Shown here: piece by piece, positions 1 to 64,000 of the stretch
How positions within the stretch are numbered: position 1 is the first letter of the stretch
Layout of the letters: every line of letters begins with the position of its first letter
Assembly: GCA_003278895.1 (NCBI GenBank)
Contig: QCCO01000001.1
Location: forward strand, 1-64,000
Source: Prochlorococcus sp. AG-347-L19
GTDB taxonomy: Bacteria; Cyanobacteriota; Cyanobacteriia; PCC-6307; Cyanobiaceae
Length of the DNA: 64,000 nt
Reading direction: 5' to 3'
Made by a program: the position numbers and the translations under genes
The notes under the pieces: model-generated
What the model saw: only the letters and a program-made list of their open reading frames with translations
What the model was told of the DNA's origin: nothing
Database searches by the model: none

Positions 1-95
1 GAAAATTACAACTTAATTCTTTAATTAATTAAAATTCATTATGTCTAGTAAATATCTAAAATGCAAAAAAAGCCATTATATCAACAGTTAAATTA

Positions 96-1856
96 ATGAG
101 AAATATTAATAAAAATAAAGATAGAAAAATTTTAAAAGTAATTTTAGAGTTATATCAAACTTTTTCACTTAAAAACCAAAAACTAACCAAATTGGTTTTA
201 TTAGTTATAGGAATCAATGCAATAGTAAGTACATTAACAGTTATATCTGCAGCACCATTCATATCAATTATTTCAAATCCTGAGATTATTACAAATAATA
301 AATTTGTTCAAGAATTTATTATAAATCCCTTTGATTTAAATAATCGTGAAGTTGTTTTCATTTTTGGTTTGTTTTTTGGAATAGTCTCCTTAACTTCTGC
401 TGGTATCAAAATAGCTGAATATTATCTAATAACTTGGTTCAGCTCAAAAGTTGGTACATCTTTGAGTATAGATATTTATAAAACCTCTTTATTTAAAAGT
501 TACGCTTTTCACATTGAAAATAATCCAAGTAAAATTGTTGCTTCTGCGACAAAGTTTGTTGATCAATCAGTTCAATTATTAAATTCTATTTTTAATATTT
601 TTTCGGGTTTTGTATCATCTCTCTGCATAATTATATCTTTATTAATTTATGCCTTTATACCATCATTGACAGCAATAATAACTTTTTTTCTAGTCTACGT
701 ATTATTAATTAAATATTTTAAAAGCACAATTTCAAACTTAAGCAAACAATGTTCCTATTCAACTAAAAAACAAGTCCAATTATTGCAAGAATCTCTAAAT
801 GGAATAAGAGATATAATAATCTCATCCAATCAATTATTTTATATAAAAAAATATAAAAATTTAGATATAGATGTAAGAACTAAACAAGCTAAAATTTTAT
901 TTATTGGATCTTTCCCCAGAGAAATAATAGAACTCACTAGTATAATTTTTTTAATTGCAATAACATTGAGATTATTTTATACAAATAATTCAGCAAATCT
1001 TATTACAACAGTTGGAATTATAGCTTTAGGCTCTCAAAAATTAATGCCAAATATGCAGAAAATTTATAATAATTGGGTTATTTTCTCATATGCTAAAGAA
1101 CCATTATTAAATATACTTGAATTTATAGACAAGTCAATTTATACACGTTCTGATATCAAAAATAAGACTAATATAAAATTCTTTAATTCGCTATCATTAT
1201 CAAAAATCTCTTTCAAATATCCCTCAGCAAAAAAAGTATCACTAAGAGATATAAATATGGAGGTAAAAAGAGGTGAAAAAGTTGGAATTATAGGAAATAC
1301 AGGTGAGGGTAAAAGTACTATTTTAGATATCTCTATGGGACTAATGATCCCATCTACGGGAAATGTTTTTATAAATAAGTTGGATTTACATGGTTCAAAA
1401 AATGATGAACTTTTAAAAGCTTGGAGATCATCAATTTATTGCGTACCTCAAACTATTTATTTAGCTGATATGAGTATCGCTGAAAATATAGCTATAGGAA
1501 TCGATAAACAAAATATAGATTGGGATTTGTTAATAGAATGTGCCAAAAAGGCACAAATTCATAAATTCATAACAAGTAGATTAGATAAATATGAAACTTT
1601 AGTTGGAGAAAAAGGAGTAAAACTTAGTGGAGGCCAAAGACAGAGAATTGGGATAGCTAGAGCTCTTTATAAAAGACCTAGAGTATTATTTTTAGATGAA
1701 GCAACGAGCTCTCTAGATGATAAAACAGAAGAAAATGTTATGAGAGGTATTCTTGAAAATTCTAGTGGTTTAACTATAGTTTCAATTGCCCATAGATTAA
1801 GTTCTTTAAAAAATTTTGACAGAATATATAAAGTTAAAAATGGTAGATTAGAGTAA
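96..1856 (+). CDS. ABC transporter, fused permease/ATPase (MsbA/PglK-like lipid-linked glycan flippase)
   Basis: Multi-TM N-terminus; Walker A GNTGEGKST, signature LSGGQRQRIGIARAL, Walker B VLFLDEATSSLD. Confidence 0.9.
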   Translation: MRNINKNKDRKILKVILELYQTFSLKNQKLTKLVLLVIGINAIVSTLTVISAAPFISIISNPEIITNNKFVQEFIINPFDLNNREVVFIFGLFFGIVSLTSAGIKIAEYYLITWFSSKVGTSLSIDIYKTSLFKSYAFHIENNPSKIVASATKFVDQSVQLLNSIFNIFSGFVSSLCIIISLLIYAFIPSLTAIITFFLVYVLLIKYFKSTISNLSKQCSYSTKKQVQLLQESLNGIRDIIISSNQLFYIKKYKNLDIDVRTKQAKILFIGSFPREIIELTSIIFLIAITLRLFYTNNSANLITTVGIIALGSQKLMPNMQKIYNNWVIFSYAKEPLLNILEFIDKSIYTRSDIKNKTNIKFFNSLSLSKISFKYPSAKKVSLRDINMEVKRGEKVGIIGNTGEGKSTILDISMGLMIPSTGNVFINKLDLHGSKNDELLKAWRSSIYCVPQTIYLADMSIAENIAIGIDKQNIDWDLLIECAKKAQIHKFITSRLDKYETLVGEKGVKLSGGQRQRIGIARALYKRPRVLFLDEATSSLDDKTEENVMRGILENSSGLTIVSIAHRLSSLKNFDRIYKVKNGRLE

Positions 1857-1864
1857 TAATAATA

Positions 1865-2626
1865 TTGAAAAATTTAAAATTAGATTTGAAAAAATTCTCC
1901 TTAAAAAAACTTCTTGGTGATTTCGATTATAATTATCATAATGATATTTTTATTAAAAGTTTAAATAAGATAGAAACATATAGGTGGGAGACAATTAAAA
2001 CAAAAGAGCCTGAGACAATAGAGTGGATAAATAATATAGATAAAGAATCCATATTCATAGATATAGGATCTAACATTGGAATTTTTACAATTGCAGCTGT
2101 AGCTAAAGGTATTAAGCAAATAATTTCAATAGAACCCTACAGGAAAAACTTTATTACTTTGTGTAGAAATCTTGAAGAAAATCATATTAAGAATGTAGCA
2201 GCATTTAATATTGGAATTTCAGACTCCTCTGAATTTGTTTGTTTTTCTGGATCAAATTTAGAATCAGGTGGGGCAGAATTTACTTATGAAAAATCTAATC
2301 TTTTTAATATAAATACTACTTTATTCAATAATTTTAATTTTATAGAAAAGTATTTAAATGATAAACCTCTTTATATAAAAATTGATGTAGATGGTGGAGA
2401 AATAAATGCTTTAAATGGTATTAAAAATTTACTTTTAAGAAGCAATACTAAATCTCTATTAATAGAAAGCTCAGCTAACAATACTCAAGAAAAAATAAAT
2501 TTAATTATGAAAAAATATGGTTTTGAAATTGACAAATATTATGAAGAATTCCGTCCACATTCTATAGTAAGAAGAATAAAAGAAAATAACATAGCAAGAA
2601 ATAATGTTTACTCAAAAAGCAAATGA
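1865..2626 (+). CDS. FkbM-family methyltransferase (TTG start)
   Basis: FIDIGSNIGIFTIAA SAM-binding motif, IEPYRKNF, KIDVDGGEINAL. Confidence 0.8.
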   Translation: MKNLKLDLKKFSLKKLLGDFDYNYHNDIFIKSLNKIETYRWETIKTKEPETIEWINNIDKESIFIDIGSNIGIFTIAAVAKGIKQIISIEPYRKNFITLCRNLEENHIKNVAAFNIGISDSSEFVCFSGSNLESGGAEFTYEKSNLFNINTTLFNNFNFIEKYLNDKPLYIKIDVDGGEINALNGIKNLLLRSNTKSLLIESSANNTQEKINLIMKKYGFEIDKYYEEFRPHSIVRRIKENNIARNNVYSKSK

Positions 2627-3690
2627 TAAATAAAATCCAAAAAAAAGGTATTTCAGAAATAAATGGATTCAGAATTCCAAATTCCCTAGAGATTATTGCT
2701 GAAGTTGGCCAAAATCATCAAGGAAATATTGATAACGCTATTAAATATGTTGAAGAATTTTCAAAATTAGGAGCTACCACGATAAAATTTCAAGCAAGAA
2801 ATAATAAAGAACTTTTTGACTCTTCCAGATATAACTTAATATATGATTCGCCAAATGCATTTGGCTTAACTTACGGAGAGCATCGGGAAAAATTAGAATT
2901 TGATGAGAATGAATTTATAAAAATAAAAAAAGCTATAAATTTCTCAAAAAATAAATTTTGTTGCACCCCCTTTGATCAAAAATCTCTTGAAATGTTACTA
3001 AAAATTGACGTTGACATGCTTAAAGTTGCTTCTTTTGATATGGGCAATTTACCTTTTCTAAAACAAATAGGTAAATCAAAAAAACCCACAATCATTAGTA
3101 CTGGCGGGGCTAACTTGGAAGTAATAATTAATAGTATTAAGGCCATAGATTACGGCCAAGATATATATATTTTACATTGCACATCAGAATATCCATGTAC
3201 AGCTGACAAGGTAAATCTATCCATGATTCCTATTCTTATAAACAAATTTCCTAAACATCAAATTGGAATATCGGATCATTTCAATGGAACTTTAACTGGA
3301 CCATTAGCAAGAATTCTAGGTGCAACAGTCTTTGAAAAACATGTTACATTTGATAGATCATTAAAAGGTTCAGATCATAAATTCTCTTTAGAACCTGATG
3401 GTTTTAGAAAGTTCGTAAGAGATATAAAAAGAACTGAAATTTTGTATCATAGAAATGATAGAAGTAATATTGGTAAAGAAGATGTATTTGAAAGACTCGG
3501 CAAAAGTTGTGTTGCTTCTAAAGATATAAAAAAAGGTGAAATTATAAAAATTGAGCACATAACTGGTAAGATTTTTGATAAACAAAAAATTCCAATTAGA
3601 GAATGCATGAACCTAATTGGCAAGAGCTTATCTAAAGATATTAAAAAAGGGCAAGAATTTGATTACAACATTATAAATGAATCTCATTAA
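2623..3690 (+). CDS. N-acetylneuraminate synthase family protein (NeuB-like, C-terminal SAF domain)
   Basis: EIIAEVGQNHQGN, KFQARN, GISDHFNGT, FEKHVTFDRSLKGSDHKFSLEP; C-terminal SAF-like SCVASKDIKKGEII. Confidence 0.88.
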   Translation: MINKIQKKGISEINGFRIPNSLEIIAEVGQNHQGNIDNAIKYVEEFSKLGATTIKFQARNNKELFDSSRYNLIYDSPNAFGLTYGEHREKLEFDENEFIKIKKAINFSKNKFCCTPFDQKSLEMLLKIDVDMLKVASFDMGNLPFLKQIGKSKKPTIISTGGANLEVIINSIKAIDYGQDIYILHCTSEYPCTADKVNLSMIPILINKFPKHQIGISDHFNGTLTGPLARILGATVFEKHVTFDRSLKGSDHKFSLEPDGFRKFVRDIKRTEILYHRNDRSNIGKEDVFERLGKSCVASKDIKKGEIIKIEHITGKIFDKQKIPIRECMNLIGKSLSKDIKKGQEFDYNIINESH

Positions 3691-4417
3691 CTCATCTAAT
3701 TATAAGTTTGTAGCTTTTATTCCTGCAAGATCTGGATCAAAGCGCATTAAAAATAAAAATATTTCAATCATAAATGGACAGAATCTAATTCAGAGAGCAA
3801 TAAATTGTGCTAGTAAAATCAAACTTATATCTGAAATTATTATTTCTACTGACAGTAAAGAATATGAGTTAATGGCTAAAAAAAATGGGGCCTCAAGTTA
3901 TGGCTTAAGACCAGCACATCTCTCAAAAGATTCTTCAAGTGATAAAGAATGGTTATTTTGGTTATGTACTTTATTAAGGGAGGGGAATAAAAAATATACT
4001 CATTATTTAATATTAAGGCCAACATCACCCTTTAGAAGTTCAGAATTAGTAAATACTGCAATTAATACCTTTATCAAAGCTCCTAAAGATTCTTTCACAA
4101 CCTTAAGGTCAGTTAGTAAAACAAAAGAACATCCTGGAAAAATGTGGGTTATTTTATCTGAAAATAAAATGTCAAGATTATTCCCATTTCATACAAATAA
4201 TATTCCTTGGTCAGATCAATCATATTCTTGTTTACCTTCTACTTATATTCAAAATGCCTGCATCGAGATCGGGTCTATAAATGGTATTTTAGAAAACATG
4301 CCCTCTTCAGGTTTCTCTACAATACCTTTCATTTGGGAAGGCAATGAAATATTTGATATAAATACACCAGAAGATTTAGAGTATGCAAGGTATATTGCTA
4401 ATAAATTGGATATATGA
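3677..4417 (+). CDS. Acylneuraminate cytidylyltransferase-like protein (NeuA-like)
   Basis: FIPARSGSKRIKNKNI, LRPTSPFRSSELV, FDINTPEDLEYA. Confidence 0.88.
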   Translation: MNLINSSNYKFVAFIPARSGSKRIKNKNISIINGQNLIQRAINCASKIKLISEIIISTDSKEYELMAKKNGASSYGLRPAHLSKDSSSDKEWLFWLCTLLREGNKKYTHYLILRPTSPFRSSELVNTAINTFIKAPKDSFTTLRSVSKTKEHPGKMWVILSENKMSRLFPFHTNNIPWSDQSYSCLPSTYIQNACIEIGSINGILENMPSSGFSTIPFIWEGNEIFDINTPEDLEYARYIANKLDI

Positions 4418-5739
4418 AAAAAAAAGCTTCATTAGTAATAACAAGTGAAGAACTTTATCAAAATTATTTTTTATCTGGATTAATCAATATTTTTATTGAT
4501 AAATATGAATTATCTATAATTTGTGATCATTCTATATATCAGACTATCTTACCATTTGCTAAAAAAAACAAACTTAAATGCATAAGTTATAAAAAAGATT
4601 TTTTATTGATGGCGAATTTCATAGGCCTATCATTGGTTAAAACAAAAGAATTATCCAAATTATGTAGAGGATTTAACTTAAGGTTAATAAGAATTCATCC
4701 TTCATTTTTATATCTAAAATCTTTTGGTATTATTCAGTTTTTAAGATCTTTTATAAAAGATTACTTATATTTATTAATTTCTAGATATTGTTCAAATAGA
4801 AACTTTAAAAGATTAATACCAAAAGTTAAACAAACTGAGCTAATAAAATGTATTTTAAGATTAAACCCAAAGTATATTTTTATACCTTGCCAGGCAGTTA
4901 GTTATGAAGTTTTTTATTCCTCTTTTGCAAGAGAAAAAAGCATTGTAAAATCCTTAGAAATATGTTTAGTAGATAATTGGGATAATCTATGCAGCAAAAG
5001 TACTTTTTTGATTAAACCTTATAAAGTTGGAGTTTATAGTCAACAAGCAAAAAATTATTGCGATAGGATCCAGGGTTTAGATGAAAAAAGCGTTTTTATT
5101 TGGGGAAGTCCAAGATACGATTTATATCAAAGTTCAAATAAAAAAAATGTTAATTTGAATAAATCAAAACCATATATTCTATATGCAGGAACAAGTATTT
5201 ATTATGATGAATTCAAAGATATAAATTTTTTAAATGCTGAACTTAAAAACTCAGATTTAAAAAATTTAGTGATCAATTATCTACCTCATCCTTATAGAAC
5301 AATTCCTTATAAATATAAAAAGAAAGTTATTAAAGAAAAATTTGCAGAAAAAAACATTAATTTAATTAAAAGATCAGGTATAAGAAATCTTAATCAAGTT
5401 GTAGAAATAGTAAAAAATTCAGAATTCATAATCTGCGGTCCTACAAGCATAATACTTGAAGGTATCTTGTGCGAAAAAAAAGTAATTATAAGCGCAAGGA
5501 GTAATCTAAAAAGTTATCAACCAAACCCTCAGATTTTGTTTGGTTATGAACATTTTGATGGTTTAGAAATAAATCCATTAATAAGAATAATTTCTGAACA
5601 AAGTTCTTTGCATTCTGCTTTAAATTGGGCAAAAAAAAAGCCCACTTTAGAAGAAATTAAAAAATCAAATACTTTATTAAATTATTATATTGAACTAAAT
5701 TTAAAAAGAAAAAATATTCTCTCAAAAGAAGCTCCATAA
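4414..5739 (+). CDS. Putative glycosyltransferase, GT-B-like (possibly NulO/polysialyltransferase-like)
   Basis: YLPHPYRTIPYKYKKK and FIICGPTSIILEGILCEKKVI resemble the C-terminal donor site of capsule GT-B enzymes; position directly after a NeuA-like gene. Confidence 0.5.
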   Translation: MKKKASLVITSEELYQNYFLSGLINIFIDKYELSIICDHSIYQTILPFAKKNKLKCISYKKDFLLMANFIGLSLVKTKELSKLCRGFNLRLIRIHPSFLYLKSFGIIQFLRSFIKDYLYLLISRYCSNRNFKRLIPKVKQTELIKCILRLNPKYIFIPCQAVSYEVFYSSFAREKSIVKSLEICLVDNWDNLCSKSTFLIKPYKVGVYSQQAKNYCDRIQGLDEKSVFIWGSPRYDLYQSSNKKNVNLNKSKPYILYAGTSIYYDEFKDINFLNAELKNSDLKNLVINYLPHPYRTIPYKYKKKVIKEKFAEKNINLIKRSGIRNLNQVVEIVKNSEFIICGPTSIILEGILCEKKVIISARSNLKSYQPNPQILFGYEHFDGLEINPLIRIISEQSSLHSALNWAKKKPTLEEIKKSNTLLNYYIELNLKRKNILSKEAP

Positions 5740-5908
5740 TCAAATTCTAAACAAAAAACTATAAATCCTTAAAAATAATTATTTTTCGAATAATCTTTAA
5801 AAACAAATTAATAAACATTAACAATTAAAAAGACATGCTATGATCAAGCTTAAGTTTAGATATTAATTGAAGTTAAAAAATAACTAAATTACAACATCAA
5901 TACATTCA

Positions 5909-6829
5909 ATGAATAACTTAAAACCTAGTGGATTAATATTAGATTTTGATGGAGTTTTTACTGATAACTTTTTATTAACTGATTCACATGGTAATGAACT
6001 AATTAGAACATCCAAATATGATAGCCTTGCTTTAAAAGACTTTAAATCTAGATTTCCTTTATTCCCAATCACGGTAATTAGTAGTGAAACAAATAATTGT
6101 GTAATAAAAAGATGTCAAAAACTTAAAATAAATCTCTATCATTCTGTTGAAGATAAGGTCACAACAGCCAAAAATTGGTCTAAGCAAAATAATATAGATT
6201 TAAAAAAAAGTATTTTTCTTTGTAATGATATTAACGATATTGAACTTTGTAAAATCGTTGGATTCCCAATAGGAGTAGCTGATTGCAATAAAATAATAAA
6301 ACCTTTTATAAAGCAAATAACTTCTCGTTCCGGAGGTAATGGTGCTATTGCTGAAGTACTAAATTTAATATCAAATATTTTAAACGATAGCAATTTACAT
6401 AAATCTATTCCACCAACAAAACCAATAAATCGAGATGTAGGTTTTAGAGAATGGGGAAAAGAAAGGTTATTATTTCTCTCGCCATCTTATTACACTGTTA
6501 AAGAGCTTTTTATTAAAAAAGGATTTAAAGGCGGACTACAAATGCATAGATTAAAAGACGAATCGGCGTATATAGTTTCTGGTAAACTTCTATTAAGATT
6601 TGATGAAGGTGATGGAATACTAAAAAAGAAAATTTTTTTACCTGGAGAATCTATTAGGTTTGAGCCGGGATGTGTTCACCAAGAAGAGGCTCTAGAAGAC
6701 ACTTTGCTAATAGAATGTTCTACTCCACATTTTAACGACAGGATCAGAATGGAATCCCATTATGATGTTGATTATGATAAAGGCAAAGGTTTGCCTACAA
6801 CCAATTTATTCGACATAGAAATAAAATAA
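5909..6829 (+). CDS. HAD-family (KdsC-like) phosphatase fused to C-terminal cupin domain
   Basis: LDFDGVFTDN HAD motif I, CNDINDIELCK motif IV region; C-terminal cupin GGLQMHRLKDESAYIVSGKLLLRFDEG...FEPGCVHQEEA. Confidence 0.75.
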   Translation: MNNLKPSGLILDFDGVFTDNFLLTDSHGNELIRTSKYDSLALKDFKSRFPLFPITVISSETNNCVIKRCQKLKINLYHSVEDKVTTAKNWSKQNNIDLKKSIFLCNDINDIELCKIVGFPIGVADCNKIIKPFIKQITSRSGGNGAIAEVLNLISNILNDSNLHKSIPPTKPINRDVGFREWGKERLLFLSPSYYTVKELFIKKGFKGGLQMHRLKDESAYIVSGKLLLRFDEGDGILKKKIFLPGESIRFEPGCVHQEEALEDTLLIECSTPHFNDRIRMESHYDVDYDKGKGLPTTNLFDIEIK

Positions 6830-6904
6830 AATTAAAAACTTAAATAAAAAAAACTTTTCAAATAATTAAGATTATTTAAATAGAGTGATAAAGTTTATAA
6901 AGAT

Positions 6905-7969
6905 TTGTTCTCTAGAATGATTTTCAATCCTAAGGAAATATCACTTAAAGAAAACCAAAATCTTCGTGATGCTTTAGTCCATTTAAATAAGGGTGGAATT
7001 CAAATAGCATTAGTCATAAATGAAGATGATAAATTAATTGGAACAATTTCCGATGGAGATATAAGAAGGGCTTTGTTAAAAAACAAATCACTAGATTGCT
7101 CCGTTCTCAAAATAATGAATCCAGAGTTCATCTCTCTCAAAGAGTCTTACAAAAATAAACTTGCTCTAGAGTTAATGAAAAAAAATAGTATAAATCAAAT
7201 TCCAATTTTAGATGATTTAGGAAGAGTTAAAGATATATTATGTCTTCAAGAATTAATTCCAGTCCCAATTGAACAAAAAAATGCAGTTGTAATTATGGCA
7301 GGAGGGGAAGGAAAAAGACTTAGACCTTATACAGATGAATGTCCAAAACCAATGTTATGTGTCAGTGGTAAACCAATTCTTCAAACATTGTTAGAAAAAT
7401 CTATTGAAGGTGGTTTTAAAAACTATTTCTTCTCGGTAAATTATCTCAAAGAACAAATTATTAATTTTTTTAAAGATGGTTCTGATTGGGGTGTTGATAT
7501 TACTTATCTTATTGAAAAAAAACCTCTAGGCACTGCTGGATCTTTATCCTTATTACCGAAAGACTTAAAATATCCATTTATTGTGATGAATGGAGATATC
7601 CTTACTAAGTTTGATTATAAAAGTCTTATAAATTTTCATAATGAGAATTCTGCATATGCAACAATATGTGTAAGAGAACATTCAACTGATATACCTTTTG
7701 GAGTGATTGAATCTGACGGTTTACAGTTAAAAAGAATAATTGAAAAGCCTACTCTGAGCCATCTCGTAAATGCTGGAGTATATACATTTGATCCCGAGGT
7801 AGTTAAATATATTGATCCAGATTCTTATATAGATATTCCAGAATTAATATTGAAGTTAAAGAAATTTAACAAAAAGGTTCTGATCTGTCCAATTCATGAA
7901 TATTGGTTAGATATTGGTAGAAAAGAAACATTAATGGAGGCTAACGATTCATGGAATAATCAGCAGTAA
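6905..7969 (+). CDS. CBS-domain nucleotidyltransferase (PtmE-like sugar-1-phosphate guanylyltransferase family)
   Basis: Two CBS repeats (LVINEDDKLIGTISDGDIRRALL) followed by MAGGEGKRLRPYTDECPKPML nucleotidyltransferase motif. TTG start at 6905 or ATG at 6917. Confidence 0.82.
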   Translation: MFSRMIFNPKEISLKENQNLRDALVHLNKGGIQIALVINEDDKLIGTISDGDIRRALLKNKSLDCSVLKIMNPEFISLKESYKNKLALELMKKNSINQIPILDDLGRVKDILCLQELIPVPIEQKNAVVIMAGGEGKRLRPYTDECPKPMLCVSGKPILQTLLEKSIEGGFKNYFFSVNYLKEQIINFFKDGSDWGVDITYLIEKKPLGTAGSLSLLPKDLKYPFIVMNGDILTKFDYKSLINFHNENSAYATICVREHSTDIPFGVIESDGLQLKRIIEKPTLSHLVNAGVYTFDPEVVKYIDPDSYIDIPELILKLKKFNKKVLICPIHEYWLDIGRKETLMEANDSWNNQQ

Positions 7970-8020
7970 ATAAACTTTTCATTACAAATTATAAAATTAA
8001 AACTCTTTAATTCTAAAAAT

Positions 8021-8047
8021 TATTAGCCCTCATAGGCTAATATTTTA
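8021..8047 (+). terminator. Possible intrinsic terminator
   Basis: Perfect 8-bp inverted repeat TATTAGCC-ctcata-GGCTAATA followed by a short T-rich stretch, 52 nt after the stop of the preceding gene. Confidence 0.4.
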
Positions 8048-8133
8048 AGAACAATTAAAAAATTTTAAATATATTATTAAATTCAATTTGATCTTTTAAT
8101 AAATTGATTTTTGCAAATTTTAAAATTGGATAA

Positions 8134-8943
8134 ATGCTTTCTCTTATAGTTCCTACTTTCAATTCTGATAAAAATATTAAAAAATTAATTGAAAGTATTG
8201 AAGCTCAAATCGGGGATATTAATTTCGAAGTTATTTTTATTGATAATCTTTCATCTGATAATACAAAGAAAATTATTGATCAATCAAATATTAAAAATTC
8301 ATCTTTTTATTCAAAAAAAGATAAAGGGATTTATGATGCAATTAATTATGGTGTTAAAAAAGCAATTAACGAATGGATTTGGATTTTAGGTAGTGATGAT
8401 GTTATTTTCAAGAACAATATAATTTCTAAGATTTCAAAGACTATCAATAAAATTGATAAGAGTTTTTCTGGAATTTATGGCACAGTGGTTTTAAAATGCA
8501 ATAGGAAAATATTCAATTCAGAATACTCTATTGATGATCATTTCAAAAAGTCATTATGTCAACAATCAATAGTTTATAGAAAAGAATCTATTATAAAGGC
8601 AGGCTATTTTGAAAATAAATATATAACTACAGCTGATTACGTATTAAATATGAAATTACTAAAAAACAACCCAAATGCCTTTTATTATGTAGATTTCCCT
8701 CTCGCTATTTTTAACTTTACAGGAGCAAGTTTCCAAAAAAAAGATACTTTTTTTGTTAAAAAATCATTAGAATTAAGAATTGAAAATTTAGGGCATCATA
8801 TTAACTTAAAATCGCTGATAATTGCATTTTTTGGTCGTAGAGGAATAGTTCATTATTCTTTGAATAATAAAATTAATAATTCACTAAAATTAATAAAATT
8901 ATTCTTTAGTATTATTTTACATAAGGCTAAAAATGGAAAATAA
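8134..8943 (+). CDS. Glycosyltransferase family 2
   Basis: LIVPTFNSDKNIKKLIESIEAQ, DKGIYDAINYGVKKAINEWIWILGSDD. Confidence 0.85.
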   Translation: MLSLIVPTFNSDKNIKKLIESIEAQIGDINFEVIFIDNLSSDNTKKIIDQSNIKNSSFYSKKDKGIYDAINYGVKKAINEWIWILGSDDVIFKNNIISKISKTINKIDKSFSGIYGTVVLKCNRKIFNSEYSIDDHFKKSLCQQSIVYRKESIIKAGYFENKYITTADYVLNMKLLKNNPNAFYYVDFPLAIFNFTGASFQKKDTFFVKKSLELRIENLGHHINLKSLIIAFFGRRGIVHYSLNNKINNSLKLIKLFFSIILHKAKNGK

Positions 8944-10117
8944 ACTTTTATCCAGAAAAAACTTTAATTACCTTATACTTTTATTCTTTTTTTTATCAAT
9001 TAATCCAGTTATCCTAAAATATGTATATCCTTTATTAGGTTATCCTTTATCTTTTTCATGTTTAACCTACGCAATTTTTCATTTAATAAAAAATAGTTAT
9101 ATAGAAATTACTGAATATAGAAAATTATATTTATTATCTCTTTTGATATTTGCGATTTGGCAAATGTGCTTATCTTTTATTTCTACACGTACTTTTTTTG
9201 CTTTAAATTCAATACAATTTTTAGCCACTATAATTATGATTTTATATGCTTATTCAATTGATAAAGAAAATAATTTAAAAATACTTTTAACTAGAATGTT
9301 TGCCTTTTTAGTCACACTAGCTCTTATATCTTTAATACTTGCAGTTATCTTTAAGCCATTACCTTTTTTGATTTTTAACTATAAAGAAGAGGCACAAAGT
9401 CAGCTTGTTTTTTTTACATTTAGTAATTTGTATTTTCCATTCAATGGTTTTCTGAGATTTGCAACAATATTCGAAGAATCAGGGACTTTGGGATCTTATG
9501 TTCTAATTATTTTATCATCAATTTTATCTCAGAAAGATAAACTCAAATATTCACGTTTCATATTATTTATAGGAACATTATTTTCAACGAGCGTGGGTTA
9601 TATATTAGGTATCGCAACCTTTTTTGCGACATTTCTATCATTAAACCTTGCAAAGTTATCACAAACATTAGTTTTACGTAAAAAATCCTTTTTTTTAATT
9701 TTAATCTCACCTTTACTCTTATTATTAATTATTTTCTTTTTAAATCAGCTAATGCCAGATTATCTCACAATAAGAATTAATAGATTTCAAAATATATATG
9801 AAGAAGGAAGGTTCGAGGCTTTTATAACCGATTTCAAAAGTTTCAAACTTGCCCCATTTTTCGGCCAATCCCTAAAAAGCAATCCCGGTTTATTAAGAGG
9901 CAATAATCCATTTTCAACTTTTGCAGAATTTGGGATAATAGGTTCATTTTTTTATTTTCTCCCTTTTTTAATATATTTAAAATACATATCAAAACTTTAT
10001 CAACTTGAGCCAATAAAAAGAAATTCTATAATTTTTTCCCTTTTAACTCTCTTAATACATAGACCAGAAATTGTCTTTCCAAGTATCTCACTTATAATCG
10101 GCATCTTAATAATATAA
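8933..10117 (+). CDS. O-antigen polymerase/ligase-like membrane protein (Wzy-like)
   Basis: About 10 hydrophobic segments, embedded among glycosyltransferases; FEESGTLGSY and NNPFSTFAEFGIIG typical of Wzy/WaaL proteins. Confidence 0.65.
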   Translation: MENKLLSRKNFNYLILLFFFLSINPVILKYVYPLLGYPLSFSCLTYAIFHLIKNSYIEITEYRKLYLLSLLIFAIWQMCLSFISTRTFFALNSIQFLATIIMILYAYSIDKENNLKILLTRMFAFLVTLALISLILAVIFKPLPFLIFNYKEEAQSQLVFFTFSNLYFPFNGFLRFATIFEESGTLGSYVLIILSSILSQKDKLKYSRFILFIGTLFSTSVGYILGIATFFATFLSLNLAKLSQTLVLRKKSFFLILISPLLLLLIIFFLNQLMPDYLTIRINRFQNIYEEGRFEAFITDFKSFKLAPFFGQSLKSNPGLLRGNNPFSTFAEFGIIGSFFYFLPFLIYLKYISKLYQLEPIKRNSIIFSLLTLLIHRPEIVFPSISLIIGILII

Positions 10118-10127
10118 TATTGATCTT

Positions 10128-10913
10128 ATGAAAAATTTAACAATAATAACACCTACTTTAAATGCTGAAAAATTTATCGAAGATTGCATTTTATCTGTTT
10201 CAAAAATTACCCAAAGATCAAACAACGTAAACCATTTAGTAGTAGATAGTGGCTCAATAGATAATACACTTGAGATAATTAAAAAATATAAAATAAAAAC
10301 TCTTTATTATCCTCCAGGTAATATTTATAAAGCGATAAATTATGGTATAAAAAAATCAAAGGCAGACTTTGTAACTTATATAAATTCCGATGACCAACTT
10401 AATATTAATATCTTAAATGAAATTAACAGTAAAAATGAAGTGGACATTATTACTGGGTGTTTGGAAATCATAAACTTCGAAACTAATGAAAAATATATAT
10501 GGAAGCCGTTACCTAAATATTTATTTTATAGTTCTTATTTAGTAGGAGGCATGCCATTTCCACAATCTGGGACAATTTTTTCTAAAAAACTTTTTAATAA
10601 TCTTAACGGATTTAATACTAATTATAAATTCGCTGCAGACTATGATTTCTTTTGTAGATCATATTTAAAAAGTGTGAACTATGCAATTTCAAGTAATATT
10701 TTAGCTTCTATAAACTTGCATAAAAATCAGCTTTCATTTATTAACAGAAAGGCCCATCAAGAAGAAATTAAAAAAATAGAGAATAATATATTTAAAAATA
10801 ATAAATTTAAATTAATACATTTTTTAATTTATAGATTTTTTTCAATAACTCATAGGCAACCTTTTTCAAGGTTAATAAAAATGATCAAAATTAATTCTTC
10901 TTCCAGAAATTAA
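10128..10913 (+). CDS. Glycosyltransferase family 2
   Basis: TIITPTLNAEKFIEDCILSV, VVDSGSIDNT, GIKKSKADFVTYINSDD. Confidence 0.85.
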   Translation: MKNLTIITPTLNAEKFIEDCILSVSKITQRSNNVNHLVVDSGSIDNTLEIIKKYKIKTLYYPPGNIYKAINYGIKKSKADFVTYINSDDQLNINILNEINSKNEVDIITGCLEIINFETNEKYIWKPLPKYLFYSSYLVGGMPFPQSGTIFSKKLFNNLNGFNTNYKFAADYDFFCRSYLKSVNYAISSNILASINLHKNQLSFINRKAHQEEIKKIENNIFKNNKFKLIHFLIYRFFSITHRQPFSRLIKMIKINSSSRN

Positions 10914-10918
10914 TCATA

Positions 10919-12016
10919 ATGAATTTATTTAAACAAAAATTAATTAAAAATAAAAAAATATTTATAGATTTCACTGGTTATATTCATAAGAAAAAGGGAG
11001 GTGCTAATTCTTATGTTATTTCTCTTATTAAGTCTCTTATAATCGCAAATAATGGTAGTTATTTGATAACTATTTTTATAAGGAAATCTCAATATCAATA
11101 TTTTCAAATTTATAAAAATTTTATAAACATAAAAACGGTTAATATCACCAATGATTTTGAATGTATTATGTGGCTCAATTTTTGCTTCCCAATTATAAGT
11201 TTAAAAAGTAATTTGGTTATTTTTCCATTAAATATAAAACCACTTTTTTTATTCAAGAAAAATATTCTCGTTATACACGACCTTAATTTCCTATATTACC
11301 CTGATAATTTTAAAAGTTTAAAAAAAAGAATCTCAGTATTATTTCGGATAATTTCAATATTCACATCCACAATAAGAATTTCAATAAGTAATCAAGAAAA
11401 ATTTTCAATTTATAAAAACTACAAACAAAAATCAATAAGAATTTATCATGCTATTGAAAAGCAATCGCAAAATAAATTTAAAAATGCAACTTCTTCATTT
11501 AAAACATTTTCAGACTATTATCTTATAATTTCCTCGTTAGCAGTGCATAAAAATATAATAAATTGCTTAAAGGCAATTAATAAGTTATCAGAAAGAAATC
11601 TATCCTCCTCATTTATATTTATTGGTAATTGGGATATAGAAGATTTTCCTAAAGTAAGCTCTAAAAATATAATTCCACTAGGTTATGTTTCTGAAGAAAT
11701 AAAACAACAATTAATTTCAAAATGCAAAGCGATATTAATACCAAGTAAATACGAGGGTTTTGGTATGCCATTTATAGAATCGATAATGAATAAAAAACCA
11801 CTCCTAGCTTGCAGGATTGCAGTACTAGAAGAACTTCTTGGAGATCTCCCAAACTATATTGAAAAACCTTTTTCATATAAAAATATTTTTAATACGCTAA
11901 TAGATTTCGAAAAAAGCAATAAAACCAAGATAAACTTAAAAAATGCTTATTTAAAAAAGTTTACCCATGAAAAAATGGGTAAAAATTATTTTAAAGTTAT
12001 AAGATTAATTAGATAA
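10919..12016 (+). CDS. Glycosyltransferase family 4
   Basis: GGANSYV N-terminal region; C-terminal LIPSKYEGFGMPFIESIMNKKPLLA. Confidence 0.82.
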   Translation: MNLFKQKLIKNKKIFIDFTGYIHKKKGGANSYVISLIKSLIIANNGSYLITIFIRKSQYQYFQIYKNFINIKTVNITNDFECIMWLNFCFPIISLKSNLVIFPLNIKPLFLFKKNILVIHDLNFLYYPDNFKSLKKRISVLFRIISIFTSTIRISISNQEKFSIYKNYKQKSIRIYHAIEKQSQNKFKNATSSFKTFSDYYLIISSLAVHKNIINCLKAINKLSERNLSSSFIFIGNWDIEDFPKVSSKNIIPLGYVSEEIKQQLISKCKAILIPSKYEGFGMPFIESIMNKKPLLACRIAVLEELLGDLPNYIEKPFSYKNIFNTLIDFEKSNKTKINLKNAYLKKFTHEKMGKNYFKVIRLIR

Positions 12017-12027
12017 TAATTTAAGAA

Positions 12028-13038
12028 ATGTTTGATGGTAAGAGATTATTAATTACTGGGGGGACGGGCTCCTTTGGTAATGCAGTAATTAAAAGATTTC
12101 TAAATCTTAATTTAAAAGAAATAAGAATTTTCAGTAGAGATGAAAAAAAACAAGACTCTATGAGAAAAAAATATGATAATGAGAAACTTAGTTTTTATCT
12201 AGGAGATATTAGGGACTACGAAGCCATAAAGAATAGTTTAAATAATATTGACTTAGTTTTTCATGCGGCAGCATTAAAACAGGTTCCTTCCTGTGAATTT
12301 TTTCCTTTAGAAGCAGTCAAGACTAACATATTAGGTACTGCAAACTTGATAAGAGGATGTTTTGAAGAAAATTCAGTAGAAAAAGTTATTACTTTAAGCA
12401 CAGATAAGGCTGTTTACCCTGTTAATGCAATGGGGATTAGTAAAGCTATGATGGAAAAGGTAATGATTGCAGAAAGTACCAAAAATCAAAATTCAAAATT
12501 AATTCTTTGCGGGACAAGGTACGGGAATGTTATGGGTTCAAGAGGCTCAGTTATACCATTATTCATTAAACAAATTAGAGATTCAAAGCCATTAACAATT
12601 ACTAATCCAAATATGACTAGGTTTATGATGACCCTCGATGATTCAATAGAATTAGTAATACATGCATTTGAACATGGAAACTCTGGAGATATTTTTGTTC
12701 ATAAAGCACCTTCTGTAACAATCGAAATATTAGCAAAATCCATATTAGAAATTTTGGGTAAAGATAATCATCCAATAGAATATATCGGGAATAGACATGG
12801 CGAAAAGCTTTATGAATCATTAATGACGAGAGAAGAACTCTTAAAAAGTATTGACATGGGCAACTTTTTCAGAATAGTCCCAGATACAAGAGATCTAAAT
12901 TATAAAAAATATTTTGATGGTCAAGTTACAGAATCTTTTTCTCATTCTATTGAGGAAGATTATAATAGTAATAATGTAGAAAAATTGACATTAAATCAGA
13001 TGAAGGAAATTCTTATAAAATCAAATCTTATATCTTGA
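12028..13038 (+). CDS. UDP-N-acetylglucosamine 4,6-dehydratase/5-epimerase (CapE/FnlA-type)
   Basis: LLITGGTGSFGNAVIKRFL, STDKAVYPVNAMGISKAMMEKV, NPNMTRFMMTLDDSIELV. Confidence 0.85.
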   Translation: MFDGKRLLITGGTGSFGNAVIKRFLNLNLKEIRIFSRDEKKQDSMRKKYDNEKLSFYLGDIRDYEAIKNSLNNIDLVFHAAALKQVPSCEFFPLEAVKTNILGTANLIRGCFEENSVEKVITLSTDKAVYPVNAMGISKAMMEKVMIAESTKNQNSKLILCGTRYGNVMGSRGSVIPLFIKQIRDSKPLTITNPNMTRFMMTLDDSIELVIHAFEHGNSGDIFVHKAPSVTIEILAKSILEILGKDNHPIEYIGNRHGEKLYESLMTREELLKSIDMGNFFRIVPDTRDLNYKKYFDGQVTESFSHSIEEDYNSNNVEKLTLNQMKEILIKSNLIS

Positions 13039-13130
13039 CACAAGCTTTAATAAGGTTGATAAATTATCTGATTTGGAAAAATAATAATGAATATATATAA
13101 TAAATTAAATTTTCATATATTTAAATTCAT

Positions 13131-14312
13131 TTGAAAAAATTTCCTAGCTGGCCAAGTTATTCCTATGAAGAAATAGAGGCTGTAAAAAATATTCTCGAGG
13201 AAGGAAATGTTAATTATTTATTTGGTTCAATAGGTAAACAATTTGAGAAGGATTTTGCAAAATGGTCTGGCTGTAATCACGCAATTGCCTTAGCAAATGG
13301 ATCATTAGCATTATCATCAGCTTATATTGCATTAGGTTTAAAAGAAGGAGATGAATTCATAACAACTCCAAGAACTTTTATTGCTACAACATCAACTGCC
13401 CTAATGCTGGGCGCCAAGCCAATATTTGCTGATGTGGATTTAAATTCCGGCAACATAACAGCAAAAACTATTGAACCATTAATTAATAAAAATACAAAGG
13501 CTATTTCAGTAGTACATTTAGCTGGATGGCCTGCGGAAATGGAGGAGATTTGCGCATTAAGTGAAAAATATAATATCCCAATAATTGAGGATTGTTCACA
13601 AGCTCATGGGGCTGAAATCCTAAAAGATGGAGTATGGCAACCGGTAGGAAGTTTCGGCAAGGTTGCAACTTGGAGTTTTTGCCAAGATAAAATAATAAGT
13701 ACAGGAGGTGAAGGAGGAATGATCACAACGAATGATCACTCAATCTGGGAAAAAATTTGGTCACTTAAGGATCATGGCAAATCATTTCAAAAAGTTCAAA
13801 ATAAATCCTCAAAACCTGGATTCAGATGGCTTTGCGATGATGTTGGTTCAAACTTTAGGTTAACCGAGATGCAAAGTGCTATTGGAATAATTCAATTAAA
13901 AAAAATAAATAAATGGAGAGACAGGAGAACAGAAAATGCAGAAATATTGATTGCTATTCTTAAAGATATTAAATTTATAAGAATACCTAAACAACCTCAA
14001 GACATAAAACATGCATGGTATAAGTTTTATTTTTATCTTGATAATGAAGCATTATCAATTGAATGGAATAGGGAAAGAATATTAGAAGAAATAAACCAAA
14101 AAAAATTCCCATGCTATACAGGAGGATGTGGCGAAATATATTTAGAAAATTGTATAAAGAATTTAGGATTTAGTCCATCTAAACGGTTAAAAAATGCAAG
14201 AGTTTTATCTGAAACTAGCATTATGTTATGCGTTCACCCCACAATAACCAGTAAAGAAATTATAAATTACGCAAATGTAGTTAAGAGTACTTTATTAAAA
14301 GCATGTAAATAA
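13131..14312 (+). CDS. DegT/DnrJ/EryC1/StrS-family PLP aminotransferase (TTG start)
   Basis: ALANGSLALSSAYIALGL, IIEDCSQAHGAE, WSFCQDKIISTGGEGGMI (catalytic Lys). Confidence 0.88.
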   Translation: MKKFPSWPSYSYEEIEAVKNILEEGNVNYLFGSIGKQFEKDFAKWSGCNHAIALANGSLALSSAYIALGLKEGDEFITTPRTFIATTSTALMLGAKPIFADVDLNSGNITAKTIEPLINKNTKAISVVHLAGWPAEMEEICALSEKYNIPIIEDCSQAHGAEILKDGVWQPVGSFGKVATWSFCQDKIISTGGEGGMITTNDHSIWEKIWSLKDHGKSFQKVQNKSSKPGFRWLCDDVGSNFRLTEMQSAIGIIQLKKINKWRDRRTENAEILIAILKDIKFIRIPKQPQDIKHAWYKFYFYLDNEALSIEWNRERILEEINQKKFPCYTGGCGEIYLENCIKNLGFSPSKRLKNARVLSETSIMLCVHPTITSKEIINYANVVKSTLLKACK

Positions 14313-14469
14313 TACTAAATTCATATGCAAAAATATTAATAAATAATATTTAATCAAATAACTTTTAATAGTCTTTTTTAACTTTATAAAATCTATTAAA
14401 TGAAAATTTTGTCTTCGTTTATAAATCAAGTATATAATTAATTCAAGTTTAAATTTTTATAATCATTTA

Positions 14470-15153
14470 ATGAGGATATTAGTAATTGCTCCGCATGCTG
14501 ATGACGAAACATTAGGAATGGGAGCAACAATTTCTAAGTTTTCTAATAATGGTAATTATGTAACTGTTGCAATACTTACTGGTCATGGAGAAAAAAAACA
14601 TCCATTATGGCATCAATCAAAATGGGATGTAGTTAGAAAAGAAGCAAAGAAAGCATGCGAGATCCTTGGTGTTTCCGAATTAATATTTAAAGAATTACCA
14701 GCAGCATGTTTAGATAATATTCCATCTTGGGAAATAAATAAAGAAGTAAACAATCTAATAAAAGAAGTTGATCCTGAAGAAATTTATATCCCATTCCCTC
14801 ATGATTTACATAATGATCATAAAGCTATTTCTTATGCAGCAACAGTTGCTACTAGGCCATATTTAAAAAGTGCATCCAAAATCAAAAGAATATGCGCATA
14901 TGAAACTCTTTCAGAAACAAATTTAAATTTTCCTTATATGATTCCAAATTTTGAACCAAATATATTTATAAATATATCATCGTTAGAAATTGAAAAAAAA
15001 ATTAATGCTATGAAGGCTTATAAGAGTCAAATTCAAGAAGATAATCAGCCAAGGTCGATTGAAGGTATTAAAGCACTTTCTAAACTCAGAGGAATGCATA
15101 TTGGTTGTAGTTATGCAGAAGCTTTTTATTTACTAGGGGAATATCAACATTGA
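14470..15153 (+). CDS. PIG-L/LmbE-family N-acetylglucosamine deacetylase
   Basis: VIAPHADDETLGMGATI (metal-binding PHxDD), PFPHDLHNDHKAIS. Confidence 0.85.
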   Translation: MRILVIAPHADDETLGMGATISKFSNNGNYVTVAILTGHGEKKHPLWHQSKWDVVRKEAKKACEILGVSELIFKELPAACLDNIPSWEINKEVNNLIKEVDPEEIYIPFPHDLHNDHKAISYAATVATRPYLKSASKIKRICAYETLSETNLNFPYMIPNFEPNIFINISSLEIEKKINAMKAYKSQIQEDNQPRSIEGIKALSKLRGMHIGCSYAEAFYLLGEYQH

Positions 15154-15728
15154 TATATTTTCTTACTAAAAGAATTTTTGACTTTTTTTTTAGCTTTATA
15201 TTGTTAATTATACTTCTACCCTTTTTGATTTTAATTTCTTTATCCATCAAATTAACTTCAAATGGTACAATTTTCTTTACTCAAAAAAGAGTGGGATATA
15301 AGGGTCGACATTTTTTAATTTATAAATTTAGAACTATGTATATGAATCCTAAAAGAGATATAAAACAAACAATATTAGAGGACCCTGAAGTAACAACATT
15401 GGGCAAGTTTCTTAGAAGATACAAATTTGATGAAATACCTCAAATATACAATGTAATCAAAGGTGAGATGAGCTTAATTGGGCCAAGACCCATACTCCCA
15501 TTTACCTACCTTTCAATGCCAGACTGGGCAAAAAATCGTTTTAATGTCAAACCTGGATTAACAGGTCTCGCACAAGTAAGAGGGAATATCTTTTTAAGTT
15601 GGGAGGAAAGATGGAGATATGATTGCATTTACGCTTCAAATATCTCTTTACTAAGAGATTGTAAAATATTATTTAAAACAATATTTATTGTAATTTTTGG
15701 AGAAAAAAAATTTAAAGTAATTAAATGA
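15150..15728 (+). CDS. Initiating sugar-phosphate transferase (PglC/WbaP/WcaJ C-domain family)
   Basis: N-terminal TM; KRIFDFFFSF, FFTQKRVGYKGRHFLIYKFRTM, RRYKFDEIPQIYNVIKGEMSLIGPRP. Confidence 0.9.
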   Translation: MIYFLTKRIFDFFFSFILLIILLPFLILISLSIKLTSNGTIFFTQKRVGYKGRHFLIYKFRTMYMNPKRDIKQTILEDPEVTTLGKFLRRYKFDEIPQIYNVIKGEMSLIGPRPILPFTYLSMPDWAKNRFNVKPGLTGLAQVRGNIFLSWEERWRYDCIYASNISLLRDCKILFKTIFIVIFGEKKFKVIK

Positions 15729-16711
15729 AAATTATTATTATTGGGAGTGTTAGTAGTTCAAAAGTTGTTGCAGATAGACTCTTTATGTATAACTATAGAA
15801 ACGTAAGAATCTATGGTTATGAGACAAAAAATTCTCCTTCTATAAGTGATTGGTGTGACTTAAGAGCGGTATCAAACAAATATTCTTATGAATATGAACC
15901 ATTTATAAAAATTAAAGACTGCGAAACTTCAATTAAAGAATTTTCGCCAGATTACATATTTGCAGTTGGAATTTCTCAAATAATTCCAGATTCAATTTTA
16001 AAAATACCTAAAGTTTGTACGATTGGTTTTCATCCAACAAAATTACCTGAAGGCAGAGGAAGAGCACCTATCCCATGGATGATTTTAGAGGATAAAAAAG
16101 AAGGTGCTGCAACATTTTTTATTATTAGTAAGGGGGTTGACGATGGGGCAATAATATCACAAACAATTTTTAATATTAATTCAGATGATGATGCGAAATC
16201 TCTTACCATTAAAATGCTCGAATCTGAAAAAAAATCTCTTGATTTATTACTTCCTGATTTAAAAAATATAAATAAATTTAGTGGGCTAAAACAACAAGAG
16301 GATAAAGCAAGTTGGTATGGGAAAAGAGAACCTTATGATGGACTAATAGATTGGTCGCAAGATTCTAAAAGTATTTTAAAGTTGATAAGAGCCACAACAT
16401 ATCCTTATCCTTGTGCTTTTACTTTTTATAATCAAAACAAAATAAAAATAATTAAGGCCAAGTTAATCTTTTTATCAAACAAGGGAGTTTCTGGAAGAAT
16501 TATCAAAATTTGTGAGGACAATACATTTATAGTACAAACTGGTAATGGTCTTTTAAAAATTATTTTGTGGGAGGCAAATGAATGGGAGCCAAAAGTCGGA
16601 TTTTCCTTAGGTCTAAATATCCAAAAAGAAATTATCGAGTTAAGAGGTGAAATAAAAAAAATAAATAATTTTTTAAATAATTTAGATAAAAAAAATAGAA
16701 CAAATGCTTAA
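15725..16711 (+). CDS. Formyltransferase-family protein (methionyl-tRNA formyltransferase-like, predicted sugar N-formyltransferase)
   Basis: GFHPTKLPEGRGRAPIPWMI, GVDDGAIISQ; C-terminal OB-like domain. Confidence 0.75.
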   Translation: MKIIIIGSVSSSKVVADRLFMYNYRNVRIYGYETKNSPSISDWCDLRAVSNKYSYEYEPFIKIKDCETSIKEFSPDYIFAVGISQIIPDSILKIPKVCTIGFHPTKLPEGRGRAPIPWMILEDKKEGAATFFIISKGVDDGAIISQTIFNINSDDDAKSLTIKMLESEKKSLDLLLPDLKNINKFSGLKQQEDKASWYGKREPYDGLIDWSQDSKSILKLIRATTYPYPCAFTFYNQNKIKIIKAKLIFLSNKGVSGRIIKICEDNTFIVQTGNGLLKIILWEANEWEPKVGFSLGLNIQKEIIELRGEIKKINNFLNNLDKKNRTNA

Positions 16712-16854
16712 GTTTATAATTATTTATTTTTAAACAAATTAATCTATCATTTTAAAATGATATAAAAAAAATGAAATTTTTTTTTATTATTATTAATCAA
16801 TATTTTTTTCAAGCATAAAGAGCTAATATAAAGAAGCTAGGGCTTTAAAATACC

Positions 16855-17976
16855 TTGAATGTTTTAATCACTGGAGCTGATGGTTTTATTGGGAAAAATC
16901 TCCAACTACTTCTTAAACCAAGATCTGACTTAAATATATTAAGTTTCACAAAGAAAAATAATTTAGAAGAATTAAGTGATTTAATCTCAAAAGCTGATTT
17001 TATTGTTCATCTTGCAGGTATAAACAGAACTGAAAAATCTGAAGAATTTAATTTAGTTAATACACAATTAACCGAATATATTTCGAGTATACTTGCCAAA
17101 TTGCATAAAAAAAAAATTATACCACTTATTTTAGCTTCAACTACTCATGTGAAGAAAAATACTTTATATGGACAAACTAAACTTAAAGCTGAAAATACTT
17201 TACTAAAAACTGGGAAAGAATATGGAATTCCTATATACATAATCCGTTTAACAAACGTTTTTGGTAAATTCTGTAGACCTAATTACAATTCTGCAGTGGC
17301 AACTTTTTGTCACAATATTAATAGATCAATTCCAATCAGAATAGATAATAAAAATACTATTTTAGAGTTGGTTTATATTGACGATGTTATAAAAATGTTT
17401 TTAAAAATTATTGATGGATATAAACCTCCAAAAGACGATGAAGGTATTATTTCGATTAATCCTACATACAAAATTAAGTTAGGAGAATTAGTTGCAATGC
17501 TTTTAAATTTTAAAAAAATTAGAGAAAACAAAATGATAGAAAACATAGGAGGAGGGTTTTCGAGAGCACTATATTCAACTTTTATAAGTTACACTCCAAA
17601 AAAGCTTTTTACTTATCCTATTAAAGGCAATATTGATGAAAGAGGGATTTTCGTAGAATTTTTAAAAACCCACAAAAATGGTCAGGTATCTTTTTTTACA
17701 GCACATCCAGGTATTACAAGAGGAGGGCATTATCACAATACCAAGACTGAGAAATTTCTTGTTATTTCAGGAAAAGCAAGATTTCGATTTAAGCACGTTA
17801 TTTCTGAAGAAGAACATGTAATCACTACTGATTCTAAAAATATGCAAATAGTTGACTCAATTCCAGGGTGGAGTCATGATATTAAAAACATTGGGAATTC
17901 TGAATTAATAGTAATTATTTGGGTAAATGAGATATTTGATCCTCAGAGTCCAGATACTTTTCCTAGCAAAATTTAG
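16855..17976 (+). CDS. Capsular polysaccharide CapF/FnlB-type reductase (SDR plus C-terminal cupin)
   Basis: VLITGADGFIGKNL, YGQTKLKAE; C-terminal cupin RGGHYHNTKTEKFLVISGKARFRFKHV; next to a CapG-like epimerase. Confidence 0.85.
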   Translation: MNVLITGADGFIGKNLQLLLKPRSDLNILSFTKKNNLEELSDLISKADFIVHLAGINRTEKSEEFNLVNTQLTEYISSILAKLHKKKIIPLILASTTHVKKNTLYGQTKLKAENTLLKTGKEYGIPIYIIRLTNVFGKFCRPNYNSAVATFCHNINRSIPIRIDNKNTILELVYIDDVIKMFLKIIDGYKPPKDDEGIISINPTYKIKLGELVAMLLNFKKIRENKMIENIGGGFSRALYSTFISYTPKKLFTYPIKGNIDERGIFVEFLKTHKNGQVSFFTAHPGITRGGHYHNTKTEKFLVISGKARFRFKHVISEEEHVITTDSKNMQIVDSIPGWSHDIKNIGNSELIVIIWVNEIFDPQSPDTFPSKI

Positions 17977-17983
17977 ATAAATT

Positions 17984-19132
17984 ATGGATAAAAAATCAAT
18001 GATGAAAGTAGCTACTGTTGTAGGAACTAGACCTGAAATAATTCGTCTTTCTGAGATAATAAAAAAATTAGATTTGTATTTTAATCACTTACTAATACAT
18101 ACCGGACAAAATTATAATTATGAATTGAATCAAGTCTTTTTTGAAAATCTTGACATAAGGAATCCAGATTATTATCTTAATTGTGCTGAGGGGACATCTA
18201 ACGTAAATCAAACGATAGGAAATATCATAACAAATGTTGGCAATATTCTTTTAAAGGAAAAGCCAGAAGCACTTCTTGTTCTAGGAGATACAAACAGTTG
18301 TTTGTCTGTAATAGCTGCGAAAAGGTTAAAGATTCCAATATTTCATTTGGAAGCTGGAAATCGATGTTTCGATATGAGAGTACCTGAAGAAATTAATAGA
18401 AAAATAGTTGATCATACTTCAGATATTAATCTTACATATAGCTCTATTGCCAGAGATTACCTTATTAAAGAAGGTATTCCAGCAGATTTAGTTATTAAAG
18501 TTGGTAGTCCTATTTATGAAGTTTTAAATCAAAATATGGCGAAAATTAATTCCTCAAAAATCATAAATCAATTAAATCTACAAGAAAAAAAATTCATTTT
18601 AATAAGTATTCATAGAGAAGAAAATATTGACTCTAATAATAATTTTTTAAATATAAAAAATATTCTTAATAAAATTGCAGATTTATATCAATTGCCAATT
18701 ATTGTTTCCACTCACCCAAGAACTGAAAAACAGATAAAAGTTAGAAATTTAATTTTCGATGATAAGATAAAGTTCATAAAACCACTTGGATATTTTGACT
18801 ATATAAAACTTCAGATTACATCTAAATTAGTTATTTCAGATAGTGGGACAATTACTGAAGAGGCATCAATTTTAAACATACCTGCTATAAATTTAAGAGA
18901 GTCTCATGAGAGACCTGAAGGAATGGAAGAGGGTGCAGTTATGATGACAGGTATTTCAGAAAAAAGAGTTTTACAAGCAATTAAAATTCTAGAAGATCAA
19001 GGTAGAGGGAATAAAAAGAGGCTCCTTAACCAAGTTATTGATTACTCCCATAAGAATGTTTCAGATAAAGTTATTCGGATAATAATGAGTTATACAGATT
19101 ATGTAAATAGAGTTATTTGGAAAAAATACTAA
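17984..19132 (+). CDS. Non-hydrolysing UDP-GlcNAc 2-epimerase family (CapG/FnlC/WecB-type)
   Basis: VVGTRPEIIRLSEII, LLVLGDTNSCL, HLEAGNRCFDMRVPEEINRKIVDH, SDSGTITEEAS. Confidence 0.88.
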   Translation: MDKKSMMKVATVVGTRPEIIRLSEIIKKLDLYFNHLLIHTGQNYNYELNQVFFENLDIRNPDYYLNCAEGTSNVNQTIGNIITNVGNILLKEKPEALLVLGDTNSCLSVIAAKRLKIPIFHLEAGNRCFDMRVPEEINRKIVDHTSDINLTYSSIARDYLIKEGIPADLVIKVGSPIYEVLNQNMAKINSSKIINQLNLQEKKFILISIHREENIDSNNNFLNIKNILNKIADLYQLPIIVSTHPRTEKQIKVRNLIFDDKIKFIKPLGYFDYIKLQITSKLVISDSGTITEEASILNIPAINLRESHERPEGMEEGAVMMTGISEKRVLQAIKILEDQGRGNKKRLLNQVIDYSHKNVSDKVIRIIMSYTDYVNRVIWKKY

Positions 19133-20371
19133 ATGAATATAAGGATTTTAATTCTAACGGAATTTTTTGATCCCGAACCACATTTGAAGGGATTATTATT
19201 TGCGAAAGAATTAATTAAATTTAAAAACTCAGTAACAGTTTTGACAGGTTTCCCAAATTACCCAAAAGGAAAAATTTATCCAAATTATAAATTGCAAATA
19301 CAAAAAATAGAAGAAATAGACGGTACAAAAATCATACGAGTACCTCTATATCCAAGTCACGATAAATCATCCATAAAAAGGGCATTCACATATTTAAGTT
19401 TTTCTTTCTCAGCATTAATAAGAGGAATCTTTCTAAAAAACAAAATAGATATTATTTATGCTTACCATCCACCAGTTACTGTTGGAATAGTTGGAATATT
19501 ATTAAAAACATTTTTTAAAGTACCTTTAGTTCTTGATGTTCAAGATATGTGGCCGGAGCAATTGTTAGCTTCCAAAATGGTTTCAAATAAATTAATAATT
19601 TCTTTTATAAATAAGATCATTAATATTACTTACAAAAAATCAGATAAAATTGTTACACTATCAAATGGTTTCAAAAAAAATCTTTTAAAAAAGGGAATTC
19701 CTGATGAAAAAATAAAAGTAATATATAATTGGACAACAATCCAAACTAGAGTAAATACTGCGAATACAATTAAAATTTCTAATAAATTATTTAAATCAAA
19801 TAAGTTTAATATTCTATATGCAGGTAATATGGGCATAATGCAGTCTTTAGATACTATTTTATATGCTGCAATTGAAATACAAAAAATTAAAACTAATATA
19901 AATTTTATATTTATAGGAAATGGAGTACAAAAAGAATTTCTATTATCATTAAAAAATAAATATAATCTTGAAAATGTTATCTTTCATGAGCAGATTCCGA
20001 TGGAACAGATTCATAGTTATTTAAATAAAGCAGATGCTTTAATTTTACATTTGAAAAATATAAAAATCTTTGAACAAACAATTCCTTCCAAAATACAAGC
20101 CTATATGTATTCTGGTAAACCTATAATTGGATGCTTAAAAGGATGTGGTGCAGAAATAATAGAAAAATCAAAATCAGGAATAATTGCTGAACCCGAAAAT
20201 GCAGAATCAATATTAAAAGCAATAATCAAAATAGAAAAAATGAGTAAAAAACAACTAAAAAAGATGGGGGAAAGAGGCAGGCTTTTTTACGAAAGTAATA
20301 TGTCTATTAATAAAGGTGTTAATGATTTTAATTCAGTTTTTAAAGAATTAATTCTTAAGAGTAATTTCTAG
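19133..20371 (+). CDS. Glycosyltransferase family 4 (WbuB-like)
   Basis: TEFFDPEPHLKGLLFAKEL, VLTGFPNYPKGKIYPNY, DVQDMWPEQL; follows FnlB/FnlC-type genes. Confidence 0.85.
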   Translation: MNIRILILTEFFDPEPHLKGLLFAKELIKFKNSVTVLTGFPNYPKGKIYPNYKLQIQKIEEIDGTKIIRVPLYPSHDKSSIKRAFTYLSFSFSALIRGIFLKNKIDIIYAYHPPVTVGIVGILLKTFFKVPLVLDVQDMWPEQLLASKMVSNKLIISFINKIINITYKKSDKIVTLSNGFKKNLLKKGIPDEKIKVIYNWTTIQTRVNTANTIKISNKLFKSNKFNILYAGNMGIMQSLDTILYAAIEIQKIKTNINFIFIGNGVQKEFLLSLKNKYNLENVIFHEQIPMEQIHSYLNKADALILHLKNIKIFEQTIPSKIQAYMYSGKPIIGCLKGCGAEIIEKSKSGIIAEPENAESILKAIIKIEKMSKKQLKKMGERGRLFYESNMSINKGVNDFNSVFKELILKSNF

Positions 20372-20524
20372 TGAAAATCTTTATTATTTAAATAATTTTT
20401 TTTTAATATTTAAATTAATTATCAAATCATTATTTACAAATCTTTTAATGAACTATAATAAATCAAGTTTAATTAAGATAAACATAATAAAATTTAATCA
20501 ATTTTGAATAAAATAATTCAATAA

Positions 20525-22885
20525 ATGCATAACTATAAAAATATAAATAAGAATAAAAAACTCTTTTTGTTTTCAAAATTAATATCTAATTTTAAAGATG
20601 ATGAAATTATTTTTCATATTAAAAAATCAACCGATAAAACTATTTCATTGAATAAAAAAGAAGTTAAAAAACTTTGTTTTAGCTTGTCAGAAAGAATTGT
20701 TTCAAATACAACAAATCAGAAGATAGAGGATCAATTAAAAATTTTCGCTTTGTGCAAAGCTAGTAAAGAGTCAAGTATCACAATGCTTTCAAGTGCATTA
20801 CTAGGAGCTCATCATTGCATTTGTTTTGAAGAGCTTTCTGTAGAAGCAATTTCTTTAAGATTAGAAATTTTTAAGCCCGATATTATTTTATATAGAAAAG
20901 GATTAGAAGATAAAATTTTTAGTGCCTCGAAAAAAGCTGGATTTAATAAAAAAATAATTGAAATAAGCTTTGATCTAGACAAACAATATTCTTTTGCAGA
21001 TATTACTAAAAAGATTAAATCTATGGAAAATAGTTATGAAGAAAAATCTTCACTATTTACACTTTTCACATCTGGTTCTACAGGAAAACCCAAAGGAATA
21101 ATTCATAGTGCAAAGAAATATATTAACTATGCAAAGTTTTCAACAAAATATTTTTTTGGATTAGATAAATCCTCCAAGATTTTTACTGCTACAGATGCTG
21201 GATGGATTAATGGTCATACATATGCAATTTATGGTCCATTAAGTCTTGGTTCAGAATCAATTATTTGTGAAAATTTAAAATTCTTGTCCAAACCTAATAA
21301 TTTGATAAATACTATTAACGAAACTAAAGCAACTTGTTTTTATTCTTCAGTAACTTTGTTAAGACTTTTAAAAAGTAAATCAAAAGTAGCTACTACTAAT
21401 AAATTTGATATTGCACTTGACAGAATAGGTTCGTGTGGCGAACCTTTAGCCCATGAAGTTGGAGAATGGGCAATGAAGTTTTTTAAACCAATTAGGAAAA
21501 CAATAGTCAATACTTATTTTCAAACTGAGACAGGTGGAATTCTTGTTGCTCCAAGAGATGAAGATGGAATTCCTAATGATTATTCATCTGTAGGTATACC
21601 TAGAAAAGAGCTTGGAATTGATTTAGCCAAAAATATTTTTAATTCTGTAGATTTAGAAAATTATAAAATTCAACCTAATGAAATTATTATAAAAAATAAA
21701 TGGGATGGGCTTTATAAGGATGTCGTATCAGATAGAAAAGTAAATTATTGGATAAATAATTCATACTTTAGATTAAACGATACAGGTTTCTTTGATGAAA
21801 AAGGATTTTTATATATTTCGGGTAGAAGTGATGATGTTATTAATTGTGCTGGGCATAGAATTTCTAGCTCTGAGATAGAAAGTATATGCATGAAAATACC
21901 CGATGTTACAGAAGCCTGTTGTGTTCCAAGGAAAAACAAAGTTTTGGGAGATGTACCTGTATTGTTTATTTCAACTAAGAGCAAAAATAATAAAAATACA
22001 TATGAAAAAATTAGAGACTTAACAAACAAATATCTTTCGGATTTACATCAACCAGAAGAAATAACTATTTTTCAGTCACTCCCTAAAACTAGAAGCGGTA
22101 AAATCATGAGAAGGATAATGAAAGATCTTTCTCAAAACTACTTTATAGATTATCAAAAAGATTATTCAACCTTGGCAAACTATAGTGAATTTTATGAATG
22201 TTCTAATAAATATATTGAATCAAGAATAGACAAAGTTAGTGAAAATAGTTTGATATTCAATCTTGAAAGTTTCTGCAAAAGAGTTGGTTTAAATTTAGGT
22301 AATAAATATACCCTTAATACCCTAATCATTACAATTGCGGAATTAATTTTTAGAACTAGCCAATCATCTATAATAAATAATCTTAGTATTAAATTAATTA
22401 GCAAAAATAAAGAGTATCTAACATCAAATATTGAATTTAACAAAAAACAATCTCTATTAAATATTAATAAAGCAATTCAAAATACTGAGATTAGGAAGGA
22501 ATCTTGCTTATTAAATATTGAAAAAATGATTTTTAAATTTAAATTAAACAAGAACGATAATTATATTTTTCTATTTAAAAAAATAAAATTAAAGGAAAAT
22601 GAATTTTTTATTCAAGATTTTCTATCTACTGATCAAATCAAAGAATCTCCTAAATTAAATAATATTATTAAAAATTTAATAGATATAAAAGAAAGTAATA
22701 AAAATTCAATCCCGTCTTTAAATCAATCAAGGATAAGTTTATTTAGATGTTTTAAATGTAATGTTTCTGTAGAAGAAATAGCCAAAGAGAGAGGAATTAA
22801 TAAGGAAGAACTATTCCTAATATCAATAAAAAAATTTGATGGCACTAATGCTCTAATATGTGATACATGCTTACAGGGTTGGTAA
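20525..22885 (+). CDS. AMP-forming acyl-activating enzyme (acyl-CoA synthetase-like) with unusual ~220-aa C-terminal extension ending in a CxxC...CxxC element
   Basis: LFTLFTSGSTGKPKGI (P-loop), YFQTETGG, GRSDDVINCAGHRISSSEIES, LPKTRSGKIMRRI; tail FRCFKCN...LICDTCLQGW. Confidence 0.85.
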   Translation: MHNYKNINKNKKLFLFSKLISNFKDDEIIFHIKKSTDKTISLNKKEVKKLCFSLSERIVSNTTNQKIEDQLKIFALCKASKESSITMLSSALLGAHHCICFEELSVEAISLRLEIFKPDIILYRKGLEDKIFSASKKAGFNKKIIEISFDLDKQYSFADITKKIKSMENSYEEKSSLFTLFTSGSTGKPKGIIHSAKKYINYAKFSTKYFFGLDKSSKIFTATDAGWINGHTYAIYGPLSLGSESIICENLKFLSKPNNLINTINETKATCFYSSVTLLRLLKSKSKVATTNKFDIALDRIGSCGEPLAHEVGEWAMKFFKPIRKTIVNTYFQTETGGILVAPRDEDGIPNDYSSVGIPRKELGIDLAKNIFNSVDLENYKIQPNEIIIKNKWDGLYKDVVSDRKVNYWINNSYFRLNDTGFFDEKGFLYISGRSDDVINCAGHRISSSEIESICMKIPDVTEACCVPRKNKVLGDVPVLFISTKSKNNKNTYEKIRDLTNKYLSDLHQPEEITIFQSLPKTRSGKIMRRIMKDLSQNYFIDYQKDYSTLANYSEFYECSNKYIESRIDKVSENSLIFNLESFCKRVGLNLGNKYTLNTLIITIAELIFRTSQSSIINNLSIKLISKNKEYLTSNIEFNKKQSLLNINKAIQNTEIRKESCLLNIEKMIFKFKLNKNDNYIFLFKKIKLKENEFFIQDFLSTDQIKESPKLNNIIKNLIDIKESNKNSIPSLNQSRISLFRCFKCNVSVEEIAKERGINKEELFLISIKKFDGTNALICDTCLQGW

Positions 22886-22889
22886 ATGT

Positions 22890-23540
22890 ATGGATAAGAA
22901 AATTTTAAATAAAATATTTTCTCTTATTAATGAATTTCCATTAAATAAAGATATTGAATTAGATATAAAAACTCCCATATCTAAACTAATTAACTTATTT
23001 AGTTCATTAATCCTCGAGAGAATTACAGTAAAACTGGAGGAGTCATTTCCAAATAATAATTTTAATGGTATTACGCTTAATTCAAATATAGAAGAAATTT
23101 ATAATATGATAAATAATGAATCAAAAATTATAAATAAAGAGGGGGAAATCACTAATAAAGAAAATTTATTTATTAAAAATAATATCCAAATAAATGATCA
23201 AAGATTAAAACTAGGTATAGATATCGAATATAAATCTTCATTACCAATTGAAATTTTTGAAAAATCAAATTTGAAGCTCAGAGAAAAATTATTTACTGTT
23301 CAAGAAATAGCATATTCACTTTCTAAACCAGACCCTATTTTAACTTTATTAGGTATTTATTCATCTAAAGAAGCAATCAAGAAAACTTTTAATAATGAAT
23401 TTGAATACAAAGATTGTGAGATCTTGCATGAACAAAATGGCAAACCATATTGCAAGATACATAATACAGTTTTTAAAAATATAATTATTTCAATTTCACA
23501 TGCCGAAAGTTTAGCGATAGGTGTCTGCACTAGATTTTAA
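22890..23540 (+). CDS. Predicted acyl-carrier-like domain fused to AcpS-type 4'-phosphopantetheinyl transferase
   Basis: C-terminal LGIDIE, LREKLFTVQEIAY, YSSKEAIKKTF, ISISHAESLAIGV fit AcpS motifs. N-terminal SSLILERITVKLEESF aligns without gaps to the ACP pattern DSLxxxELxxxLEExF. The ORF track starts at 22860; ATG at 22890 gives a more natural start. Confidence 0.7.
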   Translation: MDKKILNKIFSLINEFPLNKDIELDIKTPISKLINLFSSLILERITVKLEESFPNNNFNGITLNSNIEEIYNMINNESKIINKEGEITNKENLFIKNNIQINDQRLKLGIDIEYKSSLPIEIFEKSNLKLREKLFTVQEIAYSLSKPDPILTLLGIYSSKEAIKKTFNNEFEYKDCEILHEQNGKPYCKIHNTVFKNIIISISHAESLAIGVCTRF

Positions 23541-23545
23541 ATCAC

Positions 23546-24202
23546 ATGAATACTTTGAAAAACGAAAAATTAATTATTGTGGGTTATGGTAACCATTCTG
23601 GTGTAATAACAGAAGCAGCACTCCTTATGGGTTATAAAAATATCGATTATATAGTAACTGACAAATCAGAGCCAATAAGCATTGATGGAAAAACTATAAC
23701 CAATGAATTACCTACAAATTATCTTGGAAATTTTTTCATAGCGATTGGTCAAAATTACTTAAGAGAAAAATTATATAAGGAATTTATTTTTAAAAATCCA
23801 AAGTCAAAATTCATAAGAATTATTCATCCTAAAAGCTATATTTCAAGCTCTGCGAAAGTAGATGAGGGAAGTGTTATCCTTCCAAACGCTGTAATTCATA
23901 CAGGATGTCATATTAAAAGAGGTGTAATAATTAATATCAATTGTCACGTAGATCACAATACAATAGTAGAAGAATTCTCTTCATTATCCCCATCTTCTAC
24001 TATTGGAGGTAATAGTAGAATAGGCGCAAGAAGTTCACTATTGCTTGGATCTTCTGTATTATCTAATTTAGAAGTAGGAGAAGATGTCGTTATTGGAGCA
24101 AACTCTTGTGTTCATGAAAATATTCAAAAAAACTCTGTTTGTATAGGTAACCCTTCCAGAAGAATTAGATTCAGAAAAAATGATCAAAATTATATGTATT
24201 AA
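23546..24202 (+). CDS. Sugar O/N-acyltransferase, left-handed beta-helix (NeuD/PglD/LegH family)
   Basis: IIVGYGNHSGVITEAA N-terminal domain; hexapeptide repeats; INCHVDHNTIVEEF, IGANSCVHENI. Confidence 0.85.
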   Translation: MNTLKNEKLIIVGYGNHSGVITEAALLMGYKNIDYIVTDKSEPISIDGKTITNELPTNYLGNFFIAIGQNYLREKLYKEFIFKNPKSKFIRIIHPKSYISSSAKVDEGSVILPNAVIHTGCHIKRGVIININCHVDHNTIVEEFSSLSPSSTIGGNSRIGARSSLLLGSSVLSNLEVGEDVVIGANSCVHENIQKNSVCIGNPSRRIRFRKNDQNYMY

Positions 24203-24354
24203 TATGGGATTTTTTCAAATCTTATTTTTATAAGTTCTTAATTAAATTTTCTGAAAATGATTAATATTTTTTTAAAAATTATGTACTTCTGATATTACAG
24301 AAATAAAAAAAATTTACTTAAGTTCAACGTATTATGTAAAATACTTAAAGATTT

Positions 24355-26256
24355 TTGAAAAGATTGAAGCAACTTCTTCAATTAGTTGGAACTAAATTAA
24401 TCTCTTCTCCAAGGAATATAAGAAGGATTATACTAATACTTATAGATGCATTAATACTTTTTTTTTCATTTGCCATTAGTTATAAATTTTTGATTAATGC
24501 GAAAATAGGAATAGAGGTAAACGATAATTATTTAGTATTAATTTTTTATAGTTTTTTAGGAATAATTGTATATTTATTATCAGATCAATATAAAAGAATA
24601 AGTAGTTATTTCATAAGTACAACTTTTTATAATATTTGTAAAAGAAATATCATTTTAATAATAATTATTTATTTTTATCAACTTATTTTTACTGAAAATA
24701 AAAACAATTTCTATGCTTTAATTCTTTTTTGGTTGATTGCAAGTTTTGCGACAACTTTTTTTAGATTTATTCTCAAAGACTGGATTCTCTTATTGAAGTC
24801 CAGTCCCAACAAGCCAAAGATTAATGTTGTAATTTATGGAGCCGGTAGTGCAGGCATGCAACTTTATGCCTCTTTAACTCATAGTAACGAATATAAGGTC
24901 AAATACTTTGTAGATGACGATCCTCTACTTAATAAACGATTAATTGGTGATTTAAGAATTCAATCATATAAATATCTGCAATCAAATCATGAAGATGTTG
25001 ATCTAGTCCTTCTTGCGATGCCCTCATTAGGAAAAAATAAATTAAAAGAAATTATATTAAAGATTCAAAATGTTAATTTATCAGCATTAAAAGTACCAAG
25101 TCTTGAAAAATTAAATTCAGGTAATAAAGACATATCTAGACTAGAGTCAATATCTATCGATGATTTAATAGGTAGGGAAAAAGTAGTCCCTAATAAAAAA
25201 CTTCTTTCCAAAACTATTCATAATAAAGTCATTTGCATTATTGGATCTGGGGGTTCAATAGGTTCAGAACTTTGTAGACAAATAATAAGTTTAAATCCAA
25301 ATAAATTAATACTTTTTGAGAGAAATGAAATGTCATTATATAAAATAGACAAAGAAATATCTTCTCTAGTAAAAGAAAACAATCTAAAAATAGATTTAAT
25401 ATCATTACTAGGCTGCGCTACAAATAAAAATCTTTTAAAAAAAATCTTTGAAAAATACTATGTATCAACTGTCTTCAACACAGCCGCATATAAACATGTT
25501 CCAATAGTAGAAAATAATTTAATAGCAGGTTTATCAAATAATATTATTTCAACTCAGAGTATTTGCGAAGCATGTTTAGATTGCGGGGTTGAAAGATTGG
25601 TTCATATCTCTTCTGATAAAGCCGTGAGACCTACAAATGTAATGGGTGCATCCAAAAGAGTTTCTGAATTAATAGTTAAGTCTTATGTAAATAATGAAAG
25701 AAATACTAAAACTATTTTCAGTATGGTTAGATTTGGGAATGTGCTTGGATCATCAGGTTCAGTTGTACCATTATTTGAATCTCAAATTAATCAAGGAGGT
25801 CCAATAACTATTACACATCCTGAAATCACAAGATATTTTATGACCGCAGAAGAAGCGGCACAATTAGTTATACAGTCTTCTGCTCTTTCAAAAGGAGGAG
25901 AAATATTTTTGCTAAATATGGGGGATCCAATTAAGATAAAAGATCTTGCTCATCAAATGATTAAATTAAAAGGATTATCAGTAAAAGATAATAATTCTGA
26001 AAAAGGGGAAATTCAAATTATATACACAGGTATTCGTCCAGGAGAAAAGCTTTATGAAGAATTACTATCTGATGGAATTAGTTCGCCAACAGAACATCCA
26101 TTGATATTTCAGTCTGAGGAGAGTTTGGAAGAAAAAAATTTAGCTTCAGATTTAGAATTACTTAAAGAAGGCCTACAAAATTTTAATAAAAGCAAAGTTG
26201 TGATAGCTTTAAAAAAACTTGTGCCAGATTGGAAATCAGAAAAATATTCAATATAA
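24355..26256 (+). CDS. Membrane-bound nucleotide-sugar 4,6-dehydratase (PglF/WbpM/CapD family, TTG start)
   Basis: Four N-terminal TM segments; VIYGAGSAGMQL, IIGSGGSIGSELCRQI, SSDKAVRPTNVMGASKR, ITRYFMTAEEA. Confidence 0.9.
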   Translation: MKRLKQLLQLVGTKLISSPRNIRRIILILIDALILFFSFAISYKFLINAKIGIEVNDNYLVLIFYSFLGIIVYLLSDQYKRISSYFISTTFYNICKRNIILIIIIYFYQLIFTENKNNFYALILFWLIASFATTFFRFILKDWILLLKSSPNKPKINVVIYGAGSAGMQLYASLTHSNEYKVKYFVDDDPLLNKRLIGDLRIQSYKYLQSNHEDVDLVLLAMPSLGKNKLKEIILKIQNVNLSALKVPSLEKLNSGNKDISRLESISIDDLIGREKVVPNKKLLSKTIHNKVICIIGSGGSIGSELCRQIISLNPNKLILFERNEMSLYKIDKEISSLVKENNLKIDLISLLGCATNKNLLKKIFEKYYVSTVFNTAAYKHVPIVENNLIAGLSNNIISTQSICEACLDCGVERLVHISSDKAVRPTNVMGASKRVSELIVKSYVNNERNTKTIFSMVRFGNVLGSSGSVVPLFESQINQGGPITITHPEITRYFMTAEEAAQLVIQSSALSKGGEIFLLNMGDPIKIKDLAHQMIKLKGLSVKDNNSEKGEIQIIYTGIRPGEKLYEELLSDGISSPTEHPLIFQSEESLEEKNLASDLELLKEGLQNFNKSKVVIALKKLVPDWKSEKYSI

Positions 26257-26502
26257 ATTTTCAATTATAGTATTATTTCAAAGAGTAATAAAAAACAAAA
26301 TATTATGTATTTCTAAGTTAAGTAAAATCATTTTTATTATTTAGCAGCGCAAGATTTTCTTAATAAAATTTTGAAAATATAAATAAAGCAAATCATAACT
26401 AGATGTCAATATTATGAATTAAGTAAATAAAAGTATTTTACTTTTATAAAGACTACAAAATTAATATATTGCTGCGGTATGATTTAAAAAATAATTAAAT
26501 CA

Positions 26503-27270
26503 TTGAATGTATTCATTGCTGGTTCTGGGCTTTTAGGAAGAGCACTTAAAGATTTTTTAATTAATTCAACACACAAAAAAATTAATTTATTTAGTATCCG
26601 AAATTTATCTATAGATCAAATAAATAATATCCTAGTCAACATTTCAAATAATGATGTATTTGTAGACTCAATGGACCCAAATGTGATTAATAATGATGTT
26701 AGTGATGATCATTTAAGAAAAATAGAAATTGTACGTAGCAATGCACTAAGTAATTCATCAAAATTTCATTATATATTTCTATCAACTGCCTCAATATATA
26801 CTCATAACTTAAATCTAATAAATGAGAGCGATCTTATACAGCAAAACTTTAAATCTAAGTATCTTCAGATGAAATTAAAGAATGAAAATTTTATAAAGTC
26901 AAAATCAAAATCCTTTCTAACAATCGCAAGATTAGTGAGCGTTTGGTCTGATGAAAATCAGTCTTCTTTTTTTGGAGATCTAATAAAGGCTTTTAAAGAT
27001 AAAAAAACTATTTTGCCTAGAGAAGGAGACGATACAGTTATTTCCTATATTAATTTAATAGATGCCTGCAAGTTATTAAATTTTATAATCTTGAATAGAA
27101 AAATAGGTACTATAAATATATGCACTAATCAATACAACTCTAGGTCAAATATGAAAGCTATTGTAAATAATAAAAAAACTAACCCTATATTCAATTTAAC
27201 TGGCTTGAGAATAAATTCCTCTAAATTAAATTGGAAAGACATTATAAAAGAAAGGAAGGAATTATTTTGA
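26503..27270 (+). CDS. NAD-dependent epimerase/dehydratase-like protein (SDR, divergent; TTG start)
   Basis: VFIAGSGLLGRALKDFL Rossmann glycine motif; FLSTASIYTHN; ISYINLIDACKLL. Confidence 0.6.
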   Translation: MNVFIAGSGLLGRALKDFLINSTHKKINLFSIRNLSIDQINNILVNISNNDVFVDSMDPNVINNDVSDDHLRKIEIVRSNALSNSSKFHYIFLSTASIYTHNLNLINESDLIQQNFKSKYLQMKLKNENFIKSKSKSFLTIARLVSVWSDENQSSFFGDLIKAFKDKKTILPREGDDTVISYINLIDACKLLNFIILNRKIGTINICTNQYNSRSNMKAIVNNKKTNPIFNLTGLRINSSKLNWKDIIKERKELF

Positions 27271-28436
27271 AAATACTTTTTTTCACTGGTAGTAGAGCAA
27301 CTTACTATTTAATGCGTCCATTAATAAAACATATGCTTAAAGAAACCGATTTTGAATTAAGCATTATTATTTCGGGAGGAATTCTTAAAGAAGAATCTAA
27401 AAAAACTTTGAATGATATTAAAGCAGATGGGATTAACATACTAGCTGAAATCCCAATTACAACAAAGAACATTAACCATGCGCATACAATTGGTGAACTG
27501 TGTTTAAATATATTACCTAAAATAGAAAAATTTATACCTGATTTGGCAATTGTTTATGCTGACAGATATGAGGCGTTTTCTTTTGCAATAGCAGTAAGTC
27601 ACTCTGATATTCCAATTCTTCATTTAGAAGCTGGAGATATAACTGAGGGAGGCACACATGATGATCAAGTAAGGCATTGTATATCAAAACTTTCTCATCT
27701 TTTTTGCACTTCTACATTATCAGGTTGTGAAGTAATTAAAAGATTAGGAGAAGAATCATGGCGGACAATCCATTCAGGATTAATAAGTTATGACGATATG
27801 AAATCAATTAGTGAGAAAGACCGAAAAGGAGTCTTAGATAAACTTCTAATAAAAAAAAATGAGGGTATTATATTGGGGACTATGCATCCAATACCAAAGA
27901 ACTTAGAGTTAACACAAATGGAAACTATTGAATTTCTTGAAGCTTTAAGAATTATATCGAATAAAATTCCCTTTAAAATAGTATTGACTTCGCCTAATAA
28001 TGATCAAGGTAATCAAATAATTTTTGATTTAATAAAAAATTATCTCCCTAGAATTAATAACTCGATATATATTGAGTCATTAGGAGGAAAATCTTACCAT
28101 TCTCTTATGAGCCTCTCAAAAAATAAAAATATAATAGTTTGTGGAAATTCTAGTTCGATAATAAAAGAAGCACCTTTTTTTGGAGCACACTCATTAAATA
28201 TTGGATCTCGTCAACTAGGACGAGAAAGTGCCAGCACGCAAGTTGATTCAAAGGCTGATAGAAATGCTATTGCAAATAATATTCTTAAACTTAGTAAAAA
28301 AAAATGTATAAAGGGATTAAACCCTTATTTTAAAGAAAATTCATCTAAAGTTATTTTAGAATTTATTAAAAGAACTTTTACTTATCATAATAAGGAAGAA
28401 ATCTTATTCAAAAAATGGAATAGATTTATTGCATGA
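27267..28436 (+). CDS. Hydrolysing UDP/GDP-sugar 2-epimerase (NeuC/LegG-like)
   Basis: FFTGSRATYYLMRPLI, YADRYEAFSFAIA, HLEAGDITEGGTHDDQVRHCISKLSH, CGNSSSIIKEAPFFG. ORF track starts at 27231; TTG at 27267 places the family start motif at the N-terminus. Confidence 0.85.
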   Translation: MKILFFTGSRATYYLMRPLIKHMLKETDFELSIIISGGILKEESKKTLNDIKADGINILAEIPITTKNINHAHTIGELCLNILPKIEKFIPDLAIVYADRYEAFSFAIAVSHSDIPILHLEAGDITEGGTHDDQVRHCISKLSHLFCTSTLSGCEVIKRLGEESWRTIHSGLISYDDMKSISEKDRKGVLDKLLIKKNEGIILGTMHPIPKNLELTQMETIEFLEALRIISNKIPFKIVLTSPNNDQGNQIIFDLIKNYLPRINNSIYIESLGGKSYHSLMSLSKNKNIIVCGNSSSIIKEAPFFGAHSLNIGSRQLGRESASTQVDSKADRNAIANNILKLSKKKCIKGLNPYFKENSSKVILEFIKRTFTYHNKEEILFKKWNRFIA

Positions 28437-28474
28437 TATTTTTAAATGATTTATATATTTTTAGTGGAAATTTT

Positions 28475-29455
28475 TTAATCTAGATAATAATCTCTATATT
28501 TCCAATACCAGTTGAAAGTTTCCTTCAAACCTGTATTTATTAGGGTTCTATTTTTTATATTAGTAATTTCATCAAGTTTTTTTGTTGATGGACATCTTCT
28601 TTCTGGCGATCCAGGGGTATTTTCTAATTCATTTATCTTTATATCTTCTCTATTCATTATTTTTGCTAATGTCAAGGCAAGTTCTTTCATGTTTATTTCA
28701 GGATTTTGAGTTCCTAAATTAAATATTTGATTTTCGTTATTTATCTGATTTATTAAAGCAGAAATTTGTTTTACCGCATCATCTATATAGCAAAATGTTC
28801 TTTTGTGATAAGGAGAATAAACTCCAAGACATCCATTCTTTTTAGTTTGATTGATTCTTTTTATTAATTGCGGAATTACGTGCTTCATTCCCATTCTAGG
28901 ACCATATAAATTATGAGGTCTCAAAATCACCGACTTAAAAGTGCAGGAATGACAAATAGCCTCTCCATAAATTTTTGAAAGCATATATGAAGTTCTTGGC
29001 AAAGTTAAATCAGGAAGAATTAAATTAGATTGCTCAGGAGTAGGGAATGTTAATCCTCCTGCTAATAAAGTACCTGCATAAATTTCACTTGTTGAGGCAA
29101 AATATAAAATAGGATCATTCTCTAATAAATTTACAAAAGATATAACATTATCCAACATCTTAAAATTTAAAGATAAAACTTCATAAGGATTATCAAGAAC
29201 ATTTTGTACTCCTAATAAAGCAGCCAAATGAAAAATATGAGAGAAATCATTATCCAATTCTTTTTCTAATTTATTATTTAATAAATTGATATTTAAATAA
29301 GTAATCTTATCTTTTAAAATTAAATTTTTAAAATCCTCATCAAATTCTTCCTTTGATTTGACATCAATTAAAGTAATTTCGCAAGAATTTTTAGCTAATT
29401 CTTTAGCAAGATGATAGCCAAAGAAACCATATCCTCCTGTTATTAGAATTTTCAA
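28475..29455 (-). CDS. NAD-dependent epimerase/dehydratase (extended SDR)
   Basis: ILITGGYGFFGYHLAKEL; YMLSK active-site motif; RPHNLYGPRMG. Confidence 0.82.
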   Translation of the reverse strand: MKILITGGYGFFGYHLAKELAKNSCEITLIDVKSKEEFDEDFKNLILKDKITYLNINLLNNKLEKELDNDFSHIFHLAALLGVQNVLDNPYEVLSLNFKMLDNVISFVNLLENDPILYFASTSEIYAGTLLAGGLTFPTPEQSNLILPDLTLPRTSYMLSKIYGEAICHSCTFKSVILRPHNLYGPRMGMKHVIPQLIKRINQTKKNGCLGVYSPYHKRTFCYIDDAVKQISALINQINNENQIFNLGTQNPEINMKELALTLAKIMNREDIKINELENTPGSPERRCPSTKKLDEITNIKNRTLINTGLKETFNWYWKYRDYYLD

Positions 29456-30840
29456 ATGTCGCCTCTCCCGACAATTTTAAAAGAAATTTTCAAATTTTTT
29501 AAAATTTCGATTTGATTTTCCGTTAATATGTTATTTGAATCTAATATAAAACCTCTATAATCCGATAACCATTCTTTTAAATTTAATTCTTTATAAAAAT
29601 GGTGAGCTACAGTGAAAATTATTGCATCAAAATCTGATGCGTTTGGTAAATCTTTTAATAAATTAAAATCCAATGATAATTCATCAATTATCATTGGATC
29701 ATGAGAATAAACAGATATCTTTTTTCTTATAAACATTTTTGCTAATTCTATACTGGCACTATATCGCGTATCCCCTACCTGATCTCGATAAGTTAGTCCT
29801 AATATAAGAACCTTTGAAGAATTATTTAAATCGTTAAGTTTATCTAGCGTAATGTTAAAAGAATGTTTTGGCATATTCGAATTAATTTCAACTGCTTTTT
29901 CAGACAACGGGAAATCAATAATATTATTTTTGAAAAATTGATTAGATGAAACAAATCCCATTAAAGGATCTTTCGTGAGGCAATATCCGCCAACTCCAAG
30001 ACCTGGTTTTTTCATATTTGAGTGAGTAGGTCTAATTTTTATTGCTTCGATAACTTCAAAAAGATTCACTCCTATTTTCTCTGCAAATTTACCCCATTCA
30101 TGGATAAAAGCAATATTGGTTGCGCGATAGCTATTTTCTAAAACCTTTGAAAGTTCAGAGGCAGTTGTAGAGGATAATTGCGTTAAGGGATAATTTTTTG
30201 TATTGATTATTGTTGATAAAAACTCCTTTGCTAATTTTGATGATTTTGAATCTATCCCAGCATATACTCTCCAAAAATTAATAATTGAAGAAAGATATTC
30301 GGGCCCAGGCATGACTCTCTCATAGGAGTGTGCTAGAAGAGGTTGGCATTTATTACCAAATCTTTTAGATATATTTTCCTGAAGAATTGGCAAAACAATT
30401 TTTTCCGTAGTTCCTGGAGGGACTGTTGTTTCAACGATTACTAATGTATCTTTTTTTATCTTTAAACCAATAGTTTCAATAGCTTTTTTGAAATTAGAGA
30501 ATTCTATTTTGGATAATTTACCATTTATCGATACATCCAAATTTATATCTACGATTACGAAATCAGCATCTTTATACTCATCTATATTTACTGAACCATA
30601 AAAATTGCCATTTTTTATTGACTCCTTATAAGCTTTTTCCAAGTTTTTGTCATTACATGAAATAGGGAATTTACCATTATTAATATCTTGAACTTTTTTT
30701 AGTCCTTCCTTATTTGGTAAATCAATTCCCACAACATTATAAAGAGGTAAGCCAGTATCCTTATCTTTTGCAGATGCTACAGCTATACCCATTGCAAATC
30801 CAACAAAACCTAAACCTTGTATACAAACTTTTTTTCTCAA
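29452..30840 (-). CDS. Nucleotide-sugar dehydrogenase (UDP-ManNAcA/UDP-GlcNAcA dehydrogenase, WecC/WbpO-like)
   Basis: GLGFVGFAMGIAVA, VETTVPPGTTEKIV, KPGLGVGGYCLTKDP, ILGLTYRDQVGDTRYS. Confidence 0.87.
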   Translation of the reverse strand: MRKKVCIQGLGFVGFAMGIAVASAKDKDTGLPLYNVVGIDLPNKEGLKKVQDINNGKFPISCNDKNLEKAYKESIKNGNFYGSVNIDEYKDADFVIVDINLDVSINGKLSKIEFSNFKKAIETIGLKIKKDTLVIVETTVPPGTTEKIVLPILQENISKRFGNKCQPLLAHSYERVMPGPEYLSSIINFWRVYAGIDSKSSKLAKEFLSTIINTKNYPLTQLSSTTASELSKVLENSYRATNIAFIHEWGKFAEKIGVNLFEVIEAIKIRPTHSNMKKPGLGVGGYCLTKDPLMGFVSSNQFFKNNIIDFPLSEKAVEINSNMPKHSFNITLDKLNDLNNSSKVLILGLTYRDQVGDTRYSASIELAKMFIRKKISVYSHDPMIIDELSLDFNLLKDLPNASDFDAIIFTVAHHFYKELNLKEWLSDYRGFILDSNNILTENQIEILKNLKISFKIVGRGDI

Positions 30841-30999
30841 TTTAATATCAATAAAATAACAATATAATAACTTAATTAGAGTGAGAAATTATTAAATATT
30901 TTGCAGATAGAAATAATGGATTAAGAAATCAAATTAATAACATTTCTAATATTATTCATAATAATATTTTATTTTTAACAAAGCTTAAATTAATTAAAT

Positions 31000-32028
31000 T
31001 TAATCAAAAAAGTCCCATTTCATTTGAACATTCTTTGATACATCTCTATTTAATTTTTTGCCAACAACATTATCGAATTCATATGCAGGTATTTCTCCTG
31101 TTCCTGGTCTTCTTGCCCATATATCTATCTCACTAATTTTAGTTCCTTTAATTAAATTTCTATCAGCAACAATACTACCTCTGGCAAATTCATATACTGA
31201 TTCTTCTTCTTTAGTTCTTTCTTTAGGATTATTTATAGCAATGTGAATTTCCTCTGATCTATCGATGAGGAATCTTAACTCTGCAGGATCCATTGAACAT
31301 ATAATATCAGGACCTTTCCTATATCTACTATCTGTAAAATGTCTTTCAATTATTTTAGCTCCTAATGCAACTGCCGCTAGCGCAATAGTTGGACCTATTG
31401 AGTGGTCTGAAAATCCAATTATTGCATTTGGGAAATTCTTCTTTAGGTCTTTAATTCCTTTTAATGATACTACGCTTGGGGGTGAAGGATACAAATTAGT
31501 GCATTCAAGCAGTCCAAATTCAATATCGGAATTTTCTAAAATCTCAACACTTTTTCTTATCGAAGAGATAGAGTTCATGCCAGTAGAGAGAATAATAGGT
31601 TTATTGAAACTAGCAATATGTCTTATCAAAGGAATATTATTTGCTTCTCCAGAGCCAATTTTGAAACCTGGAACATCTATATCATTTAGAAAATCAGCGG
31701 CAGCTCTTGAAAAAGGAGTTGATAAATAAATCACGCCAAGATCTTCAGTAAATTTTTTTAGTTCAATTTCTTCATCTTTTGAAAGAGCGCAATTAGCTAT
31801 TAAATCCCAAATTGATTCTTTCATATGTGGAGGGTAAATATTTTTAGCCTCATCAGTCATTTCATCCTCAATAATATGTGTCTGATGTTTAATACATTCT
31901 GCTCCCGATTTGGCAGCTAAATAAACCATCTTTTTTGCTAACTCTAAATTGCCTCCATGATTAATTCCTATCTCAGCAATAATTAGAGGCTTTTCAGAGT
32001 TGTTAATGATCCTTCCAGATAATTGCAC
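31000..32028 (-). CDS. N-acetylneuraminate synthase family protein, second copy (NeuB/LegI/PseI-like)
   Basis: IAEIGINHGGNLELAKKM, KHQTHII, GFSDHSIG, IERHFTDSRYRKGPDI; C-terminal SAF-like region. Confidence 0.9.
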   Translation of the reverse strand: MQLSGRIINNSEKPLIIAEIGINHGGNLELAKKMVYLAAKSGAECIKHQTHIIEDEMTDEAKNIYPPHMKESIWDLIANCALSKDEEIELKKFTEDLGVIYLSTPFSRAAADFLNDIDVPGFKIGSGEANNIPLIRHIASFNKPIILSTGMNSISSIRKSVEILENSDIEFGLLECTNLYPSPPSVVSLKGIKDLKKNFPNAIIGFSDHSIGPTIALAAVALGAKIIERHFTDSRYRKGPDIICSMDPAELRFLIDRSEEIHIAINNPKERTKEEESVYEFARGSIVADRNLIKGTKISEIDIWARRPGTGEIPAYEFDNVVGKKLNRDVSKNVQMKWDFFD

Positions 32029-32251
32029 TAATTTATAAAAATTAAATCAATTATACGTTAAATTATTTTAAATTTTTTTAATAAGTTACCTTCTTTGAAA
32101 AAATAATTTTTTGAAAGTTGTTGATAAAAAATATTTTTAGTTTTTTTTTGATTAAGAATACCCATCATATTAAGGTTTCTAATAATTTTAGAATATGTAA
32201 TAATTAAAATAAATTTTGATTCAATAAAGTTTAGAAGCTTTCTCTAATAAA

Positions 32252-33073
32252 ATGAAAGTAATATTACTTACAGGTAATTCAACAAGACATATTGCATTTG
32301 CAAATAGAGTAAAAATGTCAAAAAAAATAAATCTGCTTAAAGTATTCTATGAATTAGGTAATCCCCTCGAAGATAATGTAAAAAACCAAACTGAAAATAA
32401 ACTTTTATTAAATCATTTGTCCCAAAGAAAACAAACTGAAGATGATTTTTTTAATTGGTTTATAGAATTTTCAATAAAAACAAAATCAGAAGAGTCTTAT
32501 ATAGAAAGAGGCTTTATAAGTAGTCAAAAATTTTTAAATCAAGTTTTGAATTTAAATCCTGAGCTAATAATTGTTTATGGTACTTCTATAATAAAAGGTG
32601 AAATTATAAAAATTTTCAGAAATAAGATTTTAAATCTTCATTTAGGTTTAAGTCCTTATTATCGCGGAGCTGGGACAAATTATTTCCCATTTGTTAATAA
32701 TGAGCCTGAGTTTTGTGGTGCTACTTTTATGTATTTAGACGAAGGTGTAGATACCGGTCAAATAATACACCAAATAAGACCTTTAATTTATCCAACAGAT
32801 TCGTTTCATCAATTATCAAATAGATTTTTAAAAGAATGCTTTAATACTTATGTAAAGTTAATAGAAAACTTTAGAACATTAAATGATTTAAAAGATGAAG
32901 TAAATCATAAAAATCTAAACCCTAACAAAATTTACAAAGCAAAGGATTTCACAGAAAAATCCTTAAAAAAGTTACATCAAAATTTTAAGTCTAATATGAT
33001 AGAAAACTATCTAATTAATAAAAAACAAAGAGATGAAAAAGTTCCAATTATTCAATCAAATAACATTTATTAA
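32252..33073 (+). CDS. Formyltransferase-family protein (canonical NxH...D site)
   Basis: LNLHLGLSPYYRGAGTNYFPF, EGVDTGQIIHQ. Confidence 0.78.
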   Translation: MKVILLTGNSTRHIAFANRVKMSKKINLLKVFYELGNPLEDNVKNQTENKLLLNHLSQRKQTEDDFFNWFIEFSIKTKSEESYIERGFISSQKFLNQVLNLNPELIIVYGTSIIKGEIIKIFRNKILNLHLGLSPYYRGAGTNYFPFVNNEPEFCGATFMYLDEGVDTGQIIHQIRPLIYPTDSFHQLSNRFLKECFNTYVKLIENFRTLNDLKDEVNHKNLNPNKIYKAKDFTEKSLKKLHQNFKSNMIENYLINKKQRDEKVPIIQSNNIY

Positions 33074-33078
33074 CAAAA

Positions 33079-34002
33079 ATGAGATCATTAATGTATCACT
33101 ATGTTAGAGAAGATTCCATTTTTTTCCCTTATTCAAAGCACAAAGAAATAAATGATTTTGTTAATGAAATTAAGTTAATAAAAAAAAATAATATTTTTTT
33201 GTCTCTAGAAGATTTAAAAAATTCAAAAGAATTTATAGAAAAAAGTTATCTTTTAACTTTTGATGATGGTTTAAAAGATCATGTAAAAGTAGCTGAATTT
33301 CTTAAATCGTTCAATGCTAAGGCTACTTTTTATATACCAATCAAACCATACTTAAATAAACAAATATTGCCAGTACATAAAACGCATTTGATCTGCTCTA
33401 AAGTAGGAAAAGAATCATTATTATTACTAAAAAAAGCCTGTATAGAATTAGGAATAGAAATTAATTCTATGATTTTAAGCGAAGAAAAAACAAGATATAA
33501 ATCAGCCTATAATCATCAAGATGATGAAGCACAGATTAAAGAATTCAAGAAAATAATTAATTATTATGGAAAAATTGGCTTAAGAGACAAATTATTAGAT
33601 TGGATTCTGGAAAAATTGGGACTTCAAGATATAAATTATAAAGATTTTTATCTCACAGAAAATGAAATTAAGTATATTAATTCACTTGGATTTGAGATAG
33701 GTTCGCATGGGGTATCACACACTCTACTTTCTCGTCTTTCTTATAGAGAACAGCTAAGCGAACTAAAATCATCCAAGGAATTTCTAGAGAGAATTATTAG
33801 TGCTAGGGTGAATAGCTTTTGTTTTCCTTATGGCGGTAAAACTAGTTATAATAAAAAAACATTAGAAATTTTGAGAAAATTAAACTACCATAATGCCGTA
33901 TCTGTAGAATCTAGAGATATTTCTCAAAACGATTTAAAGAATTTTTCATTTGAGTTACCAAGATATGACTGCAATGAAATACATAAATTCTTAAAAATAT
34001 AA
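33079..34002 (+). CDS. Polysaccharide deacetylase-family protein (NodB domain)
   Basis: YLLTFDDGLKDH, GFEIGSHGVSHTLLS, FCFPYGG. Confidence 0.85.
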   Translation: MRSLMYHYVREDSIFFPYSKHKEINDFVNEIKLIKKNNIFLSLEDLKNSKEFIEKSYLLTFDDGLKDHVKVAEFLKSFNAKATFYIPIKPYLNKQILPVHKTHLICSKVGKESLLLLKKACIELGIEINSMILSEEKTRYKSAYNHQDDEAQIKEFKKIINYYGKIGLRDKLLDWILEKLGLQDINYKDFYLTENEIKYINSLGFEIGSHGVSHTLLSRLSYREQLSELKSSKEFLERIISARVNSFCFPYGGKTSYNKKTLEILRKLNYHNAVSVESRDISQNDLKNFSFELPRYDCNEIHKFLKI

Positions 34003-34081
34003 TATTTTTAATCATCTTAAGAATCTTATTTATATTTTAAATAAAAAAACTTATATTAAGTAAAATATAAAAATAAGATAA

Positions 34082-35524
34082 TTAGCCTATTAATGAATTT
34101 ACACAACTTCTAAGTAAATTCAAACCATCTCTACCGCTTCTCTCAGGATGAAATTGCATTCCAATAGTATTATATTTTTGTACCATAGCAGCAAATTCAT
34201 AGTCCCAAAAATCAGAAGTAAAAACTATATTTTGATCAAGGGATTTTGAATACTTAAGCGCATAACTATGTACAAAATATTGTTTTGTATTATTAAATCC
34301 TTCATAAAATTCATTTTGTTTATTTTTATTAGTTTTAATGCTGTTCCATCCTACGTGCGGCAGCAAGGTCTCATTTCCTTTTTTAGTAAAATTAGGCAAC
34401 TTCTCAATAATACCAGGAATAATGCCTAAACCTTCACATTTTTCATATTCTGTACCCTGAGATAAAAGTAATTGCATACCTAAACATATCCCAATAAGGC
34501 AACCTCCAGAATCACTATATTCTTTTAATTTTTCTATTAAATTATATTTTTTAAGTTGTTTCATCCCCTCTGGGAAAGCACCTACTCCAGGCAAAACGCA
34601 TAATTTATTCTTTCTTATAACTTCAATATCAGTTGTTAATTCACTTCTAATACCTAATAAATTGAAAGCATTAATAAGACTTTGAATATTTCCCATACCA
34701 TAATCAATAATACTTACTTTTAATTTTTCTTTTATTGAATTAATTGCAAAGTTATTGTTGACATCCCTTACTGGTAAATTTAAATTTCTTAAACTTTCCT
34801 TTACTTCATATATTTCCATTTTTTTATAATGAAGAGCCCATCCTATAGATACCCCAGAAAGATTTGTATTATTTCTGAAAATATCAGATACGTTTTTTGA
34901 AGAAGAAAATCCGCCTCCAAAAACCAATGGAATTTTTACTAAACTTTTAATATCTTCTAGTAAACCAAAATCTGGCCCCCTTCCAGTTCCATCTCTGTCG
35001 ACTGAAGTTAAAAAGATTTCACCAGCCCCACGTTCTTGGCCCTCAATAATCCAATCTTTTAAATCCTTTTTTGTTTTTTCTCTTCCCGATTCAATCATAA
35101 CGTCCCATTTAAAATTACCCGAATAAAAAACTTGTATTGACAAAACAACGCATTGACTTCCAAACTTTTTTGAAAGCTTATTTATTAAACTTGGATTTTT
35201 TATTGCTTCAGAATTAATTGCAAGTTTATCTGCTCCAGCTGCTAAAAGTTTTCTACCATCTTCAACTGATCTAATTGCTCCCCCAGCTGTAATAGGAACA
35301 AATATTTTTTTTGTAGTATCTCTAAGAATTTCATCCAAGCCATTTCTTCCGTATAAGCTTGCGACTGCATCTGTATAAAATATTTCATCAATTCCATTTT
35401 TTGCATAATACTCAGCTGCGTCGCATGCATCTCCTATAACTCTCAAACCTTCAAAACGAACTCCCTTAATTAGTCTTCTTCCCTTAATATCTAACCTTGC
35501 TATTACTCTCCTACAACTACTCAT
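34082..35524 (-). CDS. Fused HisF-like / HisH-like protein (glutamine amidotransferase plus ammonia-channel barrel), predicted partner of sugar amidotransferase
   Basis: N-terminal HisF barrel VIARLDIKGRRLIKGVRFEGLR...TSVDRDGTGRGPD; C-terminal HisH class I GATase IIDYGMGNIQSL, GICLGMQLL (Cys), MQFHPERSG (His/Glu); 480 aa without interruption. Confidence 0.9.
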   Translation of the reverse strand: MSSCRRVIARLDIKGRRLIKGVRFEGLRVIGDACDAAEYYAKNGIDEIFYTDAVASLYGRNGLDEILRDTTKKIFVPITAGGAIRSVEDGRKLLAAGADKLAINSEAIKNPSLINKLSKKFGSQCVVLSIQVFYSGNFKWDVMIESGREKTKKDLKDWIIEGQERGAGEIFLTSVDRDGTGRGPDFGLLEDIKSLVKIPLVFGGGFSSSKNVSDIFRNNTNLSGVSIGWALHYKKMEIYEVKESLRNLNLPVRDVNNNFAINSIKEKLKVSIIDYGMGNIQSLINAFNLLGIRSELTTDIEVIRKNKLCVLPGVGAFPEGMKQLKKYNLIEKLKEYSDSGGCLIGICLGMQLLLSQGTEYEKCEGLGIIPGIIEKLPNFTKKGNETLLPHVGWNSIKTNKNKQNEFYEGFNNTKQYFVHSYALKYSKSLDQNIVFTSDFWDYEFAAMVQKYNTIGMQFHPERSGRDGLNLLRSCVNSLIG

Positions 35525-36888
35525 TTAGCACGATTACCTTCCCAAATGGCAGCATTATTAAAATTATCCAAACTACTATTTTCTTCATAAACAGTTTTTC
35601 TTAATTTCCAACCATGTATTTCATCCCAAAACCATAAATGAGGAGACCTTGCATTGTCTGAAAGAAGGTCATAATATTCTCTGTTAAAATTAGGGGATTC
35701 AAATTTTTTATATGCTTCAGGAAATTCATTTTCCTTAATAGATAGATATTCAAAAATTTCTTTCGACCATCTTTCAGGGAATTCACAATCAAATTTCTTA
35801 ACTAAAGCGATACCTTCTTCTCGAAGGAGTTCGCCCGAACGAATATCAATAGCTGCGTCATATGAAGCTCTTCCAATTCCAAACTTTATAGAAGTTGTAT
35901 GATAATGAAAATCATCTATTCGATCGTCTATCGAATTATATGTATTGTAAGTTCCTACTGTTCTTTCAGGTGAATTAGTAAAGCCACCATGATCAACTGA
36001 ATAATAATAAGCACCTTGTGGATGCCATTTCTCATAATATCCAAGATAATGTACTTCAATGTTATTAGATTCTATAATCTCAGGGTTAATAGGAAGATAA
36101 GAATTCCAATCTGATTTACTTAATCCTAATTCTCTCAATTGAGTTAATGAACTACCACCTATAAAAATTTCATCTTCATCATTAGCAGTGAAATAATCCC
36201 ATGACATCTTAGTTGATTTCATATCAGCTTTAGGATTTCCATATTCAGCCTGATTTTCTCCGTAGAAAACCAATGGGATTCCATATTTAGCTGCTATTTT
36301 TGGACCCAAACTTTTTTGACCTAAAAAAAATGGTTGAAAAGGGTGGAATATGTTGTCAACTGCAAGTCTAGTGATTAGCTTATGAATTCTGCCATTGGGA
36401 GTAAACAAAATATTATCAAAACCTGCATGAACCCAAGCCTGATGATTTTTCCATCCCCAATCTGTATAAATATGTGGTGCCCATGTACATGTAAGAGGAT
36501 TCATTCCATATTTATATTTAAGTAAATGAGCTGTCATAAAACTATCTTTACCGCCACTTCCTGGGACAAGACAATCATAATATCCTTCATTATTTCTATG
36601 TTTATCACATAGTTCTCTTAATTCTTCCTCTCTTTGAGACCAATTGATTTTATTTTTTTCCTTTTGCACTTTACATGCATCACAGATACCATCCTTATCA
36701 AAAAAAATTGTTTTCTTTGTTTGTTTTATTTTGGTTTTAAACTCAACGCTACTTGATGGTCTTTGATTACTAATAACACATGATTTACAAAATTTTATTT
36801 CTCTAGGCAAGCCATAAAATGCTTCTGGATTGACAATATTTTTTCTATAAAGATCTTTATCTACAGGTTTTGGATATGGAATAAACAT
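35521..36888 (-). CDS. N-acetyl-sugar amidotransferase (WbpG/PseA/LegM-like)
   Basis: CKSCVISNQRPSS and GICDACK Cys pairs, PGSGGKDSFMTAHLLK PP-loop, GENQAEYGNP; 4-nt overlap with HisF-HisH. Confidence 0.88.
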   Translation of the reverse strand: MFIPYPKPVDKDLYRKNIVNPEAFYGLPREIKFCKSCVISNQRPSSSVEFKTKIKQTKKTIFFDKDGICDACKVQKEKNKINWSQREEELRELCDKHRNNEGYYDCLVPGSGGKDSFMTAHLLKYKYGMNPLTCTWAPHIYTDWGWKNHQAWVHAGFDNILFTPNGRIHKLITRLAVDNIFHPFQPFFLGQKSLGPKIAAKYGIPLVFYGENQAEYGNPKADMKSTKMSWDYFTANDEDEIFIGGSSLTQLRELGLSKSDWNSYLPINPEIIESNNIEVHYLGYYEKWHPQGAYYYSVDHGGFTNSPERTVGTYNTYNSIDDRIDDFHYHTTSIKFGIGRASYDAAIDIRSGELLREEGIALVKKFDCEFPERWSKEIFEYLSIKENEFPEAYKKFESPNFNREYYDLLSDNARSPHLWFWDEIHGWKLRKTVYEENSSLDNFNNAAIWEGNRAK

Positions 36889-37198
36889 ATAATTATGGTA
36901 TTTAATACAATAATTAAGAACTGGAATTAATTATCATACTTTAATATATCAAATGAATATTTATCAAAATTTAAAAATCTTGAAATCTATTAATTAAAAA
37001 ATCTCAAAACAAAAAAGCAAAGCAGTAAAAGATTAAAATATTTCTAATAATTTATTACATTTTCAATTATAAATAGACCAACTCTTCCTAACCAGTTGAG
37101 AAGATAATTTGAGATATTAAAATAGAAATTCCAAAAAAATATTATTTTTGTTCCAATATCTTTGATTATTTATATAAAATCAGACTGATATGGGATTA

Positions 37199-38059
37199 CT
37201 AATCTTTTAAAGCAACTAACTGAAGATTACAAGTTGAAGAATTCTTAATTGAAAAAATCTCCGAAGATAAAATCTTGAATCCATTTTGTCTCAATTTATG
37301 ATTGTAATTATGATGATAATTCATATAAAGTCCTCCTGTATAGGGATTATTTGGATTTATCTTTTCAGGAGGTATTAACCTACAAGGCAACAAAGTATTT
37401 GCTTTAGGATACCAAGGTTCATTAATGACGATGAACTTTGCTGATTTAGAGAGCTCATAAAGATATAAATCCAACTCTTTATTATTAAAAAGAATACTTG
37501 TTGATGTCATAAAATATAAGTCACTCAAGACTTTCTTATTTATTAAAAGATCTAATGCATATCCAGATTGAAAATGCCAATTATTTCTTTTTGGAAGAAC
37601 AAAGTGATTATATTCAGATATGTTATCTTGAAAATCAATTGAATAAAAATTAATATTTTTATATTTACTGCTTAAATAAGAATTTACTGTATCTAATCTA
37701 CAACCAATATTAGTAACCGTATTAATTTCTTGAGTATGTTTTGCAATTAGTCTATCTAAAAGTCTCGTGCAATTAACTTGCATTGGCGTTTTATTTCTAT
37801 TGAGTTTAAGTAAATTTTGATTTACTTTGTAAACCTTTAAATAACGTTTTGCTGATTTAAAACTACTACATTTTTTTATCTGAAAATTCCTTATTCCATT
37901 TATATCTTTCTGATTTAATCTACCTTTTTGTTTATTTCTAGAATGTAATCTAAACGACTTTCCTAAAGAGCGGTTGAACAATATCGAAATTTTTTGCCTA
38001 ATGTCAAACTTTAAAATATTAACCCATGATTTTCTTGTGATAAAAAAAGATGTTTTCAT
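37199..38059 (-). CDS. Hypothetical protein, possible SAM-methyltransferase-like fold
   Basis: Weak VTNIGCRLDTVNSYL and NFYSIDFQD motifs only. Confidence 0.45.
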   Translation of the reverse strand: MKTSFFITRKSWVNILKFDIRQKISILFNRSLGKSFRLHSRNKQKGRLNQKDINGIRNFQIKKCSSFKSAKRYLKVYKVNQNLLKLNRNKTPMQVNCTRLLDRLIAKHTQEINTVTNIGCRLDTVNSYLSSKYKNINFYSIDFQDNISEYNHFVLPKRNNWHFQSGYALDLLINKKVLSDLYFMTSTSILFNNKELDLYLYELSKSAKFIVINEPWYPKANTLLPCRLIPPEKINPNNPYTGGLYMNYHHNYNHKLRQNGFKILSSEIFSIKNSSTCNLQLVALKD

Positions 38060-38323
38060 GATTTAATTTAATGACAGAACTTTAATTAAACAATAATCAA
38101 GATTATAAAATTTTTACTCCTAATTCAATAATTCTAAAGTTTCTTATTTTCTCTCCAATATTATATGACTATTAGTAATTAATTAAAATAGATTTTTCAA
38201 AGAAAGCTTAAGAAAAATATAAAAATTTATAAACTTATGAAAATCAATCTCAATTATCTCTAATTTTTCTTTTTTTTACATGAAGTTTGCAATAATTATT
38301 TAAAAAGAATTTAAAAATAAAAG

Positions 38324-38998
38324 ATGAATGATTTCATTTCACTTGTTCCAATAAGGGATGGGTCAAAAGGTCTTAAAAACAAAAATATCTCAAAAATACA
38401 GGGAACTCCTCTCTATTTAAGAACAGTTGAACAGGCTCTAAGAATAACAGAAAAATGCATTATAAATACTGATATAGATTCGGTTTTAAAGACTAAGTTT
38501 CAAAATAAAAATATAATTCTTTTCAAGAGAGAAAAAAAATTTGCTCAAGACGATACACATATGAATATAGTTTTAAAAGATTTATTAAAAAAAATAAATC
38601 TTTTAAATAAAGTCATAATACTTTTACAAGCAACAAGTCCTTTAAGAAAAGATCAGGATATTCAGAATGCTATAAATATTTTCAACAAAGGGGGTTTTTC
38701 AATGGTAATGAGTGTAAAAAAAACAGACTCTGTTCTTTTAAAGTATGGTTACGAAAAAAATCAAAAATTTATACCTTTTGCAAAACAGTATTTATATAAA
38801 AATAGACAGTCTTTACCAAAAGTATTATCTCCAAATGGTGCTATTTATATTTTCTCTGTAAATGAATTTTTAAAAAAAAATAAACTTCCTGAAAATAATA
38901 TTGGTTTTTATGAAATGCCTGCTTTAAGGTCTATTGATATCGATAAAAAAGAAGACCTTAATAAGGTAAGAAAAATAATTAGAAAGAGTATTGATTAA
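38324..38998 (+). CDS. Acylneuraminate cytidylyltransferase-like protein, second copy
   Basis: LVPIRDGSKGLKNKNI, LLQATSPLRKDQDI, SIDIDKKEDL. Confidence 0.82.
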   Translation: MNDFISLVPIRDGSKGLKNKNISKIQGTPLYLRTVEQALRITEKCIINTDIDSVLKTKFQNKNIILFKREKKFAQDDTHMNIVLKDLLKKINLLNKVIILLQATSPLRKDQDIQNAINIFNKGGFSMVMSVKKTDSVLLKYGYEKNQKFIPFAKQYLYKNRQSLPKVLSPNGAIYIFSVNEFLKKNKLPENNIGFYEMPALRSIDIDKKEDLNKVRKIIRKSID

Positions 38999-39223
38999 AA
39001 ATAATTATTAAAACTTTATAACCAAATATTTTAGAGAAAAATTTTTAAAATCTAAACAAAATTTGAACTTAATTATTAAGTGAATTAATTAATGATTTTC
39101 TATTACAAAATAAGATTTTCAGAATATTAAAGGGTTATTCAATTTCTTGAAATTAGCGAAAAGTTTTCACAAATAAATAAATTAAAATTATCTCCAAAAA
39201 CTTAATACGACTTAAAAATTAAA

Positions 39224-39296
39224 TGGAGCCAAGCGGACTCGAACCGCTGGCCCCCTGCATGCCATGCAGGTGCTCTACCAGCTGAGCTATGGCCCC
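39224..39296 (-). tRNA. tRNA-Ala (anticodon GGC)
   Basis: Reverse complement GGGGCCATAGCTCAGCTGGTAGAGCACCTGCATGGCATGCAGGGGGCCAGCGGTTCGAGTCCGCTTGGCTCCA folds as a cloverleaf; acceptor GGGGCCA/TGGCTCC, anticodon loop ATGGCAT. Confidence 0.95.
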
Positions 39297-39313
39297 ATGA
39301 CAAGTTTTTTCTG

Positions 39314-39319
39314 ATTATA
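39314..39319 (-). promoter_or_regulatory. Putative -10 element (TATAAT) of tRNA-Ala promoter
   Basis: Reverse complement reads GGTATAATCAG, with the hexamer 17 nt upstream of the tRNA 5' end. Confidence 0.45.
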
Positions 39320-39858
39320 CCATCGATCTTAGTGAGACACGTCTGTCGAAGTGTCAATGCTCTCATATATTCCCCGTGGATTTCATAACCAATTATGCGC
39401 AATAATTTGCGCAAGATTGATTGACAAAAGGAAATGGACAACAAGGAAGATTAGTAAATCCAAATTCTGCATAAAAACATTCGATTGTTTAATAGCAAAG
39501 GATGAGTATTCGAAGCATTGAGTCTGGTAAACTAAAAAAGCTTTAAATAACTCAAAGGATCGATGATAGTTTACAAAATGAAAACCCTTGTGAATCAATC
39601 CTAACATCTATCGAATTTATACAAGAACATTAAAATAATTTTTCTAATCCTTTCCAAGATTTACAAGAAATAATAAGTCTACATAATTGCACTTTTTTGG
39701 TCGTTCATCACTCAGGTAAATAGTACTCAAGTAGTGCTTTAGATAGTGCAAGAGATCATTCATCGTTAACTGATTCACCAATCAATATTGAGATTTAAAG
39801 TACTTAAATCATCATGAGGAATTACAAGAAAAAAGAATTATTTTAAATACAGATGTGA

Positions 39859-40038
39859 GAGGAGAAAGTTCAAATTTTATTATTAACAGGCCAAACTTAT
39901 TTCTCTTTTACTGAAGCCAATTCTGATGGAATTTCTCATTTTAGAGAATTTGGAAATGGAGTTATAGTTTTAGAAGATTTATATGATAGTGGCGATAATG
40001 ATTTTTATGATTTGATCTTTGGATTTACCTTAAATTAA
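39859..40038 (+). pseudogene. Remnant of a DUF4114-like C-terminal domain
   Basis: Frame reads ...QILLLTGQTYFSFTEANSDGISHFREFGNGVIVLEDLYDSGDNDFYDLIFGFTLN*, with the EDL-x-GDNDF-D acidic motif typical of DUF4114; no start codon in frame after the upstream TGA. Confidence 0.55.
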
Positions 40039-40193
40039 TTGTTTAATTTAAAGATTATCTATCACTAAAGATATTATGAAATCTATTTATTCCTACTTCA
40101 TTATCTTTATTACATCTTTTAAAAGTTTATTTCTGCAAGTACCTAAAGCTAATTTAAGTGTAATTAAAACATATATTTTTTAAAAAAGCTTTC

Positions 40194-41618
40194 CTATAAA
40201 TTAATATTTTTACCAGCAATATGTTCTTTTAGTAAATTTAAATCTATTTCACCAATTGATGCTGTATTTTCCATAAAAATATAAATTTTGTTTTTCAAAA
40301 GCATCATATCTCTAATCCTCTCTCCTATAAAAATAGACTCTATACTTTCAAGTTGTTTTTTATTATTCAATAAAATTAAATAAAGCGATTTTGCTTTTAA
40401 TGAAGAGATTAGACATTCAAAATTATTTTTTTGTAAACAAATTATTTCTGAAATTCCCACACTAGGGTCAAAAAAATGAATTGGTTCTACGAAACCATTA
40501 TCTTTATGAGATTTTAATAAGGGAAATTTTGAATATAGTTCAATATTCTTGATTGAATTCCTATCCCCATAATGTTCTCCATATGAAGCAATTGGCCAGC
40601 CATAGTTATTATTTTTACTTCCTAATTCAAACATATTGAATTCATCACCCCCTTGAGGTCCATGCTCAGTAAAAAAAATTGTTTGTTTTCTATTATTAAA
40701 AAATAAACCTTGAGCATTTCTATGACCATAAGTTATTAATTTGCTTGAGCCATTTTCAGTATTAATTTTTAAAATTTTACCGAAAATGCTTTTTAAGTCT
40801 TGAGCCTTTTCTCTTGCTCTAAAGTCACCAACAGTAAGAAAAAGATTATTTTTATTATACTTAACCATTCTGCCACCAGATTGCCTTGCATTAAAAAGAT
40901 GTAGTGGCTTATCAAAACTTGAATAGCATTCTGCAGGCGCAAATAATTTCTTGAATTCTAAGAATTTATAGTTCATCTCTGATTCTAATACTGAAATATT
41001 CCAACAATCTTTTTTTACTTCATTCGTAAAAGAAACAAAAATTTTATTATTTACTATTAATAAGTCTTTAAATGAGAACCAATTCCCTTTCTTAAATTGC
41101 TCTGCATTTAAATAATTATTTAAGTTATTTTTTATCTGTATAAATTTTAAATTATTACCATCTTTAATATTTGCTAAACTTGTTATCCCTCTAGAACTAA
41201 GTAAAAAAATATTTTCTTTATATTTATCTAGGAAAGCACTTCCTGGAAAGTTTTCATGAATCCCAGAAGAGATCAGGTTATTTTGTTGAGAATAAATTTT
41301 GAAAAAATCTTTATTATCGCTATCTTTTGAATTAAATACTATAGGAATTAAACTTTTTTTTGCATCTATTTCAATTTTTGAAATGTAATCCTTTATATTA
41401 TCTAATTCTTTTCTAAGATCTAATTTTTCTTTAGAAATTTGTTTCTGATATCTATATGGAAATAAATATTGTTTTATCATATTTTGTTGTTCTTGATTAA
41501 GTAAATAATTTTTTAGAAAAACAAATCTATATTTGAAATTACTATAAATAAAATAAAATAAAATAAAGAAAATAGTAATCGGAATTAATTTCTTAAAATT
41601 CAAAAACTTTAAAAACAA
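40194..41618 (-). CDS. Membrane-anchored PQQ-dependent sugar dehydrogenase-like beta-propeller
   Basis: N-terminal TM anchor; TYGHRNAQGLFF, TEHGPQGGDEFNMFELGSKNNNYGWP motif. Confidence 0.78.
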   Translation of the reverse strand: MFLKFLNFKKLIPITIFFILFYFIYSNFKYRFVFLKNYLLNQEQQNMIKQYLFPYRYQKQISKEKLDLRKELDNIKDYISKIEIDAKKSLIPIVFNSKDSDNKDFFKIYSQQNNLISSGIHENFPGSAFLDKYKENIFLLSSRGITSLANIKDGNNLKFIQIKNNLNNYLNAEQFKKGNWFSFKDLLIVNNKIFVSFTNEVKKDCWNISVLESEMNYKFLEFKKLFAPAECYSSFDKPLHLFNARQSGGRMVKYNKNNLFLTVGDFRAREKAQDLKSIFGKILKINTENGSSKLITYGHRNAQGLFFNNRKQTIFFTEHGPQGGDEFNMFELGSKNNNYGWPIASYGEHYGDRNSIKNIELYSKFPLLKSHKDNGFVEPIHFFDPSVGISEIICLQKNNFECLISSLKAKSLYLILLNNKKQLESIESIFIGERIRDMMLLKNKIYIFMENTASIGEIDLNLLKEHIAGKNINL

Positions 41619-41782
41619 TTTAGAAATAAAATAATTTCAAAAATTTTCTCATATATCTATATTTTTTAATAATAATTTAATTGAAATTAACAAAAATTTG
41701 AGTTATTAAAATAACTAAATACATTTTAATTTAATATTTTATTTCCGCACTTAATACATAATTTACATAAACCTTAAAACAA

Positions 41783-42913
41783 TTATTCAGCTTTAAATTT
41801 ATTTAAAAACTTTTTGGCAATTCCCAAATGAATATTAATGCAAGGAACCATATCGATATATCTAAAAAGACCAGTTCTTCCACAAAATGTAATTTTTTTA
41901 TTTTGTTTAGCAAGATTTAAATATTTTTGATAAATTTTCTTCGATTGAAAATTATGAATAGGATAATAATATTCACCAGGATTTTTTTTTATGTCAACCG
42001 GTATTTCATAAGTAAAAGTAAAAGTATTACTTTTAACTTCAGGACAATTAGGTAATAAACTCCATTGTGTTTTTCTTGTATATTTGAATTTATCCGTAAA
42101 ATTAATAACTGGGGCTGATAATTTTCTCAAACTATCTTTTTTTTCTTCAAAAATCAAAGAACGATAAGGTAAAGTTCCAAAGCAAAAATTAAAATAAGAA
42201 TCTATAGGAGTGCATAAAAAAACATGCAAATAATTACTTTCCATTTCTTTTTCAAATTCCTTATTTAGTTCTAAATTAATTTTTTGATGAGAAAGCATAT
42301 TCTTAAATAAAGATGTATAACCTTTATCTGGAAGTGCTTGAAAAGAGTCATTGAAATACCTATCATCATCATTAGTTCTAACTGGTATTCTTGAACCAAT
42401 ACCAATTTCTAATTCCTTTGGATCAACTCCCCACATCTTTTCTGTGTATGGTCTAAAAAAAATATTTGTAAGTTTTTCACCGAAATTAAAAAGAAATAAT
42501 TCATCTGTATTTTTTGGATTTAATTCTTTTACCCTTAATTGATCTAAGAACTTTTTTGTTTCAAATTCATTTTTTAGTTTAATTTGAAAAACATCCTCCA
42601 GAGTTTTTCTATTTATTGGCAAAGGAGTAGTTCTACCATCTTTTAACAAAGCTCTTACTTTATGTTCATAATTTGTCCACTTTGTAAATCTACTAAGAAA
42701 GGTTATGGCTTTTGAATGCTTATCACCGTGCAATAAATGGGGTCCATATTTATGGATCCTTTCATTATTAGTATTAATAAAATCAAATGCATTACCACCG
42801 ATATGATTCCTTTTATCGATAATATCAACTTCAAAACCATTCTCTGCTAAAACTCTAGCTATTGTGGTTCCAGCGAAACCAGCTCCTACAATTAATACTT
42901 TTCTATTTTTCAA
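41783..42913 (-). CDS. glf: UDP-galactopyranose mutase
   Basis: VLIVGAGFAGTTIARVLAENG, DKRNHIGGNAFD, GPHLLH, FFRPYTEKMWG, FCGRTGLFRYIDM. Confidence 0.92.
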   Translation of the reverse strand: MKNRKVLIVGAGFAGTTIARVLAENGFEVDIIDKRNHIGGNAFDFINTNNERIHKYGPHLLHGDKHSKAITFLSRFTKWTNYEHKVRALLKDGRTTPLPINRKTLEDVFQIKLKNEFETKKFLDQLRVKELNPKNTDELFLFNFGEKLTNIFFRPYTEKMWGVDPKELEIGIGSRIPVRTNDDDRYFNDSFQALPDKGYTSLFKNMLSHQKINLELNKEFEKEMESNYLHVFLCTPIDSYFNFCFGTLPYRSLIFEEKKDSLRKLSAPVINFTDKFKYTRKTQWSLLPNCPEVKSNTFTFTYEIPVDIKKNPGEYYYPIHNFQSKKIYQKYLNLAKQNKKITFCGRTGLFRYIDMVPCINIHLGIAKKFLNKFKAE

Positions 42914-43064
42914 AATTTTATATTAAGTCTAAATTAAAATACACTTTTTTTATATATTTAAAAAAAATCAATTAGATATTATTCAAATATAGAAATTTTT
43001 AATTTTATATCAGAAAAAACCTGCTCTAATGATAGTATGAATCTATTTAAACCGCAAAAGAAAT

Positions 43065-43769
43065 TTGTATTTAAGTAAGTTTAAGACATTATTTAGTAAT
43101 CAAAATAATATAGAAGTTTACGATGGAATGAATAGATCTATCTTGGATCATCCTTATGATAAAAATTTTTCTCCAGAAAAAGGTAAATTTAAATTTCTAG
43201 TAAATAGCTTTGGTGGGAATTGCACTTCTACTTTAATTAAATTTTTAAACCCTAAATACAAAGATTTAACAAACCATATGTGGTATCACTTAGAGCTCAA
43301 ACATAAAATTTCACCCCCTAATTATTTCTCGCATAAATATAAAGCAATATACCTTTATGGAGATCCAAGAGATTCATTAACATCTATATATAGAAGAAAT
43401 TTACAAAATGTACACTATCTAAATACCTTTCAAAAAAATAAAAAATTACCATCCTCAATTAAGAATTTCTTGGACAATGGTATTGATCATTTTAAATTTA
43501 CGGAACATCATTTAAATTGGACTAATAAGAAATTTAAAAAAAATAATTTTGAAATTTTAGTCATTGATTCAAGAAAAATTTGGACTCATAAAAGCCAAAT
43601 TTTGGATTTCCTTGAATTACCAAAACAAAAACTTATTGACTTTCCTAAGTACAAAACAAGAGAATCAACTTACAAAGAATTAAGTTATACCTATAGGCAA
43701 AAAATTAATATAATGTTTGAGAGTTTATTAAAGCTTATAAACGAAAGACCATTTTTCGAAATAATTTAA
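43065..43769 (+). CDS. Sulfotransferase-like P-loop protein (TTG start)
   Basis: FLVNSFGGNCTSTLIKFL N-terminal loop, AIYLYGDPRDSLTSIYRRN. Confidence 0.5.
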   Translation: MYLSKFKTLFSNQNNIEVYDGMNRSILDHPYDKNFSPEKGKFKFLVNSFGGNCTSTLIKFLNPKYKDLTNHMWYHLELKHKISPPNYFSHKYKAIYLYGDPRDSLTSIYRRNLQNVHYLNTFQKNKKLPSSIKNFLDNGIDHFKFTEHHLNWTNKKFKKNNFEILVIDSRKIWTHKSQILDFLELPKQKLIDFPKYKTRESTYKELSYTYRQKINIMFESLLKLINERPFFEII

Positions 43770-43770
43770 G

Positions 43771-44463
43771 ATGAGTAAAGGAATAACTTATGTTGCATGG
43801 GGTAAATGTATTGCTGAGGCTGAAAGATCTGCATCTAGTGCAAAAAAATTTGGATACAAGTCATGTCTCATTACAAAAGAATTAATAAATTCCAACTGCT
43901 TTGACACAATAATCAAAGTAAAAAAAGAACTTTCACAAAATTTCAATATTCTCGATACTTATAATCTTTCACCTTGGGATCAAACTTTATGGCTTGATGC
44001 TGATACACTCGTACTAGGTAATTTAGATTACGCTTTCGAAAAGGCTAGGGATTTTGGGATATCTTTAGTTATAGCTCCTCATTCTTTTTTAGGTGGAAGG
44101 AATCTAAAAGATATCAATCCAGAAACTCCAGAATACAATTGTGGTGCAATGTGGATAGATCGAAATCATCCTACAATGATTGGTTTTAGAGAAAAATGGA
44201 AAAAAATAGTTGATAATTATAATGGCCGTGGATGGTGGTCAGATCAAAGTAGTATTTCTTATACTATCCATAAATTAAAAATAAATCCCTTCGTATTGCC
44301 TTTAAATTGGAATTTCAGAGCCTTTATGAACAACGAATTTACTAATGGAGAATTCCACTCAAATAATGGTTTCGGTCCTATTAAAATTTGGCACTCTAGA
44401 ACAAAAGTACCTAAAGATTTTAAATATGATGAATATAAATTCTGGAAATTAGATAATGATTAA
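43771..44463 (+). CDS. Glycosyltransferase (GT-A, GT8-like/DUF-type)
   Basis: LWLDADTLVLGNLD DxD motif; NCGAMWIDRNHP; GWWSDQSSIS. Confidence 0.7.
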   Translation: MSKGITYVAWGKCIAEAERSASSAKKFGYKSCLITKELINSNCFDTIIKVKKELSQNFNILDTYNLSPWDQTLWLDADTLVLGNLDYAFEKARDFGISLVIAPHSFLGGRNLKDINPETPEYNCGAMWIDRNHPTMIGFREKWKKIVDNYNGRGWWSDQSSISYTIHKLKINPFVLPLNWNFRAFMNNEFTNGEFHSNNGFGPIKIWHSRTKVPKDFKYDEYKFWKLDND

Positions 44464-44495
44464 ATATTAATTATCTTTTTAAAATAAAAAATTTT

Positions 44496-45959
44496 TTATT
44501 TTTCGCTAAAAGTTTTTCTGAAAATAAACTGATATTCACCCAATGATTTCTTATCAATCGCAAAAAATACCATAAAGAAAGTAAAAAAGTTTATTAGCAA
44601 TGAAAATAAGAAATCTAACTTTGTATTTAATATAAAAAATTTATTAAAACCAGTTGTAATTATTATTGAGGCTATTGAGGAATATATTAAAGGTGCAAAA
44701 TTACAAATTTGTCTATAAAAAGATATTTTTTCAAATTTAGAAACCATAATAAGAGATAAACTAGAAATTATTAATTCTATAAAAATAAAAGATATAACAA
44801 TATTTGAGATACTTATTTTTGAAAAAATAAAAATATAAAGTGAAAACATTATAATTCTAATTATTGGAAAGATAATTTTAATATTTAATCTATTTTTTAC
44901 TATCAAATATGGATAAAAAACATACCTTATTGTGATAAATAAACTTCCTATTGATAATAAAAAAATAATTCTTGAAGCATCTTTCCAGTCTTGACCCAAT
45001 AAGTTACTAATAACTATTTGATTTGAAGATATAAGGTAACAAAAAATTGGTAATGCAAAAGATGATATTAAATATCTTATTTTTAAAAATATATGTGATA
45101 CTTTTGAATTATTATTTCTTTTTGCCTCTGAGAGTAAAGGCAAAGTTACATTTCTATTTAAGGATTTAAAAAATGAGTGGACTGTATTTACTATTTTATG
45201 GGACATTGCTAATATTCCTAAATCAGATGGACTTAGGACTAAGGATGAAATTATTTTTATATATTCATCATTAAAATACTCTAAGATACCGCCTAAAGTT
45301 ATTGGAAAAATAAAAGAATATATTTTTTTAACGTAATCGAAATTAAAACAAAATCTAAAATTTAACCTATAAAATAAAATAAAAAATAAAAATTTTATTA
45401 TCGAACGCATAATCAAATAATTTACTAAACCCCAGGTTTTAAAATCATTTAAAAATAAAAAAAATGAAAAAGAAAAAGAAAAAATATCAGCTAATATTGA
45501 AAAAATTGATATAAATTTATTCTCGAAATTTCTTTGTTTAGTAGAATTTAATAATGAAGATACTGATTCGGTTAATATTAAAAAAGAAAGGATTCTTAAA
45601 ATCAATACTTGTTGTGTTGTCCAATTAGCTTGTAAAAAATTAACGATAAATATATTTAATATAGTAATCAAAAAAATTGCATTTAAAATGTTTAATAAAA
45701 AACAAGTTGATAATATATCATCTTCTAATTTATCGATCCTAATCACTAATGCTGGTATAGCAGCCTCAGCTATCCTTACAAAAAAATGAACAATTATGCT
45801 TATCAAAGCAAATTTTCCAAATTCACTTGAGGTTATATAGTTTGATGAAATTAAAGTAATAAATCCTGCGAAAAATGTATTAGAAAATTTATTAGTAATC
45901 CCCCAAAATCCAGACTCTATAGAACTACTTCTTAATTTAATATTTTTATTATTAATCAC
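44496..45959 (-). CDS. Oligosaccharide flippase (Wzx-like, MOP superfamily)
   Basis: About 12 TM segments; SGFWGITNKFSNTFFAGFITLISSNYITSSEFGKFALISI. Confidence 0.82.
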   Translation of the reverse strand: MINNKNIKLRSSSIESGFWGITNKFSNTFFAGFITLISSNYITSSEFGKFALISIIVHFFVRIAEAAIPALVIRIDKLEDDILSTCFLLNILNAIFLITILNIFIVNFLQANWTTQQVLILRILSFLILTESVSSLLNSTKQRNFENKFISIFSILADIFSFSFSFFLFLNDFKTWGLVNYLIMRSIIKFLFFILFYRLNFRFCFNFDYVKKIYSFIFPITLGGILEYFNDEYIKIISSLVLSPSDLGILAMSHKIVNTVHSFFKSLNRNVTLPLLSEAKRNNNSKVSHIFLKIRYLISSFALPIFCYLISSNQIVISNLLGQDWKDASRIIFLLSIGSLFITIRYVFYPYLIVKNRLNIKIIFPIIRIIMFSLYIFIFSKISISNIVISFIFIELIISSLSLIMVSKFEKISFYRQICNFAPLIYSSIASIIITTGFNKFFILNTKLDFLFSLLINFFTFFMVFFAIDKKSLGEYQFIFRKTFSEK

Positions 45960-46123
45960 TATAAATTAATTAAAAAGTATTTATGAAAACTATAAGTAAA
46001 TACAAAAGCATTTAATTAAATTGATAATAAAAAAGTTCATATCTTTATAAAAAATATTTACTCTTAGATAAGCCATAAGCAAAATTGTTGCAAAAAATTC
46101 AAATAAAAAGAATTGATAAATGA

Positions 46124-46852
46124 TTAATTTAACTTTTTATAACCAAAACATTCAAAATCTTGGTGGTAAATCTTGTTTATTATTTTAAGACTATCATTGT
46201 CTAAAATATCAGCCGAAATATAATTTTTAATTTTATTAGAACTTTGAATACTTATTGATAAACATTTCTTTTTTATTTTTCCTTCAAAAAACTTATATAA
46301 TTCATCAAGCCTATTTTCATAATTAATAATTTTGATTTTTTTGTCTAATTTATTATTGATTAACAAAAATTGATATGCAGGAAGCAAGATTTTCTTATTA
46401 CTAAGAAATTTCCAATTAACATTATCATATTTTACTTCTTCGATACATTTGACAAAATCATTTATAGACATTGATTGATGAATTTCTTTAGTTATCAGAT
46501 TATAAAAGTAGATTGAAATTAATCTCTCATAAGGATTTCTTACTATTGTGAACTTATTTATTTTATCCCAAGTTTTTTCACCAAGAAGTTCTTTGGCTTG
46601 CTGAGCTGTTAAATGATCTTGATAAGGAGAATAGGTTGAATATTCTTTTTCAAAAGTATCTTTTTTACCATAAGGGAATCCAAATGATTTATTCATAGAC
46701 ACTCTTACAGATGTAGAGGATGTTCTTGGTATATCTACAAACCAATACCCAATTTTTTTTATTTTTCTGTTAGCTAAAAAAATATCAAATTCTTTTTTAA
46801 TGTAATTTTTAAATTTACCAAAAGTTTTAGCAGTAAAAATCCTATTATACAT
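46124..46852 (-). CDS. Sulfotransferase family protein (Sulfotransfer_2-like)
   Basis: WFVDIPRTSSTSVRVSM (5'-PSB-like), FTIVRNPYERLISIYFY (3'-PB-like). Confidence 0.75.
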   Translation of the reverse strand: MYNRIFTAKTFGKFKNYIKKEFDIFLANRKIKKIGYWFVDIPRTSSTSVRVSMNKSFGFPYGKKDTFEKEYSTYSPYQDHLTAQQAKELLGEKTWDKINKFTIVRNPYERLISIYFYNLITKEIHQSMSINDFVKCIEEVKYDNVNWKFLSNKKILLPAYQFLLINNKLDKKIKIINYENRLDELYKFFEGKIKKKCLSISIQSSNKIKNYISADILDNDSLKIINKIYHQDFECFGYKKLN

Positions 46853-46970
46853 TTTCTAATAGATCAAAAAAAAGATTAAATAATATTTACCAAGATATTA
46901 AATTTATTTTTATTCAAAATTCAAATCAATTATAGTACAAATTCAAGAATTAATAATAATTATTTTCAAA

Positions 46971-47588
46971 TTAAACTTTTCTCCAAACAGCTAAAAGTCT
47001 CCCTTGAATAACAACTTCATCCAAATTTAATTGAATGGGCTCATAAGATGGATTAGCTGCTTCTAAAAAAATTTTTCCCTCTCTCTTAAAAAAATATTTT
47101 AATGTTGTACCTAATCCGGGCACAAGTGCACTAACGATTGTTCCATTTCGTACAGAATCCTTTTCTTTAACAGGCTCCATTAAAACCATATCGCCATGAG
47201 CTATACAAGCATCTATCATTGAATCCCCATTAACTGTTAAAGCAAAAACGTCTTTTTTCTGAAAAACATCCGAAATATCAAAATTTTCTTGAACATCATT
47301 GTACGTCTCAATCAATCCGCCAGCTGCAACAGATCCCAAAATAGGAATTCCTTCAATAATTTCATCAACAATTTGCATTGTTCTTGCTTTCCCCTCTTGC
47401 CATGAAATGTAGCCCTTTTCTTGTAGGTGCTTTAATCTACTTTGTATAGGGGCAGGAGATTTTAAACCCATTGCTTGCATCATCTGCCTAATTGATGGAC
47501 TATGCTGAAAGTTTTTCATATAATCTTTAATCCACTCATAAAGCTCATTTTGAGCATTAGTTAATTTGTCTTCAGCAGATTTTGACAT
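46971..47588 (-). CDS. lexA: LexA repressor
   Basis: HTH SIRQMMQAMGLKSPAPIQSRLKHLQEKGYI; AG cleavage site SVAAGGLIE; GDSMIDACI Ser; GTTLKYF Lys. Confidence 0.93.
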   Translation of the reverse strand: MSKSAEDKLTNAQNELYEWIKDYMKNFQHSPSIRQMMQAMGLKSPAPIQSRLKHLQEKGYISWQEGKARTMQIVDEIIEGIPILGSVAAGGLIETYNDVQENFDISDVFQKKDVFALTVNGDSMIDACIAHGDMVLMEPVKEKDSVRNGTIVSALVPGLGTTLKYFFKREGKIFLEAANPSYEPIQLNLDEVVIQGRLLAVWRKV

Positions 47589-47618
47589 AGAACATTTGTA
47601 CCTTAATACATTTGTACC
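47589..47618 (-). promoter_or_regulatory. Tandem LexA-box-like sites upstream of lexA
   Basis: Minus strand reads GGTACAAATGTATTAAGGTACAAATGTTCT immediately before ATG; proximal copy GGTACAAATGTTCT fits RGTACNNNDGTWCB fully, distal copy has one mismatch. Confidence 0.7.
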
Positions 47619-47643
47619 TCTTTAAGGTGACTATCGCAAGTTT

Positions 47644-48570
47644 TTAAGTAAGCAAGCATGCCAAAAGGGCTTGTTGAACATGCATTCTATTTTCTGCTTG
47701 CTCAAAAATTCTACTATTTTTACTTTCAATTACTTCATCAGTTATCTCTTTAGACCTATATGCAGGAAGGCAATGGAGAACAATCGCATCTTTATGAGCC
47801 TTGTTTAATAAATCACTATCAATGGTAAAACCATCAAAATGTTTGTCCTTTTCTTCTTTCTTACCCTCCTCACCCATAGATGACCAAACATCGGTATAAA
47901 GAACATTTGCCCCTGAAGCCGCAGACATTGGATCATTAGTGATTTTTAATAAATTCTTATTCTTATATATATCTCGCGCTTTGTTAATTATGGAGGCGTT
48001 TGGTTCATATCCTTTTGGACATGAAATTCTTACTTCAACTCCTAATAAAGCCCCACAAGCTATTAAGGAATTAGCAACATTATTACCATCACCTATATAC
48101 GTTAAAACAACATTTTCAAAATCATTGAATTCTTCTTTAATCGTCAAGAAATCTGCTAATGCTTGGCATGGATGTTCTAAATCAGTTAGACCATTGATAA
48201 TTGGCTTAGTAGACCACTTAGCATATTCTTCTAAGTCAGACTGATTAAAGGTTCTTATTGCAATCACATCACAATATCTGCTTAAGACTCTTGCTGTATC
48301 TTTAATTGGTTCACCTCTACCAATTTGAGAAGTCTTTGGATTAAGATCAACCGTGGTCCCTCCTAGTCTAGACATTGCAACTTGAAAACTTACCCTTGTA
48401 CGTGTCGATGCTTTATCAAAAATCAAGCCTAAAGCTTTATTTTTGAGTTCAATATTTAAAAAATTTTTTTTAAAGTTTTTTGAAAGTTCTAATATATGTT
48501 TTACTTCCTTTTTTGAAAGATCAAAGCTTGATAAAAAATTTTTGTTTTCAAGCTTTATAGGTTTTAACAT
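47644..48570 (-). CDS. argF: Ornithine carbamoyltransferase
   Basis: FDKASTRTRVSFQVAM, DLEHPCQALADFLTI, HCLPAYR. Confidence 0.95.
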   Translation of the reverse strand: MLKPIKLENKNFLSSFDLSKKEVKHILELSKNFKKNFLNIELKNKALGLIFDKASTRTRVSFQVAMSRLGGTTVDLNPKTSQIGRGEPIKDTARVLSRYCDVIAIRTFNQSDLEEYAKWSTKPIINGLTDLEHPCQALADFLTIKEEFNDFENVVLTYIGDGNNVANSLIACGALLGVEVRISCPKGYEPNASIINKARDIYKNKNLLKITNDPMSAASGANVLYTDVWSSMGEEGKKEEKDKHFDGFTIDSDLLNKAHKDAIVLHCLPAYRSKEITDEVIESKNSRIFEQAENRMHVQQALLACLLT

Positions 48571-48596
48571 AAACTAATTTCAATAATTCTTATATC

Positions 48597-50462
48597 CTAC
48601 ATTGCTGGCATTTTAGATTCTTCTAAGAGAGTTTTGAGATCTTCTCCCTCAATTACTTCTTCCTTAAGAATTTTTTGAGAAATTGATTCAAGAAGTGGTA
48701 GGTTATTTCTCAAAATATTTAGTGCAGTTTCATGGGCATCATCAACCAAATCTCTTACTTCTTTATCTATTGCTTGAGCAGTAGCATCACTAACAGATCT
48801 TCTAGGATTATTTCCATTCCCCAAAAACTGACCTCCACCTTGTTTGTCATAAGCTAGGGGTCCAAGGATATCGCTCATTCCAAATGTACCAACCATTTGT
48901 TCTGCTATATCAGTTGCCCTTTGCAAATCATTTGAAGCTCCTGTAGTGATCTTTCCAAAAACAACCTCTTCTGCAGATCTTCCTCCAAGAAGTGTAGCTA
49001 TTTGTCCTTTCAGTTCTTCTTTGGAATTCAAGAATCTCTCTTCTGTTGGTAATTGAAGGGTATAACCAAGTGCACTCATACCCCTTGGAACAATCGAAAT
49101 CTTTGCAACTTTAGAGCCACCCGGCATAAGATGGCCAACTATTGCATGTCCAACCTCGTGGTACGCAACAACTTTCTTTTCATCATCTTGCAAAACGCGA
49201 CTCTTCTTTTCCAATCCAGCTACAACTCTCTCTATAGCTTCGCTTAAATCTTGTTGTTCTACACTTTTTCTTTTTGCTCTGGCTGCAAGTAAAGCAGCTT
49301 CATTAACCATGTTAGCTAAATCAGCTCCTGCGAATCCACTAGTAGCTTGAGCAATTGAATCTAAATCTATTGAATCTGCAAGTTTAACTTTTTTGGTGTA
49401 AATCTCCAATATCGTTTTTCTACCGGATAAATCTGGCCTATCAACCAGAACCTGTCTATCAAATCTTCCGGGTCTTAGAAGTGCGGCGTCAAGCACTTCG
49501 GGCTGGTTCGTAGCAGCAAGTACTATAACTGGCTTATCAGCCGAGGCAAATCCATCCATTTCAGTAAGAAGCTGATTTAGGGTTTGTTCTCTCTCATCAT
49601 TACCTCCAACAACTCCCATTGAGCCAGAACGACTTTTACCAATAGCGTCTAATTCATCAATAAAGATAATACAAGGAGCTTTTTTCTTGGCTTGCTCAAA
49701 TAAGTCTCTTACTCTAGCAGCACCAGCACCCACAAAAAGTTCAACAAATTCAGACCCTGAAATAATGAAAAAAGGAACTTCTGCTTCACCAGCAACAGCT
49801 TTGGAAAGAAGTGTTTTTCCCGTTCCAGGAGGTCCGACTAGAAGGACACCTTTCGGTATTCTTGCTCCAATATCTGTATATCTCTCGGGTTTTTTTAAGA
49901 AATCGACTATTTCTGTTAATTCGTCTTTTGCTTCATCTACACCAGCCACGTCAGCAAATGTCACTTTTGATTCATCATCTGGGACATAAACTTTTGCTTT
50001 ACTTTTTGTGAAGCTTAATGCCCCTTGGGCTCCGCCTCCACCCATGCTTCTTCTCGCAAAAAATTGTAATACGAGAATAAAAATAAGTGGGGGAACAACC
50101 CAACTCAAGATGGTTGAGAAGAAATTAGGTTTCTTTGGTGGTGCAGCAGCAAATTCTACACCCTTACTTTCCAATCTTTGAGGTAAATCCATATCAAAAA
50201 TTGGCGTTGTAGCTAATACAGATGGAGCGCCCTCTTCAGCTCCATTTAATTCATATCTAATTTGCTCCTGAGTGATATAGGCGCGCTTAACTTCACCGTC
50301 ATTAACCTGATCAATAAATAAAGAATAAGGAACCCTAGGGATTTGCATATTTTGATTAGGAAAAAGACTACTAAACAGAAGTAATGCTCCAACTCCTATT
50401 AAAATAATATTTACAATTCCAAAACGTCTATTAGGTTGATTATCGTCTTGTCTTATTGGCAT
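48597..50462 (-). CDS. ftsH: ATP-dependent zinc metalloprotease FtsH
   Basis: [32 protein letters not shown] region [19 protein letters not shown]. Confidence 0.96.
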
Positions 50463-50576
50463 AGTTGTTATATATTTTGAACTTATTATAAACTAAACCA
50501 TTAGTTTCCGTACCTGTATTATTTTTTTTGGGTAAGAACCGTACGGTACTTTGACTCCTAGAATTTAGTATAAAAA

Positions 50577-51677
50577 CTAATTTTTGAATGAACTTTTAAC
50601 GCATATATCATTCCCAATCAAGCTAAACTGAGAATCACTTAATTTAATAATTTCGTTCATTTCTTCAAATTCAAAATCACCTAAGGGATTCATACTATTT
50701 TCTCCACCTAAAATTTTTGGAGCAATAAAAGTAGTAATTTCCTGAATACAATTAGATTGAATAGCTGCGGTAGCCAATCCAGGTCCACATTCCCAAAGAA
50801 CTTTATTACACCCTCTTTCAGCAAGTATTTTTGAAATTAACGCTGGATTATCTGATGATACCTTTTCAACCTCCACACATTTAGGAATCCTTGAGAGGTA
50901 TCTTTCATTTGCAGTAGAAGAATCATAAAAAACTAGAGTTTTTGCCTTGTCACACTCCCAAAGATTAGATTTTGATGGTAGATCTAAACTTTTTGTGAAA
51001 ACAACTCGTAAAGGCTCAGGATTTTTTAAACCTCTAGTAGTCAACAATGGATTGTCTCTTCTTAAAGTGTTTCCGCCAATAATTATTGCATCAAATTCTG
51101 CTCTAAAAGAGTGAACTAATGACCTTGATTCTTTATTTGTAATCCATTTACTTTTTCCATTTTTTAAAGCTATTCTCCCATCAATACTCATTGCCCATTT
51201 GAGAACACCAAATGACTTTTTTGTAATATTCCTATGAAAGAAAGCCTTATTTAGATCTAAAGATTCTTTTTTACATAATCCCAAATGAACTTGTATCCCA
51301 GCTTCTTTTAGAAGCTTAATACCTTTACCAGAGACTCTTTTATCAGGGTCTTCAATAGATATATATATCTTTTTTAAGCCAGAGGATATCACTTTATCTA
51401 CACATGGAGGTGTTTTACCTTGATGGCAACAAGGTTCAAGATTCACATACATTGTTCCACCTTTAGCATCCTTTTTTAAATTATTAAAAGCCATTGCCTC
51501 TGCATGAGGCATTCCTGCCTTGAAATGAAACCCTTCTGAAATAAGACTTCCATTCTTATCAAGTATCACCGCTCCCACCTTAGGATTAGGACTTGTTGTA
51601 TTTTTGCCTAATGATGCCAAAAAAATTGCTCTTTTCATCCATTTTGTATGGCTTACATTTTTTTCAGACATCTCCAA
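50577..51677 (-). CDS. ribD: Bifunctional diaminohydroxyphosphoribosylaminopyrimidine deaminase/reductase
   Basis: PHAEAMAF, EPCCHQGKTPPC zinc site, KWAMSIDGRIAL reductase domain. Confidence 0.94.
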   Translation of the reverse strand: MEMSEKNVSHTKWMKRAIFLASLGKNTTSPNPKVGAVILDKNGSLISEGFHFKAGMPHAEAMAFNNLKKDAKGGTMYVNLEPCCHQGKTPPCVDKVISSGLKKIYISIEDPDKRVSGKGIKLLKEAGIQVHLGLCKKESLDLNKAFFHRNITKKSFGVLKWAMSIDGRIALKNGKSKWITNKESRSLVHSFRAEFDAIIIGGNTLRRDNPLLTTRGLKNPEPLRVVFTKSLDLPSKSNLWECDKAKTLVFYDSSTANERYLSRIPKCVEVEKVSSDNPALISKILAERGCNKVLWECGPGLATAAIQSNCIQEITTFIAPKILGGENSMNPLGDFEFEEMNEIIKLSDSQFSLIGNDICVKSSFKN

Positions 51678-51686
51678 AAATCAAAT

Positions 51687-52187
51687 TCAGTTTATAGATC
51701 TCCACTCTTTAACAACGAAGGGAGGTACAGGCAACTCAGAAAAAACTCCTGACAATGATAATCTTAATGGTCTATTTTTATCTAAATTTTTAATCAATTC
51801 ATCAAGATCGAATTCTGCTGCAGCTTGTCTTCCATCATTTGCTAATTCCACATTAAGTAATGTTTTATCATCTAAAAGCCACTGTTTTCTCCCTGATTGA
51901 ACCCTCAAGTCAGTGGGATGATCGATCCTGAGATTTCCTGGGTATCCTATTACTCTCAAGATCAATTTATCTTCAAAAAGAGGAGATTTATAAGCTACTA
52001 ATTGCCATGTTTCAAAGTCCAAGTCCCTTAAAAACTCACTGCTAGCATTCATTAATTCACCATTAATTTCAGTTTCTGCAATTTCTGCAGATACTTTTAA
52101 TGGGTTAAAAATAAATGATAGTAGTAAAAGTAAAGGTAATATTCCTTTTAAAAAAATATTTTTATTTAATTTTGTAATTTTCTTCAT
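51687..52187 (-). CDS. DUF3122-type conserved cyanobacterial protein
   Basis: Signal-like N-terminus; RVIGYPGNLRIDHPTDLRVQSGRKQWLLDD. Confidence 0.6.
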   Translation of the reverse strand: MKKITKLNKNIFLKGILPLLLLLSFIFNPLKVSAEIAETEINGELMNASSEFLRDLDFETWQLVAYKSPLFEDKLILRVIGYPGNLRIDHPTDLRVQSGRKQWLLDDKTLLNVELANDGRQAAAEFDLDELIKNLDKNRPLRLSLSGVFSELPVPPFVVKEWRSIN

Positions 52188-52413
52188 TTTCAGAATCCAT
52201 CAGGGCATCCAAAGTTACAGCTGTTCTTACAATAGCTTGATATCTTTTAATTATTTTACGATTTTTCTCTATAACTCGAGATAAATTCAAAGTGTCTTTT
52301 TCAGAATAGCTAGATGTTAAATCGCTAGAGTCTTCTTCAATTAACTCAAATTCACTATCTTTATTAATAAGAGTTAACAATAAATCATGTAATCTCTTTC
52401 TCCTTTCAGACAA
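52162..52413 (-). CDS. DUF3181-type conserved cyanobacterial protein
   Basis: Small acidic helical protein; family recalled from sequence character and context only. Confidence 0.5.
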   Translation of the reverse strand: MSERRKRLHDLLLTLINKDSEFELIEEDSSDLTSSYSEKDTLNLSRVIEKNRKIIKRYQAIVRTAVTLDALMDSENEENYKIK

Positions 52414-52493
52414 TTAATTTATTATGATATCTCAAATAATAATAAGATAATTTAATAAAACATTCAAACAATTTAGTTCCATTGCATTAAATA

Positions 52494-53771
52494 TTGATGA
52501 CTGAAGTTAATAGAAAAATTCATGTAGTTGGAATTAATTCTTATAAATTTGATGATCTATCTTTAAAATTACAAAATCTATTCTTAGAAATAGAGAATAT
52601 TGCAGTTCCAAATTCATATCTTGAAGAAATTAAATCATGGAGCGAAAATAATTTATTAAAAAAGAAATCATTTTTTTCGAGTAAAAGTAATAACGAACTT
52701 CTTAACTGGCTTAGATCTCAAAAAACTGATGTTATTTTAATTTCTAGAGGAGATCCACTTTGGTTTGGGATTGGGAGAATATTACTAGAATATTTTTCAG
52801 AGGATGAATTAAGATTCTACCCTTCAAATACTTGCATTCAATTAGCATTTAGTAAGTTAAAGATTCCGTGGCAAGATTCTGTTAATGTAAGTATTCACGG
52901 CAGAGATTCTACCAAGTTAATTGAGGCTCTTAAAGCAAGGCCTTCAAGTTTATCTATTATTACAGATTCAAATAAAAAAAGTTTAGAAATAATCAAAGAA
53001 AACTTATCAGAATTAAATCTAATTGAGTTCTATGATTTTTGGCTCTGTGAAGAAATAGGCTTCAACAAAGAAAATATAAGAAAATTAAATCTTAAAGAAT
53101 CATTACCCTCTGATATATCAAGTTTGAACATTGTTGTTCTTACAAAAACAAAAAAAAATTATTCAAATGATAATCTCCCTCTTTTCGGAATTAGTGACCA
53201 AATTTTTAAAACTTTTGATGATAGACCAAATTTATTTACTAAAAGGGAGGTTCGCATTCAAATCTTGGCTGATCTAGAGCTCCCTAAAAATGGGGTCATT
53301 TGGGATATAGGAGCAGGTAGTGGGTCAATTGGTTTAGAGGCATTAAAATTAAGGCCTGATTTAGATTTGTTCTGTTTCGATAAAAGGATTGGTTCAAAGT
53401 CATTAATACTAGAAAACTCAAAAAGGCTTAGAGTTAAACCAAAATTTATTTTTGAAGAAGACATTATTAATACTTTGAATGCGAGAACTTTAAGGTCTTT
53501 TGAAAAACCTAATAGATTAATAATTGGAGGATGTGACAAAAAGACTAAACTTCAAATCATTAAAAAACTGGGTAGAAGTATGAATAATGGAGATATTATC
53601 GTTATCCCAATAATTGACATCCAAATTATTAAAGAATTAAAAGAGGAATTAGAAGATAAAAATTTCAAAACAAATTTAAATTTAATTCAAACCCATAAAA
53701 GCTTAAGTATTGCTGAGGGAATTAGATTAGAACCAAATAATCCTGTTTTTCTATTAAAAGGAAAAAAATAA
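52494..53771 (+). CDS. cobL: Precorrin-6Y C5,15-methyltransferase (fused CbiE-CbiT)
   Basis: CbiE-like N-terminus (VILISRGDPLWFGIG), CbiT-like C-terminus FTKREVRIQILADLELPKNGVIWDIGAGSGSIGLEAL. Confidence 0.88.
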   Translation: MMTEVNRKIHVVGINSYKFDDLSLKLQNLFLEIENIAVPNSYLEEIKSWSENNLLKKKSFFSSKSNNELLNWLRSQKTDVILISRGDPLWFGIGRILLEYFSEDELRFYPSNTCIQLAFSKLKIPWQDSVNVSIHGRDSTKLIEALKARPSSLSIITDSNKKSLEIIKENLSELNLIEFYDFWLCEEIGFNKENIRKLNLKESLPSDISSLNIVVLTKTKKNYSNDNLPLFGISDQIFKTFDDRPNLFTKREVRIQILADLELPKNGVIWDIGAGSGSIGLEALKLRPDLDLFCFDKRIGSKSLILENSKRLRVKPKFIFEEDIINTLNARTLRSFEKPNRLIIGGCDKKTKLQIIKKLGRSMNNGDIIVIPIIDIQIIKELKEELEDKNFKTNLNLIQTHKSLSIAEGIRLEPNNPVFLLKGKK

Positions 53772-53784
53772 ATTTAAACAATTA

Positions 53785-54693
53785 TTATTTGTTAGGTTTA
53801 GCCACGTGGGGCAACCCCCAACCTAATTTATTTCTTAAAACTTGGAAAAATTCATGATCTTCAAGCCTGATAAACTTAACTGAATGTTTACTTTTTCTTA
53901 TTAAAACTCTATCTTCAGGCCAAACATAACAACCAGCGTTTCCGTCAACAACCATCACCAACCTTTCAGGAGTTGCAGGGAAAACAGTTACTGGCTCTGA
54001 ATCATTAAAAACCAATGCCCTAGATGCCAATGAATGTGGAGCAATTGGAGTTAATTGAACGACGGGGCAATCAGGAGTAATTACTGGCCCTCCAGCACTC
54101 AACGAATATGCAGTAGAACCGGTTGGAGTAGATAAAATTACTCCATCAGCTGAAATATCCACAGGAGCATGTCGCCCTATAGAAATCTCAAAATGGCACA
54201 TACTTGTGAGAGGTTCTCTATGAAGAGCCATCTCATTAAGACAGAGAGACTCCCATCTCCTCTGATCATTTCTCATTACACTAATAATAAAGCAGGTTCT
54301 TTCTTCAATATCCCAATTTCCGGCAATTATTTTATCTATAGCCTCATCTAGGTTAGATAAATAAGCTTCCGCAAGAAATCCTAAATGACCAGTATTTATT
54401 GTAAGAATTGGAATTTTAGCGGGTGCCGTTTGCCTTGCAGCAGAAAGAACAGTCCCATCTCCGCCAAGAACAATTGCAAATTCTATTGATGAATCAAACC
54501 CCTCAGGAACACAATTCGTATATCCCAAGGGACGAACATGTTGATCAGGATTTGCGAAACCAACCATCCCTCCAGAGCTACTAACTCTTACAACTTCAAA
54601 ATTAGATTTTTCCAATTTTTTTTGAACAGAAGTTGCTGTTTGAACAGCTAGTTCCTTTCCATCATTAACGATTAGCCCTGCTTTACGTACCAA
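53785..54693 (-). CDS. nadK: NAD kinase
   Basis: [47 protein letters not shown]. Confidence 0.94.
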
Positions 54694-54763
54694 TCAAAAA
54701 ATTAAAACTAGGACTATCTTAAACTAATTTGTTGGACAATCCTAATTTAAAATTCCAATTTTA

Positions 54764-55771
54764 TTAGAACTGTTCTAAGAATCTAAGATCATTTGTATAA
54801 AATTTTCTGATGTCGTCGATCTGATGTCTCACCATACAAAATCTTTCTACTCCTAATCCAGCTGCAAATCCAGTCCATTTCTCAGAATCTATTCCTAATT
54901 TTTCTAAGACTTTAGGATCTACCATTCCGCAGCCCATTACTTCTAACCATTTACCTTTCCACTTGACGTCGACTTCTGCAGAAGGTTCAGTAAATGGGAA
55001 ATAACTAGCTCTAAATCGTACAGGAATATCTCCAAAAAAAGTCTTTAAAAATGTAAGAACTGTTCCTCTTAAATGACTAAAATTAATATCTTGATCAATA
55101 CATAAGACCTCCACCTGATTAAATACAGGGGAATGAGTAGCATCTACTGCATCTCTTCTATACACTCTCCCAGGAGCAATAATTCTTGCTGGAGGAGGAT
55201 TTTTCTCTAAGTATCTTATCTGAACAGGAGAAGTATGAGTCCTTAAAAGTCGATTTTCATCTAGGTAGAATGTATCCTGCATATCTCTTGCAGGATGATT
55301 TTTAGGTATATTTAGAGACTCAAAATTATAAAAATCAGTTTCTATTTCAGGACCACTTTCAACTGAATATCCTAAACCACAAAAAATGTCTATTATTTCA
55401 TCTTGAGTTGAAATTAAAGGATGTTTTTTCCCGGAGGGAGTTCCAATAGAAGGTATAGTTACATCAATTTTTTCTGTTTTAATTTTTTTATCTAAGGCTT
55501 CACTATTTAGTTGATTTTTTCTTTCAGTTATTAATTCTTGTAAATTTATCTTTATTAAATTCGCCTTCTGACCAACAATTGGTCTATCAGTAGCAGATAA
55601 TTGACCCATTGTTTTCAAGATAATTGATAAATCACCTTTTTTCCCTAATAATGAAACTCTCAATTGATCCAGTTCTTCATGAGTATTAGAATTATCTATA
55701 TTATTTTTTGCTATTAGAGAAAGATTATTTAGTTTTTCCTCAATTTGACTTAATGATTCAATTTGACTCAC
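54764..55771 (-). CDS. pheS: Phenylalanyl-tRNA synthetase alpha subunit
   Basis: [56 protein letters not shown]. Confidence 0.96.
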
Positions 55772-55839
55772 TGATATAGTAAAAATAAGTATTGCTTTAT
55801 CTTACTTAAATATAGTCCATAAATAAAATTTATTGATTA

Positions 55840-56649
55840 ATGAAACCGTTAAATATATTAATTAGCAATGATGATGGTGTTTTCGCTGCGGGGATAAGAG
55901 CTTTAGCAAAATCAGCAAAAAAAAGAGGACATAAGGTAAAAGTAGTATGTCCTGACCAAGAAAGATCGGCTACTGGTCATGGTCTTACTTTACAATCCCC
56001 ATTAAGAGTGGAAAAGGCTGATGAATTATTTGGAGAAGGAATTGAAGCTTGGGGATGTTCCGGGACTCCAGCAGATTGTGTCAAATTAGCACTATCTGAA
56101 ATCTTGGATCATAAACCTGATCTGGTACTATCTGGAATAAATCACGGGCCCAATTTAGGAACAGATATTTTTTGTTCAGGCACAGTCGCTGCAGCTATGG
56201 AAGGCACTTTGGAAAATGTTCCCTCCATGGCAATAAGTGTTGCTAGTTTTAAATGGAAGAATTTTGAATTTGCTGGAGAAATTGCAATGAATATTGCTGA
56301 ACAAGCAATTAACGATAGTTGGCCAGCCTCCCTTTTATTAAATTTGAATATCCCCCCTTGCGAAAAAAACAAAATAAAAGAATTATCCTGGACAAGATTA
56401 TCGGTAAGAAAATATAAAAATCAATTTTCCAAAAGAGAAGACCCAAGGGGTGACGATTATTATTGGTTAGCAGGTGAGGTTGTTTTAGATCTCAAATCAA
56501 AAGGTTATGGTCCAAAAAACTGGCCTAGTGACGTATCTCAAATACAAGAAAATAAAATATCTCTTACACCTGTAGAACCAGATTTATTTTGGAGGGGTAA
56601 TTTAGAGGACTTACCCAAAATTAATAATTCATTTGTAAATCCTTCTTAA
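55840..56649 (+). CDS. surE: 5'/3'-nucleotidase SurE
   Basis: [57 protein letters not shown]. Confidence 0.95.
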
Positions 56650-57162
56650 AAGCCATAAAGAAAAGCAAAGTCCAAAGAAGTGTGCAGCAATAACTTGTGT
56701 ATTACTGAGAACTGATAATATCTCAAGTCCAGTAATTGGAATATCTGATGTCGCTGTTATCAATTGTCCAGTTGTCTGAGAGGATGCTTGTATAAAAAGG
56801 GCGCCCATAAGAGCTTGATATCCAATTAATCCAAACAAAATTCCTAATAAATCGACAATGAGACCTCTTTTTATTAACTTACTAGTTTGTCCTCTTGAAG
56901 GTCTTGCGTTGCTTGCAATTGCTCTACCCGTTCTAACTATTAACCAACCTTGCCAAAGACTAAAAAGTAGTAAAATCAAGGAAATTGTTGTAAGTGATAG
57001 TCCAGGTGCTAAGCCAAGCTGTCCTTCGCTATTATTAACAACATTAGAAAAAAGCAAAACAGCCGCAACAACAACACCTAAAATGGACTGAACCCAAAAG
57101 CGTATCCATCCAATTCGCCGCATTCCAAATGAAAGGGACTGAAAATCAATTTTGTCAGACAT
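56629..57162 (-). CDS. DUF3611-type membrane protein
   Basis: Four TM segments; [43 protein letters not shown]. Confidence 0.7.
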
Positions 57163-57230
57163 TCATTTGATTGAATAAATTATAATCTATTCAAATTTGC
57201 CATCAAAATCATAAAATTGCACGAAATCTG

Positions 57231-58151
57231 TTGATCTCTTTAATATCGCCATCTGAAGTTAAGAATCCCACTTCAATAGCTATTGGTAGTTTTGATGGCC
57301 TTCATGCCGGCCACAGAAAATTAATAAAAAGTGTTGTTGAAGACAATCTATATACCCCAACAATTGCAAGCTTCTGGCCTCATCCAAGAGAAGTTCTATT
57401 CAAAGAGACACGACTTAGGCTTGATTTACCTGAAGAAAAGCTATCTATTCTTGAAGATCTCGGGATTGAACAATTAGTTCTAATTCCTTTTAATAAGGAA
57501 TTATCTAAATTAAGTGCAGAGAGATTTGTAAGAGATATTTTAATAAATCAATTACAAGCAAAAAATATTTCTGTAGGTGCTAATTTTAAATTTGGTTTTA
57601 AAAGAAGTGGAGACATAAATACTATAAAAAATATGATTAAAGGTACGGATATAAAACTAAAAATTACTCCAATTTTAGAAGACAAAGAAGGTAGAATAAG
57701 TAGCAGTAGAATAAGAGATTTATTAGAGAAAAGTGATCTGAAAAATGCTTACAAAATTCTTAAAAGGCCTTATAGTTTTAATGGAAAGGTAGTCAAAGGC
57801 AAAGGTATTGGAAAAAGTATAGGATGGCCCACCGCAAATCTTGAAATAGATGGCAGAAAATTTTTACCTGGGGAGGGAGTCTACGCAGCATGGACTACCA
57901 TGGAAAATTCCAACCAAAAAATTGAATCTATTATGAATCTTGGCTCTCAACCAACAATAAATCCTTTATTGCCATCAGCAGTTGAGGTTCATTTAATAAA
58001 CAAAGATATAGATCTATATGGTTTAAATCTATCTGTAGAGCCAATTGAAAAGCTTAGATCTCAAATCAAGTTCAGTAATATAAAGCAGCTTTCTAGTCAA
58101 ATCAAAAATGATAGAGAGAATGCCCTAAGAATTTTTAAAAACTACAAATAA
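57231..58151 (+). CDS. ribF: Bifunctional riboflavin kinase/FAD synthetase (TTG start)
   Basis: IGSFDGLHAGHRKLI, SSSRIRDLLE, GIGKSIGWPTANLEID. Confidence 0.93.
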   Translation: MISLISPSEVKNPTSIAIGSFDGLHAGHRKLIKSVVEDNLYTPTIASFWPHPREVLFKETRLRLDLPEEKLSILEDLGIEQLVLIPFNKELSKLSAERFVRDILINQLQAKNISVGANFKFGFKRSGDINTIKNMIKGTDIKLKITPILEDKEGRISSSRIRDLLEKSDLKNAYKILKRPYSFNGKVVKGKGIGKSIGWPTANLEIDGRKFLPGEGVYAAWTTMENSNQKIESIMNLGSQPTINPLLPSAVEVHLINKDIDLYGLNLSVEPIEKLRSQIKFSNIKQLSSQIKNDRENALRIFKNYK

Positions 58152-58161
58152 TAAATTACAA

Positions 58162-59217
58162 ATGCTGCATTCCAATACTACAAACCCCGAAGATTTAAGA
58201 ATTTATCAAATTATTGACGCTAATCTAGATAGAGCTAGAGAAGGACTAAGAGTATTAGAGGATTGGGCTAGGTTTGGTCTAGGTAAAGAAAAATATGTTG
58301 AAAAGATTAAAAATTTTAGACAAATTTTAGGAAAAAATCATTTAGAAATTTATAAACAATCTAGAAATCACATTGAGGACAAATGCAAAGGGTTAACACA
58401 TCAAGAACAAATCAACAGAAAAACTTCTGAGCAAATTATAAGTTCTAATTCAGCTCGAGTTCAAGAAGCATTAAGAGTCATAGAAGAATTCTCAAGGCTA
58501 CAGAATTATGAGCTTTCAAAAATCGCTTCGGAAATTAGATATGAAATTTATACGATTGAAATTGACTTATTGAGTCATAGCAAGTGTAAGAAGTCGGAGG
58601 AGATATTAAAAGAAAATGACTTATATGTAATCACAGATCAAAAAGACAATTTATTAGAAATAATAGAAGAGATTTTAATTGCGGGAGTAAGAATTATTCA
58701 ACATAGATTTAAAACGGGAAATGATCAAGATCATCTTCAAGAAGCGATTCAGATTAAAAATCTATGTAAAAAATATAATTCTTTGTTTATCGTTAACGAT
58801 AGACTTGACATAGCTCTAGCAACAAACGCGGATGGAATTCATCTAGGGCAGGACGATTTAGACTTAAAAACCGCGAGAAAGCTATTAGGATATTCAAAAA
58901 TTATCGGTATAAGTGCAAACAATGCAACTGATATTTCAAATGCTCTTAAGGATGGTTGTGATTACATAGGAATAGGACCAGTATTTGAAACTACAACAAA
59001 AAAAAATAAAAAACCTCTAGGTATTGAAAATATCAAAACATTAACAAAAGATTTAAATATTCCTTGGTTTGCTATTGGTGGAATCAAGTCAAATAATATT
59101 TCATATTTAAAAAGAAATGGGTTTAAAAAAGTTGCCCTAGTTTCGCAATTAATGAATTCTGAAGATCCTAAAGAAGACGCTATTATGATTCTAAAAGAGT
59201 TATCTCATGAAAATTAA
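58162..59217 (+). CDS. thiE: Thiamine-phosphate synthase with N-terminal cyanobacterial extension
   Basis: C-terminal ThiE LYVITDQ, FIVNDRLDIALATNADGIHLGQDDL, IGIGPVFETTTKK; N-terminal ~150-aa helical domain RAREGLRVLEDWARF. Confidence 0.92.
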   Translation: MLHSNTTNPEDLRIYQIIDANLDRAREGLRVLEDWARFGLGKEKYVEKIKNFRQILGKNHLEIYKQSRNHIEDKCKGLTHQEQINRKTSEQIISSNSARVQEALRVIEEFSRLQNYELSKIASEIRYEIYTIEIDLLSHSKCKKSEEILKENDLYVITDQKDNLLEIIEEILIAGVRIIQHRFKTGNDQDHLQEAIQIKNLCKKYNSLFIVNDRLDIALATNADGIHLGQDDLDLKTARKLLGYSKIIGISANNATDISNALKDGCDYIGIGPVFETTTKKNKKPLGIENIKTLTKDLNIPWFAIGGIKSNNISYLKRNGFKKVALVSQLMNSEDPKEDAIMILKELSHEN

Positions 59218-59416
59218 GGTAAATGGTGAAGAAAAAAAATTAGAACTTAATCAAGAAAATGCTCTACTCTCTAAAGCTTTAAATTTAATGGGATATAAAC
59301 CAAACACAATTGTCGTAGAGTTAAATAATTTAATTATAAATTCAATGAAATGGGAAAAAGTGAAGCTTAAAGATGGGGATAATTTAGAAATTGTTTCAAT
59401 AGTTGGAGGTGGATAA
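59207..59416 (+). CDS. thiS: Sulfur carrier protein ThiS
   Basis: MKIKVNGEEKKL ... IVSIVGGG C-terminal Gly-Gly; overlaps thiE. Confidence 0.92.
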   Translation: MKIKVNGEEKKLELNQENALLSKALNLMGYKPNTIVVELNNLIINSMKWEKVKLKDGDNLEIVSIVGGG

Positions 59417-59524
59417 AAGATAAAACCTTAATACCTTAAAATCTTCATAATTTTTTAAGTTTAGGCACGAAACAATAACCAAATTTTTCCTGATTTCGTT
59501 TTATATTCTTATTACTTAAATAAA

Positions 59525-59695
59525 ATGATGAAAGAAAAAATTGATAGCAACTCAAGGTCTCTAAAATGGGAGCAAAATGGGGAGTTAGCGCACAAAGATC
59601 TCTCAGAGTTAATTGAAAGATTAAAAAATGTGGAAAGTGAACATACCTCATCTGAGCTGTCTAGATTAAGCACAAAATCAAACATAAAAGATTAA
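59525..59695 (+). CDS. Small protein, 56 aa, hypothetical (not in supplied ORF track)
   Basis: Reads MMKEKIDSNSRSLKWEQNGELAHKDLSELIERLKNVESEHTSSELSRLSTKSNIKD*. Confidence 0.5.
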   Translation: MMKEKIDSNSRSLKWEQNGELAHKDLSELIERLKNVESEHTSSELSRLSTKSNIKD

Positions 59696-59762
59696 ATTTG
59701 TTAACTAGATCTTGTCTTTACAAAAATTTGTACCAAATTAAAGTTACTGAATATAGGATTAA

Positions 59763-59894
59763 ATGCCGAAAAGATTTCCAGAGTGGGTAAATACAGAAGT
59801 CGTGATTAAGGCAATGAAAATGAGAGAAGAAGGAATGCTTTCAAAACAACTTAATTTATGGATAGAAAACCTATTAGAAATAGAAAAAAAGTAA
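59763..59894 (+). CDS. Small protein, 43 aa, hypothetical (not in supplied ORF track)
   Basis: Reads MPKRFPEWVNTEVVIKAMKMREEGMLSKQLNLWIENLLEIEKK*. Confidence 0.5.
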   Translation: MPKRFPEWVNTEVVIKAMKMREEGMLSKQLNLWIENLLEIEKK

Positions 59895-59898
59895 GTAT

Positions 59899-60555
59899 TC
59901 AGGAAAAACTTTTAATAATTCTTAAAGCCGCCATAGCTGCTCCGTAACCATTATCTATATTCATTACTGCAATACCTGGAGAACAACTTGACAACATACT
60001 TTTTAAAGCAGTTTCTCCATCCTTGCCAACGCCGTAGCCGACTGAAACAGGGACTGCGATTATGGGTTGTGCCAACAATCCTCCCACGACTGTTGCCAAA
60101 GCCCCTTCCATTCCAGCACAAACTATTAATACATCATGTTTATTAATTTCTTCTAACTGACTCATTAAACGATGGAGTCCTGCTACTCCAACATCTATAA
60201 AAGATTGACAATTTACTCCATAAATTTCAAGCGCTAATTGTGCTTCAAGTGTTACAGCCAGATCACTTGATCCTCCTGAAATTATGGCAACTTTTTTATT
60301 TGTCTTAAGTTTATTAAGATTTTTCCCAATTATCAGACATTTTGCTTCTTCATAGAATCGTGCATCATCATACAAATCTATGAGTTCACAAGCCTTTTCA
60401 CTATTGATCCTAGTTATGAAAACCAACTCATTTTTATTTAAAATATTTTCCGATAATCTCTTTAATTGATCAATACTCTTATCTTGTCCCCAAATTGCTT
60501 CAATAAGGCCAAGCCTTTCCCTTCTTTGAAAATCAAACCTGATATCTAAATTCAT
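59899..60555 (-). CDS. larB: LarB-like (AIR carboxylase-related) protein
   Basis: RRERLGLIEAIWG, ISGGSSDLAVTLEA, DVGVAGLHRL, AGMEGALATVVGGL. Confidence 0.82.
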   Translation of the reverse strand: MNLDIRFDFQRRERLGLIEAIWGQDKSIDQLKRLSENILNKNELVFITRINSEKACELIDLYDDARFYEEAKCLIIGKNLNKLKTNKKVAIISGGSSDLAVTLEAQLALEIYGVNCQSFIDVGVAGLHRLMSQLEEINKHDVLIVCAGMEGALATVVGGLLAQPIIAVPVSVGYGVGKDGETALKSMLSSCSPGIAVMNIDNGYGAAMAALRIIKSFS

Positions 60556-60992
60556 ACTTGCTTATCTAACTCTCCCTCATAAATTAATACGAAAGGATTT
60601 TCTCCTATATTTAAAGCATTTTTAACGTTATCTTCAAATTTTTGTTGAACTACATTTACTTCTGACATTGGAATGCTTTTCCATAGTTTTTTGCTTTTCC
60701 AATTTACCAATATTAAAGCTTCCTCTTTCTCTTTATCCCAAAATAATTGTCTCCCCAAAAAGCCCTCTTGAACAGATAACCATGGATCCCATACTTGTTT
60801 TTCATTCTTAAGCCATACTTCTTTGAACTTAGAAGGAACTTTAAGTCTTAATTCTTCAATAACAATTTCATTTTGATGATTTTCCATTGGAAGAGCATTT
60901 AGGATTTGAGAATTACTTTGGGAGAGAAATACAAATAAGCAAATTAATAAGAATGCATAGCTTTTTATTTTCTTTTTAATTTCTAATATCAT
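60552..60992 (-). CDS. TIGR03792-like cyanobacterial protein
   Basis: Signal-like N-terminus; WDPWLSVQEGFLGRQLFWDKEKEEALILVNWKS. Confidence 0.6.
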   Translation of the reverse strand: MILEIKKKIKSYAFLLICLFVFLSQSNSQILNALPMENHQNEIVIEELRLKVPSKFKEVWLKNEKQVWDPWLSVQEGFLGRQLFWDKEKEEALILVNWKSKKLWKSIPMSEVNVVQQKFEDNVKNALNIGENPFVLIYEGELDKQV

Positions 60993-60994
60993 TA

Positions 60995-61498
60995 TTATTC
61001 TTTTTTCTCAAGTAATACTACAGAATGACAACTTATACCTTCTTCTCTGCCCTCAGGGCCTAATTTTTCATTTGTAGTTGCTTTTATCCCAATTAAATTT
61101 TCATCAATATTTAAAATCTCAGAAATATTATTTTTCATTAATTTTATGTAAGGCATGATTTTTGGCCTTTCAGCGACAATAACACTATCAATATTATTAA
61201 CTTCCCAACCTTCATTCCTTATTAATTCGATAACCTTGGATAACAAAATTAAGCTGTTAGCATTTTTCCATTTTTCATCTGAAGGGGGGAAATACTTGCC
61301 AATATCTCCTAGAGATAGGGCTCCTAATAATGCGTCCATTATTGAGTGGATTAAAACATCAGCATCACTATGGCCGTCTAATCCCAAATCATCTGGATGA
61401 GTTAATTTGACACCGCCTATTATTAAATTTCTGCCTTTTGAAAGCCTGTGGATATCATATCCATTACCAATACGGAATTTTCGAGATGAATTTTTCAT
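60995..61498 (-). CDS. ispF: 2-C-methyl-D-erythritol 2,4-cyclodiphosphate synthase
   Basis: [44 protein letters not shown]. Confidence 0.95.
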
Positions 61499-61632
61499 GG
61501 TGATATTCCTTCAGTTTCTAAAATTTTGAAGTAGAAAAGAAATCGTAGCTATATTTCTTCACATACCAAAGAGTGTTTTTTATTAAATATATTAACAATA
61601 AAAAGCTCGGATATTTTTAATTATATTTTAAA

Positions 61633-62835
61633 CTAATCCTCAAATGATTCAATTAGTTCTTTTGTAAAATAAATACCTTGAAGAGGTGCGGTTATTTCTC
61701 TTAGTATTCCTGTAGTTTTGCCAAGGACACTATTCTTTACAGTAATTAAATCACCCTCCTTTAAATAAGGATTTCTTTTTGAACCTCTTGGGGCAGTAGC
61801 AGAGTAAGAAATTTTTTTCGTTGCAATTGATCCATCACTATTATATCTAATCAACACAACCTTACCTGATAGTGGCTTTATGGGTCCAGTAATATCTATT
61901 GCATCGGATAATGTACCCTCCAGAGGTAGCTTGAAAGTTCCTGGGTTCTCAATTCTTCCATAAATATTTACCTCTACAAAACGGGGCGACAGTCCAGTAA
62001 TTACTGATTTAGCGATTTGCTTTTTATTGTTATTTTTTAGGGTAGGGATAAATATCTGATCCCCGTCAAAAATTCTTAAATCATTGACTGAATCAAATTC
62101 GTTAAGAAATTCATTTAAATTGACCACCGCAATTTTTTTTCCTCCCCCTTTCCCTAGAGGCACATCTCTTATAATTTCAATTCTAGACAAATCACTTAAT
62201 GATGTTATCCCTCCTGCCCTTCGAATAGCATCTGAAATATTTTGAGATTTTTTAGAGTATAAATTAACAGTAAATTTTTGTTCAAGTGGATTTTCTAAAT
62301 TATTTTTTTCTAATTCAGGAAAATAACTTCTCTGAATTTCATTATTTTGAGGATTTTTTTCAAAATTAAAAAAGTCAGAACTGGATGCAGATTCATACGC
62401 GGGAAACGTGTAACTTCCGGGATATCTAACCTCTCCAGTCACAATTACTTTAGTTTCTTTAAAGATTGCAATCCTAACTTTAATATCTGGCGCAATAAGA
62501 AATTCTGAATAATTCTCCTCTAATAATTTTTCTAATTCTGATGGTGTTAAGCCTTTTACATTAACTTCATTAAGTCTTGGGAGATAAACTTCACCTTCTT
62601 CATTAACTGAAAAGAAACCACTTAATTCTAAAGCAGGATAGAATTCAATATAAAGCTCATCACCTACCCCGATAATATAATCTTCCAGATCTTTTCTAGA
62701 ATTTAAATAAGAAGCAGGAATCCGTTTTTTGTTTGCAAAAACAGGATCATTTATTTCTGATTTTGTAACCTCAGCACAAAATAGAGAACTAAAAAAAATT
62801 ATAATTGGCAGTAATCTAGAAAAACTTTTAAACAA
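61633..62835 (-). CDS. Polysaccharide export protein (Wza-like, SLBB domains)
   Basis: YIIGVGDELYIEFYPALELSGFFSVNEEGEVYLPRLNEVNVKGLT, VTGEVRYPGSYTFP, IYGRIENPGTFKLP. Confidence 0.87.
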   Translation of the reverse strand: MFKSFSRLLPIIIFFSSLFCAEVTKSEINDPVFANKKRIPASYLNSRKDLEDYIIGVGDELYIEFYPALELSGFFSVNEEGEVYLPRLNEVNVKGLTPSELEKLLEENYSEFLIAPDIKVRIAIFKETKVIVTGEVRYPGSYTFPAYESASSSDFFNFEKNPQNNEIQRSYFPELEKNNLENPLEQKFTVNLYSKKSQNISDAIRRAGGITSLSDLSRIEIIRDVPLGKGGGKKIAVVNLNEFLNEFDSVNDLRIFDGDQIFIPTLKNNNKKQIAKSVITGLSPRFVEVNIYGRIENPGTFKLPLEGTLSDAIDITGPIKPLSGKVVLIRYNSDGSIATKKISYSATAPRGSKRNPYLKEGDLITVKNSVLGKTTGILREITAPLQGIYFTKELIESFED

Positions 62836-62988
62836 GAAATTTTTTTAGCATAATTATTACTATAGTATATTTGATTGAAGAACATTAGTTCTCAACAAAG
62901 TATCTTTAACAAGATAATCTAAATTGATTTTTTATAAACCAATTTTCAATGAAAATATAATCAAATAAATTAAGTTCTATAGTTCCTC

Positions 62989-63705
62989 TTAATCATTTTC
63001 ATCGAAATCAAATTTATTTGATTCATCACCTCTCATAAGATCTCTTCTTCTTTTGTAGGTTCTTTTTAACTGCTGTTCCTTTCTCCAAAGTTCTATATCT
63101 CTATGATTTCCATTTGTTAGTACATCAGGGACTTTCATATTTCTAAAAACTTGAGGTCTAGTGTACTGTGGATACTCTAGTAAGGGTGAGTTATGACTCT
63201 CATAAATTAAAGAATCTGGATCTCCAAGAGTACCTGGTAATAATCTAGTCAAACCGTTAATTATTGATATAGCAGGTATTTCACCTCCAGAAAGTACATA
63301 ATCGCCTATCGATATCTCTTCATCAGCCAAACATCTAATCCTTTCATCAAAACCTTCATATTGACCACAAATAATTATTATTTGATCCAAAGTAGACCAT
63401 CTCGCAAGATCCTTTTGCTTTAGGACTTTACCCTGTGGGGTCATCAACAATGTTTTACTTTTAGGTAATTTTCTAATTGATTCATATGCCTTATAAATAG
63501 GTTCAGGTTTTAATACCATACCTGCTCCTCCTCCATAAGGCTTATCGTCTACTTGTCTGTAAGAACCTTCTCCATATTCTCTCAAATTATGTAAATTTAC
63601 ATCGATCAAATTCTTATCTAGAGCTCTTGTTATTACCCCTAAATTATTTATTAATTCAAAAGCTTTAGGGAACAATGTAATTACATCAAAATTAAAACTA
63701 GTCAT
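62989..63705 (-). CDS. trmD: tRNA (guanine-N1)-methyltransferase
   Basis: [54 protein letters not shown]. Confidence 0.96.
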
Positions 63706-64000
63706 CTAGAAATCTTCCTCATAACCAAACTCAATTAATCTTGATTCTTTTTTTCTCCAGTTTGGAACCACTTTCACAAACAACTCTAGGTGAACTGGAC
63801 CATCAATTAATTTTGACATATTTGACCTTGCTGACTGACCAATGATTTTTAACATTGAACCTTTCTTTCCAATAAGAATGCCTTTTTGAGTTGATCTTTC
63901 AACAATAATAGTAGCCAAAATAGCTGTAAAAACTTTGCCATTTTTTCTTTTCATTTCCTCTATCTTTTCTATCTTGACTGCGACACTATGAGGTATCTCT
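63706..64000 (-). CDS. era: GTPase Era, partial (C-terminal KH domain; gene continues beyond window)
   Basis: Reverse-strand EIPHSVAVKIEKIEEMKRKNGKVFTAILATIIVERSTQKGILIGKKGSMLKIIGQSAR; open frame to the window edge. Confidence 0.92.
   Translation of the reverse strand, partial: EIPHSVAVKIEKIEEMKRKNGKVFTAILATIIVERSTQKGILIGKKGSMLKIIGQSARSNMSKLIDGPVHLELFVKVVPNWRKKESRLIEFGYEEDF

Follow-up and report, generated by a model that had tools for sequence, protein, structure and literature searches.

The window, that is, the whole 64,000-nucleotide stretch of Prochlorococcus DNA analysed, carries on its forward strand a gene at 22890-23540 (ATG at 22890, stop codon ending at 23540) encoding a 216-residue protein in which a carrier-like domain is joined to a phosphopantetheinyl transferase (PPTase). 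The carrier-like domain takes up residues 1-77 (22890-23120). It is followed by a flexible linker of low pLDDT at about residues 78-106 (23121-23207) and by an AcpS-type PPTase domain (23208-23537). The fusion gene starts 4 nt past the stop of a gene for an AMP-forming acyl ligase (20525-22885, forward strand) and ends 5 nt ahead of the start of a gene for a PglD/NeuD-type amino-sugar N-acyltransferase (23546-24202, forward strand; matched by TIGR03570 at E 2.2e-44, slightly below the cut-off of that model, and by C. jejuni PglD structures at E 5e-25). Given these spacings, the ligase, the fusion and the acyltransferase form a tight three-gene run and are probably transcribed together. Two full-length homologues of the fusion were found, both in the same genus and with 43-44% identity, and the comparisons below cover these three members: G000 (the window copy), G004 and G285.

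The trio is flanked by genes for surface-polysaccharide synthesis, all on the forward strand: a PglF-type nucleotide-sugar 4,6-dehydratase (24355-26256; PF02719, E 2.6e-112), a PLP-dependent sugar aminotransferase of the PglE/PseC/DegT type (13131-14312; TIGR03588, E 3.8e-67, below the equivalog cut-off), a PglC-like initiating sugar-phosphate transferase (15150-15728; TIGR03025, E 2.8e-72) and a FucNAc unit (16855-20371) comprising an FnlB-like reductase, an FnlC-like epimerase and a WbuB/WcaI-like glycosyltransferase (NF047837, E 2e-142; TIGR00236, E 5.1e-74; NF007640, E 6.2e-43). The earlier note had placed the gene outside any fatty-acid or polyketide context, which is correct, as the fusion sits in a surface-polysaccharide island. 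In G004, the ligase-fusion pair lies beside NeuA-, NeuB- and NeuC-type genes and a hexapeptide acyltransferase gene on the opposite strand. A 422-residue protein (L025:13785-15050, minus strand) with no Pfam match at E 10 is encoded between the G004 ligase and the NeuA-type gene.

Several other genes of the island were noted in passing. A PIG-L type deacetylase (14470-15153) and an ArnA-like formyltransferase (15725-16711) adjoin the PglE-like aminotransferase, so that a second amino-sugar modification, formylation, may be encoded in the same island. By eye, from the translation, a 480-residue ORF at 34082-35524 resembles a HisF-HisH fusion and adjoins a WbpG/PseA-like N-acetyl sugar amidotransferase (35521-36888), a pairing that suggests an acetamidino sugar. 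Two NeuB-like nonulosonate synthase genes (in the region 2623-4417 and at 31000-32028) were likewise recognized by eye, together with NeuA-like partners (3677-4417 and 38324-38998), so the island may encode two pathways to nonulosonic acids.

The C-terminal half of the fusion is an AcpS-type PPTase with certainty, and on this point the earlier note was right. Residues 108-213 match the Pfam ACPS model PF01648 (E 1.8e-9; 38 bits against a cut-off of 25), the C-terminus matches B. subtilis AcpS (PDB 1f80) at E 1.7e-11, and Foldseek paired the whole-protein model, itself of low confidence (pLDDT 52.7), with AcpS structures at a probability of 1.00. The equivalents of the catalytic residues Asp8, Glu58, Lys62 and His105 are D111, E161, K165 and H204, and they are kept in all three members.

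The N-terminal domain is probably a divergent acyl-carrier domain. Its segment SSLILERITVKLEESF (residues 38-53) aligns without gaps to ACP helix II at Ser, Leu, LEE and Phe and places a Ser at the attachment position, just as the earlier note had described. Taken alone, this likeness is weak, because against an ACP HMM built from diverse cyanobacterial carriers the window domain scored near chance (0.7 bits; 233 of 3000 shuffles equally good). The G004 domain reached 7.7 bits against the same HMM, clearly above chance, with 6 of 3000 shuffles and none of 2342 protein tiles as good. This HMM aligned the Ser39 region to the carrier motif "SL", and in G004 the alignment ran on to the last helix; an HMM built from FAS ACPs only preferred another register. 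The NCBIfam ACP model NF009104 (PRK12449) matched the G004 domain at E 0.0014 over residues 5-79 of its 80 positions and G285 weakly at E 0.058, both below the curated cut-off, and did not match the window copy. The profile check split between the two halves: the ACPS model was matched, but PF00550 (PP-binding) found nothing in any fusion member up to E 10, compared with 1.8e-16 for a control ACP from the same genome. Searches of PHROGs and PDB sequences with the N-terminal domain or the whole protein returned no usable carrier match, and hhalign of the domain profile against ACPs gave a probability of only about 5%, too weak to use.

Structure prediction gave a mixed answer. From a two-sequence alignment, AF2 modelled helices at residues 3-14, 30-52 and 67-77 (pLDDT 83, pTM 0.61), of which helices 1 and 3 are placed like the first and last helices of an ACP; helix 2 starts at residue 30, nine residues ahead of Ser39, and a Foldseek search with this two-sequence model found no ACP and no credible match. 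The earlier note had named the lack of a four-helix carrier fold and a non-conserved Ser as the findings that would count against it. From this shallow alignment a clean ACP fold was not obtained, although three helices at ACP-like positions were. The Ser itself is conserved: the motif INLFSSL, in which Ser39 (codon 23004-23006) is the proposed phosphopantetheine attachment site, is invariant in all three members, which represent two independent lineages.

The interface between the two halves provides a further line of evidence. In B. subtilis, Arg14 of AcpS contacts Asp35 and Asp38 of ACP and orients the acceptor Ser (PMC3447402). We examined this residue in an alignment that combined the three fusions, ten standalone AcpS proteins, the enzyme from B. 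subtilis and the PPTase domains of two fungal fatty-acid synthases (FAS). The Arg14 position is Arg in B. subtilis and in every one of the ten standalone proteins, Ser in all three fusions (S117 in the window copy) and Ala in both fungal domains; none of the fusions therefore has the Arg14 that marks a group I AcpS acting on FAS ACP. On the carrier side, the Asp35 equivalent is Ser in the fusion and Lys in fungal FAS (GGKS). Thus, the PPTase Arg and the carrier Asp are both lost in the fusion, and the same double loss is seen in the fungal synthase. The CalE8 carrier, which also has a built-in PPTase, bears an HMSSI motif whose second Ser, but not the first, is required, and it forms a three-helix bundle (helices 938-950, 971-984 and 1001-1014) (PMC3107222). 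The Ser lies 36 residues beyond the first residue of helix 1 in the fusion and 33 in the CalE8 carrier, and the last helix begins 28 and 30 residues after the Ser, respectively. The earlier note had pointed out that the usual Asp before the Ser is replaced by Ser and had raised the possibility of a divergent or inactive domain. The replacement is real, but by analogy with CalE8 HMSSI (PMC3107222) and yeast FAS GGKS it need not imply inactivity.

Purifying selection acts on both domains. Between G004 and G285, dN/dS is 0.22 for the N-terminal domain and 0.10 for the AcpS domain, and about 1.9, over few sites, for the stretch corresponding to the linker, as expected if both domains are functional and the tether between them is unconstrained. 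Because the fusion is the sole Pfam ACPS match in its genome, it had seemed that no other PPTase was present; this idea was rejected, as an Sfp-type enzyme that scores low in Pfam is there (G000:C16:22478-23122). The Sfp-type enzyme has diverged so far that the Pfam ACPS model fails to pick it up in most sampled genomes of the genus, and profile-only surveys of Prochlorococcus could thus wrongly report the PPTase as absent. This housekeeping PPTase is kept in all three fusion hosts, and the near-complete G004 genome has a single PF00550 carrier, an 80-residue FAS-type ACP. The fusion is therefore an additional PPTase for which no other substrate is apparent.

These results bear on whether the N-terminal domain is a carrier or, instead, a helical docking or assembly domain that leaves the AcpS half to prime some other carrier, for example the FAS ACP. 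The absence of a Pfam carrier match, the Foldseek search without an ACP and the different register chosen by the FAS-derived HMM would all fit such a docking role. The AcpS half, however, has lost the Arg needed for docking standard ACPs, its hosts already have the Sfp-type PPTase, and G004 offers no other dedicated carrier; the conserved Ser and the ACP-length helices would also have to be coincidence. We thus regard a docking domain as unlikely. We consider the carrier assignment the probable one, based on the ACP match of the G004 relative, the helix placement, the conserved Ser39, the purifying selection, the matched loss of Asp and Arg14, and the adjoining ligase and acyltransferase. The ACP-AcpS fusion originally suggested by the earlier note is thus partly supported, with a certain AcpS half and a probable carrier half.

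The adjoining ligase (PF00501, E 1e-31; PF13193, E 1e-13) belongs to the acetyl-CoA synthetase type and has a C-terminal extension of about 240 residues, and its G004 partner is 44% identical. Asn replaces Thr, Cys replaces Val and Phe replaces Trp at three positions that we take to belong to the acetate pocket. The G004 ligase shares these three residues, suggesting a substrate other than acetate. The extension (22145-22885 in the window; L025:10634-11404 in G004) was found only in the fusion-bearing genomes G000 and G004, the G285 contig stopping at the fusion. Its sequence identity across the two lineages is 31%; it had no Pfam match above cut-off and ends in two CxxC pairs (CFKC and CD[TL]C). 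Possibly it is a zinc ribbon to which the carrier docks.

The ligase type also speaks for another route. Acetyl-CoA synthetase-like enzymes produce acyl-CoA instead of loading carriers, which counts against the loading of a carrier by this ligase, and PPTases of the AcpS superfamily can accept acyl-CoAs. The ligase might then make an acyl-CoA from which the AcpS half places acyl-phosphopantetheine directly on the carrier in one step. Each carrier would be used only once in this way, which is wasteful unless the pantetheine is recycled, and no recycling enzyme was identified; we consider this one-step route improbable. Less probable still is that the carrier part is a relic beside a PglD-type enzyme that uses acyl-CoA like C. 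jejuni PglD, since the acetyl-CoA use of PglD relatives, the missing Asp of the DSL motif and the weak score of the window domain against ACP models are outweighed by purifying selection on both domains, intact catalytic residues and an equivalent SS motif that is functional in CalE8 (PMC3107222).

We therefore favour, with somewhat better than even confidence, a self-priming acyl carrier that feeds amino-sugar N-acylation of a surface polysaccharide. The AcpS-type domain, probably a trimer, would move 4'-phosphopantetheine from CoA onto Ser39 of its own fused carrier. The ligase, probably co-transcribed, would activate a small carboxylic acid, not acetate, and load it onto the pantetheine thiol. 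The neighbouring PglF- and PglE-type enzymes would supply a sugar of the UDP-bacillosamine type, and the PglD-type enzyme would acylate the 4-amino group of this sugar from the loaded carrier, the end product being an N-acylated surface polysaccharide. Of this scheme, we infer the carrier role of the N-terminal domain, its priming in cis, the loading step and the transfer step, whereas the AcpS fold and active site, the order of domains and genes, the partner genes, the conservation and the selection are established.

The fusion is rare. It occurs in three of 267 genomes of the same genus, in two independent lineages; none was found among 400 genomes of other genera of the order, and none besides G000 and G004 among 388 genomes of the phylum, where the other matches covered the AcpS part only, in short ORFs as expected of standalone AcpS. 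Phage and plasmid records contained no fusion, the plasmids carrying ordinary AcpS only, and a scan of genome contigs that included other phyla returned only the G285 copy, from an uncultured Prochlorococcus MAG, and a Bacilli AcpS. That the family comprises only three members in two independent lineages is a point against the self-priming carrier. A wider proposal, on which we are evenly divided, is that a carrier and its own PPTase form a minimal self-priming module of 216 residues whose co-evolved interface ignores the host carrier and PPTase, and that together with the ligase it makes up a portable cassette bringing carrier-dependent sugar acylation into the surface-polysaccharide islands of Prochlorococcus, where the housekeeping PPTase is of the Sfp type. 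If this is true, the fusion would be the smallest natural chain met here that carries and primes its own acyl carrier, would offer a small model of PPTase-carrier recognition that does not rely on the Arg14-Asp35 contact, and would allow a carrier-dependent modification to move between genomes independently of the host priming enzyme. Phages use the surface polysaccharides of Prochlorococcus as receptors and grazers target them; a new route of acylation would therefore bear on strain diversity.

Several known systems come close to this arrangement. The fusion shares the fold and the Asp8/Glu58/Lys62/His105 active site of bacterial AcpS (group I, PF01648), from which it differs in the added N-terminal domain, in Ser for Arg14 and in Ile for Arg53. 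DltA and DltC, which serve D-alanylation, resemble the proposed scheme in that the cell surface is modified by way of a dedicated carrier charged by an AMP-ligase, but their carrier is separate, the acceptor is different and no PPTase is fused. The integrated PPTase of fungal FAS (group III) matches the fusion strongly in sequence (E 8e-10), lies in the same chain as its carrier and shares the loss of both contact residues; it is, however, part of a chain of about 1,880 residues that makes fatty acids, whereas the 216-residue fusion has its carrier directly before the PPTase, contains no FAS domains and hence does not belong to that group. The enediyne polyketide synthases CalE8 and SgcE combine, much as is proposed for the fusion, a same-chain PPTase with a divergent three-helix carrier modified at the second Ser of Ser-Ser-Ile/Leu (PMC3107222), but they are megasynthases for polyketides. 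In the O-polysaccharide cluster of Flavobacterium psychrophilum, where Fnl, PglE/PglF and WbuB-like genes are likewise clustered, the PglD homologue WfpG is proposed to acylate UDP-Qui2NAc4N with a group delivered by the dedicated ACP WfpD (PMC6519341). Different from the fusion, that ACP is a separate protein, and its acyl group is built by ketoacyl-ACP synthases and not supplied by an AMP-ligase.
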